A stretch of DNA of 64,000 nucleotides, from positions 248,001-312,000 of the forward strand of contig NZ_JAALDK010000003.1 of NCBI RefSeq assembly GCF_013366925.1, read 5' to 3'. Both the position numbers and the translations under genes were made by a program. This document shows positions 1 to 64,000 of the stretch, piece by piece (position 1 is the first letter of the stretch; the number at the start of each line of letters is the position of its first letter). The notes under the pieces are model-generated. The model made no database searches. It was given only the letters and a program-made list of their open reading frames with translations, and was not told the DNA's origin. The stretch is from Paraburkholderia youngii (GTDB lineage Bacteria; Pseudomonadota; Gammaproteobacteria; Burkholderiales; Burkholderiaceae).

Positions 1-73
1 AGCCGGGCTCGTGGTGAATCGCGTCGATGACGAGGCGCGGCGACTGATAACGCTGAAATGTCCAGAGATCCAT
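1..73 (-). CDS. 5' end of an unidentified gene (partial)
   Basis: An ATG at 71-73 on the minus strand opens a frame that runs off the window edge, giving 24 codons starting MDLWTFQRYQ. It begins 8 bp after the stop of the haem-oxygenase-like gene, so the two are probably co-transcribed. The fragment is too short to assign to a family. Confidence 0.5.
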   Translation of the reverse strand, partial: MDLWTFQRYQSPRLVIDAIHHEPG

Positions 74-81
74 GGCGACCC

Positions 82-1077
82 TCAGTGGAAGATGCGCGGC
101 AGCGGCGCGCTGTCGTCTGCGTAGTAGGCGAGGATGGTGTGTTCCTGGCGCACCAGCGTCTCGACCATCAGCGAGACGTTGCGTTTCGTGACCGTGCAGG
201 CTTCGGGGTCGATCGCGGTGTCGAGCGCCATCAACTGCCGCGAGATGTCCTCGTGCCGGTAGGTGTCGTTCAGGTCCGCGTGTGCGCGAAGCGGCCGGTA
301 GAACGCTTCCGGCATGCCGAGGGCGACGCAGCGCGCGTCGAACGCGTCGATGAATGCAGGTTGCGCGTGCTCGAACAGAAACAGGCTCGCCTTGAACGAC
401 AGCGGATGCTGGCGCGCGTGCACGCCGAGCGCGGCCGCGAGCGAGAAAGTCGCGGGCAGCGGCTGGTGCTGCTCGATCTCGGCATCGCCGAGCCCCACGG
501 CCTTCAGCGACGCCTCGAGAAACCGGTCGTGGCCGAGCTCCGATTTCAGGAAGTCCTGCAGCAGCGTGCGCTCAGCGGGACTGGCGGCCCAGCCGAGCGC
601 GGGGCCGATCAGCCCCGGCGCCGCGCGCACGATCCAGTAATACTCGAGCGCATAGCCGATCAACTGACGGCGCGTCGCGCGCTGTTCGACCGGCGCGCGC
701 AGGAATGCCGAGCGCGCGCTGCGCGCGGCGGTGCGGTCTGCGATCCGGCGGATGTCGCGGTAGAGCTGCGCGCCGTTCGTCGCCACCGCGGCGCGGCGCG
801 GATCGGATTCGATCAGCAGGCGCAGTACGTTGAAATCGGCGAGCAGCGGTGGAATCTTGTCGGCGATGCGGGGCGAGCGCGTGGCCAGTTCCTCGGGCGT
901 CAGGCCGCCCACGTGCAGGTCGCCGATCAGGCGCGCGACGTCGGTCGCCTCGTCTGGCGCGAAGCGGAACGCGCATTGCCGGCCGCCGGCGCTCAGCACG
1001 GCGTCGCTATCCGTGAGCTGCGAGGTGACTATGCCGCGGAATTTCGGCATCGCGGGAGCTGCTAGCGAGCTGTCCAT
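82..1077 (-). CDS. Haem-oxygenase-like (TenA/PqqC-fold) iron-containing oxidase
   Basis: Predicted cytosolic helical protein of 331 residues. The C-terminal two thirds has the pattern of the haem-oxygenase-like iron/diiron oxidase superfamily: an EYYWIV helix, an ELGHDRF segment with potential metal-binding Glu, His and Asp, and a later DLNDTYRHED helix with further candidate ligands. The substrate cannot be inferred. The start used is the ATG at 1075-1077 (MDSSLAAP); a longer in-frame extension is only IS sequence. The IS5 copy begins 13 bp upstream of the start, so the native promoter has been removed and expression would depend on the element. The frame is intact to its stop, and another gene starts 8 bp downstream. 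Confidence 0.6.
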   Translation of the reverse strand: MDSSLAAPAMPKFRGIVTSQLTDSDAVLSAGGRQCAFRFAPDEATDVARLIGDLHVGGLTPEELATRSPRIADKIPPLLADFNVLRLLIESDPRRAAVATNGAQLYRDIRRIADRTAARSARSAFLRAPVEQRATRRQLIGYALEYYWIVRAAPGLIGPALGWAASPAERTLLQDFLKSELGHDRFLEASLKAVGLGDAEIEQHQPLPATFSLAAALGVHARQHPLSFKASLFLFEHAQPAFIDAFDARCVALGMPEAFYRPLRAHADLNDTYRHEDISRQLMALDTAIDPEACTVTKRNVSLMVETLVRQEHTILAYYADDSAPLPRIFH

Positions 1078-1090
1078 GGTGGTCGCCTCA

Positions 1091-2203
1091 GGCTTTGTCC
1101 GGATGGGTACGAGTTCCCGTGCCATGGACGCGACTATGCATTTTTGACGCAAACCGGTTTGCCGAAGGCGTTCCACCGGTTCAGCAGGTTGGCGATGATT
1201 ACGCCTTCGCCTTCCTGCGACGCAAGCTCCTGCGTCAGCAGGCGCTCGCCGATGCAGCGCTTGATGCGCGAGATCTGTGCCTCGGCCAGCGAGCGCACAC
1301 CGTAGCCGTATTTCTTGTGAAATGCATAGATGCCTTTGTCCTCGATGTATCTGACGATCTGGTCATGCCGGCGGGTTCTCTCCTCGCCGTGTACGACCGC
1401 GTGAGCTGGCGGTGGGATGACGGGCGTCACGCCCGCGCCTGAAAGCGCTTCGGTACGCTCGATGCTGTAGTACGCGCCATCGGCAATCACCCGATCCATC
1501 GGCACATCAGCGGGCAACACGGCGTCCATTCCTTCGCTGTCCAATACTTCTGTAGTGGTGATGCGGATCGCGTGTACGTTCATGTCAGCGTCGATCGACT
1601 GATGCATCTTGCGCCACGGCGTGCGCGCGGCCTTCTGAGCGTACTTTTCCTCGTACCACTGGCTCGCCCGCCCAAAGCTCAATCCCGTGCTGTCGACCAT
1701 GAGACTGATCGTCCCGCCGCGCGCGAGACGCCGGGCCAACTGTTCGCAACGCTGCGTGACGCTCACCTCCAGTGAAGCGAACCGTTCGCCCAGCTGACTG
1801 GCGCTGGGCACCGGGATGTCCAGCCCGCGAGTCTCCCAGTAGTCCTCCATATAGCCGGTGATCTGCCGCATCCCCCAACCCAACAGCCGGTAGAAGGTAA
1901 AGATCAGCTCGATGTACGCCGTGGTGTAGGTCGGCTCACGCCCCGACACGCCCGGCGTACGGATCTTTGCGTTGATAAGCTGCGCCTTCAGATCGCCGCC
2001 CGGCACATACAGGCTGATCATGCCGCGCTTTCTCAGGCTCTGGTTATACGCCCGCGCGTTCGTCACCCGGTACCCCGGCTTCTTGCGCTTGCGCCGTTCA
2101 CCGTCTTTAGTCTGGCTTTATATGGCATTATTCAAGCTGGCTTCATGATGTTGCGCTATTACACCCCCCAGCATCTTTGCAATACCCCCATCCGGACAAA
2201 GCC
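1091..2203 (-). mobile_element. IS5-family insertion sequence, copy 1 (complete, 1113 bp)
   Basis: Bounded by inverted repeats starting GGCTTTGTCCGGATGGG. Its length and transposase translation equal those of the element at 21988-23100 in opposite orientation, and a third, 5'-only copy lies at 24519-25130. No clear target duplication flanks this copy (gcctca on the left, catcgc on the right), which suggests recombination with another copy after insertion. Confidence 0.9.
1134..2066 (-). CDS. IS5-family transposase (copy 1)
   Basis: DDE transposase of 310 codons from a GTG start. Likely catalytic Asp residues are in VDSTGLS and IADGAYY, and the Glu is in the SLAEAQISRIKR segment; this is the IS5/IS903-type layout. 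Copy 3 (24519-25130) shows that the ancestral protein starts about 22 residues earlier at an ATG (MPYKARLKTG). Copies 1 and 2 both lack one base in that N-terminal stretch, so they must start internally or be N-terminally shortened. Two identical copies still occur in the window, so the shortened form may be functional, or the copies may have spread by recombination. Confidence 0.9.
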   Translation of the reverse strand: MTNARAYNQSLRKRGMISLYVPGGDLKAQLINAKIRTPGVSGREPTYTTAYIELIFTFYRLLGWGMRQITGYMEDYWETRGLDIPVPSASQLGERFASLEVSVTQRCEQLARRLARGGTISLMVDSTGLSFGRASQWYEEKYAQKAARTPWRKMHQSIDADMNVHAIRITTTEVLDSEGMDAVLPADVPMDRVIADGAYYSIERTEALSGAGVTPVIPPPAHAVVHGEERTRRHDQIVRYIEDKGIYAFHKKYGYGVRSLAEAQISRIKRCIGERLLTQELASQEGEGVIIANLLNRWNAFGKPVCVKNA

Positions 2204-2443
2204 CATCGCCAGCGGCCGTGGGAACTAATGCGACATCTAGTGCCGCCGGACGGGATCCTGCATCGATTTTCGGCATGGCTACCTATTCCTCACGGAATGT
2301 CCTATTGCTGCACGATACAGGGTGCGTGTGACAAGAAGGACGTAATGAAGGTGCTCCTTGCGGCAGATCAAGGGCTGCGGTGTCAATAGCGCGTGTCAAA
2401 ACGGGTGTGCGATTAGAATGGTTGGACGTGTAAGGAGCAACTG

Positions 2444-2701
2444 ATGACATTGCTGAAAGACCGTGTAGCCGCGACGGCGCAAAAGCTGAACACCCTGAAA
2501 GAGGCACGAAAAGCTTCCGACAAGGCGCGCCGCAAGGCATACAAGGAGAGCAAAGCCGACCAGGCACGAAAGCTCGCGCTCGTGGGTGAGGCCGTCTTGC
2601 GGCGAGTTGAGCGCGGAGAAATGGACGAAGCCGACTTTCGGCAAATGATGGATGAGGCTCTCACACGGCCGGCAGACCGGGCATTGTTCGACCTCGACTG
2701 A
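2444..2701 (+). CDS. Small charged protein, mobilisation (MobC/TraD-like) type
   Basis: An 85-residue, very Lys/Arg/Glu-rich helical protein. The N-terminal half is predicted coiled-coil (KLNTLKEARKASDKARRKAYKE is shown here only in part: KEARKASDK). The segment ARKLALVGEAVLRR resembles small relaxosome accessory proteins of conjugative plasmids, but this is similarity of pattern only. A good ribosome-binding site (AAGGAG) lies 6 bases before the ATG. The next small gene starts 70 bp downstream on the same strand. The left flank is an IS5 end, so any larger mob operon has been cut away. Confidence 0.45.
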   Translation: MTLLKDRVAATAQKLNTLKEARKASDKARRKAYKESKADQARKLALVGEAVLRRVERGEMDEADFRQMMDEALTRPADRALFDLD

Positions 2702-2771
2702 ACGCGCCGTCCGATTCGGACGGTGAGCTTTTGCAGGTATCGCCGGTGAGTCTTTTCAGGAGCCTGGTCCG

Positions 2772-3032
2772 ATGACACCCCCCCACAATGGGGCGCACGG
2801 CGCCGTCCATCTGCTGACTGACAGCGACGCGCTGACCGCGAGCGTGCGGCGCACGGTGCGACTCGAAGCTGCGCCCGACGGCAAAAGCCTGGTCCTGATC
2901 GACGTCGACCAGCGCAAACCCGGGACTCAGCGCGAGGTGCGCTATGAGATCACGCCGGCCGAGCTGATTGCCGCGATCCGTGCGCACGGCGCCGAGCTGC
3001 CCGGCGAGAGTCATGGCGAAACTGGCAAGTGA
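2772..3032 (+). CDS. Hypothetical protein, 86 residues
   Basis: No recognised family. The protein is soluble, with alternating beta-type stretches (VRLEAAPDGKSLVLIDVD) and a C-terminal helix (PAELIAAIRAHG). AGGAG lies 9 bases before the ATG, which supports real translation. It follows the small mobilisation-type gene on the same strand and may share its transcript. Insertion-sequence debris starts about 140 bp downstream. Confidence 0.45.
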   Translation: MTPPHNGAHGAVHLLTDSDALTASVRRTVRLEAAPDGKSLVLIDVDQRKPGTQREVRYEITPAELIAAIRAHGAELPGESHGETGK

Positions 3033-3170
3033 AAGCGATCAAATGGGCGTTGGTGCATAGATAGGTCGATGAAAGATCGGGGTAATAAGATGACGTTCCC
3101 GTTCTCTCTGAATAGACGCATGCGCATAAGCACAACGCCGCTCGTCGGCACCACATCCCGAAGATGGCGC

Positions 3171-3425
3171 CTCGTGTGACGAACTGGCCGGAGTATGAAG
3201 CGGGCCTGCGCAGCCGTGGGAGCCTGACGTTGTGAATCACACCCGAGGCGCTCGCCCAGTGGCAAGCCGCGCTATTCGGATCTGGCGATCGAAACGGCAT
3301 TGATGCGTGTCGTTGAAGGGATCAACAACACGATCAAGGTCATCAAGCGCCGGGCTTACGGGTACCGTGACGAGGAGTACTTCTTCCTCAAAATCCGCGC
3401 CGCGTTCCCCGATAATCCTCGATGA
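3171..3425 (+). pseudogene. Fused remnants of IS5 and ISL3 transposases
   Basis: The first part reads VTNWPEYEAGLRSRGSLTL, an in-frame stop replacing Trp, then ITPEALAQW and RYSDLAIETAL. This is the N-terminal region of an IS5-family transposase carrying a nonsense mutation and a frameshift. It runs directly into VVEGINNTIKVIKRRAYGYR followed by DEEYFFLKIRAAFP, the C-terminus of ISL3-family transposases, ending at the stop at 3423-3425. The joint marks a deletion between two elements. Confidence 0.7.
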
Positions 3426-3999
3426 ACGTTTTTTTTGACCTGACTCAGATCCGAACCGGCAACGGATTTCTGTGCCGGCGTGCTCTCCTTGTTCCCTTGT
3501 TCGACAGCTGCTTGCCAGTGACGCGTCTTTCTTACCCCGGAGCCATAACCAACTCCCGTAGATGGTTGTCTGTGCACTGCTCAGGTAATGTAGGATGATT
3601 TAAACGGCTTCCGCGACTGGCGTTCGCCCGCCACCTCCACGCCGCGCTCAGCGAAGCTTTTTCGCCGCACACGAATATGCGTGAAATCTGGAAGGGTGCA
3701 ACGGACAGAACGGTCGGCGAGGTCACGGGCGGGCAAGTCATCGACAGCTGATCGCGACCGAGTTTCGATGCCGCACGGTGCAACAGTTCCCGGGTGTACC
3801 AGTCTCGTCAGCATCGTGCTGACTATTCCGTATTTAAAATCTGATTTTGCAGAAAGCATTGAAAATCATTTTTCTTTTCGTTGATGCGACTATGTTTGAT
3901 GCACGCTAACGCATATCAAGTAAACCTCGGTTGCACCTGCAGTTCCTCAATATCATTGACCATACAATATCAAACTCCATCATAAAGATTGGGGGTTTT
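3426..3999. other. 574-bp stretch with no recognisable gene
   Basis: The open frames here overlap on both strands, have no supporting ribosome-binding sites and resemble no family I know. The stretch becomes AT-rich from about 3830, just before the DUF3892 remnant, and probably holds that gene's promoter. Confidence 0.4.
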
Positions 4000-4309
4000 A
4001 TGGCAATGCGTATTGAGGTTTTCTGCATCAGCAAGACAAATAAGGAGAGTAGGCACGAGGCCATTTCGCATATCGGCGGAAAGAATGCCGACGGGAGTCG
4101 GTGGAAGATCAGCGAGAAAGACGCGATTAAGGGGATTGAGACGGGTAAGTGGAATTTCTATGTCGCCGGAGATGGCCAGACATGCTGATGTGCTCGTCTG
4201 GCAAACCCCGCAAGGCCACAAATTCCTCAGGACCGGGCGCGAGTTGACCACTGCGGACGATCTTCTCAGCCTGCCCGAGTGCCCAATAAATGCCTCTCCT
4301 TGTTTCTAA
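4000..4309 (+). pseudogene. DUF3892 family protein, frameshifted
   Basis: The first frame reads MAMRIEVFCISKTNKES then HIGGKNADGSRWKISEKDAI and GKWNFYV, the conserved start of DUF3892 proteins (about 90 residues, unknown function). It stops at about 4187. The second half (VLVWQTPQGHKFLRTGREL, LLSLPECP) continues in another frame to 4309. A single-base change near 4178-4185 explains both halves. It may be a true pseudogene or a read error. Confidence 0.7.
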
Positions 4310-4434
4310 TTACGGGAGTTTCCCGTATCGGTCAGCGCCGCGCCGTCTAGATGCTATGTGGGAGGGCCGCGGAAGTAAGCCCGACTGGAGTAAAACGGAG
4401 CTTGCACACTCGTTTTCTCCGAAGGAGCACGCAA

Positions 4435-4658
4435 ATGGATGCGCCCGACGCAGCCCTCCGTGGGCAGAATACGACGGCAGGTGGCCGCCTGTACATGGCT
4501 TTTGGACTGGGCGAGAAGAGCTGGAAGCTCTCACTTGGGGATGGCCAGCGCGCGCCCAGCCGCTGTACGGTCGCCGCGGGTGATACCACGGCGGTTCTCA
4601 CCGCTATCGCCAACGCCAGGGCGCGTTGCCATCTCGGCGCCGACGCATCCGTCTACAG
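4435..4658 (+). pseudogene. IS110-family transposase, N-terminal fragment
   Basis: From the ATG at 4435 the frame reads LYMAFGLGEKSWKLSLGDG, which matches the N-terminus of a Burkholderia-type IS110 DEDD transposase as I remember it. AGGAG lies upstream. It is cut at 4659, where the IS6 element begins, so catalytic residues beyond the first are missing. Confidence 0.65.
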
Positions 4659-5489
4659 GGCGTTGTCACGTTAAGGTATACGAGACGCAAGAGCGCACAG
4701 GAGGTAGATTTGCTCAGAAATTGGACAGATCCTGGGTGAGCCCAGTGAAGCGATGCCACCCGGCAAAGCGTGCGGCGAGCTGTTTGCGATAGAGTGAGGC
4801 ACGCAGTAAATGTCGCGTGAGCGCGAAGTGCTGGCGAATCGGTCCGAAGCTCGATAAGAATGCTTGTGTGCGACCAGGATCGCGGAAACCACGCATCCGG
4901 CGTTCGCGCTCACGCGTAGACTGATGGCTGTTTTCGGCACGGTTGTTCACCCGGGCACTGGCTTTGACGAAGACGTGTTTGATGTTTGCCAGTTCGGGAA
5001 TTTCGGCCTTCGCGGCCGGATAGCTGCGCAATTGATCGGTGACAATCCTTCGTGGCGCGTCGGCACAGGCGGCCAGCACGCGGTTGAAGAAGCGCTTTGC
5101 TGCGGCCTTATCGCGATGTTTCTGCAGCAGGATGTCGAGTTCGGCGCCGTGCTGGTCGACTGCCCGCCAGAGCAGATAAGGCTCACCGCGCAACGTAACG
5201 AAGACTTCGTCCAGATGCCATGTGCGCCCAGGCTTGCGGCGAGCAGCTTTGACGCGATGTGCGAAGCCCGCGCCGAATTTGTCGCACCAGCGGCGGATCG
5301 TCTCGTAACTGACAACGACACCGCGCTCGAACAGCAGTTCTTCAATATCACGCAGGCTAAGTTGGAACCGGAAATACCATCGAACCGCGAGACTAATGAT
5401 TGCCGCCGGGAACCGGTGGCCGTGATAAAGCGATTTTCTTTTCTTCATCGTGACATCTTACGTGACCACCTCGCCAACGTGACAGTGCC
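4659..5489 (-). mobile_element. IS6-family insertion sequence A (831 bp)
   Basis: The ends are GGCGTTGTCACGTT at 4659 and its partner GGCACTGTCACGTT, read inward from 5489. The length and single transposase gene fit IS6. A 170-bp inverted copy of its 3' end is fused directly to its 5' end (5490-5659). Confidence 0.8.
4714..5448 (-). CDS. IS6-family transposase A
   Basis: 244 residues starting MKKRKSLYHGH. It has the typical IS6 layout: an N-terminal helix-turn-helix (SLRDIEELLFERGVVVSYET), then a DDE domain with Asp in WHLDEVFV, Asp in VTDQLRSY and Glu in NNRAENSHQ. The frame looks intact. IS6-family elements act by replicative, adjacent transposition and commonly create inversions and deletions, which fits the inverted fragment beside it. 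Confidence 0.9.
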   Translation of the reverse strand: MKKRKSLYHGHRFPAAIISLAVRWYFRFQLSLRDIEELLFERGVVVSYETIRRWCDKFGAGFAHRVKAARRKPGRTWHLDEVFVTLRGEPYLLWRAVDQHGAELDILLQKHRDKAAAKRFFNRVLAACADAPRRIVTDQLRSYPAAKAEIPELANIKHVFVKASARVNNRAENSHQSTRERERRMRGFRDPGRTQAFLSSFGPIRQHFALTRHLLRASLYRKQLAARFAGWHRFTGLTQDLSNF

Positions 5490-5659
5490 CTTCGCGCTCA
5501 CGCGACATTTACTGCGTGCCTCACTCTATCGCAAACAGCTCGCCGCACGCTTTGCCGGGTGGCATCGCTTCACTGGGCTCACCCAGGATCTGTCCAATTT
5601 CTGAGCAAATCTACCTCCTGTGCGCTCTTGCGTCTCGTATACCTTAACGTGACAACGCC
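5490..5659. repeat. 170-bp inverted copy of the IS6 element A end
   Basis: The sequence is the reverse complement of 4659-4828 (transposase C-terminal codons plus terminal repeat). It abuts the opposite end of element A exactly at base 5490, giving a 170-bp inverted repeat with a 661-bp loop. It probably reflects intramolecular transposition followed by deletion of the rest of a second copy. Confidence 0.85.
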
Positions 5660-5714
5660 TTGGCGTGGAGTCAGCCGAGGAAGCGCAGCAGCTTCTTGAG
5701 GATACGCTGGAAGA

Positions 5715-5815
5715 AATACGAGCCAGAACCTCAGATTGACGCCATCAACGCCGCGCGTGAAGCCCCGGTGAGGATCCACCAGAACAAGTATCTAAATAAC
5801 ATGATCCAGCGGGAC
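5715..5815 (+). pseudogene. Short IS6-family transposase remnant
   Basis: The frame reads DAINAAREAPVRIHQNKYLNN, equivalent to the segment before the catalytic Glu in IS6-family transposases, and then loses similarity. It is unlike element A and element B, so it is a third IS6 species. Nothing else is recognised up to 5933. Confidence 0.55.
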
Positions 5816-5933
5816 GGATTGACAGATACAGCCTTTAACATCACGCCAACGTTCACTTTCCACGGGTTGCCTGAGCAGACTTCAATTCGATGACAGAACG
5901 GTCGGACCGTGGTGGGCCAAACCCGCTTTGCAC

Positions 5934-6774
5934 GGTTGTGGTGCAAATAGCGCTCAAGGATCGGCTAGAGTGTCGCCCTGACCGATTTGAGGAGCCGCGA
6001 TGAACAAGCTGAACAGTCTAGACGGGCTATTCGCCGGCCGTCATTTTGACCGTGAGGTGATCATTCTTTGTGTGCGCTGGTATCTGCGCTACAAACTCAG
6101 CCTGCGCGATCTCGTCGAGATGATGGCTGAGCGAGGGTTGTCGCTGGCTCACACGACGATTCTGCGTTGGGTGCGCCACTATACGCCCGAGTTCGTCAAG
6201 CGCTGGAACCATTTTGCCACGTCTGCGGGCCGGTCGTGGAGGGTTGACGAGACGAACCTGAAGATCCGGGGCAAATGGGTTTATCTATATCGGGCGGTGG
6301 ATCGGGACGGCCAGACGGTAGACTTCATGCTCAGGTCCAAGCGCGATGTGGCCGCGGCAAAAGCCTTTTTCGGCAAGGCGGTCAAACATCAAGGCCGGCC
6401 ACCCGAGACGGTCACCCTCGATGGGTATGCTGCGTCGCACCGGGCCGCGCGTGAGATGAAAATTGACGGCCTGCTTCCCGAGGACACGAAGGTGCGCTCT
6501 TCGAAGTATCTCAATAATCTGATCGAACAGGACCATCGTCACATCAAGTCAAGAACGAACGTGATGCTTGGATTCAAACGGTTCAGAAGTGCCGCGATCA
6601 CGATTTCAGGCATCGAGTTGATGCATCGCATTCGCAAGGCGCAGTTCGACCTCTGCGCGCTCAGGCTCAGCGATACCACCGCGCCCGCGGTTTGGAACGC
6701 CGTCCTGTTCAATCGATAAGGTATCCAAATCTATAAAGATTAATTCGACCACGCTACCTATTTGCACCGGAGCC
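5934..6774 (+). mobile_element. IS6-family insertion sequence B (about 841 bp)
   Basis: The left end reads GGTTGTGGTGCAAATAG at 5934. The right end, read inward from 6774, is GGCTCCGGTGCAAATAG. The element interrupts an AraC-type regulator gene at its right edge. Confidence 0.75.
6000..6719 (+). CDS. IS6-family transposase B
   Basis: 239 residues, intact. It has an N-terminal helix-turn-helix ([14 protein letters not shown]) and DDE residues in [18 protein letters not shown] and [16 protein letters not shown] lies just upstream of the ATG. It differs clearly from transposase A. Confidence 0.9.
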
Positions 6775-6993
6775 GTGACGAAGACCCGTCGGCAGCCACA
6801 CTGCCTGCTCCGGCGAAATGACGATCGACCCGCCTTCCGATATCACGGTCAACGCGCCCGAGATCGCATACACCATCTGATGCCATTGGTGCGAATGCTC
6901 CGGGAAAAAGCGCTGGGCGGGAATGAATTGCGCGCGCACCGACAACGGGTCCGGCGGCGCCGCGTCAGCGGGCGCTTCAATCGTTTCCCACAT
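6775..6993 (-). pseudogene. AraC-type regulator, cupin N-terminus only
   Basis: The start is ATG 6991-6993. The fragment FFPEHSHQWHQMVYAISGA and SPEQAVWLPTGLRH is the sensor cupin of AraC-family regulators of the type that begin with a His-rich beta-barrel. The reading frame ends at the edge of IS6 element B, so the DNA-binding half is gone. It is divergent from the TPR gene and probably once regulated it or its neighbours. Confidence 0.65.
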
Positions 6994-7150
6994 CACATGT
7001 CATCCGGTTGGCAGTTATTCGACATATTTTGACCGCTCGTCGAAAGACTGTCATCCCAAAAATTGTTTTAATGAAGGTTCCCCCGCATTGGGTTCCTGCG
7101 CGATGAAGAATGCGCTGCGCACCACGCCCAACTTTGGAGTATTGCGCCTT

Positions 7151-8500
7151 ATGGCTCGCCACGACCGATACGATCTGCCACTTTCCACCGACTCCGACCT
7201 TGCAGCGGAGCGATATCGAACGGGTATCGACCTGCTGTTGTCGCTGTGGCCCGGTGCCGGCGAGGCGTTGGATAACGCGATCGCAGCGGACCCGGGCTTT
7301 GCACTGGCGCATGCAGCGCGCGCCCGGCTGCACGCGATCAGCGCACAACCGGCGCAAGCACGCGAGAAAATCGCAACAGCGCAGGCTCTCGTTGCGCGTC
7401 GCGGCACCGAGCGTGAGCGCAGTCACGTCGAGGTGCTAGCGCTCGCGATCGAAGGGCAGGCGCCGAAAACGCTTGCCGGCGCATTGGCGCATACCGATAG
7501 ATGGCCGCGCGACGTTGTGATTCTCTCGATGCCACTCGGCGCATTCGGCTTGTACGCGTTCTCCGGCATGGCGGATCACGACCAGGCGCGAGTCGACCTG
7601 TGTGAGCGGCACGCTCGCCATTTCGATGCCGACGACTGGTGGTTCCTCACGTATCGCGGCTGGGCCCACGGCGAGAACGGCGATGTCAAGCTCGGCCGCA
7701 CGCTCACGCAGCGCGCACTCGAATTGCGTCGTCATAACGTGAATGCCGTGCACGCGGTCGCTCACGTTCTGTACGAGTCGGGTGCGAACGACGAAGCTCA
7801 GGACGTGATTGCCGGCTGGCTGCCAGAGTATCCGAAGGATGGCGTGTTGCATGGTCACATTGCGTGGCACGGCGCGCTCATCGCACTGGAGCGCGGAGAC
7901 ACTCGCCGCGCCATCGCGATCTACAACGAGCACGTCACACCGTCGGTGTCGCAGGGCACACCCATCAATATCGTCAGCGATACGTCGTCGTTTCTGTGGC
8001 GCATGCAGGCATATGGCCACAACGTTTCCGAAGGAATGTGGAATGACGCGGCACACTACGCGTCCGGCTATTTCAGGGATGCGGGCTTCCCATTCGCGGA
8101 TTTCCACAAGGCGCTCGTCGGCGCTGCGACAGGCGATACGCAAGCGGTCGAGCAGCGGATCAACGCGCTCAACAAGCTGGTCGATGAAGGCCGATTGCCT
8201 GCTGGTTCGGTAGTCCCGAAAATTTGCCGGGCGTCGCTTGCGTTTGCAGACGGGCAGTACGCGCTGGCCGCGCGGATTCTAGAACCGGTTGCGCGGGATG
8301 TCGTGCGCATAGGTGGAAGCGGCGCACAGCGCGAGATCGTTGAAGACACACTGCTCGTTGCCCTGATGCGAAGCGGGGAACTGAAGAAAGCCCACGCGCT
8401 GCTCGACAGGCGGTTGCACCGCCGCCCATCGCCTCGCGATACCCGATGGCTGAATGAACTGGTGGCTGTGGAAACGGCGAGCGGTTTGTCGAATGGCTGA
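7151..8500 (+). CDS. TPR-repeat protein, TTC38-like
   Basis: About 449 residues of helical repeat, with repeated A-D/N-P-x-hydrophobic helix starts (IAADPGFALAHAARARLHA, RALELRRHNVNAVHAVAHVL). This resembles the TTC38-like tetratricopeptide family found in bacteria and animals, whose biochemical role is not established. The start chosen is ATG 7151 (MARHDRYDLPLST), preceded by GGAG. An in-frame ATG at 7103 would add 16 residues but lacks a clear ribosome-binding site. The MFS transporter gene begins about 20 bp downstream, and the LysR gene follows, suggesting one transcription unit. Confidence 0.65.
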   Translation: MARHDRYDLPLSTDSDLAAERYRTGIDLLLSLWPGAGEALDNAIAADPGFALAHAARARLHAISAQPAQAREKIATAQALVARRGTERERSHVEVLALAIEGQAPKTLAGALAHTDRWPRDVVILSMPLGAFGLYAFSGMADHDQARVDLCERHARHFDADDWWFLTYRGWAHGENGDVKLGRTLTQRALELRRHNVNAVHAVAHVLYESGANDEAQDVIAGWLPEYPKDGVLHGHIAWHGALIALERGDTRRAIAIYNEHVTPSVSQGTPINIVSDTSSFLWRMQAYGHNVSEGMWNDAAHYASGYFRDAGFPFADFHKALVGAATGDTQAVEQRINALNKLVDEGRLPAGSVVPKICRASLAFADGQYALAARILEPVARDVVRIGGSGAQREIVEDTLLVALMRSGELKKAHALLDRRLHRRPSPRDTRWLNELVAVETASGLSNG

Positions 8501-8522
8501 TGGTGGCGCCTCGGGGAAGAGA

Positions 8523-9800
8523 ATGGACTCGGGCAACACGATGAAAGCGCCGGGACTGCGCCGACTGCTGGTCGATAGCATCGGCCCCGTCGCGGCAATC
8601 TCGCTCGCGCAGCTGTTCGGCACGGCGTTGTGGTTCAGCGCGAACAGCACCGCCGCCGACCTGATGAAGCTGTGGCACGCGAGCGCAGCCGATATCGGCT
8701 GGCTGACAAATGCAGTCCAGCTTGGATTCATTCTCGGCACGCTCATCATCTCGTTGAGCAGCGCGGCCGACCGCTTCCGCGCAAGCAGCATCTTCGTGTG
8801 CAGCGCGCTTGCTGGTGCGATCCTCAAATCTTGGTTTTGCGTGGCTCCCGGCGGGGCTCGTGAGCGGCGGCGTGTACCGGTTCGGCGTGGGCGTCTGTCT
8901 TGCCGGGATTTATCCGATGGGGATGAAGCTCATCGTCGGCTGGGCGCCGAAGCGCACGGGTCAGGCATTGGCGCAACTCGTTGCGATGCTCGTGCTGGGT
9001 ACGGCGCTACCACATGCGATGCGCGTTATGGGCACGGGCATTCAGTGGCAGCTCATCATCTCTGCGTCATCTCTGCTGGCTGTGGGCGGTGCGATCGTTA
9101 TTGGGACATTGGGAGAAGGGCCGCATTCTGCGGTCAGGGTGCGCGCGCATCCGGCGGGGTTGCGCCAGCGGGAACTCAATCCTCTGTGATCGACGCGTTC
9201 CGCATCCCGTCATTCCGGGCGGCAACGTTCGGCTATTTCGGTCACATGTGGGAGTTGTACACCTTCTGGATTGCCGTGCCGCTGCTGGTTTCCCATTCGT
9301 CTCTCGTAACACGTTTTCCCGCAATCGGCGTGCCGGCGATGTCGTTCGCGATTATCGGCATGGGGGCCGTCGGCTCACTGGCGGGCGGTGTGCTGTCGCG
9401 ACACATTGGAAGCGCGAAGGTGGCAACAGGCGCACTCGCGATATCGGGCTTTTGCTGTCTGACCTTTGCGCTCGGTTGGCGCTTCCTCTCGCCTGATTGG
9501 CTGGCCTTGCTCATGGCGATATGGGGTGCAACCGTCGTCGCCGATTCGCCCCAGTTCTCCGCGCTGGCCGCGAGGGCGTGTCCGCCTGATCTCGTAGGGA
9601 GCGCACTTGCCATCCAGAACTCGATCGGATTCGCCGTGACGGTGGTGTCGATCGCGATCACGACGTCGCTCTTCGAACGCGTCGGCCTGGACGCGACCTG
9701 GCTGCCGTTTCCCGGCCCCGTGCTCGGACTGGCCGCGTTCGCTGCCATGTCGCGACACACCCGTGCATCGGTGAGAACCTTCGGGATGCCCCGCGGCTGA
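8523..9800 (+). pseudogene. MFS transporter with two compensating frameshifts
   Basis: The protein is a 12-helix major facilitator. The first frame (SIGPVAAISLAQLFGTALWF, GWLTNAVQLGFILGTLI) gives way at about 8820 to a second frame (LVSGGVYRFGVGVCLAGIYP, GWAPKRTGQALAQL), which returns to the first frame at about 9160-9190 (FGYFGHMWELYTFWIAVPLL). The reconstructed chain is full-length for the family. As written it would not be translated. The substrate is unknown. It sits between the TPR gene and a LysR regulator on the same strand. Confidence 0.7.
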
Positions 9801-9811
9801 AGGAGCAAGTT

Positions 9812-10720
9812 ATGCTAGATCTACAGTATCTGTCGATCGTTATGGAAGTCGACCGTCTCGGCAGAGTGACGGCCGCCGCCGAACGTTTGAATGTGACGCA
9901 GTCCGCGCTGTCACATATGGTCCGGAAGTTCGAAGAGCGACACTGCGTCAAGTTGTGGACGAAGAACGGCCGCGGATTGCGTTTCACACATGCGGGCGAA
10001 TATTTGCTGGGACTCGCGGAACGCGTGATCCCGCAGATGGAACACACCGAGCGATCGCTGACCAATTTCGCTGAAGGTCGCCGTGGAGCGTTGCGTGTGG
10101 GAATGGAGTGTCATCCATGCCAGAAGTGGTTGACGCGCCTGACGCCTCATTATCTGGCCGCGTGGCCTGACGTCGATTTCGACGTGCGTACCGCTTTCCG
10201 CTTCGACGGCGTCGCTGCGCTGCTCGGCTACGAGATCGACATGCTGATCACGCCGGACCCCATCGACGTGCCTGACATCGTGTTCGCACCTGTTATTGAC
10301 TACGAACTGATGCTCGTCGTGCAGGACGAGCATCCGCTCGCCGCGCGCGAGTTTGCGCTGCCGCAGGATCTGATGAACGAGGAACTCATCACCGTTCCCG
10401 TCAGCCAGGAGCGTCTGGATATCTTCACGCGGTTTCTCGTGCCCGCGTATTGCACGCTGAAATATCACCGGACGGCGGAGCAGACCGAACTGATGCTGCA
10501 ACTCGTCGCAGCCGGACGCGGCGTGGCGGTGTTACCGGACTGGCTGGTGGCAGAAGAGGGCGAAGGGTTGCCGCTACGCGCCATCCGTCTGGGCGAACAG
10601 GGTATCAGTAAATGTATCAACGTAGGCGTGCGGAACGGAGAAGAGGAAATTGCTTACATTGCGGGGTTTCTCGATCTTGCGCGTGAGCTCGGCGTGACAA
10701 GTAGTCGTCACGTCGCGTAA
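9812..10720 (+). CDS. LysR-family regulator, MetR-like
   Basis: 302 residues. The N-terminal winged helix-turn-helix reads RVTAAAERLNVTQSALSHMV, followed by a periplasmic-binding-type effector domain. The segment RVGMECHPCQKWLTRLTP closely resembles the RIAIECHSC region of MetR, the homocysteine-responsive activator of methionine genes. Whether homocysteine is the ligand here is inference. AGGAGC precedes the ATG, and the gene starts 11 bp after the MFS stop, so it may regulate that transporter operon. Confidence 0.85.
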   Translation: MLDLQYLSIVMEVDRLGRVTAAAERLNVTQSALSHMVRKFEERHCVKLWTKNGRGLRFTHAGEYLLGLAERVIPQMEHTERSLTNFAEGRRGALRVGMECHPCQKWLTRLTPHYLAAWPDVDFDVRTAFRFDGVAALLGYEIDMLITPDPIDVPDIVFAPVIDYELMLVVQDEHPLAAREFALPQDLMNEELITVPVSQERLDIFTRFLVPAYCTLKYHRTAEQTELMLQLVAAGRGVAVLPDWLVAEEGEGLPLRAIRLGEQGISKCINVGVRNGEEEIAYIAGFLDLARELGVTSSRHVA

Positions 10721-10931
10721 GGGCGTCAACTGGCCACGCTGCTCATTACCATCTTCATCATTGGATTGACCGCTCTGTCGCTCCGGCGGTGTTGTCTCGG
10801 TGCGCGTTCGGCCTATTTGCCTTTTTCACATGGCCCATCACGATCTGGCGTCGATGGAGTGCTCAAGCAGGAAGGGGGGCGCCGTCCGAGCGCCAGCAGA
10901 CCGAAAAGTACCACGGCGTTTGAAGCGTGGC

Positions 10932-11825
10932 CTACGGTTCAAGAATCTCGCTGATGCGCGAGAGCGCGTCGAGCGTATGCAGCAAATGTTCACGCATCGC
11001 TTCCGACGCTTCTTCGTTGCGCTCGTGTTCGAGCAGTTCCAGCAGATGCAGATGCTGCTTGGCGTGCTCGACATAACGTTCTCGATGCTGCATCGAACGA
11101 TACGACAGCAGACGGCGCACGCGATTGACCCGTTTGATCGTGTCGATAAAGAAGCTGTTGCCCGATGCCTCGACCAGCGACTCGTGAAAGCGCACGCCGC
11201 GATCGTGCAACTGATCCGCCGTATCCGTTTCGATGCCACCTGCCAGCAGATGCTTCTCGACATCGCGGCAGCGCTCCAGCACCTTGCGTTCGAGCCGGTA
11301 TCCAGGCTCGAGCAGCGCCGCCGGTTCCAGCGCCAGGCGCAGCCGGTACGACTTCAGCAGACTGTCGGGTGTGGTCAGCATGGGCGAAAACTGCCAGCCG
11401 TAACCGGGCTTGCGCTCGGCCCAGCCTTCCTGCGCGACGCGTGCCATCACGGCCGTCAATTGCGCGCTCGTCAAGCCATAGCGCGTACGGATCAGCTGTT
11501 CCGAGAACTCGTCGGGTAACTGGCCTTTCAGACGGTCGTCCGCGATCTGGAAATACACGTTCGTCACGATATCCGTTTCGGTGAGGCCCAGTTCGTTCAC
11601 GACATCCGCGAGCGGTTCAACGACAGGCTTGGCGACGAAAAACCCGCGATTCTTCTCGCGCGTCAGGATGCCCTTCTCATGCAGCAAGGCCAGCGCCTCG
11701 TTGACGGGCGAGCGCGACACGCGCAGACGGTCGGCGAGCATCTGCGCGGGCAGATGCGCGCCGGCGTCGAGTCCTTCCGTCTTGATCAGTTCAACAATCT
11801 GGGTCGCAATGGATCGGTCGATCAT
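10932..11825 (-). CDS. GntR-family regulator with FCD-type effector domain
   Basis: 297 residues from ATG 11823-11825. The N-terminal winged helix reads QMLADRLRVSRSPVNEALAL. A second, atypical middle segment (YGLTSAQLTAVMARVAQEGW) precedes a helical FCD-like ligand domain (RLRLALEPAALLEPGYRLER; His residues in HDRGVRFHESL). Such proteins usually repress carboxylate metabolism genes. It lies 50 bp downstream of the aconitase gene on the same strand, and probably acts on the inverted repeats at 14503-14545 upstream of that gene. Confidence 0.85.
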   Translation of the reverse strand: MIDRSIATQIVELIKTEGLDAGAHLPAQMLADRLRVSRSPVNEALALLHEKGILTREKNRGFFVAKPVVEPLADVVNELGLTETDIVTNVYFQIADDRLKGQLPDEFSEQLIRTRYGLTSAQLTAVMARVAQEGWAERKPGYGWQFSPMLTTPDSLLKSYRLRLALEPAALLEPGYRLERKVLERCRDVEKHLLAGGIETDTADQLHDRGVRFHESLVEASGNSFFIDTIKRVNRVRRLLSYRSMQHRERYVEHAKQHLHLLELLEHERNEEASEAMREHLLHTLDALSRISEILEP

Positions 11826-11875
11826 GTGAGTCGTGCCTTCTGCCTTCTTATCGCGTGAACGCAGCGGCGGCGGGT

Positions 11876-14499
11876 CTAAGCCTCCTGCGTCAGCAAACTT
11901 TTCTGCAATATCAGCGGGATCACGCCGCCCGAACGGAGCAGCGCGCATTCGAGCTGCGTTTCGACGGCCGCGGTCGCCTCGATGGGTTGCACGCTGCCAT
12001 TGGCGCGAATCACGCGCACGGCAATCTTGCAACGAGGCGACAGCGTATCACCCGCGGCGTCGACTTCGAGCTTATCACCCGGCTGAAGATCGAGTGTGTC
12101 GGGGTTGACGCCGGGCGCAAGCCGCAGCGGCAGGATGCCCATGCCGATCAGGTTCGATCGATGGATGCGCTCGAAACTCACGGCCAGCACCGCGCGGACG
12201 CCGAGCAGCCGCTGACCCTTGGCCGCCCAGTCGCGCGACGAGCCCGTGCCGTAGCGCTCGCCCGCGACAAGTACGACGGCATCGCCGTCCTGCTGATAGC
12301 GCTGCGCGGCTTCGAAGATCGGCAGCACGTCACCGCTTGGCACGTGCAGCGTATGCGCGACGGGCATGCCGGGGCGCAGGCGGTTGACGAGTGTCCGGTT
12401 GTAGAAGGCGGCGCGCACCATCACTTCCCAGTTGCCGCGCCGCGAGGCGAACACATTTAGATCGTCGCGATCATCGCCGCACGAGACGAGGAAGTCGGCG
12501 ACGAAGCTGTTCTTGGGGATCGCGCTCGCAGGCGAGATGTGATCGGTTGTCACGTCGTCGCCGAGGACGAGCAGCGGATAAGCCGCGTAATGCCCCAACT
12601 GGCTACCCTCTGCGATCGAAGCGAACGGCGGGCGGCGCAGCGCCGTCGATGCCGGATTCCAAGGAAAGCGTGCACTGTCCGGCGCGTCGAGATCATGCCA
12701 CGCCGGGTTGCGGCTCGCGAGCGCGAAGGCGCGCGGATAGTCGTGAGGATCGGCGGCGGCGCGCAGCAGCGCGCCGACTTCTTCACGCGTTGGCCAGAGA
12801 TCGCGCAGATAGACGGGCTTGCCATCGGGTGTCTGCTGGATCGGCTCGACGCTCAGGTCGCGTTCGGCGTCGCCCGCAAGCGCAAAGGCAATCACGAGGA
12901 GCGGCGACATGATGAAACCGAGGTCGAGATCGGGATGAATGCGGCCGGGGAAATTGCGGTTGCCCGACAGCATCGCGACGGGATAGATGCTCTTCTGCGC
13001 GAGCGCCTCGCGGATCGGCGCCGTCAACGGTCCCGAGTTGCCAATGCAGGTCGTGCAGCCATACCCGACGATATTGAAGCCGACGGCCGACAGATCGTCG
13101 ATCAAGTTCGCACGTTCGAGATACGCGGCGGCGGCGGGCGAGCCAGGTCCAAGCGATGTCTTGACCCACGATGGCACCTTCAGGCCCAACGCGCGCGCTT
13201 TCCGAGCAAATAACCCAGCGGCGATCAGCAACGCGGCATCGGAGGTATTCGTGCAGCTCGTGATCGCGGCGATCGCGACGGGATGTTTCGGCATCGACGG
13301 ATGCTGCTCCGTTTGCGCGAAGCCGATCTTTGCAAGCGTCGCCGCTGTCTGCGAGTAGTCGAGCAGATCCTGCGGACGGCGCGGACCGGCGATATGCATG
13401 CCGATGCTGCCGAGGTCGATATCGATCGTGCGCGTAAAGCGCGGCTCGGCTTGCGGATCGAACCACAGACCTGCGTGCTGCGTGAACGCTTCGACGAGTC
13501 TCACGGATTGCTCCGAACGGTTCGTCGCGCGCAGATAGTCGAGCGTGTGCTGATCGGCAGGGAAAAAGCCCGTCGATGCGCCATATTCCGGCGCCATGTT
13601 CGCGACGACGGAGCGGTCGCCCGCAGTCAACGTCGCGACACCGGGACCGAAGAACTCGACGAACTCGCCCGACACGCCGATGGCGCGTAGCCGTTGCGTC
13701 ACGGTCAGCGCGAGATCGGTGGCGAGCACGCCTGGCCGCATCGCGCCCGTCAGCCGCACGCCGATCACATCGGGAATGCGCTGCATTATGGGCATGCCGA
13801 ACATCACCGTCTGCGCTTCCAATCCGCCCACGCCCCAGCCCAGCACACCGATGCCGTTGATCATCGGCGTATGGCTGTCGGTGCCGATCAGGGTATCGGG
13901 CACGGCCCACTGCTCGCCGTCGCGCTCGACTGTCGTGACGACGGTCGCCAGTTGCTCCAGGGTGATCGTATGCATGATCCCCGTGCCCGGCGGATGGATG
14001 CGCACACCCTTCAACGCCTTAGATGCCCAGCGCAGGAACTGTAGCGCTCCGCGTTCCGCCGCAATTCGAGCGCGAGGTTCTCAGGCGCTGCGTCCTTCTG
14101 CGCGAAGTACTCGACGGCGAGCGAATGATCGACGGACGAATCGACGGGCAACACGGGATTGAGCAACGCCGGATCCGCGCCCGCTTCCGCCAGCGCGTCG
14201 CGCATGCCGGCGATGTCGACCAGCGCCGGCGTGCTCGTCGTGTCGTGCATCAGCACGCGGTTGGGCTGGAACGCGATCTCGGCTTCGCTGGTCGCGCGCG
14301 CCGTCCACGCGAGGATGGCTTCGACGGCTCGCCGACGCTCTTCGCCGTCCATGTTGCGAACAACGTTCTCGAGCAGCAGCCGCATGACGACGGGTAATTC
14401 GCGGAGCCTGTCGCCGAACAATGCAGGCAGGTCGACAAAGCGATACGACACGCCATCGACGCTCAGGCGGGCTTCAGTGGGGCAGTAAGTGTTTTCCAT
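11876..14499 (-). pseudogene. acnA: Aconitate hydratase (AcnA type), one frameshift
   Basis: Interconverts citrate and isocitrate, or the analogous methylcitrate step, using a [4Fe-4S] cluster. From the ATG at 14497-14499 (MENTYCPTEARLSV) the frame runs to about 14045 (LELRRNAERYS), then shifts by one base and resumes with LKGVRIHPPGTGIMHTI to the stop at 11876. Cluster cysteines are visible in AITSCTNTSD and GYGCTTCIGNSGPL. The C-terminal swivelling domain (GSSRDWAAKGQRLLGVRAVL) is complete. A single missing T near 14043 explains the break, so this is either a recent pseudogene or a read error. The gntR gene follows 50 bp downstream. Confidence 0.85.
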
Positions 14500-14502
14500 G
14501 AC

Positions 14503-14545
14503 TGCATTTTTGCACTTCAAAAGGTAAAAATGCAATCTAGTGCAA
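14503..14545. promoter_or_regulatory. Inverted repeats between divergent acnA and lactonase genes
   Basis: Two nested inverted repeats are visible: TGCATTTTT (14503-14511) with AAAAATGCA (14526-14534), and TTGCAC (14510-14515) with GTGCAA (14540-14545). They lie 4 bp upstream of the acnA start codon and within the 78-bp divergent gap. An operator for the downstream GntR regulator is the natural inference. Confidence 0.5.
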
Positions 14546-14576
14546 ACCCCAGATACAATAAATGCGGAGACATCAC

Positions 14577-15392
14577 GTGAAGAAAACCGGTCATGACAGG
14601 GGTGGTTCACCGGACGAAGCGACCCCCGACGGAGCCCGGCGGCGCATCGTTCAGGGCGTCGCGGCGCTCGGCGTGCTGGCTGCTATCGGGCCCGTCGTAC
14701 GGTCGGTTTTCGCGGAGGAACAGGCGTTGCGCCAGACAGATCTCAAAGGAAAGAAACCCATGTTTGCTTATGTCGGATCGCGGACCACCCGCGAACGGAA
14801 TGCCCACGGCGAGGGCATCAGCGTCTATCACGTCAACACGGAAACGGGTGGACTCGAACTCGTCCAGCTCGTCAAAGACCTCGTCAATCCCTCGTTCCTC
14901 GCGCTGAGCGGCAACGGCGAGCGTCTCTACACCGTGCACGGCGACATGAGCGACATCAGCGCGTTCAAGGTCGACAAGGCGTCGGGCAAGCTGACCTTTC
15001 TGAACCGGCAAAGCACGCAGGGCAAGAACCCCGTGCACCTCGCGATCGATCCGTCGGGCCGCCATGTCGTCGTGTCGAATCACATCGGCGCAAGCCTTGC
15101 CGTGCTGCCGATCGCCGAAGACGGCTCGCTTCAGGAGTTGACCCAACTGGTTCACCTCGAAGGCCCGATCGGTCCGCATCGCGTCGAGCAGAAACAGGCC
15201 AAGCCGCACTTCAATCCGTTCGATCCGACGGGCGAATTCGTCATCGTGCCGGACAAGGGACTCGACCGCGTTTTCACGTTCCGTTTCAAGGACGGGCAAC
15301 TGATTCCTGCGACGCCCGCGTTCGTCGCATCGCGCGAAACGGCGGGGCCGCGTCACGTCGCGTTTCATCCGAAGGGAACGTATGCGTATGGG
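14577..15392 (+). pseudogene. Seven-bladed lactonase (YkgB/6-phosphogluconolactonase type), truncated
   Basis: Beta-propeller lactonase with an N-terminal twin-arginine-like export signal (RRRIVQGVAALGVLAAIGP), so probably periplasmic. Propeller repeats include ISVYHVNTETGGLELV, FLALSGNGERLYTVH and HLAIDPSGRHVVVSNH. The start is GTG 14577, with GGAGA 6 bases before it; an ATG 15 bp upstream lacks a ribosome-binding site. The frame loses similarity after HVAFHPKGTYAY at about 15390, where IS66 sequence begins. About a quarter of the propeller is missing. Confidence 0.75.
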
Positions 15393-16295
15393 CTTCTGTA
15401 CGAACGACGGCCACGCGCTCGTCGAGATCGGCGTTGAGATCAGCGAGCAACTCGATGTAATTCCGGCGCAGTTTCGCGTGCTCCAGCACCAGCGCGTCAA
15501 ATATGCGTGTCCATGCTGCGATCTCGGCATCAAGGTCACGCCTGCGCCGCCGCGTATCATCCCGCGTGGGCTGCTGAGTGAATCAGCGCTTGCGTGGATC
15601 GCCACCGGCAAGTATCAGTTCGGGATGCCACTGTACCGTCAGGCCGGACTGCTACGTCGTTTCGGCGGTGACATCTCGTCCAACACGATCGCCGCAAGCA
15701 TGGTACGCGTCGGTCTGGCGACTCAGCCGGTGATCAACCTGATGCGTGATGCGCTGCTCGACGCGGATCTGGTCTACTGCGACGAGACGACATTCCAGGT
15801 CCTGAAGGAGAAGGGGCGCAAGCCTCAAACGAAGAGCTACCTCTGGTCGCAGATGACCGATTCAGGACATCCGGTCCGCTGCTTCACGTACACGCCGGGA
15901 CGCCGCGCTCAGCTGGCCGACAAACTGTTCATGAGCGCGGTCCTGATGACCGATGGCTATGAGCCCTATAACAGCATCGCCGACCGATACCAGCTCGTGC
16001 ATCTTGGATGCTGGGTTCACTGCCGACGCTACTTCGTCAAGGCAGAAGAAAATGTGCCGAAAGCTGCGCGCTCGCCCGACCTGCTGGCCACACGCTTCAT
16101 CAAGCTGATCGGAAGGTTGTTCGTCGCTGAGGCACGCAGCGCGAAATGGGAAGCCAACCGGCGACAGCGATTGCGACGGCGATACAGTCCCCCGGCGTCG
16201 TGCCCAACAGCCTGCTCGGAAAGGCGCTAACTTATCTGCGCGAGCAATGGCCCAGCCTGATCCTCTACGTTGAGAACGGCAACTGGCCCATATCG
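15393..16295 (+). pseudogene. IS66 element 1: TnpC fragment
   Basis: Reads DGHALVEIGVEISEQLDVIP, ACPCCDLGIKVTP (zinc-finger cysteines), GKYQFGMPLYRQAGLLRRFG and DADLVYCDETTFQVL (a catalytic Asp). It then breaks at about 16185 with a deletion or frameshift and continues LLGKALTYLREQWP, ENGNWPISNN. The N-terminal part is missing because the element replaced the end of the lactonase gene. The C-terminal part stops precisely after the two Asn codons (NN) at the palindrome 16296-16337. Confidence 0.85.
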
Positions 16296-16337
16296 AACAA
16301 CGACTGTCATGCCGCTAGCGGCATGACAGTCGTTGTT
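16296..16337. repeat. 42-bp perfect palindrome at the joint of two IS66 genes
   Basis: The arms are 21 bp with no loop. The central 20 bp (TCATGCCGCTAGCGGCATGA) is identical to the centre of the palindrome at the left edge of the RIT element (31414-31449). The outer AACAAC/GTTGTT bases are the Asn-Asn codons of the two convergent tnpC genes. Confidence 0.95.
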
Positions 16338-17592
16338 ATCGGCTGGCACATGTCCATCGTCCAGATAGCGCGTAAGCGCCTCCCAACGTTTGAGGCTGTA
16401 GTCGAGTGCCGCGGCGACACCCGGATCCGTCCGGCACACGCTGCCGTTGCGTGAGCAGCCATGCATGGAGTTCGTCGGCGATGGGGCGAGCCCGCTCCTG
16501 ACGCACAAGACGTCTTCTATCGGGCTCGAGTTGTGCGGCGTCGCGTTCTACTTCGTACAACGCACCGAAGTATCGCAGCGCGGGCTCGGCCAGCTCGCTC
16601 TGGTGCTTGACGTGTAAATCAAAGAATTTACGGCGCGCGTGGGCCAGGCACCCGATCTCTGTGACCCCACTCCTGAAGCTGGACTTGTAGCCCCCGTAAT
16701 CGTCGCACGCCAGCTTGCCGCGCCACTCGCCCAGGAATGCGCGTGCATGTTCGCCGGCGCAGCTATCGGCGAAGTCATAGATCACCGCCTTCAGATCGGC
16801 GAACTGCGTGGTGCTGTACGCCCACAGATAGGCTCGATGGGTCTTGCCCTTTCCCGGGGCAAGCATCTGTACCGGCGTCTCGTCGGCATGCAGTACCGCG
16901 TGCTGCAATACCTCTTCGCGAAGCGCATCGACCAGGGGCTGCAGGCGCACGCCACACGCGCCAACCCAGCCGCCGAGCGTCGATTGCGCGATCGCCAGAC
17001 CCGCCCGCGCAAAGATGCGCTCCTGTCGATACAACGGCAGGTGATCGCTGTACTTGGCGACCAGCACCTGAGCGAGCAGACCGGTGGTCGGGATGCCCTT
17101 GTCGATCACGTGCGGCGGCACCGCAGCCTGCACCAGCGTCTCGCATGCCTTGCACGTCCATTTACCCCGGATGTGCCGCTCAACCGTGAACACGCCGGAC
17201 GTGTAATCCAGCGTCTCGCTGATGTCCTCGCCGATGCGAACGCGCTCGCAGCCGCACGTACAGATCGTACTGTCCGGCTCGTAATGAATGTCGGTACGTG
17301 GCAGTTCGGGAGGAAGCGGTTCACGCTTTGGCTGTTGCCGTGGTGTCCCTGCCTGCTCGCCGGACTTCAGCCCCTGCAGCTCGAGCCCGATTGCCGCCAG
17401 ATCCGCGTCGAGCGCTTCCTCGAGCAGGCTCAGTTGCTCCTTGTTGAGCTGCTCACTGCGCCTGCCGAACTGCTGCCGCTTGATGACCGAGAGTTCGTGC
17501 GTAAGCTGGTCGATACGTGTTTGCCGGTACTGCAACTCTCTTTCTTTCTCGGCGGCATCGATGCGAATCAACGCAACCACCCCTGCAGCCAC
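16338..17592 (-). pseudogene. IS66 element 2: TnpC, frameshifted and 3'-truncated
   Basis: IS66 DDE transposase. It has an N-terminal coiled-coil/leucine-zipper segment (LTHELSVIKRQQFGRRSEQL), a zinc finger (CTCGCERVRIGED with CKAC) and the catalytic segments HADETPVQML and KLACDDYGGYKSSF. The frame shifts at about 16420 (QRVPDGSG then VAAALDYSLKRWEALTRYLD) and ends at PADNN, exactly at the palindrome, so the catalytic Glu region (ENAIRPF in relatives) is absent. Confidence 0.85.
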
Positions 17593-17951
17593 GTTGCGCA
17601 GTCGCTCGCGGCCGACAGTGGCCAGCGCACCGTGATCGCCGTCGCGCCCCTGCGTACCTCGATCTCGATGTGCGTCGCCGCTGCAACACCATTCTGCATC
17701 TGCAGCGGCACAAATTCCGGCGACGAGACATTCAATTCCTGTCGGGCCGCTTCAGCGGCATCGCGTTCCTCCCGCGCCGCAACCCAGCTACGCAGCAGGT
17801 TGGCGTTCAACCGGTAATGCAGTGCCACGGCCGCAATCGACACATTCGGCTGCATTGCCGCCCGAATGACCGTCTCCTTGAATTCCTTGCTATGCCGCCG
17901 GCGCCGTGTCGGCTGCACCACATCCTGGACAACCTCGACTTCGTCCGTCAT
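17568..17951 (-). CDS. IS66 element 2: TnpA
   Basis: 127 residues from ATG 17949-17951. A helix-turn-helix of IS66/IS3 OrfA type reads FKETVIRAAMQPNVSIAAVA, LHYRLNANLLRSW, and the tail is a basic/beta segment (HIEIEVRRGATAITVRWPLS). It overlaps the following tnpC by 25 bp. No tnpB is present between them, so this is an IS66 variant lacking tnpB, or tnpB has been deleted. Confidence 0.8.
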   Translation of the reverse strand: MTDEVEVVQDVVQPTRRRRHSKEFKETVIRAAMQPNVSIAAVALHYRLNANLLRSWVAAREERDAAEAARQELNVSSPEFVPLQMQNGVAAATHIEIEVRRGATAITVRWPLSAASDCATWLQGWLR

Positions 17952-18028
17952 GTACACCTGTCCATTTAAAATTTGAATGGACATGATCGTCGGGCGGCAC
18001 GACTTGCCGATCAAGATGACTTCGCCGG

Positions 18029-18457
18029 GTGCTTACTCTCAAAGTCACGCACATCGACGAAGGCGGTAGGCGCTGCTTCGATCCCGACGGGAAACGACGG
18101 CTGATCGAGGCGTGCGAGAAACCCGGTGCATCGGTGGCTGGCCTGGCGCTCAAGGCTGGCGTGAACGCCAACCAGATGCGCAAGTGGATCATGCTGGAGC
18201 GCAGGGGGGCTCGGCGGAATTCGTACCCGTAGTGGAGGTAGCCGAACCGGATGCTGTGACGGCAAGCGCAAATCTGCGTTCGTCGCCTGCCGTGACGCTG
18301 GTGCTCAGGCCGCGCGAAGTCGTGCGAAGTTCGCCGGGCTCACCGTCACCGTCGCGCCTGGTGGCGCGACTTCCCAACGGGGGAGTCTCGAACTTGAGTG
18401 CAGCGGGCAGGATCCGGCATTGATCACGACGATGATTGACGCGTTGAGAAGCCGGTG
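18029..18457 (+). pseudogene. IS66 element 3: TnpA, two frameshifts
   Basis: Begins THIDEGGRRCFDPDGKRRLI and GVNANQMRKW (helix-turn-helix). It shifts frame near 18195 (GSAEFVPVVEVAEPDAVT) and again near 18380, ending with LECSGQDPALITTMIDAL, the normal IS66 TnpA tail. The stop overlaps the tnpB start. Confidence 0.8.
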
Positions 18458-18811
18458 ATGCTGCGCTTCGCCAACGACCTGCGCGTCTACCTGTATCGCG
18501 AACCGGTTGATTTCCGGTGTGGCCTCAACACCCTTGCTGTTCTGGTCGAGGAATCGATGCGGCTGGACCCGCTTGCCGGCGCCGTCTACGCGTTCCGCAA
18601 TCGTAAATGTGACAGGATCAAGCTCCTGCTGTACGAGCGCACTGGCTTCTGGCTGTTGCTGCGCCGGCTCGAGGAAGACCGTTTCGTGTGGCCGCGACGC
18701 GATGAGGAAGTGATCGAGCTGACAACGCAGCAGCTGCACTGGCTGTTGGACGGCATCGATATCGACGCGCTTCGCCGTCATCCTGTCCGTCATTACGAGC
18801 ACGCCGGTTAG
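18458..18811 (+). CDS. IS66 element 3: TnpB
   Basis: 117 residues reading MLRFANDLRVYLYREPVDFR and FRNRKCDRIKLLLYERTGFW, the signature of the IS66 Orf2/TnpB family (PF05717 type). The frame is intact. Its role in IS66 transposition is poorly understood. The ATG overlaps the tnpA stop, indicating translational coupling. Confidence 0.9.
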   Translation: MLRFANDLRVYLYREPVDFRCGLNTLAVLVEESMRLDPLAGAVYAFRNRKCDRIKLLLYERTGFWLLLRRLEEDRFVWPRRDEEVIELTTQQLHWLLDGIDIDALRRHPVRHYEHAG

Positions 18812-18901
18812 CCCGGCACGTTGCAGGTCAGTAACGCGACAGGCGCCTTTTACGGATTGACGTAAACCTGTAGCGCGCCGCGCTCCGCTATCCTGGAGCG
18901 C

Positions 18902-19618
18902 ATGACGAATGCACCCGACCTCAAGCGCGTACCCCATGCCGTCCAGGGCTATATACACGATCTCGAAGAACGCGTGGCTGGCGACACGAAGCGCATCGGC
19001 GAGCTGAGCCAGCGGATCGAACAGCTTGAGGAGTAGGTCCGTCTGCTGCAATCAGAGCGCTACGCACGGAAGAGCGAGAAACGCCAGGATCGGGGGTTCG
19101 ACGAGGCGGAGCAGCTCGCCAGTGAGCCCGGCGACGAAGACGACGCGGATGCGGGGCCCGCACTGCCCGACACCGGTTTGCCACTGGTCGGCCAGCCTGA
19201 GCGGAGCAAGGTCGGACGCAAGCCGTTGCCGGCGTACCTGAAGCGCGAACGCGTCGATCACGATCTGCCGGAAGACCAGCGAGGCTGCCCGTGCTGTGGC
19301 AATCCGATGCATCGCATCGGCGAGGATATCAGTGAACAGCTGCACGTCCAGGTCAAGTGGACGGTTCGCCAGAACGCGCGCGCAAAGTACGCATGCCGAC
19401 ACTGCGAGCGTCACGCCGAACATACACCGGTCGTGCTCACCCCGATGCCAGTGCAGCCGATTCCGGGTAGCCATGCGGACGCCTCGGTGATCGCGACGGT
19501 GGCGACCGCGAAATACGTCGACGGCATGCCGCTGTATCGGATGCAGGCGGCACTTGCCCGCTGGCAGATTCCGGTGAGTCGGGGCACGCTCGCGCAATGG
19601 GTGATCCGTCCAACAAGC
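18902..19618 (+). pseudogene. IS66 element 3: TnpC, 5' part
   Basis: Starts MTNAPDLKRVPHAVQGYIHD with GGAG upstream. The coiled-coil LSQRIEQLEE is followed by an in-frame TAG at 19036 and then VRLLQSERYARKSEKRQ. The zinc finger CPCCGNPMHRIGED and GMPLYRMQAALARWQIPVSR follow. The gene is interrupted after codons for IRPTS, and the rest is found at 30735-31413 and 34840-35091. The joined frame reads RPTSCSELHYSRLYDALYR. Confidence 0.85.
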
Positions 19619-19644
19619 CATCCCATCGCAGAATTACGAACAAT

Positions 19645-19681
19645 TTGTGGGTAATCCTGAGGGGAAACCCGGGGCGGTTCA
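19645..19681. repeat. Terminal repeat remnant, IS3-type (left)
   Basis: 37 bp ending CCCGGGGCGGTTCA. It matches, in inverted orientation with one substitution and one indel, 27763-27800. TGAACCGCCCCGG is the style of terminus seen in IS3-family elements. It truncates the SIR2 gene. Confidence 0.6.
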
Positions 19682-19937
19682 ATGTCCGTGTTGACTTATG
19701 CCATTCACGGTCCATCCAGCTGCAGAGGGCCCTGAGCCCGCCCTTCTTCTTGTAGAACTCCGCAAGGGCCAGGTGGGTGCCATAGGTAGAGAAAATCTTC
19801 GGGTCATAGCCAAGCTCTTTCGCGATGTGCGCGATCAACGCGTCCCAATTCGGCAGACCAAGGTTGGCAGGCACCCCGGCCCCCGCAAACAGCATCAGCT
19901 TGCCAGTGCGGTGGGCATCAAGCAGTTCGTCTTTCAT
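19682..19937 (-). pseudogene. SIR2-like effector, N-terminal fragment (KomC-like)
   Basis: From ATG 19935-19937 the frame reads MKDELLDAHRTGKLMLFAGA then GVPANLGLPNWDALIAHIAK. The G-A-G-x-P/S nucleotide-binding start (FAGAGVPANLGLPNW) is diagnostic of SIR2-like NADase domains of defence systems. Only about 85 codons survive before the IS end at 19681, so the catalytic His region and any C-terminal domain are absent. The ATG overlaps the stop of the HAM1 gene (ATGA). By analogy with Kongming KomC it would deplete NAD+ upon activation; here the effector should be dead. Confidence 0.8.
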
Positions 19938-20479
19938 TTCGTGCCCTTCGCAGATTTGAGGTGGGCGGCAAACAGATCCAGCGCTTTGCGGCGCATGGAG
20001 ATGTCGTCCTTGGCGGCCCCCATCTCCGCAAACGTCTGTGTGCTGCCATCCGGAACGAAGACACAGTCCCATTGGAAGTGAGTGGGACCGGCAGGTTTGC
20101 GAGGTACGGTTCCGTTGATCGCACCTTCTATTATATGGATCTCGCGCCCGTCGCAGTACCCAAGGATCGTTTTGGCAGTCACCTTGGCGTCGCCAAGCCC
20201 TGTAACGAGGTCGGCGAAGCGATCCGCTTGTAGCCTGTCCCAGAATATCTGCGTCAAACCTGCGGGAAGTCCATTGAGGCCGCTCAAGTACAAGCCTGTA
20301 TGTTCGACGAACAACGGGCGACCGATGGACTGGAACGCCTTGGTCAGCTTGTCCCGCACCAAACTCTCGACGTCTTCTGTCTGGAGCTCCTCGATTTTCC
20401 TCGACACCGGCACGATGTCCACGCCTACGGGGGCAAGGATCCGCTGCACTTCGGTGATCTTGTGCTCGTTGCCCGACAT
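19934..20479 (-). CDS. HAM1/RdgB-like non-canonical purine NTP binding protein (KomB-like)
   Basis: 181 residues, intact. It starts MSGNEHKITEVQRIL, equivalent to the (T/S)xNxxK substrate loop of ITP/XTP pyrophosphatases. The conserved FVEHTGLYLSGLNGLPAG and a central AKTILGYCDGREIHIIEGAI strand also belong to that fold. In the Kongming system the HAM1-like partner forms a complex with the SIR2 protein and senses dITP; that role here is inferred from gene order. It overlaps the upstream deaminase gene by 55 bp and the downstream SIR2 gene by 4 bp, a tightly coupled operon. Confidence 0.85.
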   Translation of the reverse strand: MSGNEHKITEVQRILAPVGVDIVPVSRKIEELQTEDVESLVRDKLTKAFQSIGRPLFVEHTGLYLSGLNGLPAGLTQIFWDRLQADRFADLVTGLGDAKVTAKTILGYCDGREIHIIEGAINGTVPRKPAGPTHFQWDCVFVPDGSTQTFAEMGAAKDDISMRRKALDLFAAHLKSAKGTK

Positions 20480-21531
20480 AAATCGGATTTTAGATCCTTC
20501 ACGAATGAGTAGCGTTTGGCTACTTCGTACTGCTGTCGCATGTCACCGATCGACAGGCCTTCGGCCATCGCGGCGGCTTGGTCATCCGCAAGGCCGCGCT
20601 GGTGGATTGCGGGGTTATCCGAGCAAATGACAAACGGCACGCCATATCGCCGGAACTGTTGAAGCGGGTGAGCCTCGTTCGCAGGAACTGCGCCAGTAAG
20701 CCGATTGCTGATCGGACACACCTCGACGCAGATATCCCTCGCAGAAAGAAGCTCCAGCACATCTGGATCTTTGCCAGCCGCTGTTCCGTGGCCAATTCGA
20801 TCTGCGCCGAACAGTTCTACGGCAGACCGGACGTTCTCAACGCGGCCTGTTTCACCGGCGTGGATCGTGATCCCGAGATCGAACCTGTCTTTGGCCGCCC
20901 GAAAGAGCGAGGGCAACTCTTTCGGATATGCCGTTTCTTCATCGCCAGCAAGGTCGAGCCCAATCACGTCCTTCGGCTCACCAAGGTCCTGGTAGGCCTG
21001 CAGGAGGGTGGATAGGTTGACCGCGCTGTAGTCGCCACGCGTCACCGTGAGAATCAGGCCGCGCCGGATACCGTGGCGCAGTGCAGCCACCCTGGTCGAT
21101 TCGATAAGGCGCTCGAGCGCCTGTGCTGGCGAGCACTTCTGAAGCTGTGCAAGGTACAGAACGCTGCTTCGGAGCTCGACGAAGCGCACGTTGTTTTCCG
21201 CCAGGCCCGCGACAACTGCAAGGGTGAGGCGATCGAGATTCTCGCGCTTCCTTGGAAAGAGCTGCAGAGCTTGCCATGGCGTTAGGTATTCGGCCAGCGA
21301 CTGGCAGGGTGTCGCTCGAACTAGGTCTCGCTCAAACTCGAATCCGGCTGGCAACACGGTCGCTTCGTCTGCCAGGATCTCTCGAATCGTCGACGTTGGA
21401 ATCGCGCCGTTCATGTGCATATGGAGTTCCCCCCGGCTATGCACGTCCGCGCCCTTTCCGTATTCGTGCGCTTCTTTGGCGTCGCGGGCATCGCCAAGCA
21501 TCCCAGGTAGGTCAATCTGCCGTTGATCCAA
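20425..21531 (-). CDS. Adenosine/AMP deaminase-like protein (KomA-like)
   Basis: 368 residues of metal-dependent deaminase TIM-barrel type. The metal-binding HxH lies in ELHMHMNGAIP, the catalytic HAGE in LGITIHAGETG, and EVCPISN and CSDNPAI supply later active-site residues (canonical enzymes usually have DDP where this has DNP). TTG 21531 has AGGAA upstream; an ATG at 21501 is the alternative start. In Kongming the deaminase makes a deoxyinosine nucleotide that phage kinases convert to dITP. Gene order deaminase-HAM1-SIR2 with overlapping ends supports that assignment. The reading frame is intact even though the effector gene is truncated. Confidence 0.85.
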   Translation of the reverse strand: MDQRQIDLPGMLGDARDAKEAHEYGKGADVHSRGELHMHMNGAIPTSTIREILADEATVLPAGFEFERDLVRATPCQSLAEYLTPWQALQLFPRKRENLDRLTLAVVAGLAENNVRFVELRSSVLYLAQLQKCSPAQALERLIESTRVAALRHGIRRGLILTVTRGDYSAVNLSTLLQAYQDLGEPKDVIGLDLAGDEETAYPKELPSLFRAAKDRFDLGITIHAGETGRVENVRSAVELFGADRIGHGTAAGKDPDVLELLSARDICVEVCPISNRLTGAVPANEAHPLQQFRRYGVPFVICSDNPAIHQRGLADDQAAAMAEGLSIGDMRQQYEVAKRYSFVKDLKSDLCRATSTRSPKCSGSLPP

Positions 21532-21627
21532 TCGTAGTTCCTGTATCTACTTATCGAGAGTCCTACTCGTTTCTGTGCGTTCTTGCGCGTTCCCATATTG
21601 TAACGCCTCCTCCGCAGAGACGCGTTA

Positions 21628-21690
21628 AGAACGTCCGGTCTGCCGTAGAACTGTTCGGCGCAGATCGAATTGCCCACGGAACAGCTCAAC
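21628..21690 (+). repeat. Inverted duplicate of an internal piece of the deaminase gene
   Basis: About 63 bp encoding VKNVRSAVELFGADRIAHGT on the plus strand, nearly identical to the coding sequence at about 20785-20850 on the minus strand (VENVRSAVELFGADRIGHGT). It ends where an IS6-type terminus (GGTTCTGTCGCAG) begins. It indicates that a second, inverted copy of the deaminase gene once lay here and was deleted by the IS. Confidence 0.8.
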
Positions 21691-21987
21691 TGGTTCTGTC
21701 GCAGTAAGAGCGAGAGGTCGGCCAAGTCCGATATGATATGGATTCCTTATCCAGCCAGAAAATAGAATTGCTGTGCGGGGGTTTGCACCAACGCCGCCAT
21801 CGTTCAATTGCCCCTTGACGCAGGATGCGGGCACAACGAAATTTCTCGAACCCAAGCATCGGTCGGGTCCGGCGCTTGATCGCCCGATGATCCTGTTCGA
21901 TGATGTTATTCAGATACTTTTTCTGGCGGACCCTGATCGGCACCTCCCGCCGGGCGTTGATCGCCTGAAAGGCAGCCAGATTCGATG
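21690..21987 (-). pseudogene. IS6-family element C, 3' end
   Basis: Terminus GGTTCTGTCGCAG at 21690. On the minus strand it encodes AINARREVPIRVRQKKYLNN, IIEQDHRAIKRRTRPMLGF (catalytic Glu) and a short tail. The N-terminal half is missing at the boundary with IS5 copy 2. Confidence 0.75.
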
Positions 21988-23100
21988 GGCTTTGTCCGGA
22001 TGGGGGTATTGCAAAGATGCTGGGGGGTGTAATAGCGCAACATCATGAAGCCAGCTTGAATAATGCCATATAAAGCCAGACTAAAGACGGTGAACGGCGC
22101 AAGCGCAAGAAGCCGGGGTACCGGGTGACGAACGCGCGGGCGTATAACCAGAGCCTGAGAAAGCGCGGCATGATCAGCCTGTATGTGCCGGGCGGCGATC
22201 TGAAGGCGCAGCTTATCAACGCAAAGATCCGTACGCCGGGCGTGTCGGGGCGTGAGCCGACCTACACCACGGCGTACATCGAGCTGATCTTTACCTTCTA
22301 CCGGCTGTTGGGTTGGGGGATGCGGCAGATCACCGGCTATATGGAGGACTACTGGGAGACTCGCGGGCTGGACATCCCGGTGCCCAGCGCCAGTCAGCTG
22401 GGCGAACGGTTCGCTTCACTGGAGGTGAGCGTCACGCAGCGTTGCGAACAGTTGGCCCGGCGTCTCGCGCGCGGCGGGACGATCAGTCTCATGGTCGACA
22501 GCACGGGATTGAGCTTTGGGCGGGCGAGCCAGTGGTACGAGGAAAAGTACGCTCAGAAGGCCGCGCGCACGCCGTGGCGCAAGATGCATCAGTCGATCGA
22601 CGCTGACATGAACGTACACGCGATCCGCATCACCACTACAGAAGTATTGGACAGCGAAGGAATGGACGCCGTGTTGCCCGCTGATGTGCCGATGGATCGG
22701 GTGATTGCCGATGGCGCGTACTACAGCATCGAGCGTACCGAAGCGCTTTCAGGCGCGGGCGTGACGCCCGTCATCCCACCGCCAGCTCACGCGGTCGTAC
22801 ACGGCGAGGAGAGAACCCGCCGGCATGACCAGATCGTCAGATACATCGAGGACAAAGGCATCTATGCATTTCACAAGAAATACGGCTACGGTGTGCGCTC
22901 GCTGGCCGAGGCACAGATCTCGCGCATCAAGCGCTGCATCGGCGAGCGCCTGCTGACGCAGGAGCTTGCGTCGCAGGAAGGCGAAGGCGTAATCATCGCC
23001 AACCTGCTGAACCGGTGGAACGCCTTCGGCAAACCGGTTTGCGTCAAAAATGCATAGTCGCGTCCATGGCACGGGAACTCGTACCCATCCGGACAAAGCC
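21988..23100 (+). mobile_element. IS5-family insertion sequence, copy 2 (complete, 1113 bp)
   Basis: Same length and transposase as copy 1, opposite orientation. Terminal repeats GGCTTTGTCCGGATGGG start at 21988 and end at 23100. It is flanked by two different IS6 3' halves pointing outward, and no target duplication is seen. Confidence 0.9.
22125..23057 (+). CDS. IS5-family transposase (copy 2)
   Basis: 310 codons with a sequence identical to the copy 1 product, including the catalytic segments VDSTGLSFG, IADGAYYSI and SLAEAQISR. The GTG start follows a one-base deletion that disrupts the longer N-terminus seen in copy 3. Confidence 0.9.
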   Translation: MTNARAYNQSLRKRGMISLYVPGGDLKAQLINAKIRTPGVSGREPTYTTAYIELIFTFYRLLGWGMRQITGYMEDYWETRGLDIPVPSASQLGERFASLEVSVTQRCEQLARRLARGGTISLMVDSTGLSFGRASQWYEEKYAQKAARTPWRKMHQSIDADMNVHAIRITTTEVLDSEGMDAVLPADVPMDRVIADGAYYSIERTEALSGAGVTPVIPPPAHAVVHGEERTRRHDQIVRYIEDKGIYAFHKKYGYGVRSLAEAQISRIKRCIGERLLTQELASQEGEGVIIANLLNRWNAFGKPVCVKNA

Positions 23101-23441
23101 CAGGAGTGGGGCGAATTTCGCTGCGCTTGAGGCTATCAACGCCGGGCGCGAGACGGCGATTAGGATTCGTCAGCCGAAGTATCTGAATAACATCGTCGAG
23201 CAGGACCACCGCGCGATCAAGCGCCGGACCCGCCCGATGCTCGGGTCCAAGAAATTTCGTTGCGCCCGCATTCTCCGGGGTGACATCGAAATCAAAATCA
23301 TGCACATGATCGTCAAGGGGCAATTGAACGATTGCGGCGTTGGTGCAGACTGCCGCACAGCAGTTCTATTCGCTGACTGTATAAGGAATGCATGCCATAT
23401 CGGTCTTGGCCGACCTTTCGCTCTTACTGCGACAGAACCCG
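23101..23441 (+). pseudogene. IS6-family element D, 3' end
   Basis: Encodes LEAINAGRETAIRIRQPKYL, NIVEQDHRAIKRRTRPMLGS (catalytic Glu) and then decays, ending at the terminus CGACAGAACC (23432-23441). It is related to but distinct from element C, and points the other way. The 5' half is missing at the IS5 joint. Confidence 0.75.
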
Positions 23442-23670
23442 AGCTGGTGCCCTGTACCTTGCGACAAGGACATCGTCCCCCTGCCACTGTAAATCCGAGA
23501 CAGCCTGCCCATAGTCGCGCGACTTCGCGACAGTGTAGGCGTCCAGCCATGCGATGATCTGTCGCATTTGTCGCAATTGCGACATTGAGAACATTGAAGC
23601 GACCGCATCGGAAGACTCGCTGGAATACCGAACTGACGTGGGATTTGCCACCTCACGCACACTTGGCACA
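23442..23670 (-). pseudogene. Unrecognised gene remnant
   Basis: The minus strand has an open stretch reading SVREVANPTSVRYSSESSDA, MFSMSQLRQMRQIIAWLDAY and DYGQAVSDLQW, with protein-like composition, cut at the IS6 terminus at 23441. I do not recognise the family. It has no clear start signal. Confidence 0.35.
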
Positions 23671-23694
23671 AAAAGTGATAGTCAAGAGAGAAGC

Positions 23695-23957
23695 CTCTTT
23701 TGAATTTCGAGTGGGTGGATTTGGCCGGGTCAAGGGCGGGCGTAACCCCGGCGGACCGCACCCTTGATGCGGTCAAATCCAGTCGCACGCTTGACGGCTC
23801 GGGCCAGGCAAAGCCTTGCGGCGCCCAGCTCCCGAGCTCGTCCGGCGGCAAGGACTTCCACGCCTTGGGGCGGGGTTAGGGGTGGGGTAATCCACGCCGA
23901 AGAGTCGAGTCTTCCGCTACCGCGCAAGGCGTACCACCCACTCAAATTTCAAAAGAG
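23695..23957. repeat. MITE-like element, 263 bp with 24-bp inverted repeats
   Basis: Left end CTCTTTTGAATTTCGAGTGG (23695 on) and right end, read inward from 23957, CTCTTTTGAAATTTGAGTGG; both continue GTGG, 22 of 24 matching. The GC-rich interior contains no credible gene. This is the structure expected of a non-autonomous miniature element. Confidence 0.55.
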
Positions 23958-24156
23958 CCAGAGAGAAATTAGTGGGTGCGGCAGCAGGCAGCGTAGTGCA
24001 AGGCATTGCACATCGCTACGGCCAGCTCGTTCAACGTAGCAATGGTTAGGGATACACAATGATAGCTTTATCGAAAGAAGAGGCGGGCGCAGGCCGTGCT
24101 GTGCACGGAGAGCTATCCCTCCCCGACATGAAGGCCGGGGTTGCCCGCGCCTTCTA

Positions 24157-24295
24157 ATGAAAAATTTTTTAGTATCAATCGCCTCGTTTGTGTTGCTACT
24201 GTCGATGACGGTGACCTCAGCCGCTGCAGCCGTGGCTGCCCCCGCGCCGTTGCCAAAGTGGAGCGTGTTGATTTTCATGAACGGGAAGATGTGTT
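24157..24295 (+). pseudogene. Clostripain-type (C11) peptidase, N-terminal fragment
   Basis: A signal peptide (MKNFLVSIASFVLLLSMTV, cleavage near SAAAA) is followed by PKWSVLIFMNGKM, which matches the start of C11 (clostripain-like) peptidases (KW-x-hydrophobic-MNG). It is cut within 45 codons by IS5-type sequence. The product would have been exported. Confidence 0.5.
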
Positions 24296-24326
24296 TACAT
24301 TTTGTCTTTTGCGCGAGCAGGCCAAG

Positions 24327-24518
24327 ATGATTCGAACGTTATTGAGCGATGAAGTATGGGCACGAATCGAATCCGTCTTGCCGGGCAAGGAAGGCGATCC
24401 AGAGCGCACGGCGACCGACAACCGTTGGTTTGTCGAAGCTGTCCTCTGGATCGGCCGGACCGGATGCCCCTAGCGCGATTTGCCGAAAGAGTTCGGCCGA
24501 TGGCATACGGTGTACATA
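24327..24518 (+). pseudogene. IS5-family transposase, N-terminal fragment
   Basis: Reads MIRTLLSDEVWARIESVLPG, FVEAVLWIGRTGCP, a TAG stop replacing Trp, then RDLPKEFGRWHTVYI. This is the typical N-terminus of IS5-group transposases. It is interrupted at 24519 by IS5 copy 3. Confidence 0.75.
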
Positions 24519-25130
24519 GGCTTTGTCCGGATGGGGGTATTGCAAAGATGGTGCGGGTTGTGTAGAAGCGCAACATCATGAAGCCAGCTTGAATAATGCC
24601 ATATAAAGCCAGACTAAAGACGGGTGAACCGCGCAAGCGCAAGAAACCGGGGTACCGGGTGACGAACGCGCGGGCGTATAACCAGAGCCTGAGAAAGCGC
24701 GGCATGATCAGCCTGTATGTGCCGGGCGGCGATCTGAAGGCGCAGCTTATCAACGCAAAGATCCGTACACCGGGCGTGTCGGGGCGTGAGCCGACCTACA
24801 CCACGGCGTCCATCGAGCTGATCTTTACCTTCTACCGGCTGTTCGGCTGGGGGATGCGGCAGATCACCGGCTATATGGACGACTACTGGGAGACTCGCGG
24901 GCTGGACATCCTGGTGCCCAGCGCCAGTCAGCTGGGCGAACGGTTCGCTTCACTGGAGGTGGGCGTCACGCAGCGTTGCGAACAGCTGGCCCGACGTCTC
25001 GCGCGCGGCGAGACGATCAGTCTCATCGTCGACAGCACGGGATTGAGCTTTGGGCGGGCGAGCCAGTGGTACGAGGAAAAGTTCGCTCAGAGGGCCGCGC
25101 GCACGCCGTGGCGCAAGATGCATCTGTCGA
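24519..25130 (+). pseudogene. IS5-family element copy 3, 5' part only
   Basis: Starts with the same terminal repeat as copies 1 and 2 and encodes MPYKARLKTGEPRKRKKPGY then TNARAYNQSL and onward to WRKMHLSI at about 25130, where similarity ends. It keeps the intact N-terminus that copies 1 and 2 have lost by a one-base deletion. Several substitutions separate it from them. Confidence 0.85.
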
Positions 25131-25259
25131 TCTCTCGCTTCAGGGCCCGCGAGGTCAGGTCGCGGCGCCCGGCCTGGATGTCTGCCGTAAAGGCCAGCCA
25201 GGCGCTCACTGGTGAAACGCGTTTGCCACGTTGTGATGAATCGCGAATCGCAGCAATTC

Positions 25260-25403
25260 GGCCATGATCGCCGCCCGCGAGGCCCCTTCGAAGAGCAGCA
25301 AGATCAACCGCGCACGCCTTACCTGGCCAACCGCCATCGTGCGGCTGCGCTGCATCGACATCAGCTCTTCGCGCTCGGTTTCACTCAGATTCATTTTGCC
25401 CAT
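25260..25403 (-). pseudogene. IS630-family transposase, N-terminal fragment
   Basis: From ATG 25401-25403: MGKMNLSETEREELMSMQRS, VGQVRRARLILLL, EGASRAAIMAEL, the start of an IS630-family helix-turn-helix. Similarity ends near 25260. Confidence 0.65.
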
Positions 25404-25454
25404 GCACTATTAGATAAGTGCAATTTCATTGGTTCAATGGACTAGGAGAAAAGC

Positions 25455-26807
25455 ATGCAGCAAATCGCGGATTCAATTCGACATTCTATAAGGAACAATC
25501 ACTTAAAGTCGTATGTATATAGTTACCCTTCGAAAAGGTCGTATAAAAGTCTACATAATATCGGCATTGCGGAAATATGGCACACCGGTGATCGCGGGCC
25601 AGCTTCAATATATATCCATATACCATTTTGCAGATACAGGTGTACTTATTGTACGTTATTTCTAACTACCCAGGGTACAGAGGATATAATACAAAACTAT
25701 GTTGATAAAATATGTGAACAAATCAAATTTTATGCGAAATATACGGGACGGAAGACAGTTGCATCTGTGTATTTTGGTGGCGGAACTGCGACTATTCTAA
25801 ACGAAAAACAATTCGGACAGGTTTTTTCATCGATTCAACACGGATTCCCGAATATTGCGTCCTCTGCTGAGCTATGTGTCGAAGGTTCTCCCGACTCGAT
25901 GTCCGAAGAACTCCTCGATTTCTTAAAAAGCCAAGGCGTGAACCGAATCAGTATGGGTATCCAAACCATGGATTCCGCTGAACTGAAGGCCAGCGGTCGC
26001 CCATACCCGGTTTCGACAACAATCTCCGCGGTAGAAAATATCCGAAAGCGTTTCGAAAATTTCAATCTGGATCTGATCTACGGCCTTTCAGGTCAGACCT
26101 ACGAAAGCTGGCAAAATTCGCTCCGCCACATCGTTTCATCAGGTCCACTTACTATCTCACTGTATCCTGCAATTAGCCGACCTCTCACAGCGATTTATAA
26201 GCAGCAGCGATTGCATCCGGAGCGATACATCGACGACCAGACCACGTATGCGATCTACGATAGCAATGTCGAGTTCATGCAAATGAATGGATACCGACAA
26301 GAGTCCTTCACTAGGTTCACCCGTCTGCCAGAAAGCAGCAGCGCGTACGCCCAAGAGACTTCCGACTTTCTCGGCGTTCCGATGATCGGAATTGGAGCAG
26401 GCGCAAGAAGCTACAACGGAAAATACCACTACAGCTTCGACTACGCGGTCGACCTCAACGAGGTCGGCAAGGCCATTCAAGATTATTTGAGCCTCGAAAT
26501 CACCGAACACAGCATGGTGAGGTACGGGATTGTTCTGGATGCTTACGAAGAGCGCTTGAGATATTTCATCCTCAGCCTTACGCTGAACCAGCTTTCTCGG
26601 GCGTACTATTCATCACAGTTTGGCCGGAGTCTGTATTCTGATTTTTTGGACGTAATTGATGCACTTGAGGCTGAGGGGTGCATCGAGCCACCGTCCAATG
26701 ACAAGATTCGATTGACCAGGAAGGGTTACAAATACAGTAATTTGGTCGCGCACCATCTTTTCTCGAGCCATGTGAAAACCCTGGAAGAAAGGTATGTTCC
26801 ACGATGA
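25455..26807 (+). CDS. HemN-like radical SAM enzyme
   Basis: 450 residues. The radical SAM motif CRYRCTYC places the cluster ligands at C59, C63 and C66; SVYFGGGTATIL is the SAM-contacting glycine-rich strand, and LDLIYGLSGQT is the HemN-family segment. The C-terminal part resembles the HemN_C wedge. HemN-like proteins include oxygen-independent coproporphyrinogen oxidase and class C methylases/cyclopropanases of natural-product pathways. AGGAGAA precedes the ATG. The stop overlaps the start of a methyltransferase gene (ATGA), which favours the natural-product type over haem synthesis. Composition is markedly AT-richer than the surroundings, a sign of transfer. Confidence 0.8.
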   Translation: MQQIADSIRHSIRNNHLKSYVYSYPSKRSYKSLHNIGIAEIWHTGDRGPASIYIHIPFCRYRCTYCTLFLTTQGTEDIIQNYVDKICEQIKFYAKYTGRKTVASVYFGGGTATILNEKQFGQVFSSIQHGFPNIASSAELCVEGSPDSMSEELLDFLKSQGVNRISMGIQTMDSAELKASGRPYPVSTTISAVENIRKRFENFNLDLIYGLSGQTYESWQNSLRHIVSSGPLTISLYPAISRPLTAIYKQQRLHPERYIDDQTTYAIYDSNVEFMQMNGYRQESFTRFTRLPESSSAYAQETSDFLGVPMIGIGAGARSYNGKYHYSFDYAVDLNEVGKAIQDYLSLEITEHSMVRYGIVLDAYEERLRYFILSLTLNQLSRAYYSSQFGRSLYSDFLDVIDALEAEGCIEPPSNDKIRLTRKGYKYSNLVAHHLFSSHVKTLEERYVPR

Positions 26808-27757
26808 ACAACAGTGAGCAATTTTGGGAGAAAGGTTATTCGGACGCGAAAGTTTGGACGATGGGCGGACCGAGTGTTGAGGTATTTGAAATTGAACAGT
26901 TTCTACCACGAAACTCGACTGTTATAGACATCGGCTGTGGCGAAGGCAGAAATGCGCTCTTTCTTGCCCTCAGGGGACACAAGGTGACCGCCTTGGAACT
27001 TTCCTCGAACGCCGTGAAGAAACTTCGTTCGATTGCTGACCGTTATTCATTGAACATCGATGTGATCGAGCAACGGATCGAGGATTTCGTACCGGATGAA
27101 AATTATGATCTAGTTATGGCGCACTCGTCGTTACATTTCGTGACGAAAGACGTGTGGATTCCCTTGCTTCGGGAAATGCGGCAACGGACTAAGCCGGGCG
27201 GATTTCACAACTTCACATCGATTATTGGAATTCCTCGCTACCCAGTTCCGCACGAGTGCCGACATGCCAATTCGTTTGACCGAGGCGATCTCGACTCGCA
27301 ATATGCGGACTGGCAGATTCTTCGTTCCGATTTCTACGCCAAGTGGGATTGCCATCCGGGTATTCCGACGCATGTGCATGCCGTTGAGAAGTTTCTCTCG
27401 AGAAAAGCAAACTCGGTCGAGCGGTTCACGTTGACGAAGGTCGATCTTTCGAACAGCGACAATCTTCCTTTAATCTTGTTCGACAGCATACCCCTTGGAG
27501 CCGATGCTACCGCAGTCAAGTCGATGGGTGTTCGTCCGAGACATGTCAATCGGATTGAAATGCTAGGGTGGAACATGACGTCTCCTATGGAGCTGACGGG
27601 CAACTATGTGGTTGAAGACTGGATTTTCGGGAAATACGGACTCCAATTCACACAGGGCATTTTGACGGGTAAATACGAGTATTTTACGTCACCAGTTTCG
27701 TTGCGGAACTCTAGACATCATGTATGGACCTGCCGCACCTCAAGGCACGCGGATTAA
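26804..27757 (+). CDS. Class I SAM-dependent methyltransferase
   Basis: 317 residues. Motif I is VIDIGCGEGRNALFLALRGH, followed by the acidic ALELS end of strand 2 and DLVMAHSSLHFV. The N-terminal 190 residues are TehB-like; the remainder (LSNSDNLPLILFDSIPLG, ELTGNYVVEDWIFGKYG) is a C-terminal domain I do not recognise. The gene is translationally coupled to the radical SAM gene and shares its low GC content. Radical SAM HemN-like plus methyltransferase pairs are known from cyclopropane-forming pathways such as CC-1065 (C10P/C10Q). The IS remnant starts 5 bp after the stop, so the last few residues may not be native. Confidence 0.75.
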   Translation: MNNSEQFWEKGYSDAKVWTMGGPSVEVFEIEQFLPRNSTVIDIGCGEGRNALFLALRGHKVTALELSSNAVKKLRSIADRYSLNIDVIEQRIEDFVPDENYDLVMAHSSLHFVTKDVWIPLLREMRQRTKPGGFHNFTSIIGIPRYPVPHECRHANSFDRGDLDSQYADWQILRSDFYAKWDCHPGIPTHVHAVEKFLSRKANSVERFTLTKVDLSNSDNLPLILFDSIPLGADATAVKSMGVRPRHVNRIEMLGWNMTSPMELTGNYVVEDWIFGKYGLQFTQGILTGKYEYFTSPVSLRNSRHHVWTCRTSRHAD

Positions 27758-27762
27758 CCTTG

Positions 27763-27800
27763 TGAACCGCCCCGGGGTTTTCCCTCAGGATTACCCACAA
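27763..27800. repeat. Terminal repeat remnant, IS3-type (right)
   Basis: 38 bp starting TGAACCGCCCCGGGGTTTTC, the inverted partner of 19645-19681. Together the pair brackets 8.08 kb holding komABC, the IS cluster and the radical SAM/methyltransferase genes. Confidence 0.6.
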
Positions 27801-28886
27801 GTTATGCAGTCGTGCTATTCGTCCTGCCTGAATATTCGGTACATCATCGTAATTTCATGCAGAACAAGAAAGCCACGCCAGATGACGGTAGGCCCTGGAG
27901 GATGATCACGCTTTCGAGGAAGATAGCCGCCGAGTCTGGCGATCCACAAAATCACCTGCGCGAGTGAGGGCGGTTCATCGGGCATTTCTGTACTACCGTG
28001 CGTACGGCAGTAGAGGGCCTGCCACTCGATTGGCTGCAGCAATACTTCGCACGACAGGTTTCCATCAAGCCGTGCAAGCAGCATCGCGTACAGGATTCTC
28101 CACCTTACTACGGCGAACAACGCTGTGGCGCGTACGAATCGTTCGACATTGCCAAATTGGCGGGTTTCAATGCGACAGCCGCTTTTAAGCACACGATGCC
28201 ACGATTCAATTGTGCATCGACGTGCATACCATGCCAGACGCTCGAGGGCCTGTGCTCGCGTATACGTAGGCACCGAGGTCAGCAATAGCCATTCCAATGG
28301 CTCGGCTCCTTCGTCTACGTTCGTTTCCAACGCATGAATTGCAAATACCTCAATTTCGGGAAGCTTCTCGCGACGACGATTTTGCCGCGGACGAAGGCGT
28401 ACGGGCATGCATCGTACAACCAGCCGTGCGGTGCGCGCCTGTCGGTTTTCGCGCAGGCACCTGCAGTTGCGTTTCTCCAATCACTGGCAAGGCTAGCACG
28501 GTTTCCAACAAATATCGATCAGGGTGTGCAACGTGTCGATTCCACGAAGCGCGCACCAGCCAGTCGACACCGGCAGGCCGCCGTGCCAGGAACACATCGT
28601 AGACATCGCCTTCGCGATCGCTCACGCCGATGACTTGCGTATGCGGACAGTGTGTCTTGAGTATGCCCAGCTGCTCGATACCTTCGAGCCATTTCGCGCG
28701 CTCTTTCTCTTGTACGCTTCGTTGTCCGCGCAGATGTTTCTTGCCCAACTCCTCCAGCCTACGTAGTCGAACCTGAACAATTCGAAGCGCCTTTTGCGGC
28801 AAGAGTTTGAAGCGGAAAGTTGTTGATGCATTTGCAGGAACCTGGCATTTTATGGGTAATTTCCTGCAAATTCTGTCGAGGTCTGG

Positions 28887-30209
28887 ATGGGTCCGAAGGC
28901 AGTGGTGAGCGAAGGCGATTTGTTCCGGCATCCTCTGCGCGAGCAGATCAACCTGAAGCATCCGCTGGTGCGTCTGACCGATCTGATCAACTGGGATGGA
29001 TTGAATGCGTCGATGAGCGCGAGCTTCGTCTCACGCAAAGGTCGGCCGGCCACCTCACCGAGGTTGATTGCTGGTTTGTTGTATCTCCAGCATGCGTTCG
29101 ATCTGTCGGACGAGGAAGTGGTCTGGCAATGGGTGGAAAACCCGTATTGGCAGGTCTTTACTGGCGAAACGTTTTTGCAGACCGAGCCGCCGATCGATCC
29201 GTCGAGCCTGACCCGCTGGCGCAAGCGCCTGGGTGAGGCCGGAGTTGAAGAACTGCTGGCCGAGACGATCGAAGCGGCGAAGCGCGCGGGCGTGATCAAG
29301 GCCTCAAGCGCAAAGCGCGTAATCGTTGACACGACGGTCATGCAAAAGGCGGTCGCCCATCCAACCGATTCGCGTCTGCTCGAACGGTGTCGCGAACATC
29401 TGGTGAAGGCTGCGGCACGGCACGGGTTGAAGCTGCGGCAGAACTACAACCGCGAGGCGCCGCACCTGGCGCGTCAGATTGGCCGCTACGCGCATGCGAA
29501 GCAGTACAAGCGCATGAAGAAGGCGCTGCGCACGTTGCGCTCGCGCGTTGGGCGGGTGATGCGTGATGTCGAGCGTCAGCTCGATTCAGTCGCCGACACT
29601 GGGCGCATCGCGCTGCAGGAATTGATCAGCCGCACGAGGCGGATCCTGTCTCAGAAGCAGAAGGACAAAAACAAGCTGTACGCACTGCATGCGCCAGAAG
29701 TTGAATGTTTGGCGAAAGGCAAAGCCCGCACGCCCTACGAATTCGGTGTGAAAGTGTCGATCACGACGACACACAAGGAAGGGCTTGTGGTTGGCGCCCG
29801 CTCGATGCCCGGTAACCCATACGACGGTCACACGCTGGCTGAAGCGTTGGAGCAAGCGGCGATCTTGAGCGATGTGAAGCCCGACGTCGCCATTGTGGAT
29901 CGCGGTTACAAGGGTATCGCTGTCGAGGGAGTGAAGATCTACCACCCGGGATTGCGGCGCGGAATCACGAGGGGCCTGCGCGCGATGATCCAAAGGCGAA
30001 GCGCAATCGAGCCTGCCATTGGTCACATGAAGGCCGACGGCAAACTCGACCGGAACTGGCTCAAAGGCGCACTCGGCGATGCAATACACGCCGTGCTGTG
30101 CGGCGCTGGCCACAACCTGAGGATAATCCTCAGAAAGCTGAGGCTTTTTTACGCCCTTGTTCTGATTGCCTGGCTTAGCCGGTCAATCACCGTCGACTTC
30201 CAGGCTTGA
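28887..30209 (+). CDS. IS5-family (large-transposase type) transposase
   Basis: 440 residues, intact. The N-terminal domain reads KGRPATSPRLIAGLLYLQHA, ENPYWQVFTGE and DPSSLTRWRKRLGE. Catalytic Asp residues are in RVIVDTTVMQKAVAHPTDSR and VAIVDRGYKGI, and the Glu in RRSAIEPAIGHMK. The codons from about 30128 also form a terminator-like hairpin. Confidence 0.9.
   Translation: MGPKAVVSEGDLFRHPLREQINLKHPLVRLTDLINWDGLNASMSASFVSRKGRPATSPRLIAGLLYLQHAFDLSDEEVVWQWVENPYWQVFTGETFLQTEPPIDPSSLTRWRKRLGEAGVEELLAETIEAAKRAGVIKASSAKRVIVDTTVMQKAVAHPTDSRLLERCREHLVKAAARHGLKLRQNYNREAPHLARQIGRYAHAKQYKRMKKALRTLRSRVGRVMRDVERQLDSVADTGRIALQELISRTRRILSQKQKDKNKLYALHAPEVECLAKGKARTPYEFGVKVSITTTHKEGLVVGARSMPGNPYDGHTLAEALEQAAILSDVKPDVAIVDRGYKGIAVEGVKIYHPGLRRGITRGLRAMIQRRSAIEPAIGHMKADGKLDRNWLKGALGDAIHAVLCGAGHNLRIILRKLRLFYALVLIAWLSRSITVDFQA
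30128..30150 (+). terminator. Rho-independent terminator-like hairpin in the IS
   Basis: CCTCAG (30128-30133), loop AAAG, CTGAGG (30138-30143), then C and six T. It lies inside the last 30 codons of the transposase, so it either limits outward transcription or marks an ORF that reads through an older stop. Confidence 0.5.
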
Positions 30210-30734
30210 GGGCAAGCGCCGACCAAAACGAATTATTCAGACCCGACTACGTATCCACGTCTTCGGGCCGATCACGCTGAGTGGCAGCCCCTCAGGCGTG
30301 AGCGCAAGCAGACTGTGTATCAGGAAACCACGAACGTGTGGATCGGAGCCATATCCCAGACCTTCGGTTGCCCGCAAATGAGACAAATTGAACTCAGTGG
30401 TGTCCTGAACCGCAAGTACGATCTGCACCTGCTGCATGCGACAAAGCGTTTGGCCGATGTGCGCGCCCAGCACGCCATCGACATCCACCTGTGGGTTATC
30501 GAAGAACCGATAAGCCGCCTTCAGCTCAGAAGAATTGAACGATTGCGGAAAAGAGCAATGCGGATTCGTCGAAAGCCTACGCGCCAGCATCACGAGCCGT
30601 CTGGTCAGGCGAGCGTCGCCACGTTCGGCGCACCAAACTCTTCACTTGCCCAGTCATCGAGGTCAGGGGTGTGCGACAACGCCCGGCATCACAGATCATG
30701 AACGGATCAAAGTTAACATCCGCTGTCTTCGTTT

Positions 30735-31413
30735 ACAAGCTGCAGTGAACTTCATTACAGTCGCCTGTACGACGCGCTGTACAGGACGCTGCTGTCGCAG
30801 TCGCTGGTTCGCGGCGACGAGACGACGCTTCAGGTGCTCAATGAACCCGGCCGGGCGGCGCAGAGCAAAAGCTATGCATGGGTCTATCGCAGCGCGGAGG
30901 ATTGTGCCGAACCGGTCGTGCTGTTTGAGTACCAGCCCGGGCGCTGGCCAGACGCATCCGCAAAAGTTCCCGGGCGACTACAGCGGTATGTTGATGAGCG
31001 ACGGGTACAGCGCCTGGAGAACACTGAAAAAAGCGACGCACTTCGGCTGCATGGCGCACGCGCGCCGGCTGTTCGTCAAGGCGGACAAGGCAGCGCAGAA
31101 GAACGGGGATGACGGAAAACCGAAGGCGCCGAACGCTCGCGTGGCAAGAGCGCTCGAATACTTCCAGGCCCTGTACCGTGTCGAGGCGCTGGCCAAAGGC
31201 GACCTGCCTGCCGGGCAGACCCGTGCTGACTACGCATACCACCTGAGGCAGTTGCACAGCGTGCCGGTGCTCGAGGCGTTCAAGGCATGGCTCGATGAAC
31301 TGGCACCGAAGGTGGCGCCGCAAAGCCTGCTGGGCAAGGCCATCGCCTATACCCGAAACCAGTGGGAATATCTGAGTCGCTACGTCACCGATGGACGTGC
31401 TCCAATTGATAAC
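30735..31413 (+). pseudogene. IS66 element 3: TnpC, middle part
   Basis: Continues the gene broken at 19618: SELHYSRLYDALYRTLLSQS, VRGDETTLQVLNEPGR (catalytic Asp), then a one-base insertion near 30945 shifts to HPQKFPGDYSGMLMSDGYSA (second Asp), CMAHARRLFVKAD, KAIAYTRNQWEYLSRY and ends PIDNN. Interrupted there by the palindrome and RIT element. Confidence 0.85.
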
Positions 31414-31449
31414 AACTGGGTTCATGCCGCTAGCGGCATGAACCCAGTT
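31414..31449. repeat. 36-bp perfect palindrome at the RIT left edge
   Basis: 18-bp arms without a loop. The 20-bp centre is identical to that of 16296-16337. It begins with the second Asn codon of tnpC and its last 3 bases are the first 3 of the RIT terminal repeat. Confidence 0.95.
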
Positions 31450-31576
31450 ATGCCGACTTCCCGATTATGCCGCGTCGTGCACCTGTATGACGGCGGGTAT
31501 GGTCTTTCATGAATGCTGTGTCGGCATAAACGTATGATTTCTCAGGCTGGCTATCGCGCCGGCCAGGAGAGATCAG

Positions 31577-32809
31577 ATGAATGCGAAACGCACAGTCAGT
31601 GAATCCGGCGGGCTGCCGGTCCATCACATCGATGCATTTCTTGATCGTCTGCGGACGGCACACTACTCCGAGGTATCGCTTCGCAAGAAACGAAGAGTCC
31701 TGTGTGCGTTCTCTGGGTGGATGGAGAACAGGGGCATCGACCTGATTGATCTTGATGAGTCTGTCACGGCTCGTTTTATGAAGCGCATGATCGGCGCATC
31801 ACGAGACCGTGTCCAGCGTGCACGTCCCACATTACGGCAGTTTCTCGCCTATCTGCGCGCTGAAGCTATTGTGTGCCCGCCGACGTTGGGCCGCCAATCC
31901 GCGATCGCGCACATTTACGACCGATACGTGGACTATCTGAGGCAGGATCGTGGACTCGCGAGGAACTCTCTGCTCGTCTATGGCCCGTTCATTCGCGATT
32001 TTCTCGACAGCCACGCGGCCGGCGACGGAAGTTTATTGCCAGATGCATTTGACGCGGTAACGATCCGGAATCATCTTCTTGCCCGCAGCAAAGGCCGATC
32101 GGCAGAGTACACGCGGCTGATGGCAGTTGCGCTTCGCTCGTTCTGCCATTTCCTCTTTCTGCGCGGCGATACGGCACGAGACCTGTATGAGTCAGTGCCT
32201 TCGGTTCGTAAATGGCGACAGTCAACTGTGCCAACGTTCCTCACGCCTGAGCAGCAAGAAGCTCTCATTGCATCGGCAGACCAGTCGACCACGACTGGGC
32301 TTCGTGACTACGCAATCCTGCTGTTGTTGGCGCGGCTTGGCTTACGTGCCGGAGAAATCGTCGCAATCGAGCTCGACGACATTCACTGGCGTTCGGGGGA
32401 ACTCGTCGTTCATGGAAAGGGGCAGATGGTCGAGCACGTCCCGCTGCCATCGGAGGTCGGAGAAGCAATCGCAACATATCTCCGCGATGGTCGCGAAGCG
32501 AGTGCATCGCGGCGCGTCTTCCTTCGCAGATTGGCACCTCGGGTTGGTTTGGCGGGGCCGGGGGCGATTGGCAAGATTGTTGGTCAGGCCTTCGCACGTG
32601 CCGGTTTCCGCCCCGCGTGCCGTGGCGCCGCACATCTGTTCCGTCACGGTCTGGCGACGACGATGATTCGTCATGGGGCCTCGATGGCAGAAATAGCCGA
32701 GGTCTTGCGACACCGCTCACCGGACAGTACCGCGATCTATGCAACGGTGGCGTTTGAGGACCTGCGCGAGGTCGCGCGCTCGTGGCCCACGGCTGGAGGT
32801 TCAATATGA
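31577..32809 (+). CDS. RIT tyrosine recombinase A
   Basis: 410 residues, with an N-terminal SAM-like core-binding domain and a C-terminal catalytic domain. Catalytic residues are visible as Arg in LGLRAGEIVAIEL, HxxR in AHLFRHGLATTMI, His in LRHRSPDSTAIY and the nucleophile Tyr in that last segment. It starts at an ATG with AGGAGAGA upstream. The stop overlaps the start of recombinase B (ATGA), so translation of the trio is coupled. Confidence 0.9.
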   Translation: MNAKRTVSESGGLPVHHIDAFLDRLRTAHYSEVSLRKKRRVLCAFSGWMENRGIDLIDLDESVTARFMKRMIGASRDRVQRARPTLRQFLAYLRAEAIVCPPTLGRQSAIAHIYDRYVDYLRQDRGLARNSLLVYGPFIRDFLDSHAAGDGSLLPDAFDAVTIRNHLLARSKGRSAEYTRLMAVALRSFCHFLFLRGDTARDLYESVPSVRKWRQSTVPTFLTPEQQEALIASADQSTTTGLRDYAILLLLARLGLRAGEIVAIELDDIHWRSGELVVHGKGQMVEHVPLPSEVGEAIATYLRDGREASASRRVFLRRLAPRVGLAGPGAIGKIVGQAFARAGFRPACRGAAHLFRHGLATTMIRHGASMAEIAEVLRHRSPDSTAIYATVAFEDLREVARSWPTAGGSI

Positions 32810-33753
32810 CTGCGATCCGCGATTCTCTCGCTCGGTACGTGGCGGTCCGCCGGGCTCTCGGGGCGTCATTCTACGAACCTGCATTGGCACTCGGCCATTT
32901 CGTTGATCTTCTCGAACATGAAGATGCTGAGTTCATTACTACCGATCTGGCTCTGCGCTGGGCAATGACGCCCACACTCGTCGAACGTGCCACCTGGGGG
33001 CGACGCCTCTCTCAAGTAAGAGGATTCGCCAGATGGATGAACCTCATTGACGGTCGAAACCAGATTCCCCCCGCGGGGCTCCTGAGTGCCCGCAGACGGC
33101 GCAATGCCCCGCATATTTACACTGAGCACGAAATTGATCTGCTTATGGCCCGAGCCGCTCAACTGCGATCCCGAACCGGCTTGCGAGCACTGATCTATTC
33201 GACGCTCATTGGGCTTCTTGTGGCGACGGGTCTCAGGCCAGGCGAAGCGTTTCGGCTCGACCGGTCCGACGTTGACCTCGTCAGCGGAATACTCTCCATC
33301 CGGGAATCGAAGTTCGGCAAATCGCGCTGTGTTCCTGTAGCAGAGTCGACCCGGTTGGCACTCGAACACTACGTCCAGAAACGCGATCAAATCTGTCCTT
33401 TACGGTTGAGCGAGGCGTTCCTGGTTAGTGAGCGCGGCAAGCGACTGAAGCCCGGCACTGCACGCAGCATGTTCGTCAGAATGTCGCGCGCTGTCGGTCT
33501 GCGACCGGCGACAGAGGATGGGCGCGATGGTTACGGTCCACGCCTCCAGGACTTCCGGCATAGCTTCGCGACTGGACGGCTGGTCGAGTGGTATCGTGCC
33601 GGTCTCGACGTAAGTAGGGAATTGCCGAAACTTACCGCCTACCTCGGGCATGTCAACGTCGGTCTTACGTACTGGTACATCGAAGCGGTTCCTGAATTGC
33701 TTGAACTTGCGGCAGCCTATCTCGACAAGAACTGTCCAGGAGAACAGTCGTGA
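32806..33753 (+). CDS. RIT tyrosine recombinase B
   Basis: 315 residues from ATG 32806 with GGAGG upstream (a GTG at 32782 is a weaker alternative). Arg lies in TGLRPGEAFRLD, the box II motif reads RLQDFRHSFAT, so the usual His of HxxR is Gln (QDFR), the later His is in YLGHVNVGLTYWYI and the Tyr nucleophile is in that segment. The stop overlaps the GTG of recombinase C. Confidence 0.9.
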   Translation: MTAIRDSLARYVAVRRALGASFYEPALALGHFVDLLEHEDAEFITTDLALRWAMTPTLVERATWGRRLSQVRGFARWMNLIDGRNQIPPAGLLSARRRRNAPHIYTEHEIDLLMARAAQLRSRTGLRALIYSTLIGLLVATGLRPGEAFRLDRSDVDLVSGILSIRESKFGKSRCVPVAESTRLALEHYVQKRDQICPLRLSEAFLVSERGKRLKPGTARSMFVRMSRAVGLRPATEDGRDGYGPRLQDFRHSFATGRLVEWYRAGLDVSRELPKLTAYLGHVNVGLTYWYIEAVPELLELAAAYLDKNCPGEQS

Positions 33754-34745
33754 GCGCCGCCGATCTTCCATCACTCGTTCAGCGCTTCTTTACCCAGCGC
33801 CTGCTCGAGCAGCAAGGTCTAAGTTCGCATACGGTGGCAAGTTACCGTGATACGTTCCGGCTGCTGCTAGCGTTTGCCACGAACCATATCGGACGCGCGC
33901 CGTCAAAGCTGCGCATCGAGGACTTCGATGTGTCGTTGATCGAGGAATTCCTGCGGCACCTCGAACACAGCAGAGGGAATTCGGTGCGGACACGCAACAC
34001 GCGGCTTGCTGCCGTGCATGCCTTCTTCCGGTTCGTCGCGGTCAGCGAGCCTGCGCTGTTTCTGCAGTGTCAGCGCGTTCTTGCAATTCCATCTAAACGC
34101 TGCGAGCACGGCCCTGTTGAGTTTCTGACAGAGAGCGAGGCCGCCGCTCTGGTAGGGGCGCCTGACGTACGAACGTGGACCGGCACCCGAGACCGAGCGC
34201 TGCTTCTTGTAGCGGTTCAAACGGGTCTGCGCAACAGCGAATTGACCACTCTCCGGCGCCAGGATGTGATGCTCGGTACAGGCGCCCACGTCCGTTGCCT
34301 CGGCAAAGGCAGAAAGACGAGATGCACTCCTCTGCGACCGGATGTTGTTGCAGTCCTGAAGGAATGGCTGCTCTATCAACCAGGCGAACCAGGTGATCCG
34401 GTCTTCCCCAGTTCGCGTGGTGGTCATCTCAGTGCCGACGCTCTTCAGAGACTCGTGTCGCGCAACGCCGAAATCGCGCGTCTCTCGTGCCCCTCGCTGA
34501 AGAAAAAATCGATAACGCCTCACACGCTTCGGCACACGGCCGCGATGAGCCTGATGCATCACGGCGTCGACCTGACTGTGATCGCGCTCTGGCTCGGTCA
34601 CGAATCCTCGGAAACGACTCAGATCTACTTGCACGCCGACATGCAACTCAAGGAACGCGCGCTCGCGCACGCCACGGCGAGCGGTGTCGCGCTGACCCGC
34701 TACAAACCACCAGATCCGTTACTCGCCTTCCTGGAGGCTCTCTGA
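33750..34745 (+). CDS. RIT tyrosine recombinase C
   Basis: 331 residues from GTG 33750 (GTGA overlap; AGGAGA upstream). It resembles XerC/D more than the other two: N-terminal core-binding domain (SYRDTFRLLLAFA), Arg in TGLRNSELTTLRR, HxxR in PHTLRHTAAMSLM, His in WLGHESSETTQIYLHADM and Tyr in the same segment. All catalytic positions are present. Confidence 0.9.
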   Translation: MSAADLPSLVQRFFTQRLLEQQGLSSHTVASYRDTFRLLLAFATNHIGRAPSKLRIEDFDVSLIEEFLRHLEHSRGNSVRTRNTRLAAVHAFFRFVAVSEPALFLQCQRVLAIPSKRCEHGPVEFLTESEAAALVGAPDVRTWTGTRDRALLLVAVQTGLRNSELTTLRRQDVMLGTGAHVRCLGKGRKTRCTPLRPDVVAVLKEWLLYQPGEPGDPVFPSSRGGHLSADALQRLVSRNAEIARLSCPSLKKKSITPHTLRHTAAMSLMHHGVDLTVIALWLGHESSETTQIYLHADMQLKERALAHATASGVALTRYKPPDPLLAFLEAL

Positions 34746-34839
34746 TAATGCCGACACTCCAAGCGACAGGGAATAGAGATCCGCCCAACCGTTGTGCGCG
34801 TGGACTCATGACGCGGCATAATCGGGAAGTCGGCATAAC

Positions 34840-35091
34840 ATATGCGAGCGCGACATCAGGCCATTTGCGACATCGAGAAAATCGTGGCTGTTCAGCGATA
34901 CGGTCGACGGCGCAAAAGCTAGCGCTACGATCTATAGTCTCGTACTGACGTGCCGGGCCTGCGGTGTCGAGCCATACGACTATCTGCTGCACGTACTCAA
35001 GGTGCTGCCACAGCGCGCCCCAGGCGCGGACGTGACCGATCTGCTGCCGTTCAACTACGCGCGACAACAGGTCGCGACAAACAGCGGCTGA
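34840..35091 (+). pseudogene. IS66 element 3: TnpC, 3' part
   Basis: Begins exactly at the RIT edge with ICERDIRPFATSRKSWLFSD (catalytic Glu region) and continues VDGAKASATIYSLVLTCRAC, GVEPYDYLLHVL to the stop at 35089-35091. Together with 18902-19618 and 30735-31413 it makes a complete TnpC apart from one nonsense and one frameshift mutation. Confidence 0.9.
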
Positions 35092-35266
35092 CGCAGAGAG
35101 CGCGCGTCGCACAACATGACGGCGTGCGCTTCCATCATCTCAACATATACACCAACGGCTGTCCCACCGCCGCAGTGCGGCCCATGTCCGTCCGACGAAT
35201 GGGAAAGCGTCGCGTCGGCTAAAATGTTACCCGTTTCCCGTCCTGCGAAAACCGGAATCTCATCTC

Positions 35267-36394
35267 ATGTCCAAGGCGACCCACCACGCCGTCAGCATCG
35301 CGCCGGGCCATAACAAGGCCAGCCTGTCACGGGGACAGAAGGCATTCAATTCGCTGATCAGGCAGATCGAAAAGCGTCGCACCCGCTTGCGGGCATGGGA
35401 GCGCGTCACGCCCGACTTCCAGCAACGGTATGTCGACGTTCTGTTGCCGCTCGAACGGGAGTCGACGGATCTGCAGGTAAAGTTGGTCTATCGGCTTGAC
35501 GACGTATGGAACCAGAAAGGGCTGACAAAGACGGAGCGTCGTACAGTCTCCACGCTGATTTCGAATCTGGCAGGCGATCTGGTCGAAGCGTGCAATGATG
35601 CGCAACTGAAGGTCATTTACAACCGGCACAGCAAGTCGGATTACGATAGCGAAGCAGCCGCTGAGCTTGAGGACATGAAGGATGTGCTCGAAGCGATGCT
35701 TGGCGTTGAACTGGGTGAGGATCTCGACATGAGTTCGCCCCACGACATGCTGCGACGCGCCCAGGCAAGGATGGAGGAGCAGCAGGCGCAGTACGAAGCC
35801 GCCGACCAGGCTCGGCAAGCGCGACGTGCGAAACGAAAAAAGACGGCAAGACAGCAGGCGGCTCAGGCAAGGCAGCAAGCCGAGCAGGCAGAATTGAGCC
35901 AGTCTATCCGCGAGGTCTATCGAAAACTCGCCAGTGCCCTGCATCCCGATCGCGAACCGGACCCTCACGAGCGGGAGCGCAAGACGGCGCTGATGCAGCG
36001 AGCCAACCATGCGTATGGCAGGAACGACCTGCTCAAGCTGCTCGAGCTACAACTGGAGCTTGAGCATATCGACCAGAGTGCAATCAATGAACTCAGCGAA
36101 GACCGGCTGAAGCACTACAACAAGATTCTCAAGGAACAGCTCGGGGAACTGGATCAGGAAATCCTCCAAGTGGAAGCCAGTTTCAGGCATGCGTACGGAA
36201 TTCCCCCATTCATCGACATTGCCCCCGCGACGGTCCTTCACAATCTGGCAAACGACATCGCCGGGCTCCAGCAACACATACGTGATCTGGAAACTGATTT
36301 GCTCGTGTTTGAAGACCTCAAGCAATTCAAGGGCTGGTTGAAACAGCTGAAATATCGGCAGACAGCCGTTCCCTTCGACGAATTCCCATTCTGA
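35267..36394 (+). CDS. J-domain (DnaJ-like) protein
   Basis: 375 residues, soluble and strongly charged. A central Gln/Ala/Arg coiled-coil (QARRAKRKKTARQQAAQARQ) precedes a C-terminal J-like domain, SIREVYRKLASALHPDREPD, with the HPD motif needed to stimulate Hsp70 ATPase. The rest is predicted helical (LGELDQEILQVEASFRHAYG). The partner Hsp70 and clients are unknown; it is not a canonical DnaJ because the J domain is not N-terminal and there is no zinc finger. It lies between IS66 and IS21 remnants, and no operon partner is visible. Confidence 0.75.
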   Translation: MSKATHHAVSIAPGHNKASLSRGQKAFNSLIRQIEKRRTRLRAWERVTPDFQQRYVDVLLPLERESTDLQVKLVYRLDDVWNQKGLTKTERRTVSTLISNLAGDLVEACNDAQLKVIYNRHSKSDYDSEAAAELEDMKDVLEAMLGVELGEDLDMSSPHDMLRRAQARMEEQQAQYEAADQARQARRAKRKKTARQQAAQARQQAEQAELSQSIREVYRKLASALHPDREPDPHERERKTALMQRANHAYGRNDLLKLLELQLELEHIDQSAINELSEDRLKHYNKILKEQLGELDQEILQVEASFRHAYGIPPFIDIAPATVLHNLANDIAGLQQHIRDLETDLLVFEDLKQFKGWLKQLKYRQTAVPFDEFPF

Positions 36395-36459
36395 GTAAAT
36401 GGCCGGTTGGCATGAATACGGCCGGTCGTGAGGAGAATCGACCGCTTACGTTCAATTCG

Positions 36460-37507
36460 TCAAGACGGGTTTGCCGGCCGCTTACGCTTGTTGATCTCGA
36501 CGTGGTGGTCGATGTGAACCTTGACGGTGCGAAACTGCGCGATTTCGTAGGGAATCGCAGGCAACGGGCGCAGCGCCGGAGCGTCCAGCGCGGCGAAAGC
36601 ACTGGCGCGGCTGCCCGGCAGCTTCTGGAAGGGTCGGTCATTCAGCGTGGGCAGCAGCTCGGCAATCGCGCGATCTACCGCGTACACCGTCTCGAACCGC
36701 TGATGGCGCAGTCGCGCCATGATCCAGCGTTCAACGACCTGGACTGCAACCTCGACCTTGGCTTTGTCCTGCGGCCGCCGCGCCCGCGCCGGGAGCACCG
36801 AGGTGCCGTAATGACGCGCGAAGTCGAGCACGGTGTCGTTGGCGCGCGGCTCATAACGGTCGGCGTTGGCAATCAGGGCCCGCGGATTATCTGGAATGAC
36901 CAGTTCGGGGACACCGCCAATGAAACTCAGCGCGCACGATCGAGCCGATCCAGTCAGCCATCGTCTCGCGCGGCGTGGCGCAAGCGAAGGTGTAGTTTTA
37001 AGCGCCCAGTGCGGCGACGAACACATGGGCACGCGTACCATCGGCCACCGCGATGGTCGGGCCCGCGTAGTCGACAAACAGCTTCTCGCCGGCCTTGTGG
37101 ACCTGGCGCATCGAGCGCTTCAGGCTCTTCGCCCAGGTGTGGTAGTGCTCGCAGAATCGCGTGTGGCGGTAGGTCTTGCCGCCGGGGTGGGCGTCGACAT
37201 ATTCCTGCCATAGCAAGGTCAGTGTAACGCCCTTGCGGCGCAGTTCCTGGTGTATCCGCGCATAGTCCGGCGGCACATAGGCGCTGCTGCGCGAGCCCGG
37301 CAGCAGGCGAGCTGCGATGGCCGCTTCGTCGAGCTCACGTAGCTCATCCCATGCCAGCCCGGCATTCGCAGCGAGCGACACGTACTTGGAGACTACCCCT
37401 TTGGAAATCTGCAGCGCCGCCGCGATGCGGGCGTGAGAGAACCGGGACTCGTGCTTGGGTCGTAACACGTCTTTGATCATGCATATCGTCATTGGGGGTG
37501 TGGGCAT
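36460..37507 (-). pseudogene. istA: IS21-family IstA transposase, frameshifted and 3'-truncated
   Basis: From ATG 37507: MIKDVLRPKHESRFSHARIA, GVVSKYVSLAANAGL (helix-turn-helix), DYARIHQELRRKGVTLTLLW, KLFVDYAGPTIAV (catalytic Asp). A frameshift near 37010 leads to SFIGGVPELVIPDNPRALIA (second Asp) and KAKVEVAVQVVERWI (catalytic Glu). Similarity stops at VHIDHHVEI near 36497; the end of istA and all of istB are missing. Confidence 0.85.
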
Positions 37508-37619
37508 CGCCTCTCCGTGTAAAAATGGGGAAGGTTATCCACAACCGGGGATTGAACAATACGCAACATCTCCACGTCGATCATCGCCAGGCAGACACCG
37601 CGAAACCACTGGCGCATGA

Positions 37620-37735
37620 CCCGTCAACGGGCCGGTCACGATCGCCGGAAAGACCGGTCACGATCAGCTGGAAAATGCCGGTCACGATGCCGGAATCACC
37701 GGTCACGATAATCCGGAATCACTGGTCACGCTCAG
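37620..37735. repeat. Five tandem GGTCACG repeats at the IS21 end
   Basis: Five units of the form CCGGTCACGAT-n-CCGGAA at roughly 24-bp spacing. Multiple direct repeats near the ends are typical of IS21-family elements, where they bind the transposase. From 37736 to 38023 I see nothing else. Confidence 0.6.
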
Positions 37736-38023
37736 CCGGAATACGCACTTGATCTGCTGGAACACTCTTCAGCGCGTTCGGCAGTCTTTATGAAACCGTC
37801 TCTTAAGATCTTTCCACAAAAGACCTGCAGAAAGACGGATACCTCATCTATAACAACTTCGTTATCCGTAGGGTTTCTGCGGAAAAATACCCGTAGATTG
37901 TGGCGGCCTTCCTGTAGACCTATGGGCTACACGGCGGAGAGGACTAGAAGCTTCGCATCGTCCATCGGCTAAGAGCGGCTAACACAACCTGGACATCAAG
38001 CCCTAGGTTTCGTATCCTGGGCG

Positions 38024-40268
38024 CATGTCCAGAAGAAAAATCAGCAACGAACTGTGGGCGGCGCTGGAACTGTCGATTCCGGCATTTACGCCGTCACCGC
38101 AAAGGCGGCCGTCGGCGCACAGTTGACGACCGCGCAGCACTGAACGGCATCCTGTATGTCCTGCAAACGGGCATCCCATGGGAAGACCTGCCGCAGGAAC
38201 TGGGTTTCGGCAGCGGCATGACACGCTGGCGACGGCTACGAGACTGGCAGGCCGCAGGCGTGTGGGAGCAACTGCATCTGGCAATGCTTCGCCGGTTGCG
38301 TGAGCACGACCAGATTGATTGGGAACGGGCGAGCCTCGATGCTGCCAGTGGTGCCAGCCCCCGGGGGGGTGCCCCTATGTAATTCGTCAAGCCTTAGGGG
38401 CTGACTTGGGTTCGTAAAAGGTGCCATCGCGCAGCATGGCGAACAGGACATCACAGCGTCGCCGTGCCAGCGCGATGAGTGCCTGGTTATGTCGCTTGCC
38501 GTGCTGGACCTTCCGTGCGTAATACGCTCGCGAATCGGGGGGTCTCGCAAGGCCGCGAAGGCGATAGGAACAAGGCTCGCTTGAGTACCTTGTTGCCGCG
38601 CTTGGACGGATGCTCGCCACGGATAGATGAGCCTGAGCGCCGGGTAACTGGTGCGAGGCCAGCGTAGGCCGCCAGGTGACCTGCCGAAGCGAAGGCTTTG
38701 TGCGCGACCTCGGTGAGGAGTCTGGCGGCGGTCCTGACGCCGACTCCCCGGCATGCTGGTCAGGACCGGCCAAAGAGGGTGAGCAAGCCCAGCCGCTCTA
38801 CTTCGGCGGCGATTTCGTCGCGCTGCTTGCGTAAGGCGGCGAGCTGCCGAGCCAGGCGCGGCATGGCGATGGTGGCGGCTTGCGTGCCGGGCACCGTCAC
38901 GGCGCTGCTCGCCCAGCGCTTGAACGATTCCGGCTGCCAATCCCTTGCCCATGCGTGGCGCGAGCTTGGTCAGGCGGTTGGCAAGCGTCTTCTCGCTGGT
39001 TGCTGCAAGCGCGGCTGGAGACGGGTAGCGCTCGAGTAGATCGAGCACGGCGGGATGGTCGAGGCGCGGTCCGAGAACGCGCTCAAGTGCGGGATGGATC
39101 TGGGTGAGCAGGCCGCGAATGCGGTTACTGGTTTGGGTAATCTGAGCGGCGAGATCGTCGTCGAAGCCGCACAGCATGGTCAGCTCGGCGAGCGGTTCAT
39201 CAGCCAACCGAAGCGAGCGCAGTGTATGCGGCATCGAACGGGCGGCCTCGGCGATGATTGCGGCGTCGCGGGCGTCGGTCTTGGCTTCACCAGCATGCAG
39301 GTCGGCAATGCGGCGCATCGCCAGTCCGGGCAGATAGGCAACCAGAACGCCTTCATCGCGTGCGACAGCCACCGGCAAGGCGCCGATGGTGGCGGGCTGG
39401 TCGACAACGAAAAGAAGGCGGCCATGGATCTTGAGTTCGGCGATGAGGGCGCGCAGTTTGGCCTCGTCGTTGGGGAGCGCCTTGTTGTACAGGCGCTTGC
39501 CATTCCGAGCTAGTGCTACGGCGTGATGCTGGCCTTTACCGACGTCGACACCGATGAAGACATCGACGGCGTCATGTTGTTGGAATTCTTGCATCGAAGT
39601 TTGTGCAGATTGAACGAGTTGGCCTGCGACAACGGTGGCAAGTCTCGGCATCCACGTTACGGACGGCCTTGGAATATCCCAGCCGAGCCCCTATTAGCGA
39701 TCACCAGCCACCCACCAGGCCCGGTGACAACCCCCCCCGGATCATGACTGCGACTGGGGGCGGGAATCATGCCGGGCCTGGCTGGCCAAAGCCTCAATTA
39801 TCGAGGCGGGAAGATAGTAACGGGGGCCAGGAAACCGGCCCCAACCCGACAGACCGGGGAAAGCTCGGGTCGAAACGGCACATCGTTGTGGACGCGCGCG
39901 GCATTCCACTGGCCATCACGGTCACGGGCGCCAACCGACACGACTCGATGGCATTCGAGCCCACGCTCGATGCCATTCCGGCAGTCTCGGGTCTGAATGG
40001 CCAGCCCCGCAAACGCCCGGGCAAGTTGCATGCGGACAAGGGCAATGACTTTGCCCGCTGTCGGCGTTACCTGAAGCAGCGCGGAATCACGGCCCGTATT
40101 GCCCGTCGCGGCGTGGAAAGCAAGGAGCGGCTCGGGCGGCATCGCTGGGTGGTCGAGCGCACGCATGTATGGTTTGCCGGTTTCGGCAAACTGCGCATTC
40201 GTTTCGAACGGCGTCTCGACATTCATAGTGCTTTGCTTTCCCTGGCTGCTGCCGTTATCTGCTCGCGC
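38024..40268 (+). pseudogene. IS5-family (IS427-type) transposase interrupted by IS110
   Basis: 5' part 38024-38372: MSRRKISNELWAALELSIPA, one-base insertion, GRRRTVDDRAALNGILYVLQ, GIPWEDLPQELGFGSGM, DAASGAS. 3' part from about 39825: QETGPNPTDRGKLGSKRHIV (catalytic Asp precedes), FEPTLDAIP, RRYLKQRGITARIARRG, RWVVERTHVWFAGFG (catalytic Glu). It ends at AAAVICSRF, where the group II intron joins. Confidence 0.8.
38387..39594 (-). pseudogene. IS110-family transposase, frameshifted
   Basis: From ATG 39594: VDVFIGVDVGKGQHHAVALA (first catalytic Asp), LLFVVDQPATIGALPVAVAR (second Asp region), EAKTDARDAAIIAEAARSMP (DARD pair), then TSNRIRGLLTQIHPALERVL. The C-terminal part (TSMPGSR, LAYAGLAPVTRRSG-like, RGNKVLKRA-like) is split by frameshifts after about 38900; the last frame ends DVLFAMLRDGTFYEPKSAPK. 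Inserted in the GC-rich stretch of the IS5 transposase. Confidence 0.8.
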
Positions 40269-40795
40269 TTCGAGAGGGTAGCCGCGTTCCCTCTCAGAAA
40301 CGCGGCCCCCGAAGAACCGTACGTGCGAGTTTCCCCGCATACGGCTCGCGCACGGCGTTAAGCATCGTGCTGATGCCGGCTGCGTCTGTGCATACGCAAC
40401 CTTCGCTAGCGTCGCATCGTCGATTCGTCCCGAAACCGAGACAAGGGCGCTGAGCCGTAGACCAACCGGCCTCTCACAAGCTTCCCTTCGGTGAACCCCA
40501 GATGCGGACTCACGACAGCCGCACCACACGCACGTCAGCACCCTTCAGGTCGAGGCAAATCTTGAACCCCTATATTGCCCGTTACAGGCAACCCTTCGCT
40601 TCTTGCGCGTTCTCACTCCCGCTTTCCCAACAGTATTCCTCGCGGTTTACCTGCCGCCGTTTCCTTGACGCGAAACGATGGCGGGAAATCGGGGTTCCCG
40701 CGTTCCCATCTCCACCGACCCGAGCACTTCTGGGCCTGTCCGGTTAGCACCTGCCTCTTCCCCGATGGCGTTTTGACGACGTGCGCCCACATCAA
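40269..40795 (-). ncRNA. Group II intron without an encoded reverse transcriptase
   Basis: On the minus strand, domain V is clear at 40347-40314: GAGCCGTATGCGGGGAAACT followed by the complementary arm ending ACGTACGGTTC. A domain VI-like hairpin (CCGCGTTTC / GAACGCGG) follows and ends near CTACCC at about 40269. No reverse transcriptase/maturase frame exists between here and the MATE stop, so the intron is an ORF-less derivative that would need a maturase in trans. The 5' boundary near GTGGGCGCACG (about 40795) is uncertain. Confidence 0.7.
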
Positions 40796-42162
40796 AAAGG
40801 CGCAACCCGGGAGGCCTTGTCGATCTGTCGCATTTCACTGTATAGAATAACCATAGCGATAAGACCCGCTGCCATATCGGCAGCCGCTACGGAGAACAAC
40901 AGGCCGTCTTGCCCATAAGCGTGCTGCAGCAAGGCCATCAGGGGCATCAGAAACAAGCCATGCCGCAGTACCGCTACAAGCGTTGCCCAGATTGCGTTGC
41001 CCTTGGCCTGCATGAAAAGCAGGCACACCTGTTGCATCCCTAACACCGGCAACGCACAATGGAATAGCAAGATCGCGCGGCTACCAATATCTATCATCGC
41101 CGACTCGTGCGCAAACCAGCCGATGATGGTTCTAGCTTGCCACGCGACCCAGCCGGCATAGACTCCGGCGAACGTTAGCGCGACGGCAACCATAGCCCGA
41201 ACCGCTTGCGCCACCCGTGTCCAGTTACCTGCGCCGACATTAAACCCAACAACCGACTGCGCCCCGCTGCACAGTCCATACAGCGGAAGTGCTGCCAGCA
41301 TCGCCAAGCGGCTGGCCAAACCTATCGCCGCCACCGATGCCTCACCGTAGCGAGCAGCGAACCCATTGAGCATGGACATGGCCGCTACCGCGAGCAGCGT
41401 ATTGAGCGCTGGCGGAATGCCGATGCGGGCGATGCTCGCCAGCCGGCACCCGCAGCGTCCCACCGATGGCCACGATAAGACGATGGCTCCGTGCCTGCCC
41501 GCGAAATGTCGCCAATACAAGGTTAAGCCGCACAACTGGGCCAGAAATGTTGCGATGCCAGCCCCTTCGATGCCCAGCCCGAACCAGAAAATCATCACCG
41601 GGTCGAGTGCCGCGTTCATTGCGAAGGATGAAACTTGGGTCGTCATGCTGAGCACGGTATTGCCATCCGCTCTCACGATGAAACCACAGATCATATTGAA
41701 TACCACTGCCACATAGCCCAACAGCAGCCAATGAAGATAAGCCACCGCCAGTGGCAAAATCGATGGTCCAGCGCCTAGCCATGTCAGCAAAGTTGGAGCC
41801 AACTGCCAGCCCGCGATAGCCGTTATGCCAGCAATTACCATCGCAGACCATAACGCGTGCGATGCATAATCGTTCGCAGAGTCATCGTCGGCACGTCCCA
41901 GGCTTCGAGCAATCAACGAGGCGGCCCCTGCACCGAAGATCTCGCCTATTGCCGTGATGCACATTGCAAATGGGAACGACAATGCCATCGCCGCGAGTGC
42001 TGCTGTTCCGAGCCGCCCCACGAAATAGGCGTTGAGCAACTGATAAGCGGCACTGACAGTGACGCCAATGACGGACGGAAGAGCCAGCCGCAGGATCAGT
42101 GGCAACAGTCGATCGTGGGCCATTGACTGCATCCGTGATGCCGCAACAGCTGGCGTGTTCAT
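40792..42162 (-). CDS. MATE-family efflux transporter
   Basis: 456 residues from ATG 42160-42162; membrane protein with about twelve hydrophobic segments (LPLILRLALPSVIGVTVSAA, AAMALSFPFAMCITAIGEIF, WLLLGYVAVVFNMICGFIVR). The two homologous halves are typical of MATE/DinF sodium- or proton-coupled drug exporters. The start overlaps the NRPS stop (ATGA), so it is translated after the synthetase and most likely exports the peptide. The last codons (ASRVAPF) meet the group II intron, so the native C-terminus may have been altered. Confidence 0.9.
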   Translation of the reverse strand: MNTPAVAASRMQSMAHDRLLPLILRLALPSVIGVTVSAAYQLLNAYFVGRLGTAALAAMALSFPFAMCITAIGEIFGAGAASLIARSLGRADDDSANDYASHALWSAMVIAGITAIAGWQLAPTLLTWLGAGPSILPLAVAYLHWLLLGYVAVVFNMICGFIVRADGNTVLSMTTQVSSFAMNAALDPVMIFWFGLGIEGAGIATFLAQLCGLTLYWRHFAGRHGAIVLSWPSVGRCGCRLASIARIGIPPALNTLLAVAAMSMLNGFAARYGEASVAAIGLASRLAMLAALPLYGLCSGAQSVVGFNVGAGNWTRVAQAVRAMVAVALTFAGVYAGWVAWQARTIIGWFAHESAMIDIGSRAILLFHCALPVLGMQQVCLLFMQAKGNAIWATLVAVLRHGLFLMPLMALLQHAYGQDGLLFSVAAADMAAGLIAMVILYSEMRQIDKASRVAPF

Positions 42163-45100
42163 ACTGTGGCCCCGTCCTTCACCCTTGTTGCGTCCACATC
42201 TTCCTGATTGTCCCTGAGCCATCCGGCATAAGCCGCGAGACAATGCAGCAACTGACGTCCCAGCATATTCGCCTCCTCTGCGGAAAAGTAAGGCAACGCA
42301 CAATGCATCTGGATACGAAGTTTACCGTCCACACTATCGATATCTAACCACAACGTGTGATGACGGCTGGGCCCCATCTCATCACCCGTCCAGATCGTCG
42401 GTTGAGCAAGGCCGAGCAGCATGCGCGTACGAAGATTATCTAACACAGCGCGATAGTTGACGACAACACGCGGCCAGTCGAAATCCACCAGTGCCTTCGC
42501 CTGATCATCCGGCAGCAGATACGCAGCCGCCCGTAGCCCAATGCCATGGATCCGTGCCGAATTGCGCTGACGACGCACCGCTTTCAGACGTTCCGCCACA
42601 CTGAGTCGCCCCTCACAAATGATGGCCAGCGGGACAAGTTCCGCGGTAAAGCCCATAACCGTCGACAGATCCTGACCGGGCAGGATAGGCGTGCGCAGCA
42701 TGTCCATGCTGTCCAGAAACAGCCCTCGTCGCTGGTTGCCCCGTCCTGCCACCTCCGCCAAGGCGCACAGGATGACGTCGAACGCGTCAAAGCCGTGCCG
42801 GTCCGGATGCAGATCGAGCAGAATCTTTGTCGATTCCGCATCCAGATCCAGATAGCGAATCCCCTTGTGCGCGCACAAGGCCTCGAAAGCAGCATCACTG
42901 TGCATCTGCCCAGTGTGGAGCATCTCGAACAAGCGCCGGCTGGAATCAGCGCCACTATCGACTGGCTCAACCTCGAGGACTGTTGCACCATCCTCACGCA
43001 GCAGTTCCCATGGCCGGCTTCGCCAATAAGCAATGTTGCTGTCCAACGAACCGCTCACATGTTCGCGCAGCGCCTTCACCCATCGATTCAACTGCGCGCG
43101 GCCACTGAATGCGGGAGCCGGTGCTTGGCCATGCTCTATCGCCAGATAGTAGCGTTCTACTTCGTCCAGCAGCAGCCGGAACCCATAGCCGTCGACCAGG
43201 AAATGATGAATTATGATAAAAATCCAACCGTGCGGCCGCCCACCGACCTCCGCCTCGATCAATTGGAAACGCGACATCCAGGTACGACCATCGAACCGGA
43301 ATGCATATTGCGCTTGCTCAGCGATACCAGAGACCTCTCGCGTGCAATCCCCGAGCTCTGAGTACGAGCCCAATGCAACTCGCTCCAGATGCAACGCTCC
43401 GACTCCGGTATGGAAGCGTAGATCAGCGTCATCTCGAGAGATCCTGGTGCGCAACAGTGGGTAGTCTTTCGCCAACCTAACGATAGCGGACTCCAATATC
43501 GCCGGATCCAAACGGCAGCTATCGTCCTGCCAGATCGCGCACATGTTGAAATGCTCGTCTAAACCCATGCGCCGATTCATGAAGCGTATCGTAGGCGTTA
43601 CTTCCACTCCACCGTCGATTTCGCCATCGTGGTGCACCAGTTCGCCGGAGCGGCCATCGATCAGCCCAGCCAGTTCGCGTAACACTGGATAATCGTACAA
43701 CTCGCTGACAGAAAAGCGGATGTCCATCCTGGCCGCCCGCGCCACACAGCGCACGCTCAGCATAGAGGTACCACCCAGTGAGAAGAAATGCGCGTCCGCA
43801 CCAATCGTCGACATACCAAGCACTTCCTGCCAAACCGCGGCCAGTGCATGCTCGGTCGTGGTGACCAGCGGCGCGAATACGCCCACCGCGGTTTGCCGTG
43901 GAAACGGCAAGCGGGAACGGTCCAGTTTACCGCCCGGCAGCTTAGGCAAAGCCCGCAAGCGAACAAATGAACGGGGAATAGTATGGGGCAACAGCGAATG
44001 ACGGAGCATTTGTCTGAACCCATCCTCTGTTGACGGCAGCTTCGCCTCCGTGCCCACCACGTAGGCAGTCAACAGCGGCTCGCCATCCGCAGCGCGGTGC
44101 AAATGCACCGCGGCCTCCTCGACCCCAGGACATTTTCCCAAGACGTGAGAAATCTCATCCAGTTCAACGCGCAAGCCATGGATCTTGATTTGGTTGTCAC
44201 GCCTTCCGAGGAACTCCAGGCGGCCGTCGTCGCGGTGACGCCCCAAATCGCCAGTGCGATAAGCCACAGTTCCGAAAGGCTGTAGCTCTGGCACCGAATT
44301 AGCAACAAATCGCTCGGCTGTCAACTCCCTGCTGTCGTGATAGCCATTCGCCAGGCAGTCACCCGTCACCAGGATCTCCCCCACCGCACCTTGAACCACC
44401 GGCCGCAACTTGTCATCTACGACGGCTATGCCGACATTCGCCACCGGCTTACCGATCGGGACAGTCCGTTCATCAGCGCCCACTTCGCACACCTCTCCCC
44501 AAGCGGCGTTCGAGCTACACTCGGAGGAGCCGTAAAAGTTGAACAAACGGGCCTGTGGGAAAGCCTCGAGAAAGCGCCGAGCCAACTCCGGTGGCAACGC
44601 CTCAGCGCTTGAGGTGACCAGCCGCAAATCTGAAACCGACCGTCCGTCTCTCAATTGTGCCGTCAAAATGCCGGTGATCACCGGTGGAGAGCACAGCAGA
44701 TGCGTTACCCGGTAACGATCTAGCTGCAATAGCAGCAGGGATGGATCTTGCAGTTCTTGCTGACTCAGCAGCAAACTAGGAACGCCTTGTAAGAGTGGCC
44801 CGAAGATTTCCCATTGACTGGCAACCAGCGCCGCCGACTTCTGCACTACGCAGGCATCGCCTGCCTGGAAGGGGAATTGCCCCCACATCCAGTGCAAACG
44901 ATTTAGGCATGCTGTAGCGGGAACCACAACGCCCTTCGGTTTTCCCGTAGAACCAGATGTGTAGACGATCTGCAGCACTTCATGCGAACAAGATGGGGAA
45001 GGGGCGGCATCTGTTTCCTCATTGCCGCATGCAACTTCCTCCGACGGCAGTAAAACTAGCCCTCTGTCACGAAATGCTTCCCGCTGCAACGGCGTGGCAA

Positions 45101-48100
45101 CGAAGGCCTTGGGAGCGACATCTTTAGCAATCTCAAGTATGCGACTTATCGGATAATTTGCCCCGATCACCGAGTAGGTTGCGTGCAGCTTGATCGCAGC
45201 TAGAATAACGATCAACGCGTTAATGCCGCGGTCAATGCCAAGCAGCACCCTGTCGCCGGCACCAACACCGGAGGCTGCGAGTCTGTTAGCAAAACGGTTG
45301 GCCGCAGTATCCAACTCCGCGTACGAAATGCGACCGCGCTCCCAGAAATAAGCAATATCCTCTGGCGACATTTTGGCACGCGCTTCGAACATTTCGCGTA
45401 GTGTACTAGCGCCTGTATAAGCCAGCCGTCCCCCGTTGTAACGCTTAAGAAAAGCCTTTTCAGCTGGGTGCCGCAGATCCAGCTCTGCAAGCGGCGCCGC
45501 CGGCGCCGCAATGATCACCTGAATAATTTGCTGCAGGTTGAGCAGCATTCTGGAAACGAGCTCGTCGGAGAATAGCTCAGTGCAATAGGACATCTGCAGA
45601 TAGATGCCGTCCCCCTCTTCCTGACAGTAAAGAGTGAGATCGTACTTGGTATAACCGTTTTCCAATTCGCGTGCGACAATTGACACATCGTGCTGCCCCT
45701 CAGAAACCAGCTCGGCCTTTTCCGAATACATGTTGAACATCGCCTGGAATACGGGGGAAAAATTGCTTCCACGTACCACGTCAACTGTTTCCAACATCCG
45801 ACTGAATGGATATGCCGCGTTGAAGGCAGCACCGATGACAGTTTGCTGCGTCGTGGCCAAATGTTCGATGAATGACTTATCAGGATCCATCTTCGCCCTT
45901 AGCGGCAACATGTTTAGGAAGAACCCCAGCAGGTGTTCCGTACCTGACTGTTCGCGCACTACATTCGGAGTGCCAACGATGATATCGTCCTGTCCGCTGT
46001 ACTCTCTCAATAAAGCGTAAAAAGTCGTCAGTAACACGCTGAAAAGCGTGGTGCGATTGTCCGCAGCGAGTTCGCGAAGTCTGGACGCCGCGAGAGCCGG
46101 AATTTGTATGGCGTGTGACTTACCGGTGTAACGCATCCGCCTCGGACGAGGCTTATCGGAAGGCAGGGTCAGCACCGGCAACTCACCCGACAGCTGTTGT
46201 GCCCAGTACGAGCGCTGTCGCGCCCAGCAGTCCGATCGAAACTGCTCGGACTCCCATTTCGCGAAATCTGCGAACGAAATTTCGGCTTTGAGACCGTCCT
46301 CTGAACCGATTCCCGCCTGGTAAAATTCACGCAGTTTGCGCACCATTACCGAAAGCGACCACGCGTCCATAATGATTTCATGCGTGGTAAAGATGACAAC
46401 ATGCCGGTCGGAGCTCTCTCGTACTAGTAGTGCGCGATACAGTGTGCCTGCGGCGAGATCAAAGGCCGGTTGAAACTCGCTCGCCTTCAGTTCAGCCAAC
46501 CTGGGGGCAGGATGGTCGCCGCAAAGGTCTATAAAGCGCAAACGACCCTTCGGCGGTGAATCGAAGGTCAAATATGGATTGCCGCTCTTTTCGACGAATC
46601 GGATGCGCAGTGTGTCGAAGTACTGCACCACCGCATCCCAAGCCCGACTAAAGCGATCTCGATCAAGCTCTCCGCAGCATTCGAGCGCCGTTTGCAAGGT
46701 ATAGTTGGATGCTGTTGGATCAAGCTTCCACAAAAACCATAAGTGTTTTTGAATGTGGCTGGCCGGAGCCTCTCCGCCCTCATCACGGCGACTGACGACA
46801 ATGGCGGGGAGCGACTCATGCCCATCCTCTTTCTCGGCCAGCAGTTCGGTCAACTCATCTATTGTGCAATGGTACAGGTCAACCACTGAAACTTCGCAGG
46901 CGAATTCGCTCCGAATACGGTTGATCGCAAGCATGGCGCGCAGCGAGTCACCGCCCATCAGCAAAAAGTTGTCGTTTCGCCCCAACCGGTCTAGATGCAG
47001 TATCTCGGCTAAGAGCCTGCACAACCGAACCTGAAGACCGTCAGCAGGCTCCAGATATTTCACATCGGACAAAGGACGCAAATTTTCTGGGGAAGGCAAT
47101 TGCTTGTAATCAAGTTTGCCATTGGCGTTTAATGGTAATTTCGCCAGCTCGAAGAAAAGATCGGGCAGCATGTAGTCAGGCAACTGACACGACATGTGTT
47201 CGCGTAAAGCGCTCCGTGTAACCTCCTCTCGAAGCTTGACGAAAGCCACGAGGCGCGGAAGTCGTTCCGCTTCCCCTGGACTAGTCAGCGTTTCCCTTGC
47301 CGTCAGTTTCACCCGATTGTCAGCGGGATAATGCACCACTACGGCCGCGGCCTCGACGGCAGCATGTAACCCCAACAAACCTTCCACTTCGTTAAGCTCA
47401 ATACGGTGGCCACGCAGCTTGACCTGGCGATCTGCTCTTCCGAGACACTCCAGCAAGCCATCCTCACGCAGCCTCACGAGATCACCAGTCTTGTATAATC
47501 GATCATATCCGCGCTTATCGCTGAAAGGGTTAGCCACAAAAGCCTGCTCGGTACGCGCGTCGTCGTTAATGTAACCACGTGCAACGCCAACGCCGGCTAC
47601 ACAAAGTTCGCCTACGTCACCTGACGCAACAAGCGTCAGCGCCGCAGCATCTGGCCTGACCACATAGATTTCCAGATTGTCTATCGGTTTCCCGATTGGC
47701 ATAAATACCTGACCTTCCGCCGGAGAGTTAGAGATCAGTGCATGCGTGACACCGTCGGCACATTCAGTTGGTCCATAGTGGTTGAGGATGGGAATAGACG
47801 GGTACATCGCCAGCCAGCGTCGGCATACGTCGGGCGGCAATGCCTCTCCGACAGTGGAAATCCTGCGCAGCGCCGGCAGCGCGCGTGCATCGATCAATTC
47901 GACTTCGGCCACAAACGAGCGTAGTAGCGACGGCACAAATTGAATGACTGATACTTGGCATTTGCGCAACTCAAGCAGCAGCCTCGACGGATCGCATACG
48001 ACGTCTCTATTAATGATCCGCGTGCACGCCCCCACTTGCAGCGCCGCCATAAACTGCCACAGAGAAATGTCAAAACAGTGCGATGCGGTCTGCGCCACTT

Positions 48101-48671
48101 GGTCAGTTTTACTGATATCCAGATCGTGTACTTTAGCGTGCAAGTGATTGATCAAGCTCCGCTGTTCAATCATTACGCCCTTTGGGTGACCGGTGGTACC
48201 CGAAGTAAAAATGACGTAGGCAAGATCACTACCTTTGCCTCTGGGCCCGGCAAAGGCTGCGCTCGATTCTTGCGCTTCGTCAATATCAAGAAGCACTAGT
48301 TCCGGTCTGGTTGTCTGCAAATATGCCGCCTGTTCGAAGGAGTTACGGGCGGTCAGCAGCAGGCAGCATTTACTCTTCTCCAGCATGTAATCCAAACGTT
48401 CCGCTGGATACTGGCGATCAAGCGGCATATAGGTACCGCGAATCTTAAAAACGGCAAGCATCGCAGCCAATAGATCAATTCCTCGCTCCATCAACACGCC
48501 GATGACGGGCGCCTCGCGGCCACAGCGCTCGGTCAGCGCCATTGCGATGCGGTTGGACTGCTCATCAAGCTCCCGATACGTTACCGACTCGCTACCATGC
48601 CTCGCTGCTATATGTTGCGGATAACGCCGTGCCGCATCACAGAAGTAGTCCACTGCCAATAGTGTTTTCAT
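42159..48671 (-). CDS. Dimodular nonribosomal peptide synthetase (A-T-C-A-T-C)
   Basis: 2170 residues; ATG with GAGG upstream. Order: A1 about 15-510 (AYVIFTSGTTGHPKG; NHYGPTEC); T1 with Ser near 574 (MGGDSLRAM); C1 about 630-1070 with motif HEIIMDA near 762 instead of HHxxxDG; A2 about 1090-1570 (IVYTSGSTGKPKGVV; NFYGSSEC); T2 near 1632 (LGGTSMLS); terminal condensation/epimerisation-like domain with an intact HHFLVDG near 1824. There is no thioesterase. Pocket residues by alignment to GrsA by eye: A1 D-I-W-Q-S-V-H-D-G-K; A2 V-A-W-C-V-S-F-S-N-K, lacking Asp235 that holds the alpha-amino group. The product would be a dipeptide-like compound, possibly with a beta-amino or non-amino acid. Frame intact over 6.5 kb. 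Confidence 0.9.
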   Translation of the reverse strand: MKTLLAVDYFCDAARRYPQHIAARHGSESVTYRELDEQSNRIAMALTERCGREAPVIGVLMERGIDLLAAMLAVFKIRGTYMPLDRQYPAERLDYMLEKSKCCLLLTARNSFEQAAYLQTTRPELVLLDIDEAQESSAAFAGPRGKGSDLAYVIFTSGTTGHPKGVMIEQRSLINHLHAKVHDLDISKTDQVAQTASHCFDISLWQFMAALQVGACTRIINRDVVCDPSRLLLELRKCQVSVIQFVPSLLRSFVAEVELIDARALPALRRISTVGEALPPDVCRRWLAMYPSIPILNHYGPTECADGVTHALISNSPAEGQVFMPIGKPIDNLEIYVVRPDAAALTLVASGDVGELCVAGVGVARGYINDDARTEQAFVANPFSDKRGYDRLYKTGDLVRLREDGLLECLGRADRQVKLRGHRIELNEVEGLLGLHAAVEAAAVVVHYPADNRVKLTARETLTSPGEAERLPRLVAFVKLREEVTRSALREHMSCQLPDYMLPDLFFELAKLPLNANGKLDYKQLPSPENLRPLSDVKYLEPADGLQVRLCRLLAEILHLDRLGRNDNFLLMGGDSLRAMLAINRIRSEFACEVSVVDLYHCTIDELTELLAEKEDGHESLPAIVVSRRDEGGEAPASHIQKHLWFLWKLDPTASNYTLQTALECCGELDRDRFSRAWDAVVQYFDTLRIRFVEKSGNPYLTFDSPPKGRLRFIDLCGDHPAPRLAELKASEFQPAFDLAAGTLYRALLVRESSDRHVVIFTTHEIIMDAWSLSVMVRKLREFYQAGIGSEDGLKAEISFADFAKWESEQFRSDCWARQRSYWAQQLSGELPVLTLPSDKPRPRRMRYTGKSHAIQIPALAASRLRELAADNRTTLFSVLLTTFYALLREYSGQDDIIVGTPNVVREQSGTEHLLGFFLNMLPLRAKMDPDKSFIEHLATTQQTVIGAAFNAAYPFSRMLETVDVVRGSNFSPVFQAMFNMYSEKAELVSEGQHDVSIVARELENGYTKYDLTLYCQEEGDGIYLQMSYCTELFSDELVSRMLLNLQQIIQVIIAAPAAPLAELDLRHPAEKAFLKRYNGGRLAYTGASTLREMFEARAKMSPEDIAYFWERGRISYAELDTAANRFANRLAASGVGAGDRVLLGIDRGINALIVILAAIKLHATYSVIGANYPISRILEIAKDVAPKAFVATPLQREAFRDRGLVLLPSEEVACGNEETDAAPSPSCSHEVLQIVYTSGSTGKPKGVVVPATACLNRLHWMWGQFPFQAGDACVVQKSAALVASQWEIFGPLLQGVPSLLLSQQELQDPSLLLLQLDRYRVTHLLCSPPVITGILTAQLRDGRSVSDLRLVTSSAEALPPELARRFLEAFPQARLFNFYGSSECSSNAAWGEVCEVGADERTVPIGKPVANVGIAVVDDKLRPVVQGAVGEILVTGDCLANGYHDSRELTAERFVANSVPELQPFGTVAYRTGDLGRHRDDGRLEFLGRRDNQIKIHGLRVELDEISHVLGKCPGVEEAAVHLHRAADGEPLLTAYVVGTEAKLPSTEDGFRQMLRHSLLPHTIPRSFVRLRALPKLPGGKLDRSRLPFPRQTAVGVFAPLVTTTEHALAAVWQEVLGMSTIGADAHFFSLGGTSMLSVRCVARAARMDIRFSVSELYDYPVLRELAGLIDGRSGELVHHDGEIDGGVEVTPTIRFMNRRMGLDEHFNMCAIWQDDSCRLDPAILESAIVRLAKDYPLLRTRISRDDADLRFHTGVGALHLERVALGSYSELGDCTREVSGIAEQAQYAFRFDGRTWMSRFQLIEAEVGGRPHGWIFIIIHHFLVDGYGFRLLLDEVERYYLAIEHGQAPAPAFSGRAQLNRWVKALREHVSGSLDSNIAYWRSRPWELLREDGATVLEVEPVDSGADSSRRLFEMLHTGQMHSDAAFEALCAHKGIRYLDLDAESTKILLDLHPDRHGFDAFDVILCALAEVAGRGNQRRGLFLDSMDMLRTPILPGQDLSTVMGFTAELVPLAIICEGRLSVAERLKAVRRQRNSARIHGIGLRAAAYLLPDDQAKALVDFDWPRVVVNYRAVLDNLRTRMLLGLAQPTIWTGDEMGPSRHHTLWLDIDSVDGKLRIQMHCALPYFSAEEANMLGRQLLHCLAAYAGWLRDNQEDVDATRVKDGATV

Positions 48672-49723
48672 TTAAACCTCATTCACTCGCCTAAGTGCTT
48701 GAATTAACCGACCCTATACTAAAAACAGCTCTCTTGGCGGGCGACCGCGCAAGTATCCGTGGAATGATCGCCGAAAGGTTCATTGCGTTTGGGTTGGATA
48801 ACAGGCTAACTCGCTATCTTAAGATATCGAAAATCACATCTTCTTCGCATTCTGTACATATTCAATATTTGGTATCTATTCACTTGAGCGTGTCACTTGC
48901 TCTGCTAAATTGAACCGCATTTTCATGCGGCCACCAATGCAACGGCCAAGAGCACTGGTTACCACCATTAGAATCCGTACCTATAGCCGCGAAAGATGCG
49001 GCTGGCGCAGGCACGTCACTACTCGCTTGCGTCGCGTAACGGCGCTATATCGCGCCAGCCCCGCAGTTCTTCCCGATCCTCTGAGAGCGAGTTCCTGGCA
49101 CGCTTCCGAAACGGCCGCGCAGCGCTCACTGGCAAAAAAAAGCAGTATCGCGCTCGTGATGAAGGCTTTCGGATCATCGGAAACAAGCGAGCAATCGTGG
49201 GAGACCCGGTGCGTGATCTGTTCATCGTTAAAGTAACCGTCCTCAATCACAATGACGACCTGAGTTCGAGCAAGCGATGTCAGGTGAAGAAGGGAAATAT
49301 GCAATAAGTCGTAGCAAGAAATTCACTTGATACAGGTTTTCGAACGGTATGCTGCAATATTAAAACCACGGTAAAGCGCCCGAAGAATTGAAGTATGCTT
49401 CGGCACTCGACGCTCCTGTAGCATAAGTTCAGAAGTATTCAACAGTCACATCATGGGTTAGGAGGTGCGACGAACTCTGCTGGTCGTCCTGACCGTCGCG
49501 TTGATGTCGGTCCTCCATGCTGCTCACTTCGCCGCACAGCTTCATTCTGTGCAGAGCGCTTGACATCTTTCTTTGTGAGATACATCGTTCGTCGGATTGC
49601 ACAGCAACGCAGGAAAAAACTTCCTGCTCAGGGAACGGAATGGAACTGATGATCCAGAGCGCCGGTTCGTTAATAACGCGTAGCGCGGCACCTTGAGTGG
49701 ACGCCGCAATAGAATGTCGACTA
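48672..49723. other. NRPS upstream region, no recognised gene
   Basis: About 1 kb, AT-rich next to the NRPS start (48672-48910), where its promoter must lie. A minus-strand frame at 48981-49304 and a plus-strand frame at 48695-48913 are open but resemble nothing I know and have weak start signals. Confidence 0.35.
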
Positions 49724-49960
49724 TCATTTTTTGCAGATCTTGTCTGTGGTTCGTGCGGCTTTGGTGTGGTGTTCACGCTTCGTTACCTCCAGCTTCAATT
49801 TCCCCGCGACAGCAGATGCAATAGTTGAGCCAACGCCACGACACACCTGAGAGATATCTCCCAACACATTGCTGATCGGGATGACTGATGGGCACTTACC
49901 CTCCAAAACGCTTGCGGGAACTTCCGGCAAGTATCGTTTGTGGGATTTACTGTGTTGCAT
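49724..49960 (-). CDS. Hypothetical protein starting inside a palindrome
   Basis: 78 codons from ATG 49958-49960 (MQHSKSHKRYLPEVPASVLE, VCRGVGSTIASAVAGKLKLE). Basic, no recognised family. The start codon lies within the 31-bp palindrome 49954-49984. A degenerate relative of this start region, with the same palindrome, is at 60969-61030. Could be a small regulator binding its own operator; this is a guess. Confidence 0.35.
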   Translation of the reverse strand: MQHSKSHKRYLPEVPASVLEGKCPSVIPISNVLGDISQVCRGVGSTIASAVAGKLKLEVTKREHHTKAARTTDKICKK

Positions 49961-49984
49961 ATCCGACAATGTTGGATGTGCAAC
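49954..49984. repeat. 31-bp imperfect palindrome, copy 1
   Basis: GTTGCATATCCGAC, centre AAT, then GTTGGATGTGCAAC. The same structure occurs at 60969-60999, and about 30 bp on both sides is also similar (CGG-TTGCCGCGAC on one side). Between here and 50439 nothing is recognised. Confidence 0.65.
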
Positions 49985-50439
49985 ACCACGGATTGCCGCG
50001 ACGAGGGCCGACCAAAGCGGCGAATTTACTGACGAGTGCATCAAATAGTGCATAGTTGGCTACGCGGCATACCGAACGTGCTTTTCTTGAACAGTTTCCG
50101 GATCACGTGAGGCTCTCTTTTGCCGACGATGCAAATGAGCGTTAATGGAATGGCCGCCCCCCACCCAGCGGCATGGATGTGCCAAATCTGGGTCCACCCA
50201 TCTTTGCAACCCTGATTTTCGATGGCGAGTTGGCTTGCCCAAATCTATTCGGCGTCGTTTTGGGGATCGCTCCCCGCGCCACGATGAGATTCGCGCCTGA
50301 CGATCCTTAACAGTGGGTCGGCTTCGAAAGCCTGTTTGGCACGGAGGTTCTTCGTCAGGCAGGTATGCCGTTCACGTCATCAATTTTCAGTCGTCGCAAA
50401 ACCAGTTGGGTGAGTGTGATCAATAAAGACGAGGCCGTG

Positions 50440-50785
50440 CTCGTTCAGGCCGGACGGGTGAAGCCGGCGTCGAATGTGGTTTGGCGCGCAACAACTGCCC
50501 TAGGCGGTTCGGGCCAGCTTGTTGGCCAGTGCACATGCCACCACGTTTGAATGCCGTTGCGCGAGCATTGCGCGAACTCAGTCCGCTAGGCGGCCGGTTC
50601 GTTTCTCCAGGCCTCGCATGTAAGCTCGGGCGGGCAGGACGCGCAGGCGCCTGACATTTTGTTGCCCCGCCGGCTGATCCTGAGAAAATTGGTCTTGCCG
50701 CCCGTACTGTATTGCCGCGGAACGAGCCCAACCGATGCCGCAAAATCGCGACTGCATCCGTACTGAGCCTGTGTGAAAACGCCAT
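50440..50785 (-). pseudogene. IS110/IS1111-family transposase, C-terminal remnant
   Basis: Minus-strand frames give RDFAASVGLVPRQYSTGGKT and NFLRISRRGNK, the conserved C-terminal serine/helix region of IS110-type transposases, then a frameshifted tail ending WAVVARQTTFDAGF. The rest of the element is missing. Confidence 0.65.
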
Positions 50786-52223
50786 GGTCGCCTAAACTGG
50801 ATTAACTCATTCCGCCTGGGTGACCAAATGAAGCGATTGATTCATAGAAGGTGAAGATCGCAAGCAGGTGACGCTGCTTCCGGAGTGCCTTGATGATTTT
50901 GTCGCCGAGGACAATCCGGTCAGGATCATAGAGGCGTTCGTTGAAGAGCTAGACCTTGAATCACTGGGCTTCGATGGCGCGATGCGGTCGACTACGGGTC
51001 GCCCGTCCTATCATCCGGCCATGCTGCTGAAGATCTATATCTACGGCTACCTGAACCGGGTCCAGTCGAGCCGCCGCCTGGAACGTGAATGCCAACGCAA
51101 TGTTGAATTGATGTGGCTCACCGGTCGGTTGGCGCCGGACTTCAAGACCATAGCTGACTTCCGCCGTAACAACGGTATCGGCATCCGCAACGTATGTCGC
51201 CGCTTCGTCGTCTTATGCCGTGAACTGAAGCAGTTCTCGCAAGCGCTCGTTGCCATCGACGGTAGCAAGTTCAAGGCAGTCAACACTCGCGATCGCAACT
51301 TCACAGAGGGTAAGGTCGACAAGCGCCAGAAGCAGATCGAGGAGAGCATCCAGCGGTATCTGAACGCGCTGGAGACCGCTGATCGTACGCAACCTGCCGA
51401 GTTGGAAGCGAAGACGACCCGATTGCAGGACAAGATCGCATGCTTGCGCGAGCAGATGCGAAACCTCGATCAGATCAAGGAGCAGCTCAAGACGCAGCCT
51501 GATGGCCAGCTCTCGATGACCGATCCCGACGCACGTTCCGTGGCGACGAGCGGAAAAGGATCAGGTATGGTGGGCTACGACGTACAAGTAGCAGTTGACG
51601 CCAAACATCACCTCATCGTGGCTCACGAGGTCACAAACTCCGGCAGTGACCGGGCGCAGCTCAGTCCTATTGCGAAGGCTGCGCGCGATGCGATGGGCAA
51701 GACCAGACTGCGGGCAGTCGCCGATCGTGGCTACTATAGCGGGCCTCAGATCAGAGAGTGCGTGGAGGCCGGGATCGCGGTAATGCTGCCGAAACCACGA
51801 CATCAAGTGCAAAATGCCATGGTCGATTTGATAGGGCCGACTTCATCTACATTGCGCGGGACGACGAATACCAGTGTCCAGCCGGTGAACGGGCAATCTA
51901 CCGTTTCGCCCGGGAGGAACATGGTATGCAATTGCGCCGATACAGGTGCAGCGCCTGCCCTCAGTGCTCAATAAGATCGCAATGCACGCTAAGTCCGTAT
52001 CGGCGAATCACCCGATGGGAGCACGAGTCGGTGTTGGAAGGCGTTCAACGTCACCTCGACAAAACGCCAGATGTAGTGACGATACGCAGACGCACCGTCG
52101 AACATGTCTTCGGGACGTTCAAGCACTGGATGCGTTACACGCACTTCCTGACACGCAGACTGAGCTTGCCTCTGAAAAACGTATCCCTTGCTGAGGTTTA
52201 AACTGCAGCAAGGAGAAACGAAG

Positions 52224-52517
52224 ATGAGCCAATTGAAGCGTGCGCGGTACACCCTGGAATTCAAGCTGGAGGCGGTGCGGCTGGTGAAGGCCGGCCAGAG
52301 CCTGGCAGCGGTGTCGGCGATTCTGGGGGTGTCGAGCCAGACGATCTCGAACTGGGTGCAGGCGGACCGGTAAGGAACGCTGGTCGGCCCGGGTACGAAG
52401 CCGGTAACCGAGGAGCAGATGGAGCTGGCTCGACTGCGTGCGGAGAATGCGCGACTGAAGATGGAGCGCGACATTCTAAAAAAGGCGGCAGCGTACTTTG
52501 CGAAAGAATCGCCGTGA
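52224..52517 (+). pseudogene. IS3 OrfA with in-frame stop
   Basis: Reads [38 protein letters not shown] (helix-turn-helix), QADR, then TAA at 52371, then [15 protein letters not shown] and the leucine zipper [20 protein letters not shown]. The stop is a single-codon change; the tail overlaps the start of OrfB. Confidence 0.8.
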
Positions 52518-53405
52518 AGTACGCCTTTATCGAACGGGAGCACAAGCGCTGGCCGGCGTCGCTGCTGTGCGAGTTGCTGGAGGTCAGCCCGAGCGGGTAT
52601 CACCAGCGGCGTCAGCGGGCTGCAGCGGGCCGGGAGAGGCACGGCCCGGTACGAATCAGCGACGATGCCGTGCTGGCCAACATCCGCGCGATCCATGCGC
52701 AGGTCAAGGGTGAGTACGGCTGGCCGCGCATGACGAAAGAACTGGTTGCACGTGGTGTGCGCGTGGGTAAGGAGCGGGTTCGCCATCTGATGGCGCGGCA
52801 CGGCATTCGTGCTCGGCACAAGCGCAAGTTCATCGCGACGACGAATTCGAACCATAACCTGCCGGTCGCGCCGAACTTGCTGAAGCGTAACTTCACGACG
52901 AGTGCGCCGAATCAGGTCTGGACGAGCGACATCACGTACTGCGCGACTGCAGAAGGCTGGGTTTATCTGGCGGTCATCATCGACCTGTTCAGCCGGCAGG
53001 TGGTGGGCTGGTCGATGCAGCCTCACATGAAGGCCGAGCTGGTCACTGACGCGCTGCGCATGGCATGGTTCAGACGGCGTCCGCCGCCGGGCCTGATCAT
53101 GCACAGCGACCGGGGCAGCCAGTATTGCAGCGGGCTGTTTCAGGACACGCTGAAAAGCATATGGCATGCGTTCGTCGATGAGCCGCCGTGGCGATTGCTG
53201 GGACAACGCGCCGACCGAAAGCTTGTGGGCTTCGCTGAAAGTCGGTCGCCTGCATGGTCGGCACTTCGCCACACGGCGCGCGGTGATGGACGAAAACGTT
53301 GATTGGCTGGGTTTCTACAATGCCCATCGGCTACACTCGACGCTCGATTACGTCAGCCCTATGACGTTCGAGAAGAACTGGCTCGCTGCCCACCGAGCCG
53401 CCTGA
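52514..53405 (+). pseudogene. IS3 OrfB (integrase domain) with a frameshift
   Basis: Starts GTG 52514 with the HTH_21 region ([20 protein letters not shown]), then the rve integrase core: [12 protein letters not shown] (Asp), [12 protein letters not shown] (Asp), and after one extra A near 53157 the frame moves to [14 protein letters not shown] (Glu) and FYNAHRLHSTLDYVSP. Inactive as written. Confidence 0.8.
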
Positions 53406-53606
53406 ATTCCCTCGGCTATGGGATACGTCAAACAGGGGCAAGGTCAGACTGTCCAACGTGGGGACCGAGATGAGTCTGAACGTGCTTGCCTACAACCTCA
53501 TGAGAGTGCTGAGAATCCTAGGATTCAAAGAGACAATGAAAGCGATGCGGCTGGTGGGTGCCTGAGTACCCATCGACCTTAAAAACAAGCTCACAATCGC
53601 TGACTA

Positions 53607-54469
53607 GAGCGTGTTAGGAACTTTGAAGTACTGACACGGCGTGGACAAGCATGAGCATTGCGAAGACGACGAAATGAAGCCCAGCGAGAGTTTCGGGGAG
53701 CCGTTCATAGTCACGTGCGAGACGCCGGAAACGGTTGAGCCAGCCAAAGCTGCGCTCGACCACCCACCGGCGGGGGAGCAGAACGAAACCCTTTTTCGTT
53801 TCTTCGAGTTTGATCACCTGAAGGTCAATGCCCTCGTCGAACGCAGCCTGCGCTGGCTCTTTGCCCGTGTATCCCTGATCGGCAAATGCCACCTTGACCG
53901 TTCGTCCCGTTACCTGCTGGACCTGCCGCGCAAGCTCCGCTACCTGTGCGCGCTCCTGTTCATTGGCTGGGGTCACGTGCACCGCCAGCAACTGTCCCAA
54001 CGTGTCTACTGCAATATGTACCTTACTACCGCGCTTGCGCTTATAACCGTCATAACCCGCACGCGGGCCGCTCTCGCAGGTCGACTGTATCGTGCGGCCA
54101 TCGAGGATGACCGCGCTGGGCTGTCCCCGACGGCCCTGTGCCACGCGTATCACCGAGCGCAGGTCACTCACCATGCTCTCAAAGCAGCCAGCCTGCAACC
54201 AGCGTTGAGTCTGCTGATACACCAACTCCCACGGCGGGAAATCATTGGGCAGCATCCTCCACGGCGCGCCGGCACGAGCCATCCAGCGCAATGCATCAAA
54301 CATGTCGCGCAGTTCGTATTTGCGCTGGGGCGCGTCAACGTCCATCAGCGTCAGATACGGCGCCGCGAAACTCCATTCCTCATCCGACACATCAGTCGGA
54401 TACCCTTTGCGGTCAGTTGTTTTCATCCCGCCAGGATACCAGGTCTCAATCGAAGTTCCTAACACGCTC
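53607..54469 (-). mobile_element. IS5-family insertion sequence (863 bp)
   Basis: The terminal repeats GAGCGTGTTAGGAACTT occur at both ends (53607 and, inverted, 54469). The flanking dinucleotide TA at each side fits the CTAA-type target of this IS5 group. It carries one intact transposase gene. Confidence 0.85.
53614..54426 (-). CDS. IS5-family (IS1031-type) transposase
   Basis: 270 residues from ATG 54426 (MKTTDRKGYPTDVSDEEWSF). It has the N-terminal DUF4096-like region (APWRMLPNDFPPWELVYQQT) and DDE residues in AVILDGRTIQST, VAFADQGYTG and RWVVERSFGWLNRF. Intact. Confidence 0.9.
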   Translation of the reverse strand: MKTTDRKGYPTDVSDEEWSFAAPYLTLMDVDAPQRKYELRDMFDALRWMARAGAPWRMLPNDFPPWELVYQQTQRWLQAGCFESMVSDLRSVIRVAQGRRGQPSAVILDGRTIQSTCESGPRAGYDGYKRKRGSKVHIAVDTLGQLLAVHVTPANEQERAQVAELARQVQQVTGRTVKVAFADQGYTGKEPAQAAFDEGIDLQVIKLEETKKGFVLLPRRWVVERSFGWLNRFRRLARDYERLPETLAGLHFVVFAMLMLVHAVSVLQSS

Positions 54470-54671
54470 TAAGCACCTTGAGCTTGAACAGGCGTCCCCT
54501 AGCTGCTTCACAGTGCGGCATTGTCTCGAGGCGCCAACGGTATCTCGCCCCCCGATTGACACATGTTAAGCGCGCTTTTGACGGATACGGCTATATTAAA
54601 TGCACCGTCGTGGCAAACGTTCGCTCAAGACCCATAGGCGTCTCCCGCGTCTTCACATCTAAGAATCCGCC

Positions 54672-54965
54672 ATGACAGTACAACCCATTACATCGCTCAA
54701 TCTGTGCGCTGCAACTCTCACGCTCGCCCTGCAAATGCAGGCGAGCTACCACGAAACCCTGAAACGAAATTGCGATCTGGGGTTACAGCGTATTAGGCGC
54801 GACATTGCAGCAGTGCAAGCCATTTGCGATGTTGCTGTGGCTGCGCGTGACTGCACCGAACTAGCAGCGTCATATCTGATCATGTCACACGACTATGTAG
54901 CAACCACCAGGGATCTTTGGCAGCAAGGGCTGTGGAGTCTGGCCCCCGACACCAAAACGACCTGA
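54672..54965 (+). CDS. Small phasin-like protein
   Basis: 97 residues, all-helical and amphipathic (LCAATLTLALQMQASYHETL, LGLQRIRRDIAAVQAICDVA, AASYLIMSHDYVATTRDLWQ). The pattern resembles polyhydroxyalkanoate-granule phasins, but shorter and without a diagnostic motif. A clear phasin gene lies about 970 bp away on the opposite strand, which makes the reading more likely. No strong ribosome-binding site is visible. Confidence 0.4.
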   Translation: MTVQPITSLNLCAATLTLALQMQASYHETLKRNCDLGLQRIRRDIAAVQAICDVAVAARDCTELAASYLIMSHDYVATTRDLWQQGLWSLAPDTKTT

Positions 54966-55402
54966 CTCGTCGGCGCGGACCATTCACGTCAGGGCGCTCT
55001 GTCGAGTGGCCGTGCATATAACGCATCCGGAGTGCTCACAATCATTCAGCAATTCAGTCTTCGCCCTTGAGCCGCCCTCTTTACGGTGCAAACTAGCCGT
55101 CGACGCGTCGCATGTGAAACGCACCGACCACGTCGCCACGAGTTGACTCATGAAGAGGAGGCGCGGCGCCCACTCCGTTGCGTGTGCGCAGCCGATAGTC
55201 CAAATTCGTGTGTAGTGATTGCGCGTTGCGGGCGTTTGCCGAACTTGACGCAGTAGATGTTCTGGCAAATGGCGCCGACATAACTCCGCACTGGATCCAC
55301 ACGAAGATGGCACGCGAGAATTAGGACAAGGAGGACAAGGTACTACGCACGAATCTCGACTCCTTGTCAATATAACCGAGCGTTCTTGCGGACGCAATCC
55401 CG
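54966..55402. other. 437 bp between two phasin-type genes, nothing recognised
   Basis: Converging gene ends. The only open frame (minus, 54984-55397) is Cys/Ser/Arg-rich and looks like out-of-frame translation. Confidence 0.4.
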
Positions 55403-55936
55403 TTAATTGCTAGTTTTATTTGTAGCTACAGGTTTGGTGCTCTTCGACGCCTCCGCGCCGACCTCAAGGTTACTTTTTGCGACTTCAACTTCTTGCCGAC
55501 CAGTACTCCGTAGGCTTTCGCATAGAGAATCGGCAGCCGAAATCGCGGAATTCAAAGCGCTCGTGACTGGAACATTCTTGGCGACGTCCTCCACCATCGT
55601 CTGCACCTGACGGCGGCAGGCGCTACCTTGCACCTGCACAATTCGTGCGAACTCGGCCTGTGTTACCAACACGATGTCGACCGCCTGACGGCTATACGTC
55701 AGCACCCTCTCGGTCATCCGCTCAGCGAAGTTGTCTTGAAGCGCGAGCCAGTCCCGGTGCTCCTTCGACGATAGCGACTTTTGCACCAGTTCGAACATAT
55801 CGACAAGCGTCGTGCAGGTCCATTGATTGTTCAATGCAGCCAGTTTCCCGACGCTCTCCACTGTCTTGTCGCCGAGATCAAAGAGGTAACCTAGCGTTAC
55901 GTTTTGGATTGCGGCAATCTGTTCCCGGTTCAGCAT
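55403..55936 (-). CDS. Phasin family protein
   Basis: 177 residues from ATG 55934-55936 (MLNREQIAAIQNVTLGYLFD). The helical pattern LNREQIAAIQ, followed by KLAALNNQWTCTTLVDMFEL and RMTERVLTYSRQAVDIVLVT, fits the phasin_2 family. Phasins coat polyhydroxyalkanoate granules. The gene follows tmoE on the same strand after 346 bp in which I recognise nothing, so it may be a separate unit. Confidence 0.7.
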   Translation of the reverse strand: MLNREQIAAIQNVTLGYLFDLGDKTVESVGKLAALNNQWTCTTLVDMFELVQKSLSSKEHRDWLALQDNFAERMTERVLTYSRQAVDIVLVTQAEFARIVQVQGSACRRQVQTMVEDVAKNVPVTSALNSAISAADSLCESLRSTGRQEVEVAKSNLEVGAEASKSTKPVATNKTSN

Positions 55937-56282
55937 GATGAAGCTCCAGTGTGCGCGATCCGGACACGAAGGCGGCGCCTCCACGATCTTGCGACAGAGA
56001 TCGCATAGTGGGTCAAAAACGCGCGCCGGATGTGGTGCGCGTCAGAACGCTCCCGGTCCGGCAACCCGTTGCTCCGGCGAGATCGGCTCAGTTGCCTACA
56101 GAATATCAGGCTCTTCTCGATTGATTTTCATCTGCTTGAATGTGTCTTGACCGCCATCAAGGACTGAATCTGCGGTAGAGACTTCTCGGCGCCCACATTC
56201 GTCGGTACAGACGACGAAGCAATCGTCGATGGGGACAACTCAAGCACGTCGCTTTCGATGCTCCGCCGGCTCGTGCCGACAC

Positions 56283-57269
56283 TCATATACCGACGGCGCG
56301 CCTGAACTCGCGCGTGGCGTCTTTCGCGCGCGCGCTGGCGTCCGGTGCGTCGGGGAGAGCAATGCACCACGCCGCGATAGCTTTGTCGGCGAGCGGCTCC
56401 CACTTGCTCACCCAAGCCGTCAGCACCGCGCGGTTCTTTTGCTCCTCGAGCGCCATGCGAACGAGTTCGGCGGCCCAACGCCGATGGCGCTGGGCGTCGA
56501 TCAACTGCGCATCGGTGATGAGGCCGAGCAGCGTATCGCCGTTGTGCCGTGCAGCCACTCCGAGGCTTCGCAAAACGGTTTCTTCCACCGCCGGGCGCGC
56601 GACGAGGTTCAGCGCGGCGAAGCTCTCCGCCCAGTCCCATGCTGTGAGTGCGTGCTCGACGAGATTGCGCCAGCCCTGCCATGCCGGATCGTCCTCCCAG
56701 TAGTGCCGCTCATCAGTGCCGAAGCCGAGGTCGCCGAACGTCTGCGACAGCTCTTTGGTGCGATACGCCGTGTGAGTGAGCCAGCGCAGCGTGTCCGCTG
56801 TCTGGTAAGCGGCGCAGTTTGAGATCGTGGAAGCGGGCGCCATCTGGGTCAGATACGCCGAGCCCATTTGCAGTGCATGGAACAGGAAGCGGGCGGGCGT
56901 GTAGTGTCGCGCGAGCGTACCCGCCCAAGTGTGTGCGAGCATGCTGTCGTGACCGCGTGCGGAGAACTGGTCTAGCAGCCCGAAGACATACGTTTCCTGC
57001 CCGTCCTGGAGCATGTTGTAGGTGCGGTAGACGAGCTCGTCAGGATCGCGGAACGCATTCCAGTCGGGCCGAGTCAGCGGGGATGCATTGCGGTTTCGCT
57101 TGAACCATTGCGCCATTTCGAAGTTCGGATCGAGCTCGAACGGCGCATCGGGATTGTCGGTCGTGTAGTGCAGATTGGTCGTGACGATCTCGTACTCGCT
57201 TGGCTTGCGCCGCCGGGCCGCCAGATGGCTCCATGTTTTCAGTGGCTTGAGGACTTCTGGATGCGTCAT
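56283..57269 (-). CDS. tmoE: Toluene/aromatic monooxygenase hydroxylase beta subunit
   Basis: 328 residues, the structural, non-metal-binding partner of the hydroxylase alpha subunit. Motifs typical of TmoE/TbuA2: KTWSHLAARRRKPSEYEIVT at the start, WFKRNRNASPLTRPDWNAFR, DELVYRTYNMLQDGQETYV. The start has GGAGA 6 bases upstream. Normally it follows the effector gene tmoD directly, but here about 700 bp including an IS5 remnant separates the two. The reductase gene tmoF, normally next, is absent. Confidence 0.9.
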   Translation of the reverse strand: MTHPEVLKPLKTWSHLAARRRKPSEYEIVTTNLHYTTDNPDAPFELDPNFEMAQWFKRNRNASPLTRPDWNAFRDPDELVYRTYNMLQDGQETYVFGLLDQFSARGHDSMLAHTWAGTLARHYTPARFLFHALQMGSAYLTQMAPASTISNCAAYQTADTLRWLTHTAYRTKELSQTFGDLGFGTDERHYWEDDPAWQGWRNLVEHALTAWDWAESFAALNLVARPAVEETVLRSLGVAARHNGDTLLGLITDAQLIDAQRHRRWAAELVRMALEEQKNRAVLTAWVSKWEPLADKAIAAWCIALPDAPDASARAKDATREFRRAVGI

Positions 57270-57429
57270 GATTGTCTCCAGTTAAGAAAAGGTCTGCAGA
57301 GGTCGTTTTTGCAGCGGTGACTCCACACTCATCGCAGTCTGAACGGCCACGACATTCTTGTGTGGAGATTTCCCAGCAGAGTCACCCATCAGGTGCCGTG
57401 CCGCTGAAACACATGACCGCACCGGCCAG

Positions 57430-57850
57430 ATCTTCAGCGTTTCGCAAAGCTCTGCGCAACATCCATAAATCGCTCAGAGCAGACCGCGTCGTCTGGACGG
57501 CATTTTTTCACCAAACCCATATATCGGGCCCTCGCATAGCCGAACTGTCGCTTGATGATGGGAAAGGGATGCTTAACCTTGGCACGGGTCTCTGCCTTGA
57601 GCCGGTCGATGTGATCGTGTATAGCGTCCAGATGATCGCTCCGGTCCAGTGCACGATGCCGCCGTCGAGACCCCGGGACTCGCGATACAGCGCCTCTTCC
57701 ATTGCAGGGTCCGACAGAGCGAACCCGTGCTGCATAAACCGAATTTGCGGCATCGTCGCGATCGGGAAAGGTGGTCGTCCGTTTTTGCCTGGCGGATAAA
57801 TGCGGCTCGATCAGCACAAATCAGCTCCGACCAAGGCACAACACGCCGCA
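57430..57850 (-). pseudogene. Internally deleted IS5-family remnant in the tmo operon
   Basis: The upstream part gives VVPWSELI and, in another frame, [20 protein letters not shown] (IS5 N-terminal region). It jumps to [20 protein letters not shown] and [12 protein letters not shown], the IS5 C-terminal region. The catalytic middle is deleted. No outward promoter could be identified. Confidence 0.7.
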
Positions 57851-57987
57851 TCGCCTCGAGAAGATTCGGATTTCCACGTGGTTGAAAGATCCAGGGAACT
57901 GCGACAATACACTTCTACCCAATTAATTCGCGATGCTATCCAAGATAGCTGAACGGGCGTCAATGCCAGGACTTCGGCAGACCTTCC

Positions 57988-58302
57988 TTAAAGCGTCTTT
58001 TCGTAGTAGAAACGCACATACTCGTCGGTCGTCTCGATGCGGCCCGCGAACGAGCTGAGATTGACTTCGAGTTCGGACATCCTGAACGGCCGACCCAGCG
58101 CTTCCTCCAACGTCGCGCGGCATAGGATCAGTTCGCCGTCCGCGTCGATGCGCACATATGCGAGCTTGTCGTCCACGCGGATCACCTTGCCGGGGTTGTC
58201 CTCGTGCGCGGCTTCGATGACGCCGGCCGTGATGCTGCTCGCGCGAAGCACGGGACCCACGCGGTTGTTACGGTAAGCTTCAGCGGTCTTGTCAACGATC
58301 AT
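57988..58302 (-). CDS. tmoD: Monooxygenase effector (coupling) protein
   Basis: 104 residues from ATG 58300-58302. MmoB/TmoD/DmpM family: NRVGPVLRASSITAGVIEAA, VDDKLAYVRIDADGELILCR, EVNLSSFAGRIETTDEYVRF. It binds the hydroxylase near the diiron site and tunes substrate and oxygen access. It starts 20 bp after the tmoC stop. Confidence 0.9.
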   Translation of the reverse strand: MIVDKTAEAYRNNRVGPVLRASSITAGVIEAAHEDNPGKVIRVDDKLAYVRIDADGELILCRATLEEALGRPFRMSELEVNLSSFAGRIETTDEYVRFYYEKTL

Positions 58303-58321
58303 GCTGTGTTCCCCTGCGGAC

Positions 58322-58657
58322 TCAGGAATGGGCAAAGAGCGCATGAACGCCTTCTACGGCAATCAGAAGATCGTCGCCTTGGAGCTTCACGGCATATTCG
58401 GCGAGACGACAGTCACCCGGATTGATTCCTTTGCCCGTATTTGCGTCGAAGGTCCACTGATGAGCCCGGCACGTCAGCACGCGGCCATCGAATTTTCCTT
58501 CAACGAGCCGAATGTCGTGGTGCGGACAAATGCCCTGAAAGCCGCGCGGCTCGCCGCCTTCGGGACGTACCAACACGATCACGTGGCCATCCACTTCCAC
58601 CTCGGTCATCTCCGCTTCCCACAGGTCATCGAGAGTGCAAACTTTCCGAAATTTCAT
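58322..58657 (-). CDS. tmoC: Rieske-type [2Fe-2S] ferredoxin of the monooxygenase
   Basis: 111 residues from ATG 58655-58657 (MKFRKVCTLDDLWEAEMTEV). Rieske ligands are in ICPHHDIRL and LTCRAHQWTFD (C-x-H and C-x2-H, order as in TmoC). It passes electrons from the reductase to the hydroxylase. GAGGG lies upstream; 7 bp separate it from tmoB. Confidence 0.92.
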   Translation of the reverse strand: MKFRKVCTLDDLWEAEMTEVEVDGHVIVLVRPEGGEPRGFQGICPHHDIRLVEGKFDGRVLTCRAHQWTFDANTGKGINPGDCRLAEYAVKLQGDDLLIAVEGVHALFAHS

Positions 58658-58664
58658 GTCGCCC

Positions 58665-58925
58665 TCAATCATCGCAAAAGATGAATTCCAGCGTTTCCAT
58701 CGGCTTGATGTCGGTCTCGGCGAGTTTCGCGTTGCGCGGATAGAACTGCTTGCTACCTTGGCGACGCACGCGGATCACCTTGTCGGGTTGAGGCGCTACT
58801 CGCCGGCCCACCGAATGTTGAGATGCTGCGGCGGCGATCTCGTCCATGGAATTGTCGGTATCCACGGTTACGAGTTGCAATACGAAGTCGTACTGAAAAT
58901 TGGAAATCACAGGGACAAGAGCCAT
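58665..58925 (-). CDS. tmoB: Toluene monooxygenase hydroxylase gamma subunit
   Basis: 86 residues from ATG 58923-58925 (MALVPVISNFQYDFVLQLVT). The TmoB-type ubiquitin-like fold pattern continues with VDTDNSMDEIAAAASQHSVG and PMETLEFIFCDD at the end. GGAGGG precedes the start. It is 23 bp downstream of tmoA. Confidence 0.9.
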   Translation of the reverse strand: MALVPVISNFQYDFVLQLVTVDTDNSMDEIAAAASQHSVGRRVAPQPDKVIRVRRQGSKQFYPRNAKLAETDIKPMETLEFIFCDD

Positions 58926-58948
58926 ATCGCCCTCCATTGAATCGCCGC

Positions 58949-60454
58949 TCATGCAGCCTTTTCTTCGTAAAGCTTGTCGCAGTACGCCTTGACCCACGCG
59001 TAATGGTGCGCGTCATCGCCAATTTCGCCCGGTGCGAGTTCCATGTACTTCAACGCACCCCTCAGGTCGGGTGGCTGGATCTGCCCAGCCAGTAAGCGAT
59101 CAACGAGCGCGAGGTGATTGCGGTAGCGAACGGGATCCTGCTGGAACACCCAGCGATCAATTTCCGAGTTGAAGTGATACGTGCGGCCGTTGTAGTCGAG
59201 CGGATAGTCCTTTACATTCCAGCCATTGCCAGGGATCGCGCAGATGGGCAACTGGCTCATGTTGCAGACGATCGGCAGCGTCTCGGGAACGGTGAGCTCA
59301 GGCTTGCCGGCAAGCAGGTTATCGATTATGACATCCCACACTTTGCCGAACGTGTCGTTCCAGCCGGGATATTTTTCTTCGAGCCAGTCTCGGCACTCAG
59401 GTGTAATGCCGGCAGCAGGATTCCACCACACGGTAGGCCGCCAGAACCAGATAGCCAATTGGTACGCATGGTGCTGGTAGTCGAACTCGCTAACGATCTG
59501 TTCCCAGTACCATGGCAGGTCGAGTCCCAGGTCGATCAGGGTGCGTTCGAACTGACCTACGATCCATTCCCGCATGAATTCCTTGAACGACTGCTTGCGA
59601 TGCACGAGTGGCGTGGCGTAATCCATCGAGGAGCCCGTGAGCAGGCAGAACAGACGCCACGCGCGCGCGATGGCGACATCAACGAGCTTTTGAGCATGCT
59701 CTTTACGGCCGTTGGCGATCAGGATCTGCAACGCGGGACCCCCGATTTGCGCATGGCGCGACTCATCTGTCTGAATGCTGGAAATCAGGCTTGCAAAAGT
59801 GAAGTCGCCCGCTTCGGCGGCATTGGCCGCGAGGCCGAGAAACTGCATGTTGGTAAAACCCGTCTCGAACGCGAAGGTTAGCATGACTGCGATTTCGATC
59901 GCACTGCGCGACATGAACAGGTCATCGAACGCGCTGCGCGCGGCAATCGCACCCCACGCGTTGGTGTGATACGCCTTGTGGGCCCAATCGAACTGGCGAT
60001 CCTTGGGACAGTAGTCGTGAGGGAAGTAAAGCTGCAACTGACCATGACGATTCTCGTCGAGCATGCCGAAGGTGGCCATATTGCGCATGCCGGGCGCACG
60101 GCCGAAACGTACCATTCGGGCCTCGGCGCTCATCGCCGCATATTCGCCGAGCGCAATTGCACCGTAGTGCGCCTTCAGAATGGAGAGCCACCCCGGATCG
60201 GCGTCCTCGAACATGCGGCTACGCTCAAGTGCCTCCTTGACTGAATATGCGCCAGCATCCTTCTCACGCTGGATGCGCACATACTCGGGATACGACGTCT
60301 TGTAGGGCTCGTCGTAGGTTTCCCAACTCGCCATGGAAATGCCTTGCGCCCCAGACATGAGATCGGGAAAGAGCTCCGACTCCGTCACATATCTTGGGGT
60401 CCAGTTGGTGGCACGTGCAATGTCATACCATGCGGCTCGTTCCAGTAACGCCAT
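58949..60454 (-). CDS. tmoA: Toluene/aromatic monooxygenase hydroxylase alpha subunit
   Basis: 501 residues; contains the diiron centre that inserts oxygen into aromatic rings, probably toluene/benzene or related compounds. Numbering matches TmoA: E104 (LGEYAA), E134 and H137 (DENRHG), E197 and T201 (FETGFTN), E231 and H234 (DESRHA). ATNWTPRYVTE at the start and RYHFNSEIDRWVFQQDP-like C-terminal segments are also conserved (TYHFNSEIDRWVFQQDPVRY). AGGAGG 7 bp before the ATG. Position 102 is Leu where TmoA has Val, close to the pocket. First gene of tmoABCD(E), behind a sigma-54 promoter. Confidence 0.95.
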   Translation of the reverse strand: MALLERAAWYDIARATNWTPRYVTESELFPDLMSGAQGISMASWETYDEPYKTSYPEYVRIQREKDAGAYSVKEALERSRMFEDADPGWLSILKAHYGAIALGEYAAMSAEARMVRFGRAPGMRNMATFGMLDENRHGQLQLYFPHDYCPKDRQFDWAHKAYHTNAWGAIAARSAFDDLFMSRSAIEIAVMLTFAFETGFTNMQFLGLAANAAEAGDFTFASLISSIQTDESRHAQIGGPALQILIANGRKEHAQKLVDVAIARAWRLFCLLTGSSMDYATPLVHRKQSFKEFMREWIVGQFERTLIDLGLDLPWYWEQIVSEFDYQHHAYQLAIWFWRPTVWWNPAAGITPECRDWLEEKYPGWNDTFGKVWDVIIDNLLAGKPELTVPETLPIVCNMSQLPICAIPGNGWNVKDYPLDYNGRTYHFNSEIDRWVFQQDPVRYRNHLALVDRLLAGQIQPPDLRGALKYMELAPGEIGDDAHHYAWVKAYCDKLYEEKAA

Positions 60455-60526
60455 CGTGATGCCTCCTTTTGGAATGGGCGATGCGTCTTCCCGGCACGAT
60501 GCGCATCCACCGGGCCCCTTGGGAAC

Positions 60527-60541
60527 GCAAGATCAATGCCA
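60527..60541 (-). promoter_or_regulatory. Sigma-54 promoter of the tmo operon
   Basis: On the minus strand: TGGCATTGATCTTGC, matching TGGCAY-N5/6-TTGC, with GG and GC separated by exactly 10 bases. It ends 73 bp upstream of the tmoA start codon. Toluene monooxygenase operons (tbu, tou) are known to depend on sigma-54 with an NtrC/XylR-type activator, which is not in this window. Confidence 0.8.
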
Positions 60542-61104
60542 ATCCGCGGCGTTGCTTTCTTGGCGATCGAGGCGACAAATCTGAGAGCCGCGGCGGAGCG
60601 AAAGGGGAACCAAAATTGCGGAGGTATAGCGAGTAGGACATGTATCACCGCATGCACAGCATGGCCGCATCCACTGGGTGACGACAGCGTTTGGGCACCG
60701 TGGCGGCGCTATCAAGATGCGGGGGTGAATCTTACCGCAACGCAGCGCCCTACCGCTACACTGCATTGAGATGGTAAGCCGGCAGTTGTCGAGGTCCAGG
60801 ACGATGAGTGACTTCCGCCGTAAAGGCCCATTGATCGTTTAGTCCAGCACGGCCCCACTCTGCACACAAGCGCACAACGAGCATCGAGTTGATAAGCGTC
60901 GGGCGAAGTTAAGCGGTCGTTGCGACATAACCGCCGCCTTAATTCTCCGTTGTCGCGGCAACCGCAGTGTTGCATCTCCGACGTTGTCGGACATGCAACA
61001 TCTCCCAGCGCACGAATGATACTTCACGCAACGCTGATCAAGTCGGCCGCAGAGCTACTACGAGCGTTATAGATCGGGGTGGATCCGGAGGACAGAACAG
61101 GATG
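60542..61104. other. Region upstream of tmo, no recognised gene
   Basis: Should hold activator-binding sites for the sigma-54 promoter. The only clear structure is the palindrome at 60969-60999. Open frames here look like non-coding translation. Confidence 0.4.
60969..60999. repeat. 31-bp palindrome, copy 2
   Basis: GTTGCATCTCCGAC, centre GTT, GTCGGACATGCAAC; arms pair at 13 of 14 positions. Related to 49954-49984 but in inverse orientation relative to it. The small gene that follows copy 1 is represented here only by MQHLPAHE and a stop. Confidence 0.7.
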
Positions 61105-62025
61105 AAGCCGCCGCCGCTGTCGACGGCCGCTGAAGGTGCTGCTTTCGAGACACACCACAAACGGACGCGACGCGATGAGTTTCTCGTGATGAATGCAGTT
61201 TCGTCGTGTGGGCTGAACTTTGCGCGGTGGTCGAGCCGTATTATCCGAGGTGCGGCAATGGCCGCCCGCCTATTGACCAGAAGCGCATGCTGCGCCTTCA
61301 TTTTATCCAGCACTGCTTCAACCTAGCCGATTTCGCTTGTGACGACGCTCTTTACGTTAGTGCTAGGCTGCGTCGCTTTGCGAGAGTCTGGATTGGAAGG
61401 CAGTACCGGACTGCCACCGCACTGCTGAAATTTCGTCGTCTTCTTGAAACCCTCAAGCTGGGTGAGAAATTGATTGCCGAAGTCGGCCACGTGGCGAGCG
61501 GCATGAAACTCCAGAGCGTCACGGTCGTGGATGCGACCATCATCGGTGCGCCAAAATTTGACGAAGAATGAACAGAATTCGCGCTCCCCCAAATGCACCA
61601 GGCGCGCAAGACTAGCAATGCTACTTCGGCGCGAAGCTATACATCGACGAGGATAGCGAGAGTGGCCTGGTGCACAGCGTAGTACCGGCCAACGTGCATG
61701 AAAAGCTTCCACTGCCGCAATTGCTACACGGCCAGGAGCGGAAGGTCTACGCTAACAGCGCTTACGCCAGCCAGAAGGCTAATCCACAGCAAAGCAGCAC
61801 ACCCACCGCGCGTGTGAAGTCAATACGGTGCAGCGCGGCGAGAACTGCCACAAGTCGAGGATCCGCGCACGCGTGGAGCATGTCTTCGCAGTGGCCAATC
61901 GATGTGGGGGTTCACGAAGGTGCCTACCAGGGTTAGCGCAGAGTACGAACCAGGCTTCATAGCTTTGGCGCGCGCCAATCTCTACCTGTCGGGCACGCGA
62001 TTGATGGCACAAGTGCGTCCGTAGT
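61105..62025 (+). pseudogene. IS5-family element, decayed
   Basis: Pieces in different frames: WAELCAVVEPYYPRCGNGRP and FIQHCFNLADFACDDALY (61206-), ATALLKFRRLLETLKLGEKL and VTVVDATIIGAPKF (catalytic Asp), AKLYIDEDSESGLVHSVVPA with ERKVYANSAYASQ (second Asp degraded) and a tail ARANLYLSGTRLMAQVRP near 62022. At least four disruptions. Confidence 0.75.
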
Positions 62026-62135
62026 GGACGAAAGGCGCCCCAAAAGCCGAGGTGTATCTGGAGTATGGTCGGCGTCACGACCTGAACAGCTCCACAATGC
62101 CGAGACGTCGCAAATTCGGCGACTTTTTCAGCCTA

Positions 62136-62153
62136 GCCTTAACGTGACAACGC
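62136..62153. repeat. Isolated IS6 element A terminus
   Basis: CCTTAACGTGACAACGCC is identical to the terminal 18 bp of IS6 element A as found at 5642-5659. No transposase sequence remains next to it. From 62154 to 62458 nothing else is recognised. Confidence 0.5.
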
Positions 62154-62458
62154 CGACATATGTCGTCGAGAATTGGACAAACAAGACAGGCACTCGAAGA
62201 ATTTATCGAGCTTTCTCGGCAATTTTTCCAGTTTTACGCCGTGCGAAAAGGTGGCGCATAGGTTGATTCGTGAACCTCCTCCCAGATATTTTGCTTCGTT
62301 CTCTGAAGATGCCGTACTGGCTGACCTCTGTCAGACGAACGGCCCGTCGCCACTATGAGAAGGTTTTGTCGGCGTAGCACGTAGTCCTTCCCGCTTCCGC
62401 CTCAATTATGGGAAGCGGCGCGGAACATTTTTTTCGTTAGGGACCCGCGACGCAAGGT

Positions 62459-62473
62459 CGGCACGAATCTTGT
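62459..62473 (+). promoter_or_regulatory. Sigma-54-type promoter upstream of hoxK
   Basis: CGGCACGAATCTTGT fits TGGCACG-N4-TTGC with one mismatch at each end; the GG and the G of the -12 box have correct spacing. It lies about 90 bp upstream of the hoxK start. Membrane-bound hydrogenase operons of Cupriavidus are known to be sigma-54/HoxA dependent. Confidence 0.65.
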
Positions 62474-62564
62474 TATTTTCAAAACGCTTCACCGACAGTG
62501 AGACGCCCGAAGACGCGGTCGTATGCCAGCTTCGCGGGGCCGAACGCCATCAAGGGACCACAAA

Positions 62565-63653
62565 GTGATCGAAACGTTTTATGAAGTCATGCGACGCCAA
62601 GGGATCTCGCGCCGTAGCTTCCTCAAATTCTGCTCGCTGACGACAACGTCGCTCGGCCTCGGGCCTGCGTTCATGCCGAAGATTGTCCACGCAATGGAGA
62701 CCAAACTGCGCACGCCGGTGCTCTGGCTACATGGACTCGAATGCACCTGCTGCTCAGAGTCGTTCATCCGCTCGGCGCACCCGCTGGCGAAGGACGTCGT
62801 GCTTTCAATGATCTCGCTCGACTACGACGACCTCTTGATGGCTGCCGCGGGACACCAGGCCGAGGCGATCCTCGAAAACGTGATGACAAAGTACCGTGGC
62901 AACTACATCCTCGCCGTCGAAGGCAATCCGCCGCTGAATCAAGACGGTATGAGCTGCATTATCGGCGGCAAGCCATTCGTCGATCAGTTGCGCCGTGTGT
63001 CGAAGGACGCGAAGGCTGTGATCTCGTGGGGGTCGTGTGCATCGTGGGGCTGCGTGCAGACGGCAAAGCCGAACCCGACGCAGGCGGTGCCAATCCACAA
63101 GGTGATCACCGACAAGGCGATCATCAAGGTGCCCGGCTGCCCCCCGATCGCCGAAGTGATGACGGGCGTCGTCACCTACATGCTCACGTTCGACCGGATA
63201 CCGGAGTTGGATCGCCAAGGCCGTCCGAAAATGTTTTACAGCCAGCGCATTCACGACAAGTGCTACCGCCGTCCGCATTTCGACGCGGGCCAGTTCGTCG
63301 AGTCGTGGGACGACGAAGCGGCACGGCGCGGCTACTGCCTCTACAAGGTCGGCTGCAAGGGCCCGACGACCTACAACGCCTGCTCGACCGTGCGTTGGAA
63401 CGGCGGCACAAGCTTCCCCATTCAGGCGGGCCACGGCTGCATCGGCTGCTCTGAGGAAGGATTCTGGGACAAGGGCTCCTTCTACGATCGGCTCACCCGG
63501 ATCGATCAGTTCGGAGTCGAAGCGAACGCCGACAAGATCGGCGCTACCGCGGCCGTCGTGGTGGGCGCCGCCACTGCTGCGCATGCAGCCGCTTCGGCAA
63601 TTCAGCACGCCAGGTCGAAGCAGGACTCTATGGACGACCGCGACGGCCAATAG
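62565..63653 (+). CDS. hoxK: [NiFe] hydrogenase small subunit, oxygen-tolerant type
   Basis: 362 residues from GTG 62565, chosen because AAGGGA lies 8 bases upstream and HoxK homologues start [12 protein letters not shown]; an ATG at 62523 would add 14 residues. The Tat signal SRRSFLKF directs export to the periplasm. LECTCCSES and [11 protein letters not shown] carry the two extra cysteines (positions equivalent to Cys19 and Cys120) that ligate the [4Fe-3S] proximal cluster and give oxygen tolerance; VPGCPP is a further ligand. Medial and distal cluster cysteines are in the CYRRPH to GCIGCSE region. The C-terminus has a membrane anchor helix ([18 protein letters not shown]). hoxG follows after 59 bp. 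Confidence 0.95.
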
Positions 63654-63712
63654 CTACACCTCGCGTCGGGGTGCAGCCGACAAGCACAGGAAGCCGCAAA
63701 AGAAAAGCAACC

Positions 63713-64000
63713 ATGACAGCCATTTCGAACCCAGGATTTCAGCTCGGTAGGAACGGACGCCGGATCGTCGTCGATCCAGTCACACGCATCGAAGGCCATA
63801 TGCGCGTCGAGGTCAATGTTGATTCGAACAACGTGATCCGCAACGCCGTTTCCAGCGGCACCATGTGGCGTGGCCTTGAAGTCATTCTCAAGGGGCGCGA
63901 CCCGCGCGACGCATGGGCGTTCGTCGAGCGTATCTGCGGCGTATGCACGGGATGTCACGCGCTCGCCTCCGTGCGCGCCGTCGAGGACGCGCTCGACATC
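63713..64000 (+). CDS. hoxG: [NiFe] hydrogenase large subunit (partial, 5' end)
   Basis: 96 codons before the window ends. [20 protein letters not shown] and the L1 active-site motif [20 protein letters not shown], with the CxxC that binds nickel, are present. The extra Cys in CTGCH is also found in other HoxG-type, oxygen-tolerant enzymes. It pairs with HoxK to oxidise H2 at the periplasmic face. ATG at 63713 with a purine-rich AAGAAAAG leader. Confidence 0.93.

Follow-up and report, generated by a model that had tools for sequence, protein, structure and literature searches.

We analyzed a 64,000-nucleotide stretch (the window) of an 855-kb contig (C3) from Paraburkholderia youngii, whose genome comprises 9.49 Mb in four contigs and is rated 100% complete. 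On the minus strand between positions 19682 and 21531, the window encodes a deaminase and a HAM1 protein, followed by the beginning of a SIR2 gene; the three overlap one another in that order, as the first-pass annotation had read them (Table 1). The same order and overlaps occur in an intact relative from Ralstonia, and the order is kept across relatives. The deaminase and HAM1 genes are named by Pfam. The SIR2 remnant returned nothing from Pfam because the SIR2_2 model covers residues 103 to 244 of intact KomC, which the window lacks; it was identified through PDB and PADLOC searches.

The first-pass annotation had assigned the three genes to the anti-phage system Kongming (KomABC; structures 8zsf to 8zsi and 9xvc), and comparison with solved structures bears this out. 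Among the PDB matches listed for the HAM1 protein, KomB (8zsg) ranks above 14 other sequences, and the SIR2 remnant likewise has KomC of the solved Kongming complex as its best match. Another HAM1-SIR2 pair of solved structure (9v0g and its related entries) is far more distant from the window proteins, with E values of 2.8e-25 for the HAM1 protein and 1.8e-07 for the SIR2 remnant. The window shares with Kongming the gene order, the overlaps, and a KomA-type deaminase that has the tested active-site residues; it differs in that komC is cut at about codon 84, the komA stop and komB start are lost, and no working effector is left. Its KomA is 87% identical to that of Ralstonia, and its KomB is 90% and 79% identical to KomB of Ralstonia and Cupriavidus, respectively. 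The defense-system library PADLOC-DB 2023, suggested earlier as a check, did not confirm the system, since none of its matches bears the name Kongming: the deaminase matched CARF-ADA alone, the HAM1 protein had no match, and the SIR2 remnant had weak matches to ThsA, Dsr1, and LmuA. Judged by its sequence, the operon is nonetheless real and is Kongming. As set out in two published accounts (PMC12774641, PMC12948488), KomA together with a phage kinase and host NDK converts dAMP to dITP, which switches on the KomB-KomC NADase. In the working system, dITP is bound by KomB, which in turn activates KomC to destroy NAD+.

Table 1. Features of the Kongming locus and its surroundings (positions are those of the window)
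Feature	Position	Strand	Basis or remark
IS66-family remnants next to komC	15382..19654	.	Pfam matches on four frames
Insertion-sequence-like end, 40 bases, abutting komC	19642..19681	-	Junction comparison
komC remnant, first ~84 codons of SIR2 NADase	19682..19937	-	Best PDB matches KomC 8zsi/8zsf, E 1.7e-25
komB, HAM1-like dITP-sensor gene	19934..20479	-	Best PDB match KomB 8zsg, E 1.5e-64
komA, adenosine-deaminase-like gene	20425..21531	-	Pfam A_deaminase, 9.7e-49; placed with KomA by tree and active-site columns
komA read-on, 21 residues and stop	20425-20490	-	Own stop lost
Six-base deletion site, komA/komB overlap	20490..20491	-	Versus L005, L006, and P. mimosarum L055; position uncertain by 1 or 2 bases
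komA native part	about 20491-21531	-	347 codons; TTG start common to relatives
komA upstream region, likely promoter, retained	21532..21618	-	Inside stretch alignable to Ralstonia locus
Inverted duplicate fragment of komA, 65 bases	21621..21685	+	Copy of 20780-20844, 97%
IS6/IS240-type transposase remnant, abutting komA fragment	21686..21943	-	Pfam DDE_Tnp_IS240, 8.6e-07
Second, inverted copy of the insertion-sequence-like end	27763..27803	+	Beside truncated end of methyltransferase gene

Adenosine deaminases and HAM1 proteins are general salvage families, and a Ham1 protein was present in all 14 control genomes, which lends some plausibility to the idea that the window genes are housekeeping purine-salvage genes merely resembling Kongming. 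The first-pass annotation had named two observations that would speak against a defense role, namely, clustering with housekeeping enzymes and homologous operons without SIR2, and we looked at both. Housekeeping RdgB and adenosine deaminase, members of the same protein families, are encoded separately on contig C1 of the genome and are distant from the window proteins in our trees (FastTree, midpoint-rooted). The window deaminase lies inside a 29-member KomA clade (support of 0.77, and 1.0 for 27 of these members), in a tree that omits L010, L034, L050, L066, L067, and L069 as decayed, split, or near-duplicate. Likewise, the HAM1 protein groups with Kongming KomB and away from RdgB (support of 0.69 for the KomB side of 23 and 0.99 for an inner six) in a tree of 30 rows drawn from a subset of loci. 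Neither protein groups with these housekeeping enzymes. For linkage, we scanned genome contigs with a KomB alignment and found 57 loci, 43 of which (L008 to L050) encode a KomB of at least 46% identity. A KomC match lies beside KomB in all 43, two of them (L013 and L033) cut by a contig end. Furthermore, KomB is rare, occurring at an E value of ≤1e-20 in just 3 of 398 genomes of a family sample, our own included. The clade and linkage tests thus refute the salvage reading, to which we give next to no credence.

The clade placement is matched at the active site, where all seven tested columns of the window KomA are as in other KomA proteins. Six of these columns (HxH, HAGE, GHG, and the first Asp of the DDP motif) are identical across the 29 rows of the clade. 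At the seventh, the second Asp of DDP, every one of the 29 has N, compared with D in 11, G in 1, and N in none of 12 other deaminase rows, which represent 11 distinct genes (L074 and L041 are one gene); the housekeeping adenosine deaminase also has D here. The earlier remark that the window deaminase has DNP in place of DDP was therefore right about the residue but not about its being anomalous. DNP is a signature of KomA proteins rather than a lesion, and it offers a useful annotation rule.

The damage is elsewhere, most plainly in komC. The first-pass annotation had the SIR2 gene stopping at an insertion sequence terminus, and this is what we see: identity to relatives ends at about codon 84, and a 40-base insertion-sequence-like end begins at 19681. 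Beyond the break, the sequence is a different one, which is more than a frameshift. The remnant matches residues 2 to 90 of the 264 residues of the KomC chain, and the intact Ralstonia KomC matches residues 3 to 263 (E = 7.7e-107). Within the remnant, one codon is missing, S is changed to P in GAGVS, and one base is deleted just before the break. A complete SIR2 NADase is thus not encoded, and the region of the catalytic histidine, taken to be His146 from the name of the PDB mutant H146N and from alignment, is absent. As had been proposed, we searched the genome for the C-terminal part of the SIR2 protein. No remainder of KomC was found at an E value of ≤1, and no SIR2_2 protein was found at an E value of ≤0.001 in a search that gave matches in 2 of the 14 control genomes. 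On these searches, we reject a KomC remainder, or a substitute effector of the SIR2_2 family (the sole substitute family searched), elsewhere in the genome. The earlier reading of a disarmed effector holds.

Because the window genome and its sister from Paraburkholderia mimosarum are represented by one assembly apiece, one could suspect that the Kongming locus works and that its breaks arose in sequencing or assembly. This is very unlikely: komC has been replaced by different sequence and not merely frameshifted, its remainder is missing from a four-contig genome of full estimated completeness, and the sister species is broken in a different way.

The 40-base end beside komC has, we presume, the look of an IS3-type element. 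It has no transposase attached, and the exact 19-base sequence at its start occurs once in the genome. The sole other close copy that we found, slightly different and inverted, lies beside the methyltransferase gene, and the two inverted ends bracket an 8.1-kb segment with the Kongming remnant. Dense insertion-element debris (IS66, IS240-type, DDE_Tnp_1, and Tn5-dimerization-type) extends from 15382 to 28480, surrounding a radical-SAM and methyltransferase gene pair that is shared with P. mimosarum. On the other side of the operon, the 65-base inverted fragment of komA adjoins the IS6/IS240-type remnant. Farther away, a 2,170-amino-acid frame on the minus strand (42159 to 48671) encodes a nonribosomal peptide synthetase that contains AMP-binding, condensation, and carrier-protein stretches, two of each.

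The first two genes, described earlier as intact, are not so in detail. Compared with the Ralstonia, Cupriavidus, and P. mimosarum loci, the komA/komB overlap lacks six bases, and their loss removes both the komA stop and the native TTG start of komB. Without its stop, KomA is extended by 21 foreign residues past its normal end. komB still follows komA directly, and the first ATG, GTG, or TTG in its open frame is at 20479, so that five N-terminal residues are dropped. Judging from HAM1 structure, this loss may impair KomB folding, and signal-making by KomA may be affected as well. Among close relatives with the same overlapping architecture, the first-pass call for an uninterrupted locus is answered by Ralstonia sp. 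NFACC01 (L005/L008), where the operon is complete; the window has the same overlapping A-B-C order, with its A/B overlap altered by the deletion. Cupriavidus sp. LEh25 (L006/L012) has a komC split over two frames.

Within the genus, KomA was detected at an E value of ≤1e-30 in 2 of 144 genomes, one of which is our own, and in each of them the locus is broken. The other is P. mimosarum LMG 23256 (L055), which is 97.3% identical to the window across komA and the beginning of komB and has the same radical-SAM and methyltransferase neighbors (95.7% identical), although the orientation of komA relative to them is opposite in the two genomes. In P. mimosarum, komB passes into the frame of a DDE transposase past about codon 30, and komC is gone by our searches, a KomC search of the whole genome returning two weak SIR2-like matches alone (E = 0.007 and 0.04). 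The break lies beside an insertion that differs from that of the window, which indicates that the effector was lost separately in the two lineages. In contrast, the komA/komB junction of P. mimosarum is intact, and the six-base deletion of the window therefore postdates the split.

We compared substitutions in komA since this split. With Ralstonia as outgroup, the window has 4 silent changes and 1 amino-acid change and P. mimosarum has 2 and 9 (6 changes unassigned; Fisher P = 0.036). With an Oxalobacteraceae outgroup, the counts are 2:1 for the window and 3:9 for P. mimosarum (7 unassigned; P = 0.24). The contrast thus varies with the outgroup and is suggested rather than established. Along the longer window branch since the Ralstonia split, nonsynonymous changes make up 27 of 70 polarized changes in komA, 6 of 23 in komB, and 8 of 22 in the komC remnant; in all three genes, amino-acid changes are below the neutral expectation. 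None of the three ratios is significantly different from its counterpart on the Ralstonia branch (P = 0.85, 0.26, and 0.46), and sequence change alone therefore does not reveal relaxation. Purifying selection on this branch makes the decay look recent, or partly opposed by selection.

The locus is very probably a Kongming operon in decay. The sequence shows that komC is cut at about codon 84 by the insertion-sequence-like end, so that the NADase cannot form, and that the six bases lost at the overlap leave KomA with a foreign tail and KomB without its normal start. The locus most likely gives no abortive-infection defense and is disappearing, and the break is probably recent when set against the long time over which komA and komB were under purifying selection. 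Going by what remains of the genes, dITP signaling, NAD+ loss, and phage protection would be expected to be absent. Two observations run counter to decay: the komA frame is open with its tested active-site residues kept, and the few amino-acid changes in the window komA since the P. mimosarum split fit a KomA that is still in use. They raise the alternative of a retained half-system, in which selection still maintains production of KomA and KomB in the absence of KomC, perhaps to alter dAMP and dITP pools during infection or to bind dITP made elsewhere. That komA is open in two sister genomes with komC broken or absent, and that the window retains the region upstream of komA, point the same way. 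However, KomB has lost its start and KomA its stop, our search of the genome turned up no SIR2_2 protein that could serve as partner effector, and a recent break would also explain low change counts. In P. mimosarum, moreover, the excess of amino-acid over silent changes in komA and the roughly 20 upstream bases that it shares with the window look like drift. We consider a retained half-system decidedly unlikely and favor decay. Kongming is already known, and the window copy shows how the system decays: it is a natural case of a suicide-type defense disarmed at its effector, separately in two sister lineages, and together the two loci show which parts of Kongming outlast others.

Other parts are missing in relatives at large. 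Canonical KomA is encoded in 27 of the 43 related loci (in L034, downstream on the opposite strand), a divergent deaminase is encoded in 3 (L037, L041, and L049), and one (L010) has komA scraps alone. The remaining 12 have no KomA match in the locus, within about 5 kb of upstream sequence in six cases and 0.3 to 2.5 kb in the other six. Searching the genomes of these 12 hosts for KomA (E ≤ 1e-5) turned up six matches, spread over five hosts, of at most 31% identity and with D or G, never N, in the DNP position; no canonical KomA was found in these genomes, several of which are incomplete metagenome bins. KomB-KomC pairs without KomA include L022, L026, L027, L028, L036, L039, and L070. In L037 and L049, a divergent adenosine-deaminase-like gene, about 24 to 25% identical to KomA and with D for N, lies just upstream on the opposite strand and is a possible alternative signal maker. 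Individual loci show further damage: the KomC match lies in two separate frames in L012 and has an interruption in L047, and komA is split in L034 and L050, damage that could in all four reflect sequencing error. L010 from Chitinimonas taiwanensis has decayed in the reverse direction to the window, with komA reduced to scraps, one with four internal stops, and komB and komC matched in full. The 14 remaining loci of the scan (L051 to L064) comprise the P. mimosarum locus and 13 distant HAM1 proteins that have no KomC match.

This frequent separation of KomB-KomC from KomA is the most interesting loose end, as it raises the question of where the activating nucleotide comes from. Kongming may be modular, with separable halves. 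The effector was lost twice here while KomA, and in the window also KomB, stayed open and may act on dAMP or dITP pools, and KomB-KomC pairs elsewhere that have no recognizable KomA may respond to a nucleotide signal from another source, such as the phage. We regard this idea as speculative and unlikely. Among the matches listed by a search of the open literature, titles and the starts of abstracts contained no report of KomA-less pairs or broken Kongming loci.

Related genes also occur on plasmids and in viral contigs. KomB was found at an E value of ≤1e-20 in 100 plasmid records, 95 of them from Pantoea. Only two plasmid records match KomA at an E value of ≤1e-30, and neither is from Pantoea, whose plasmid records gave no KomA match at this threshold (plasmids only). 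In one Pantoea plasmid viewed in detail, KomB-KomC lies between unrelated genes, in a record without a KomA match. The phage collection held no KomB match at an E value of ≤1e-10. Five contigs of a viral collection contain KomABC loci (L065 to L069), with two groups among them that resemble near-copies by their equal match values, suggesting that KomABC is carried by proviruses.
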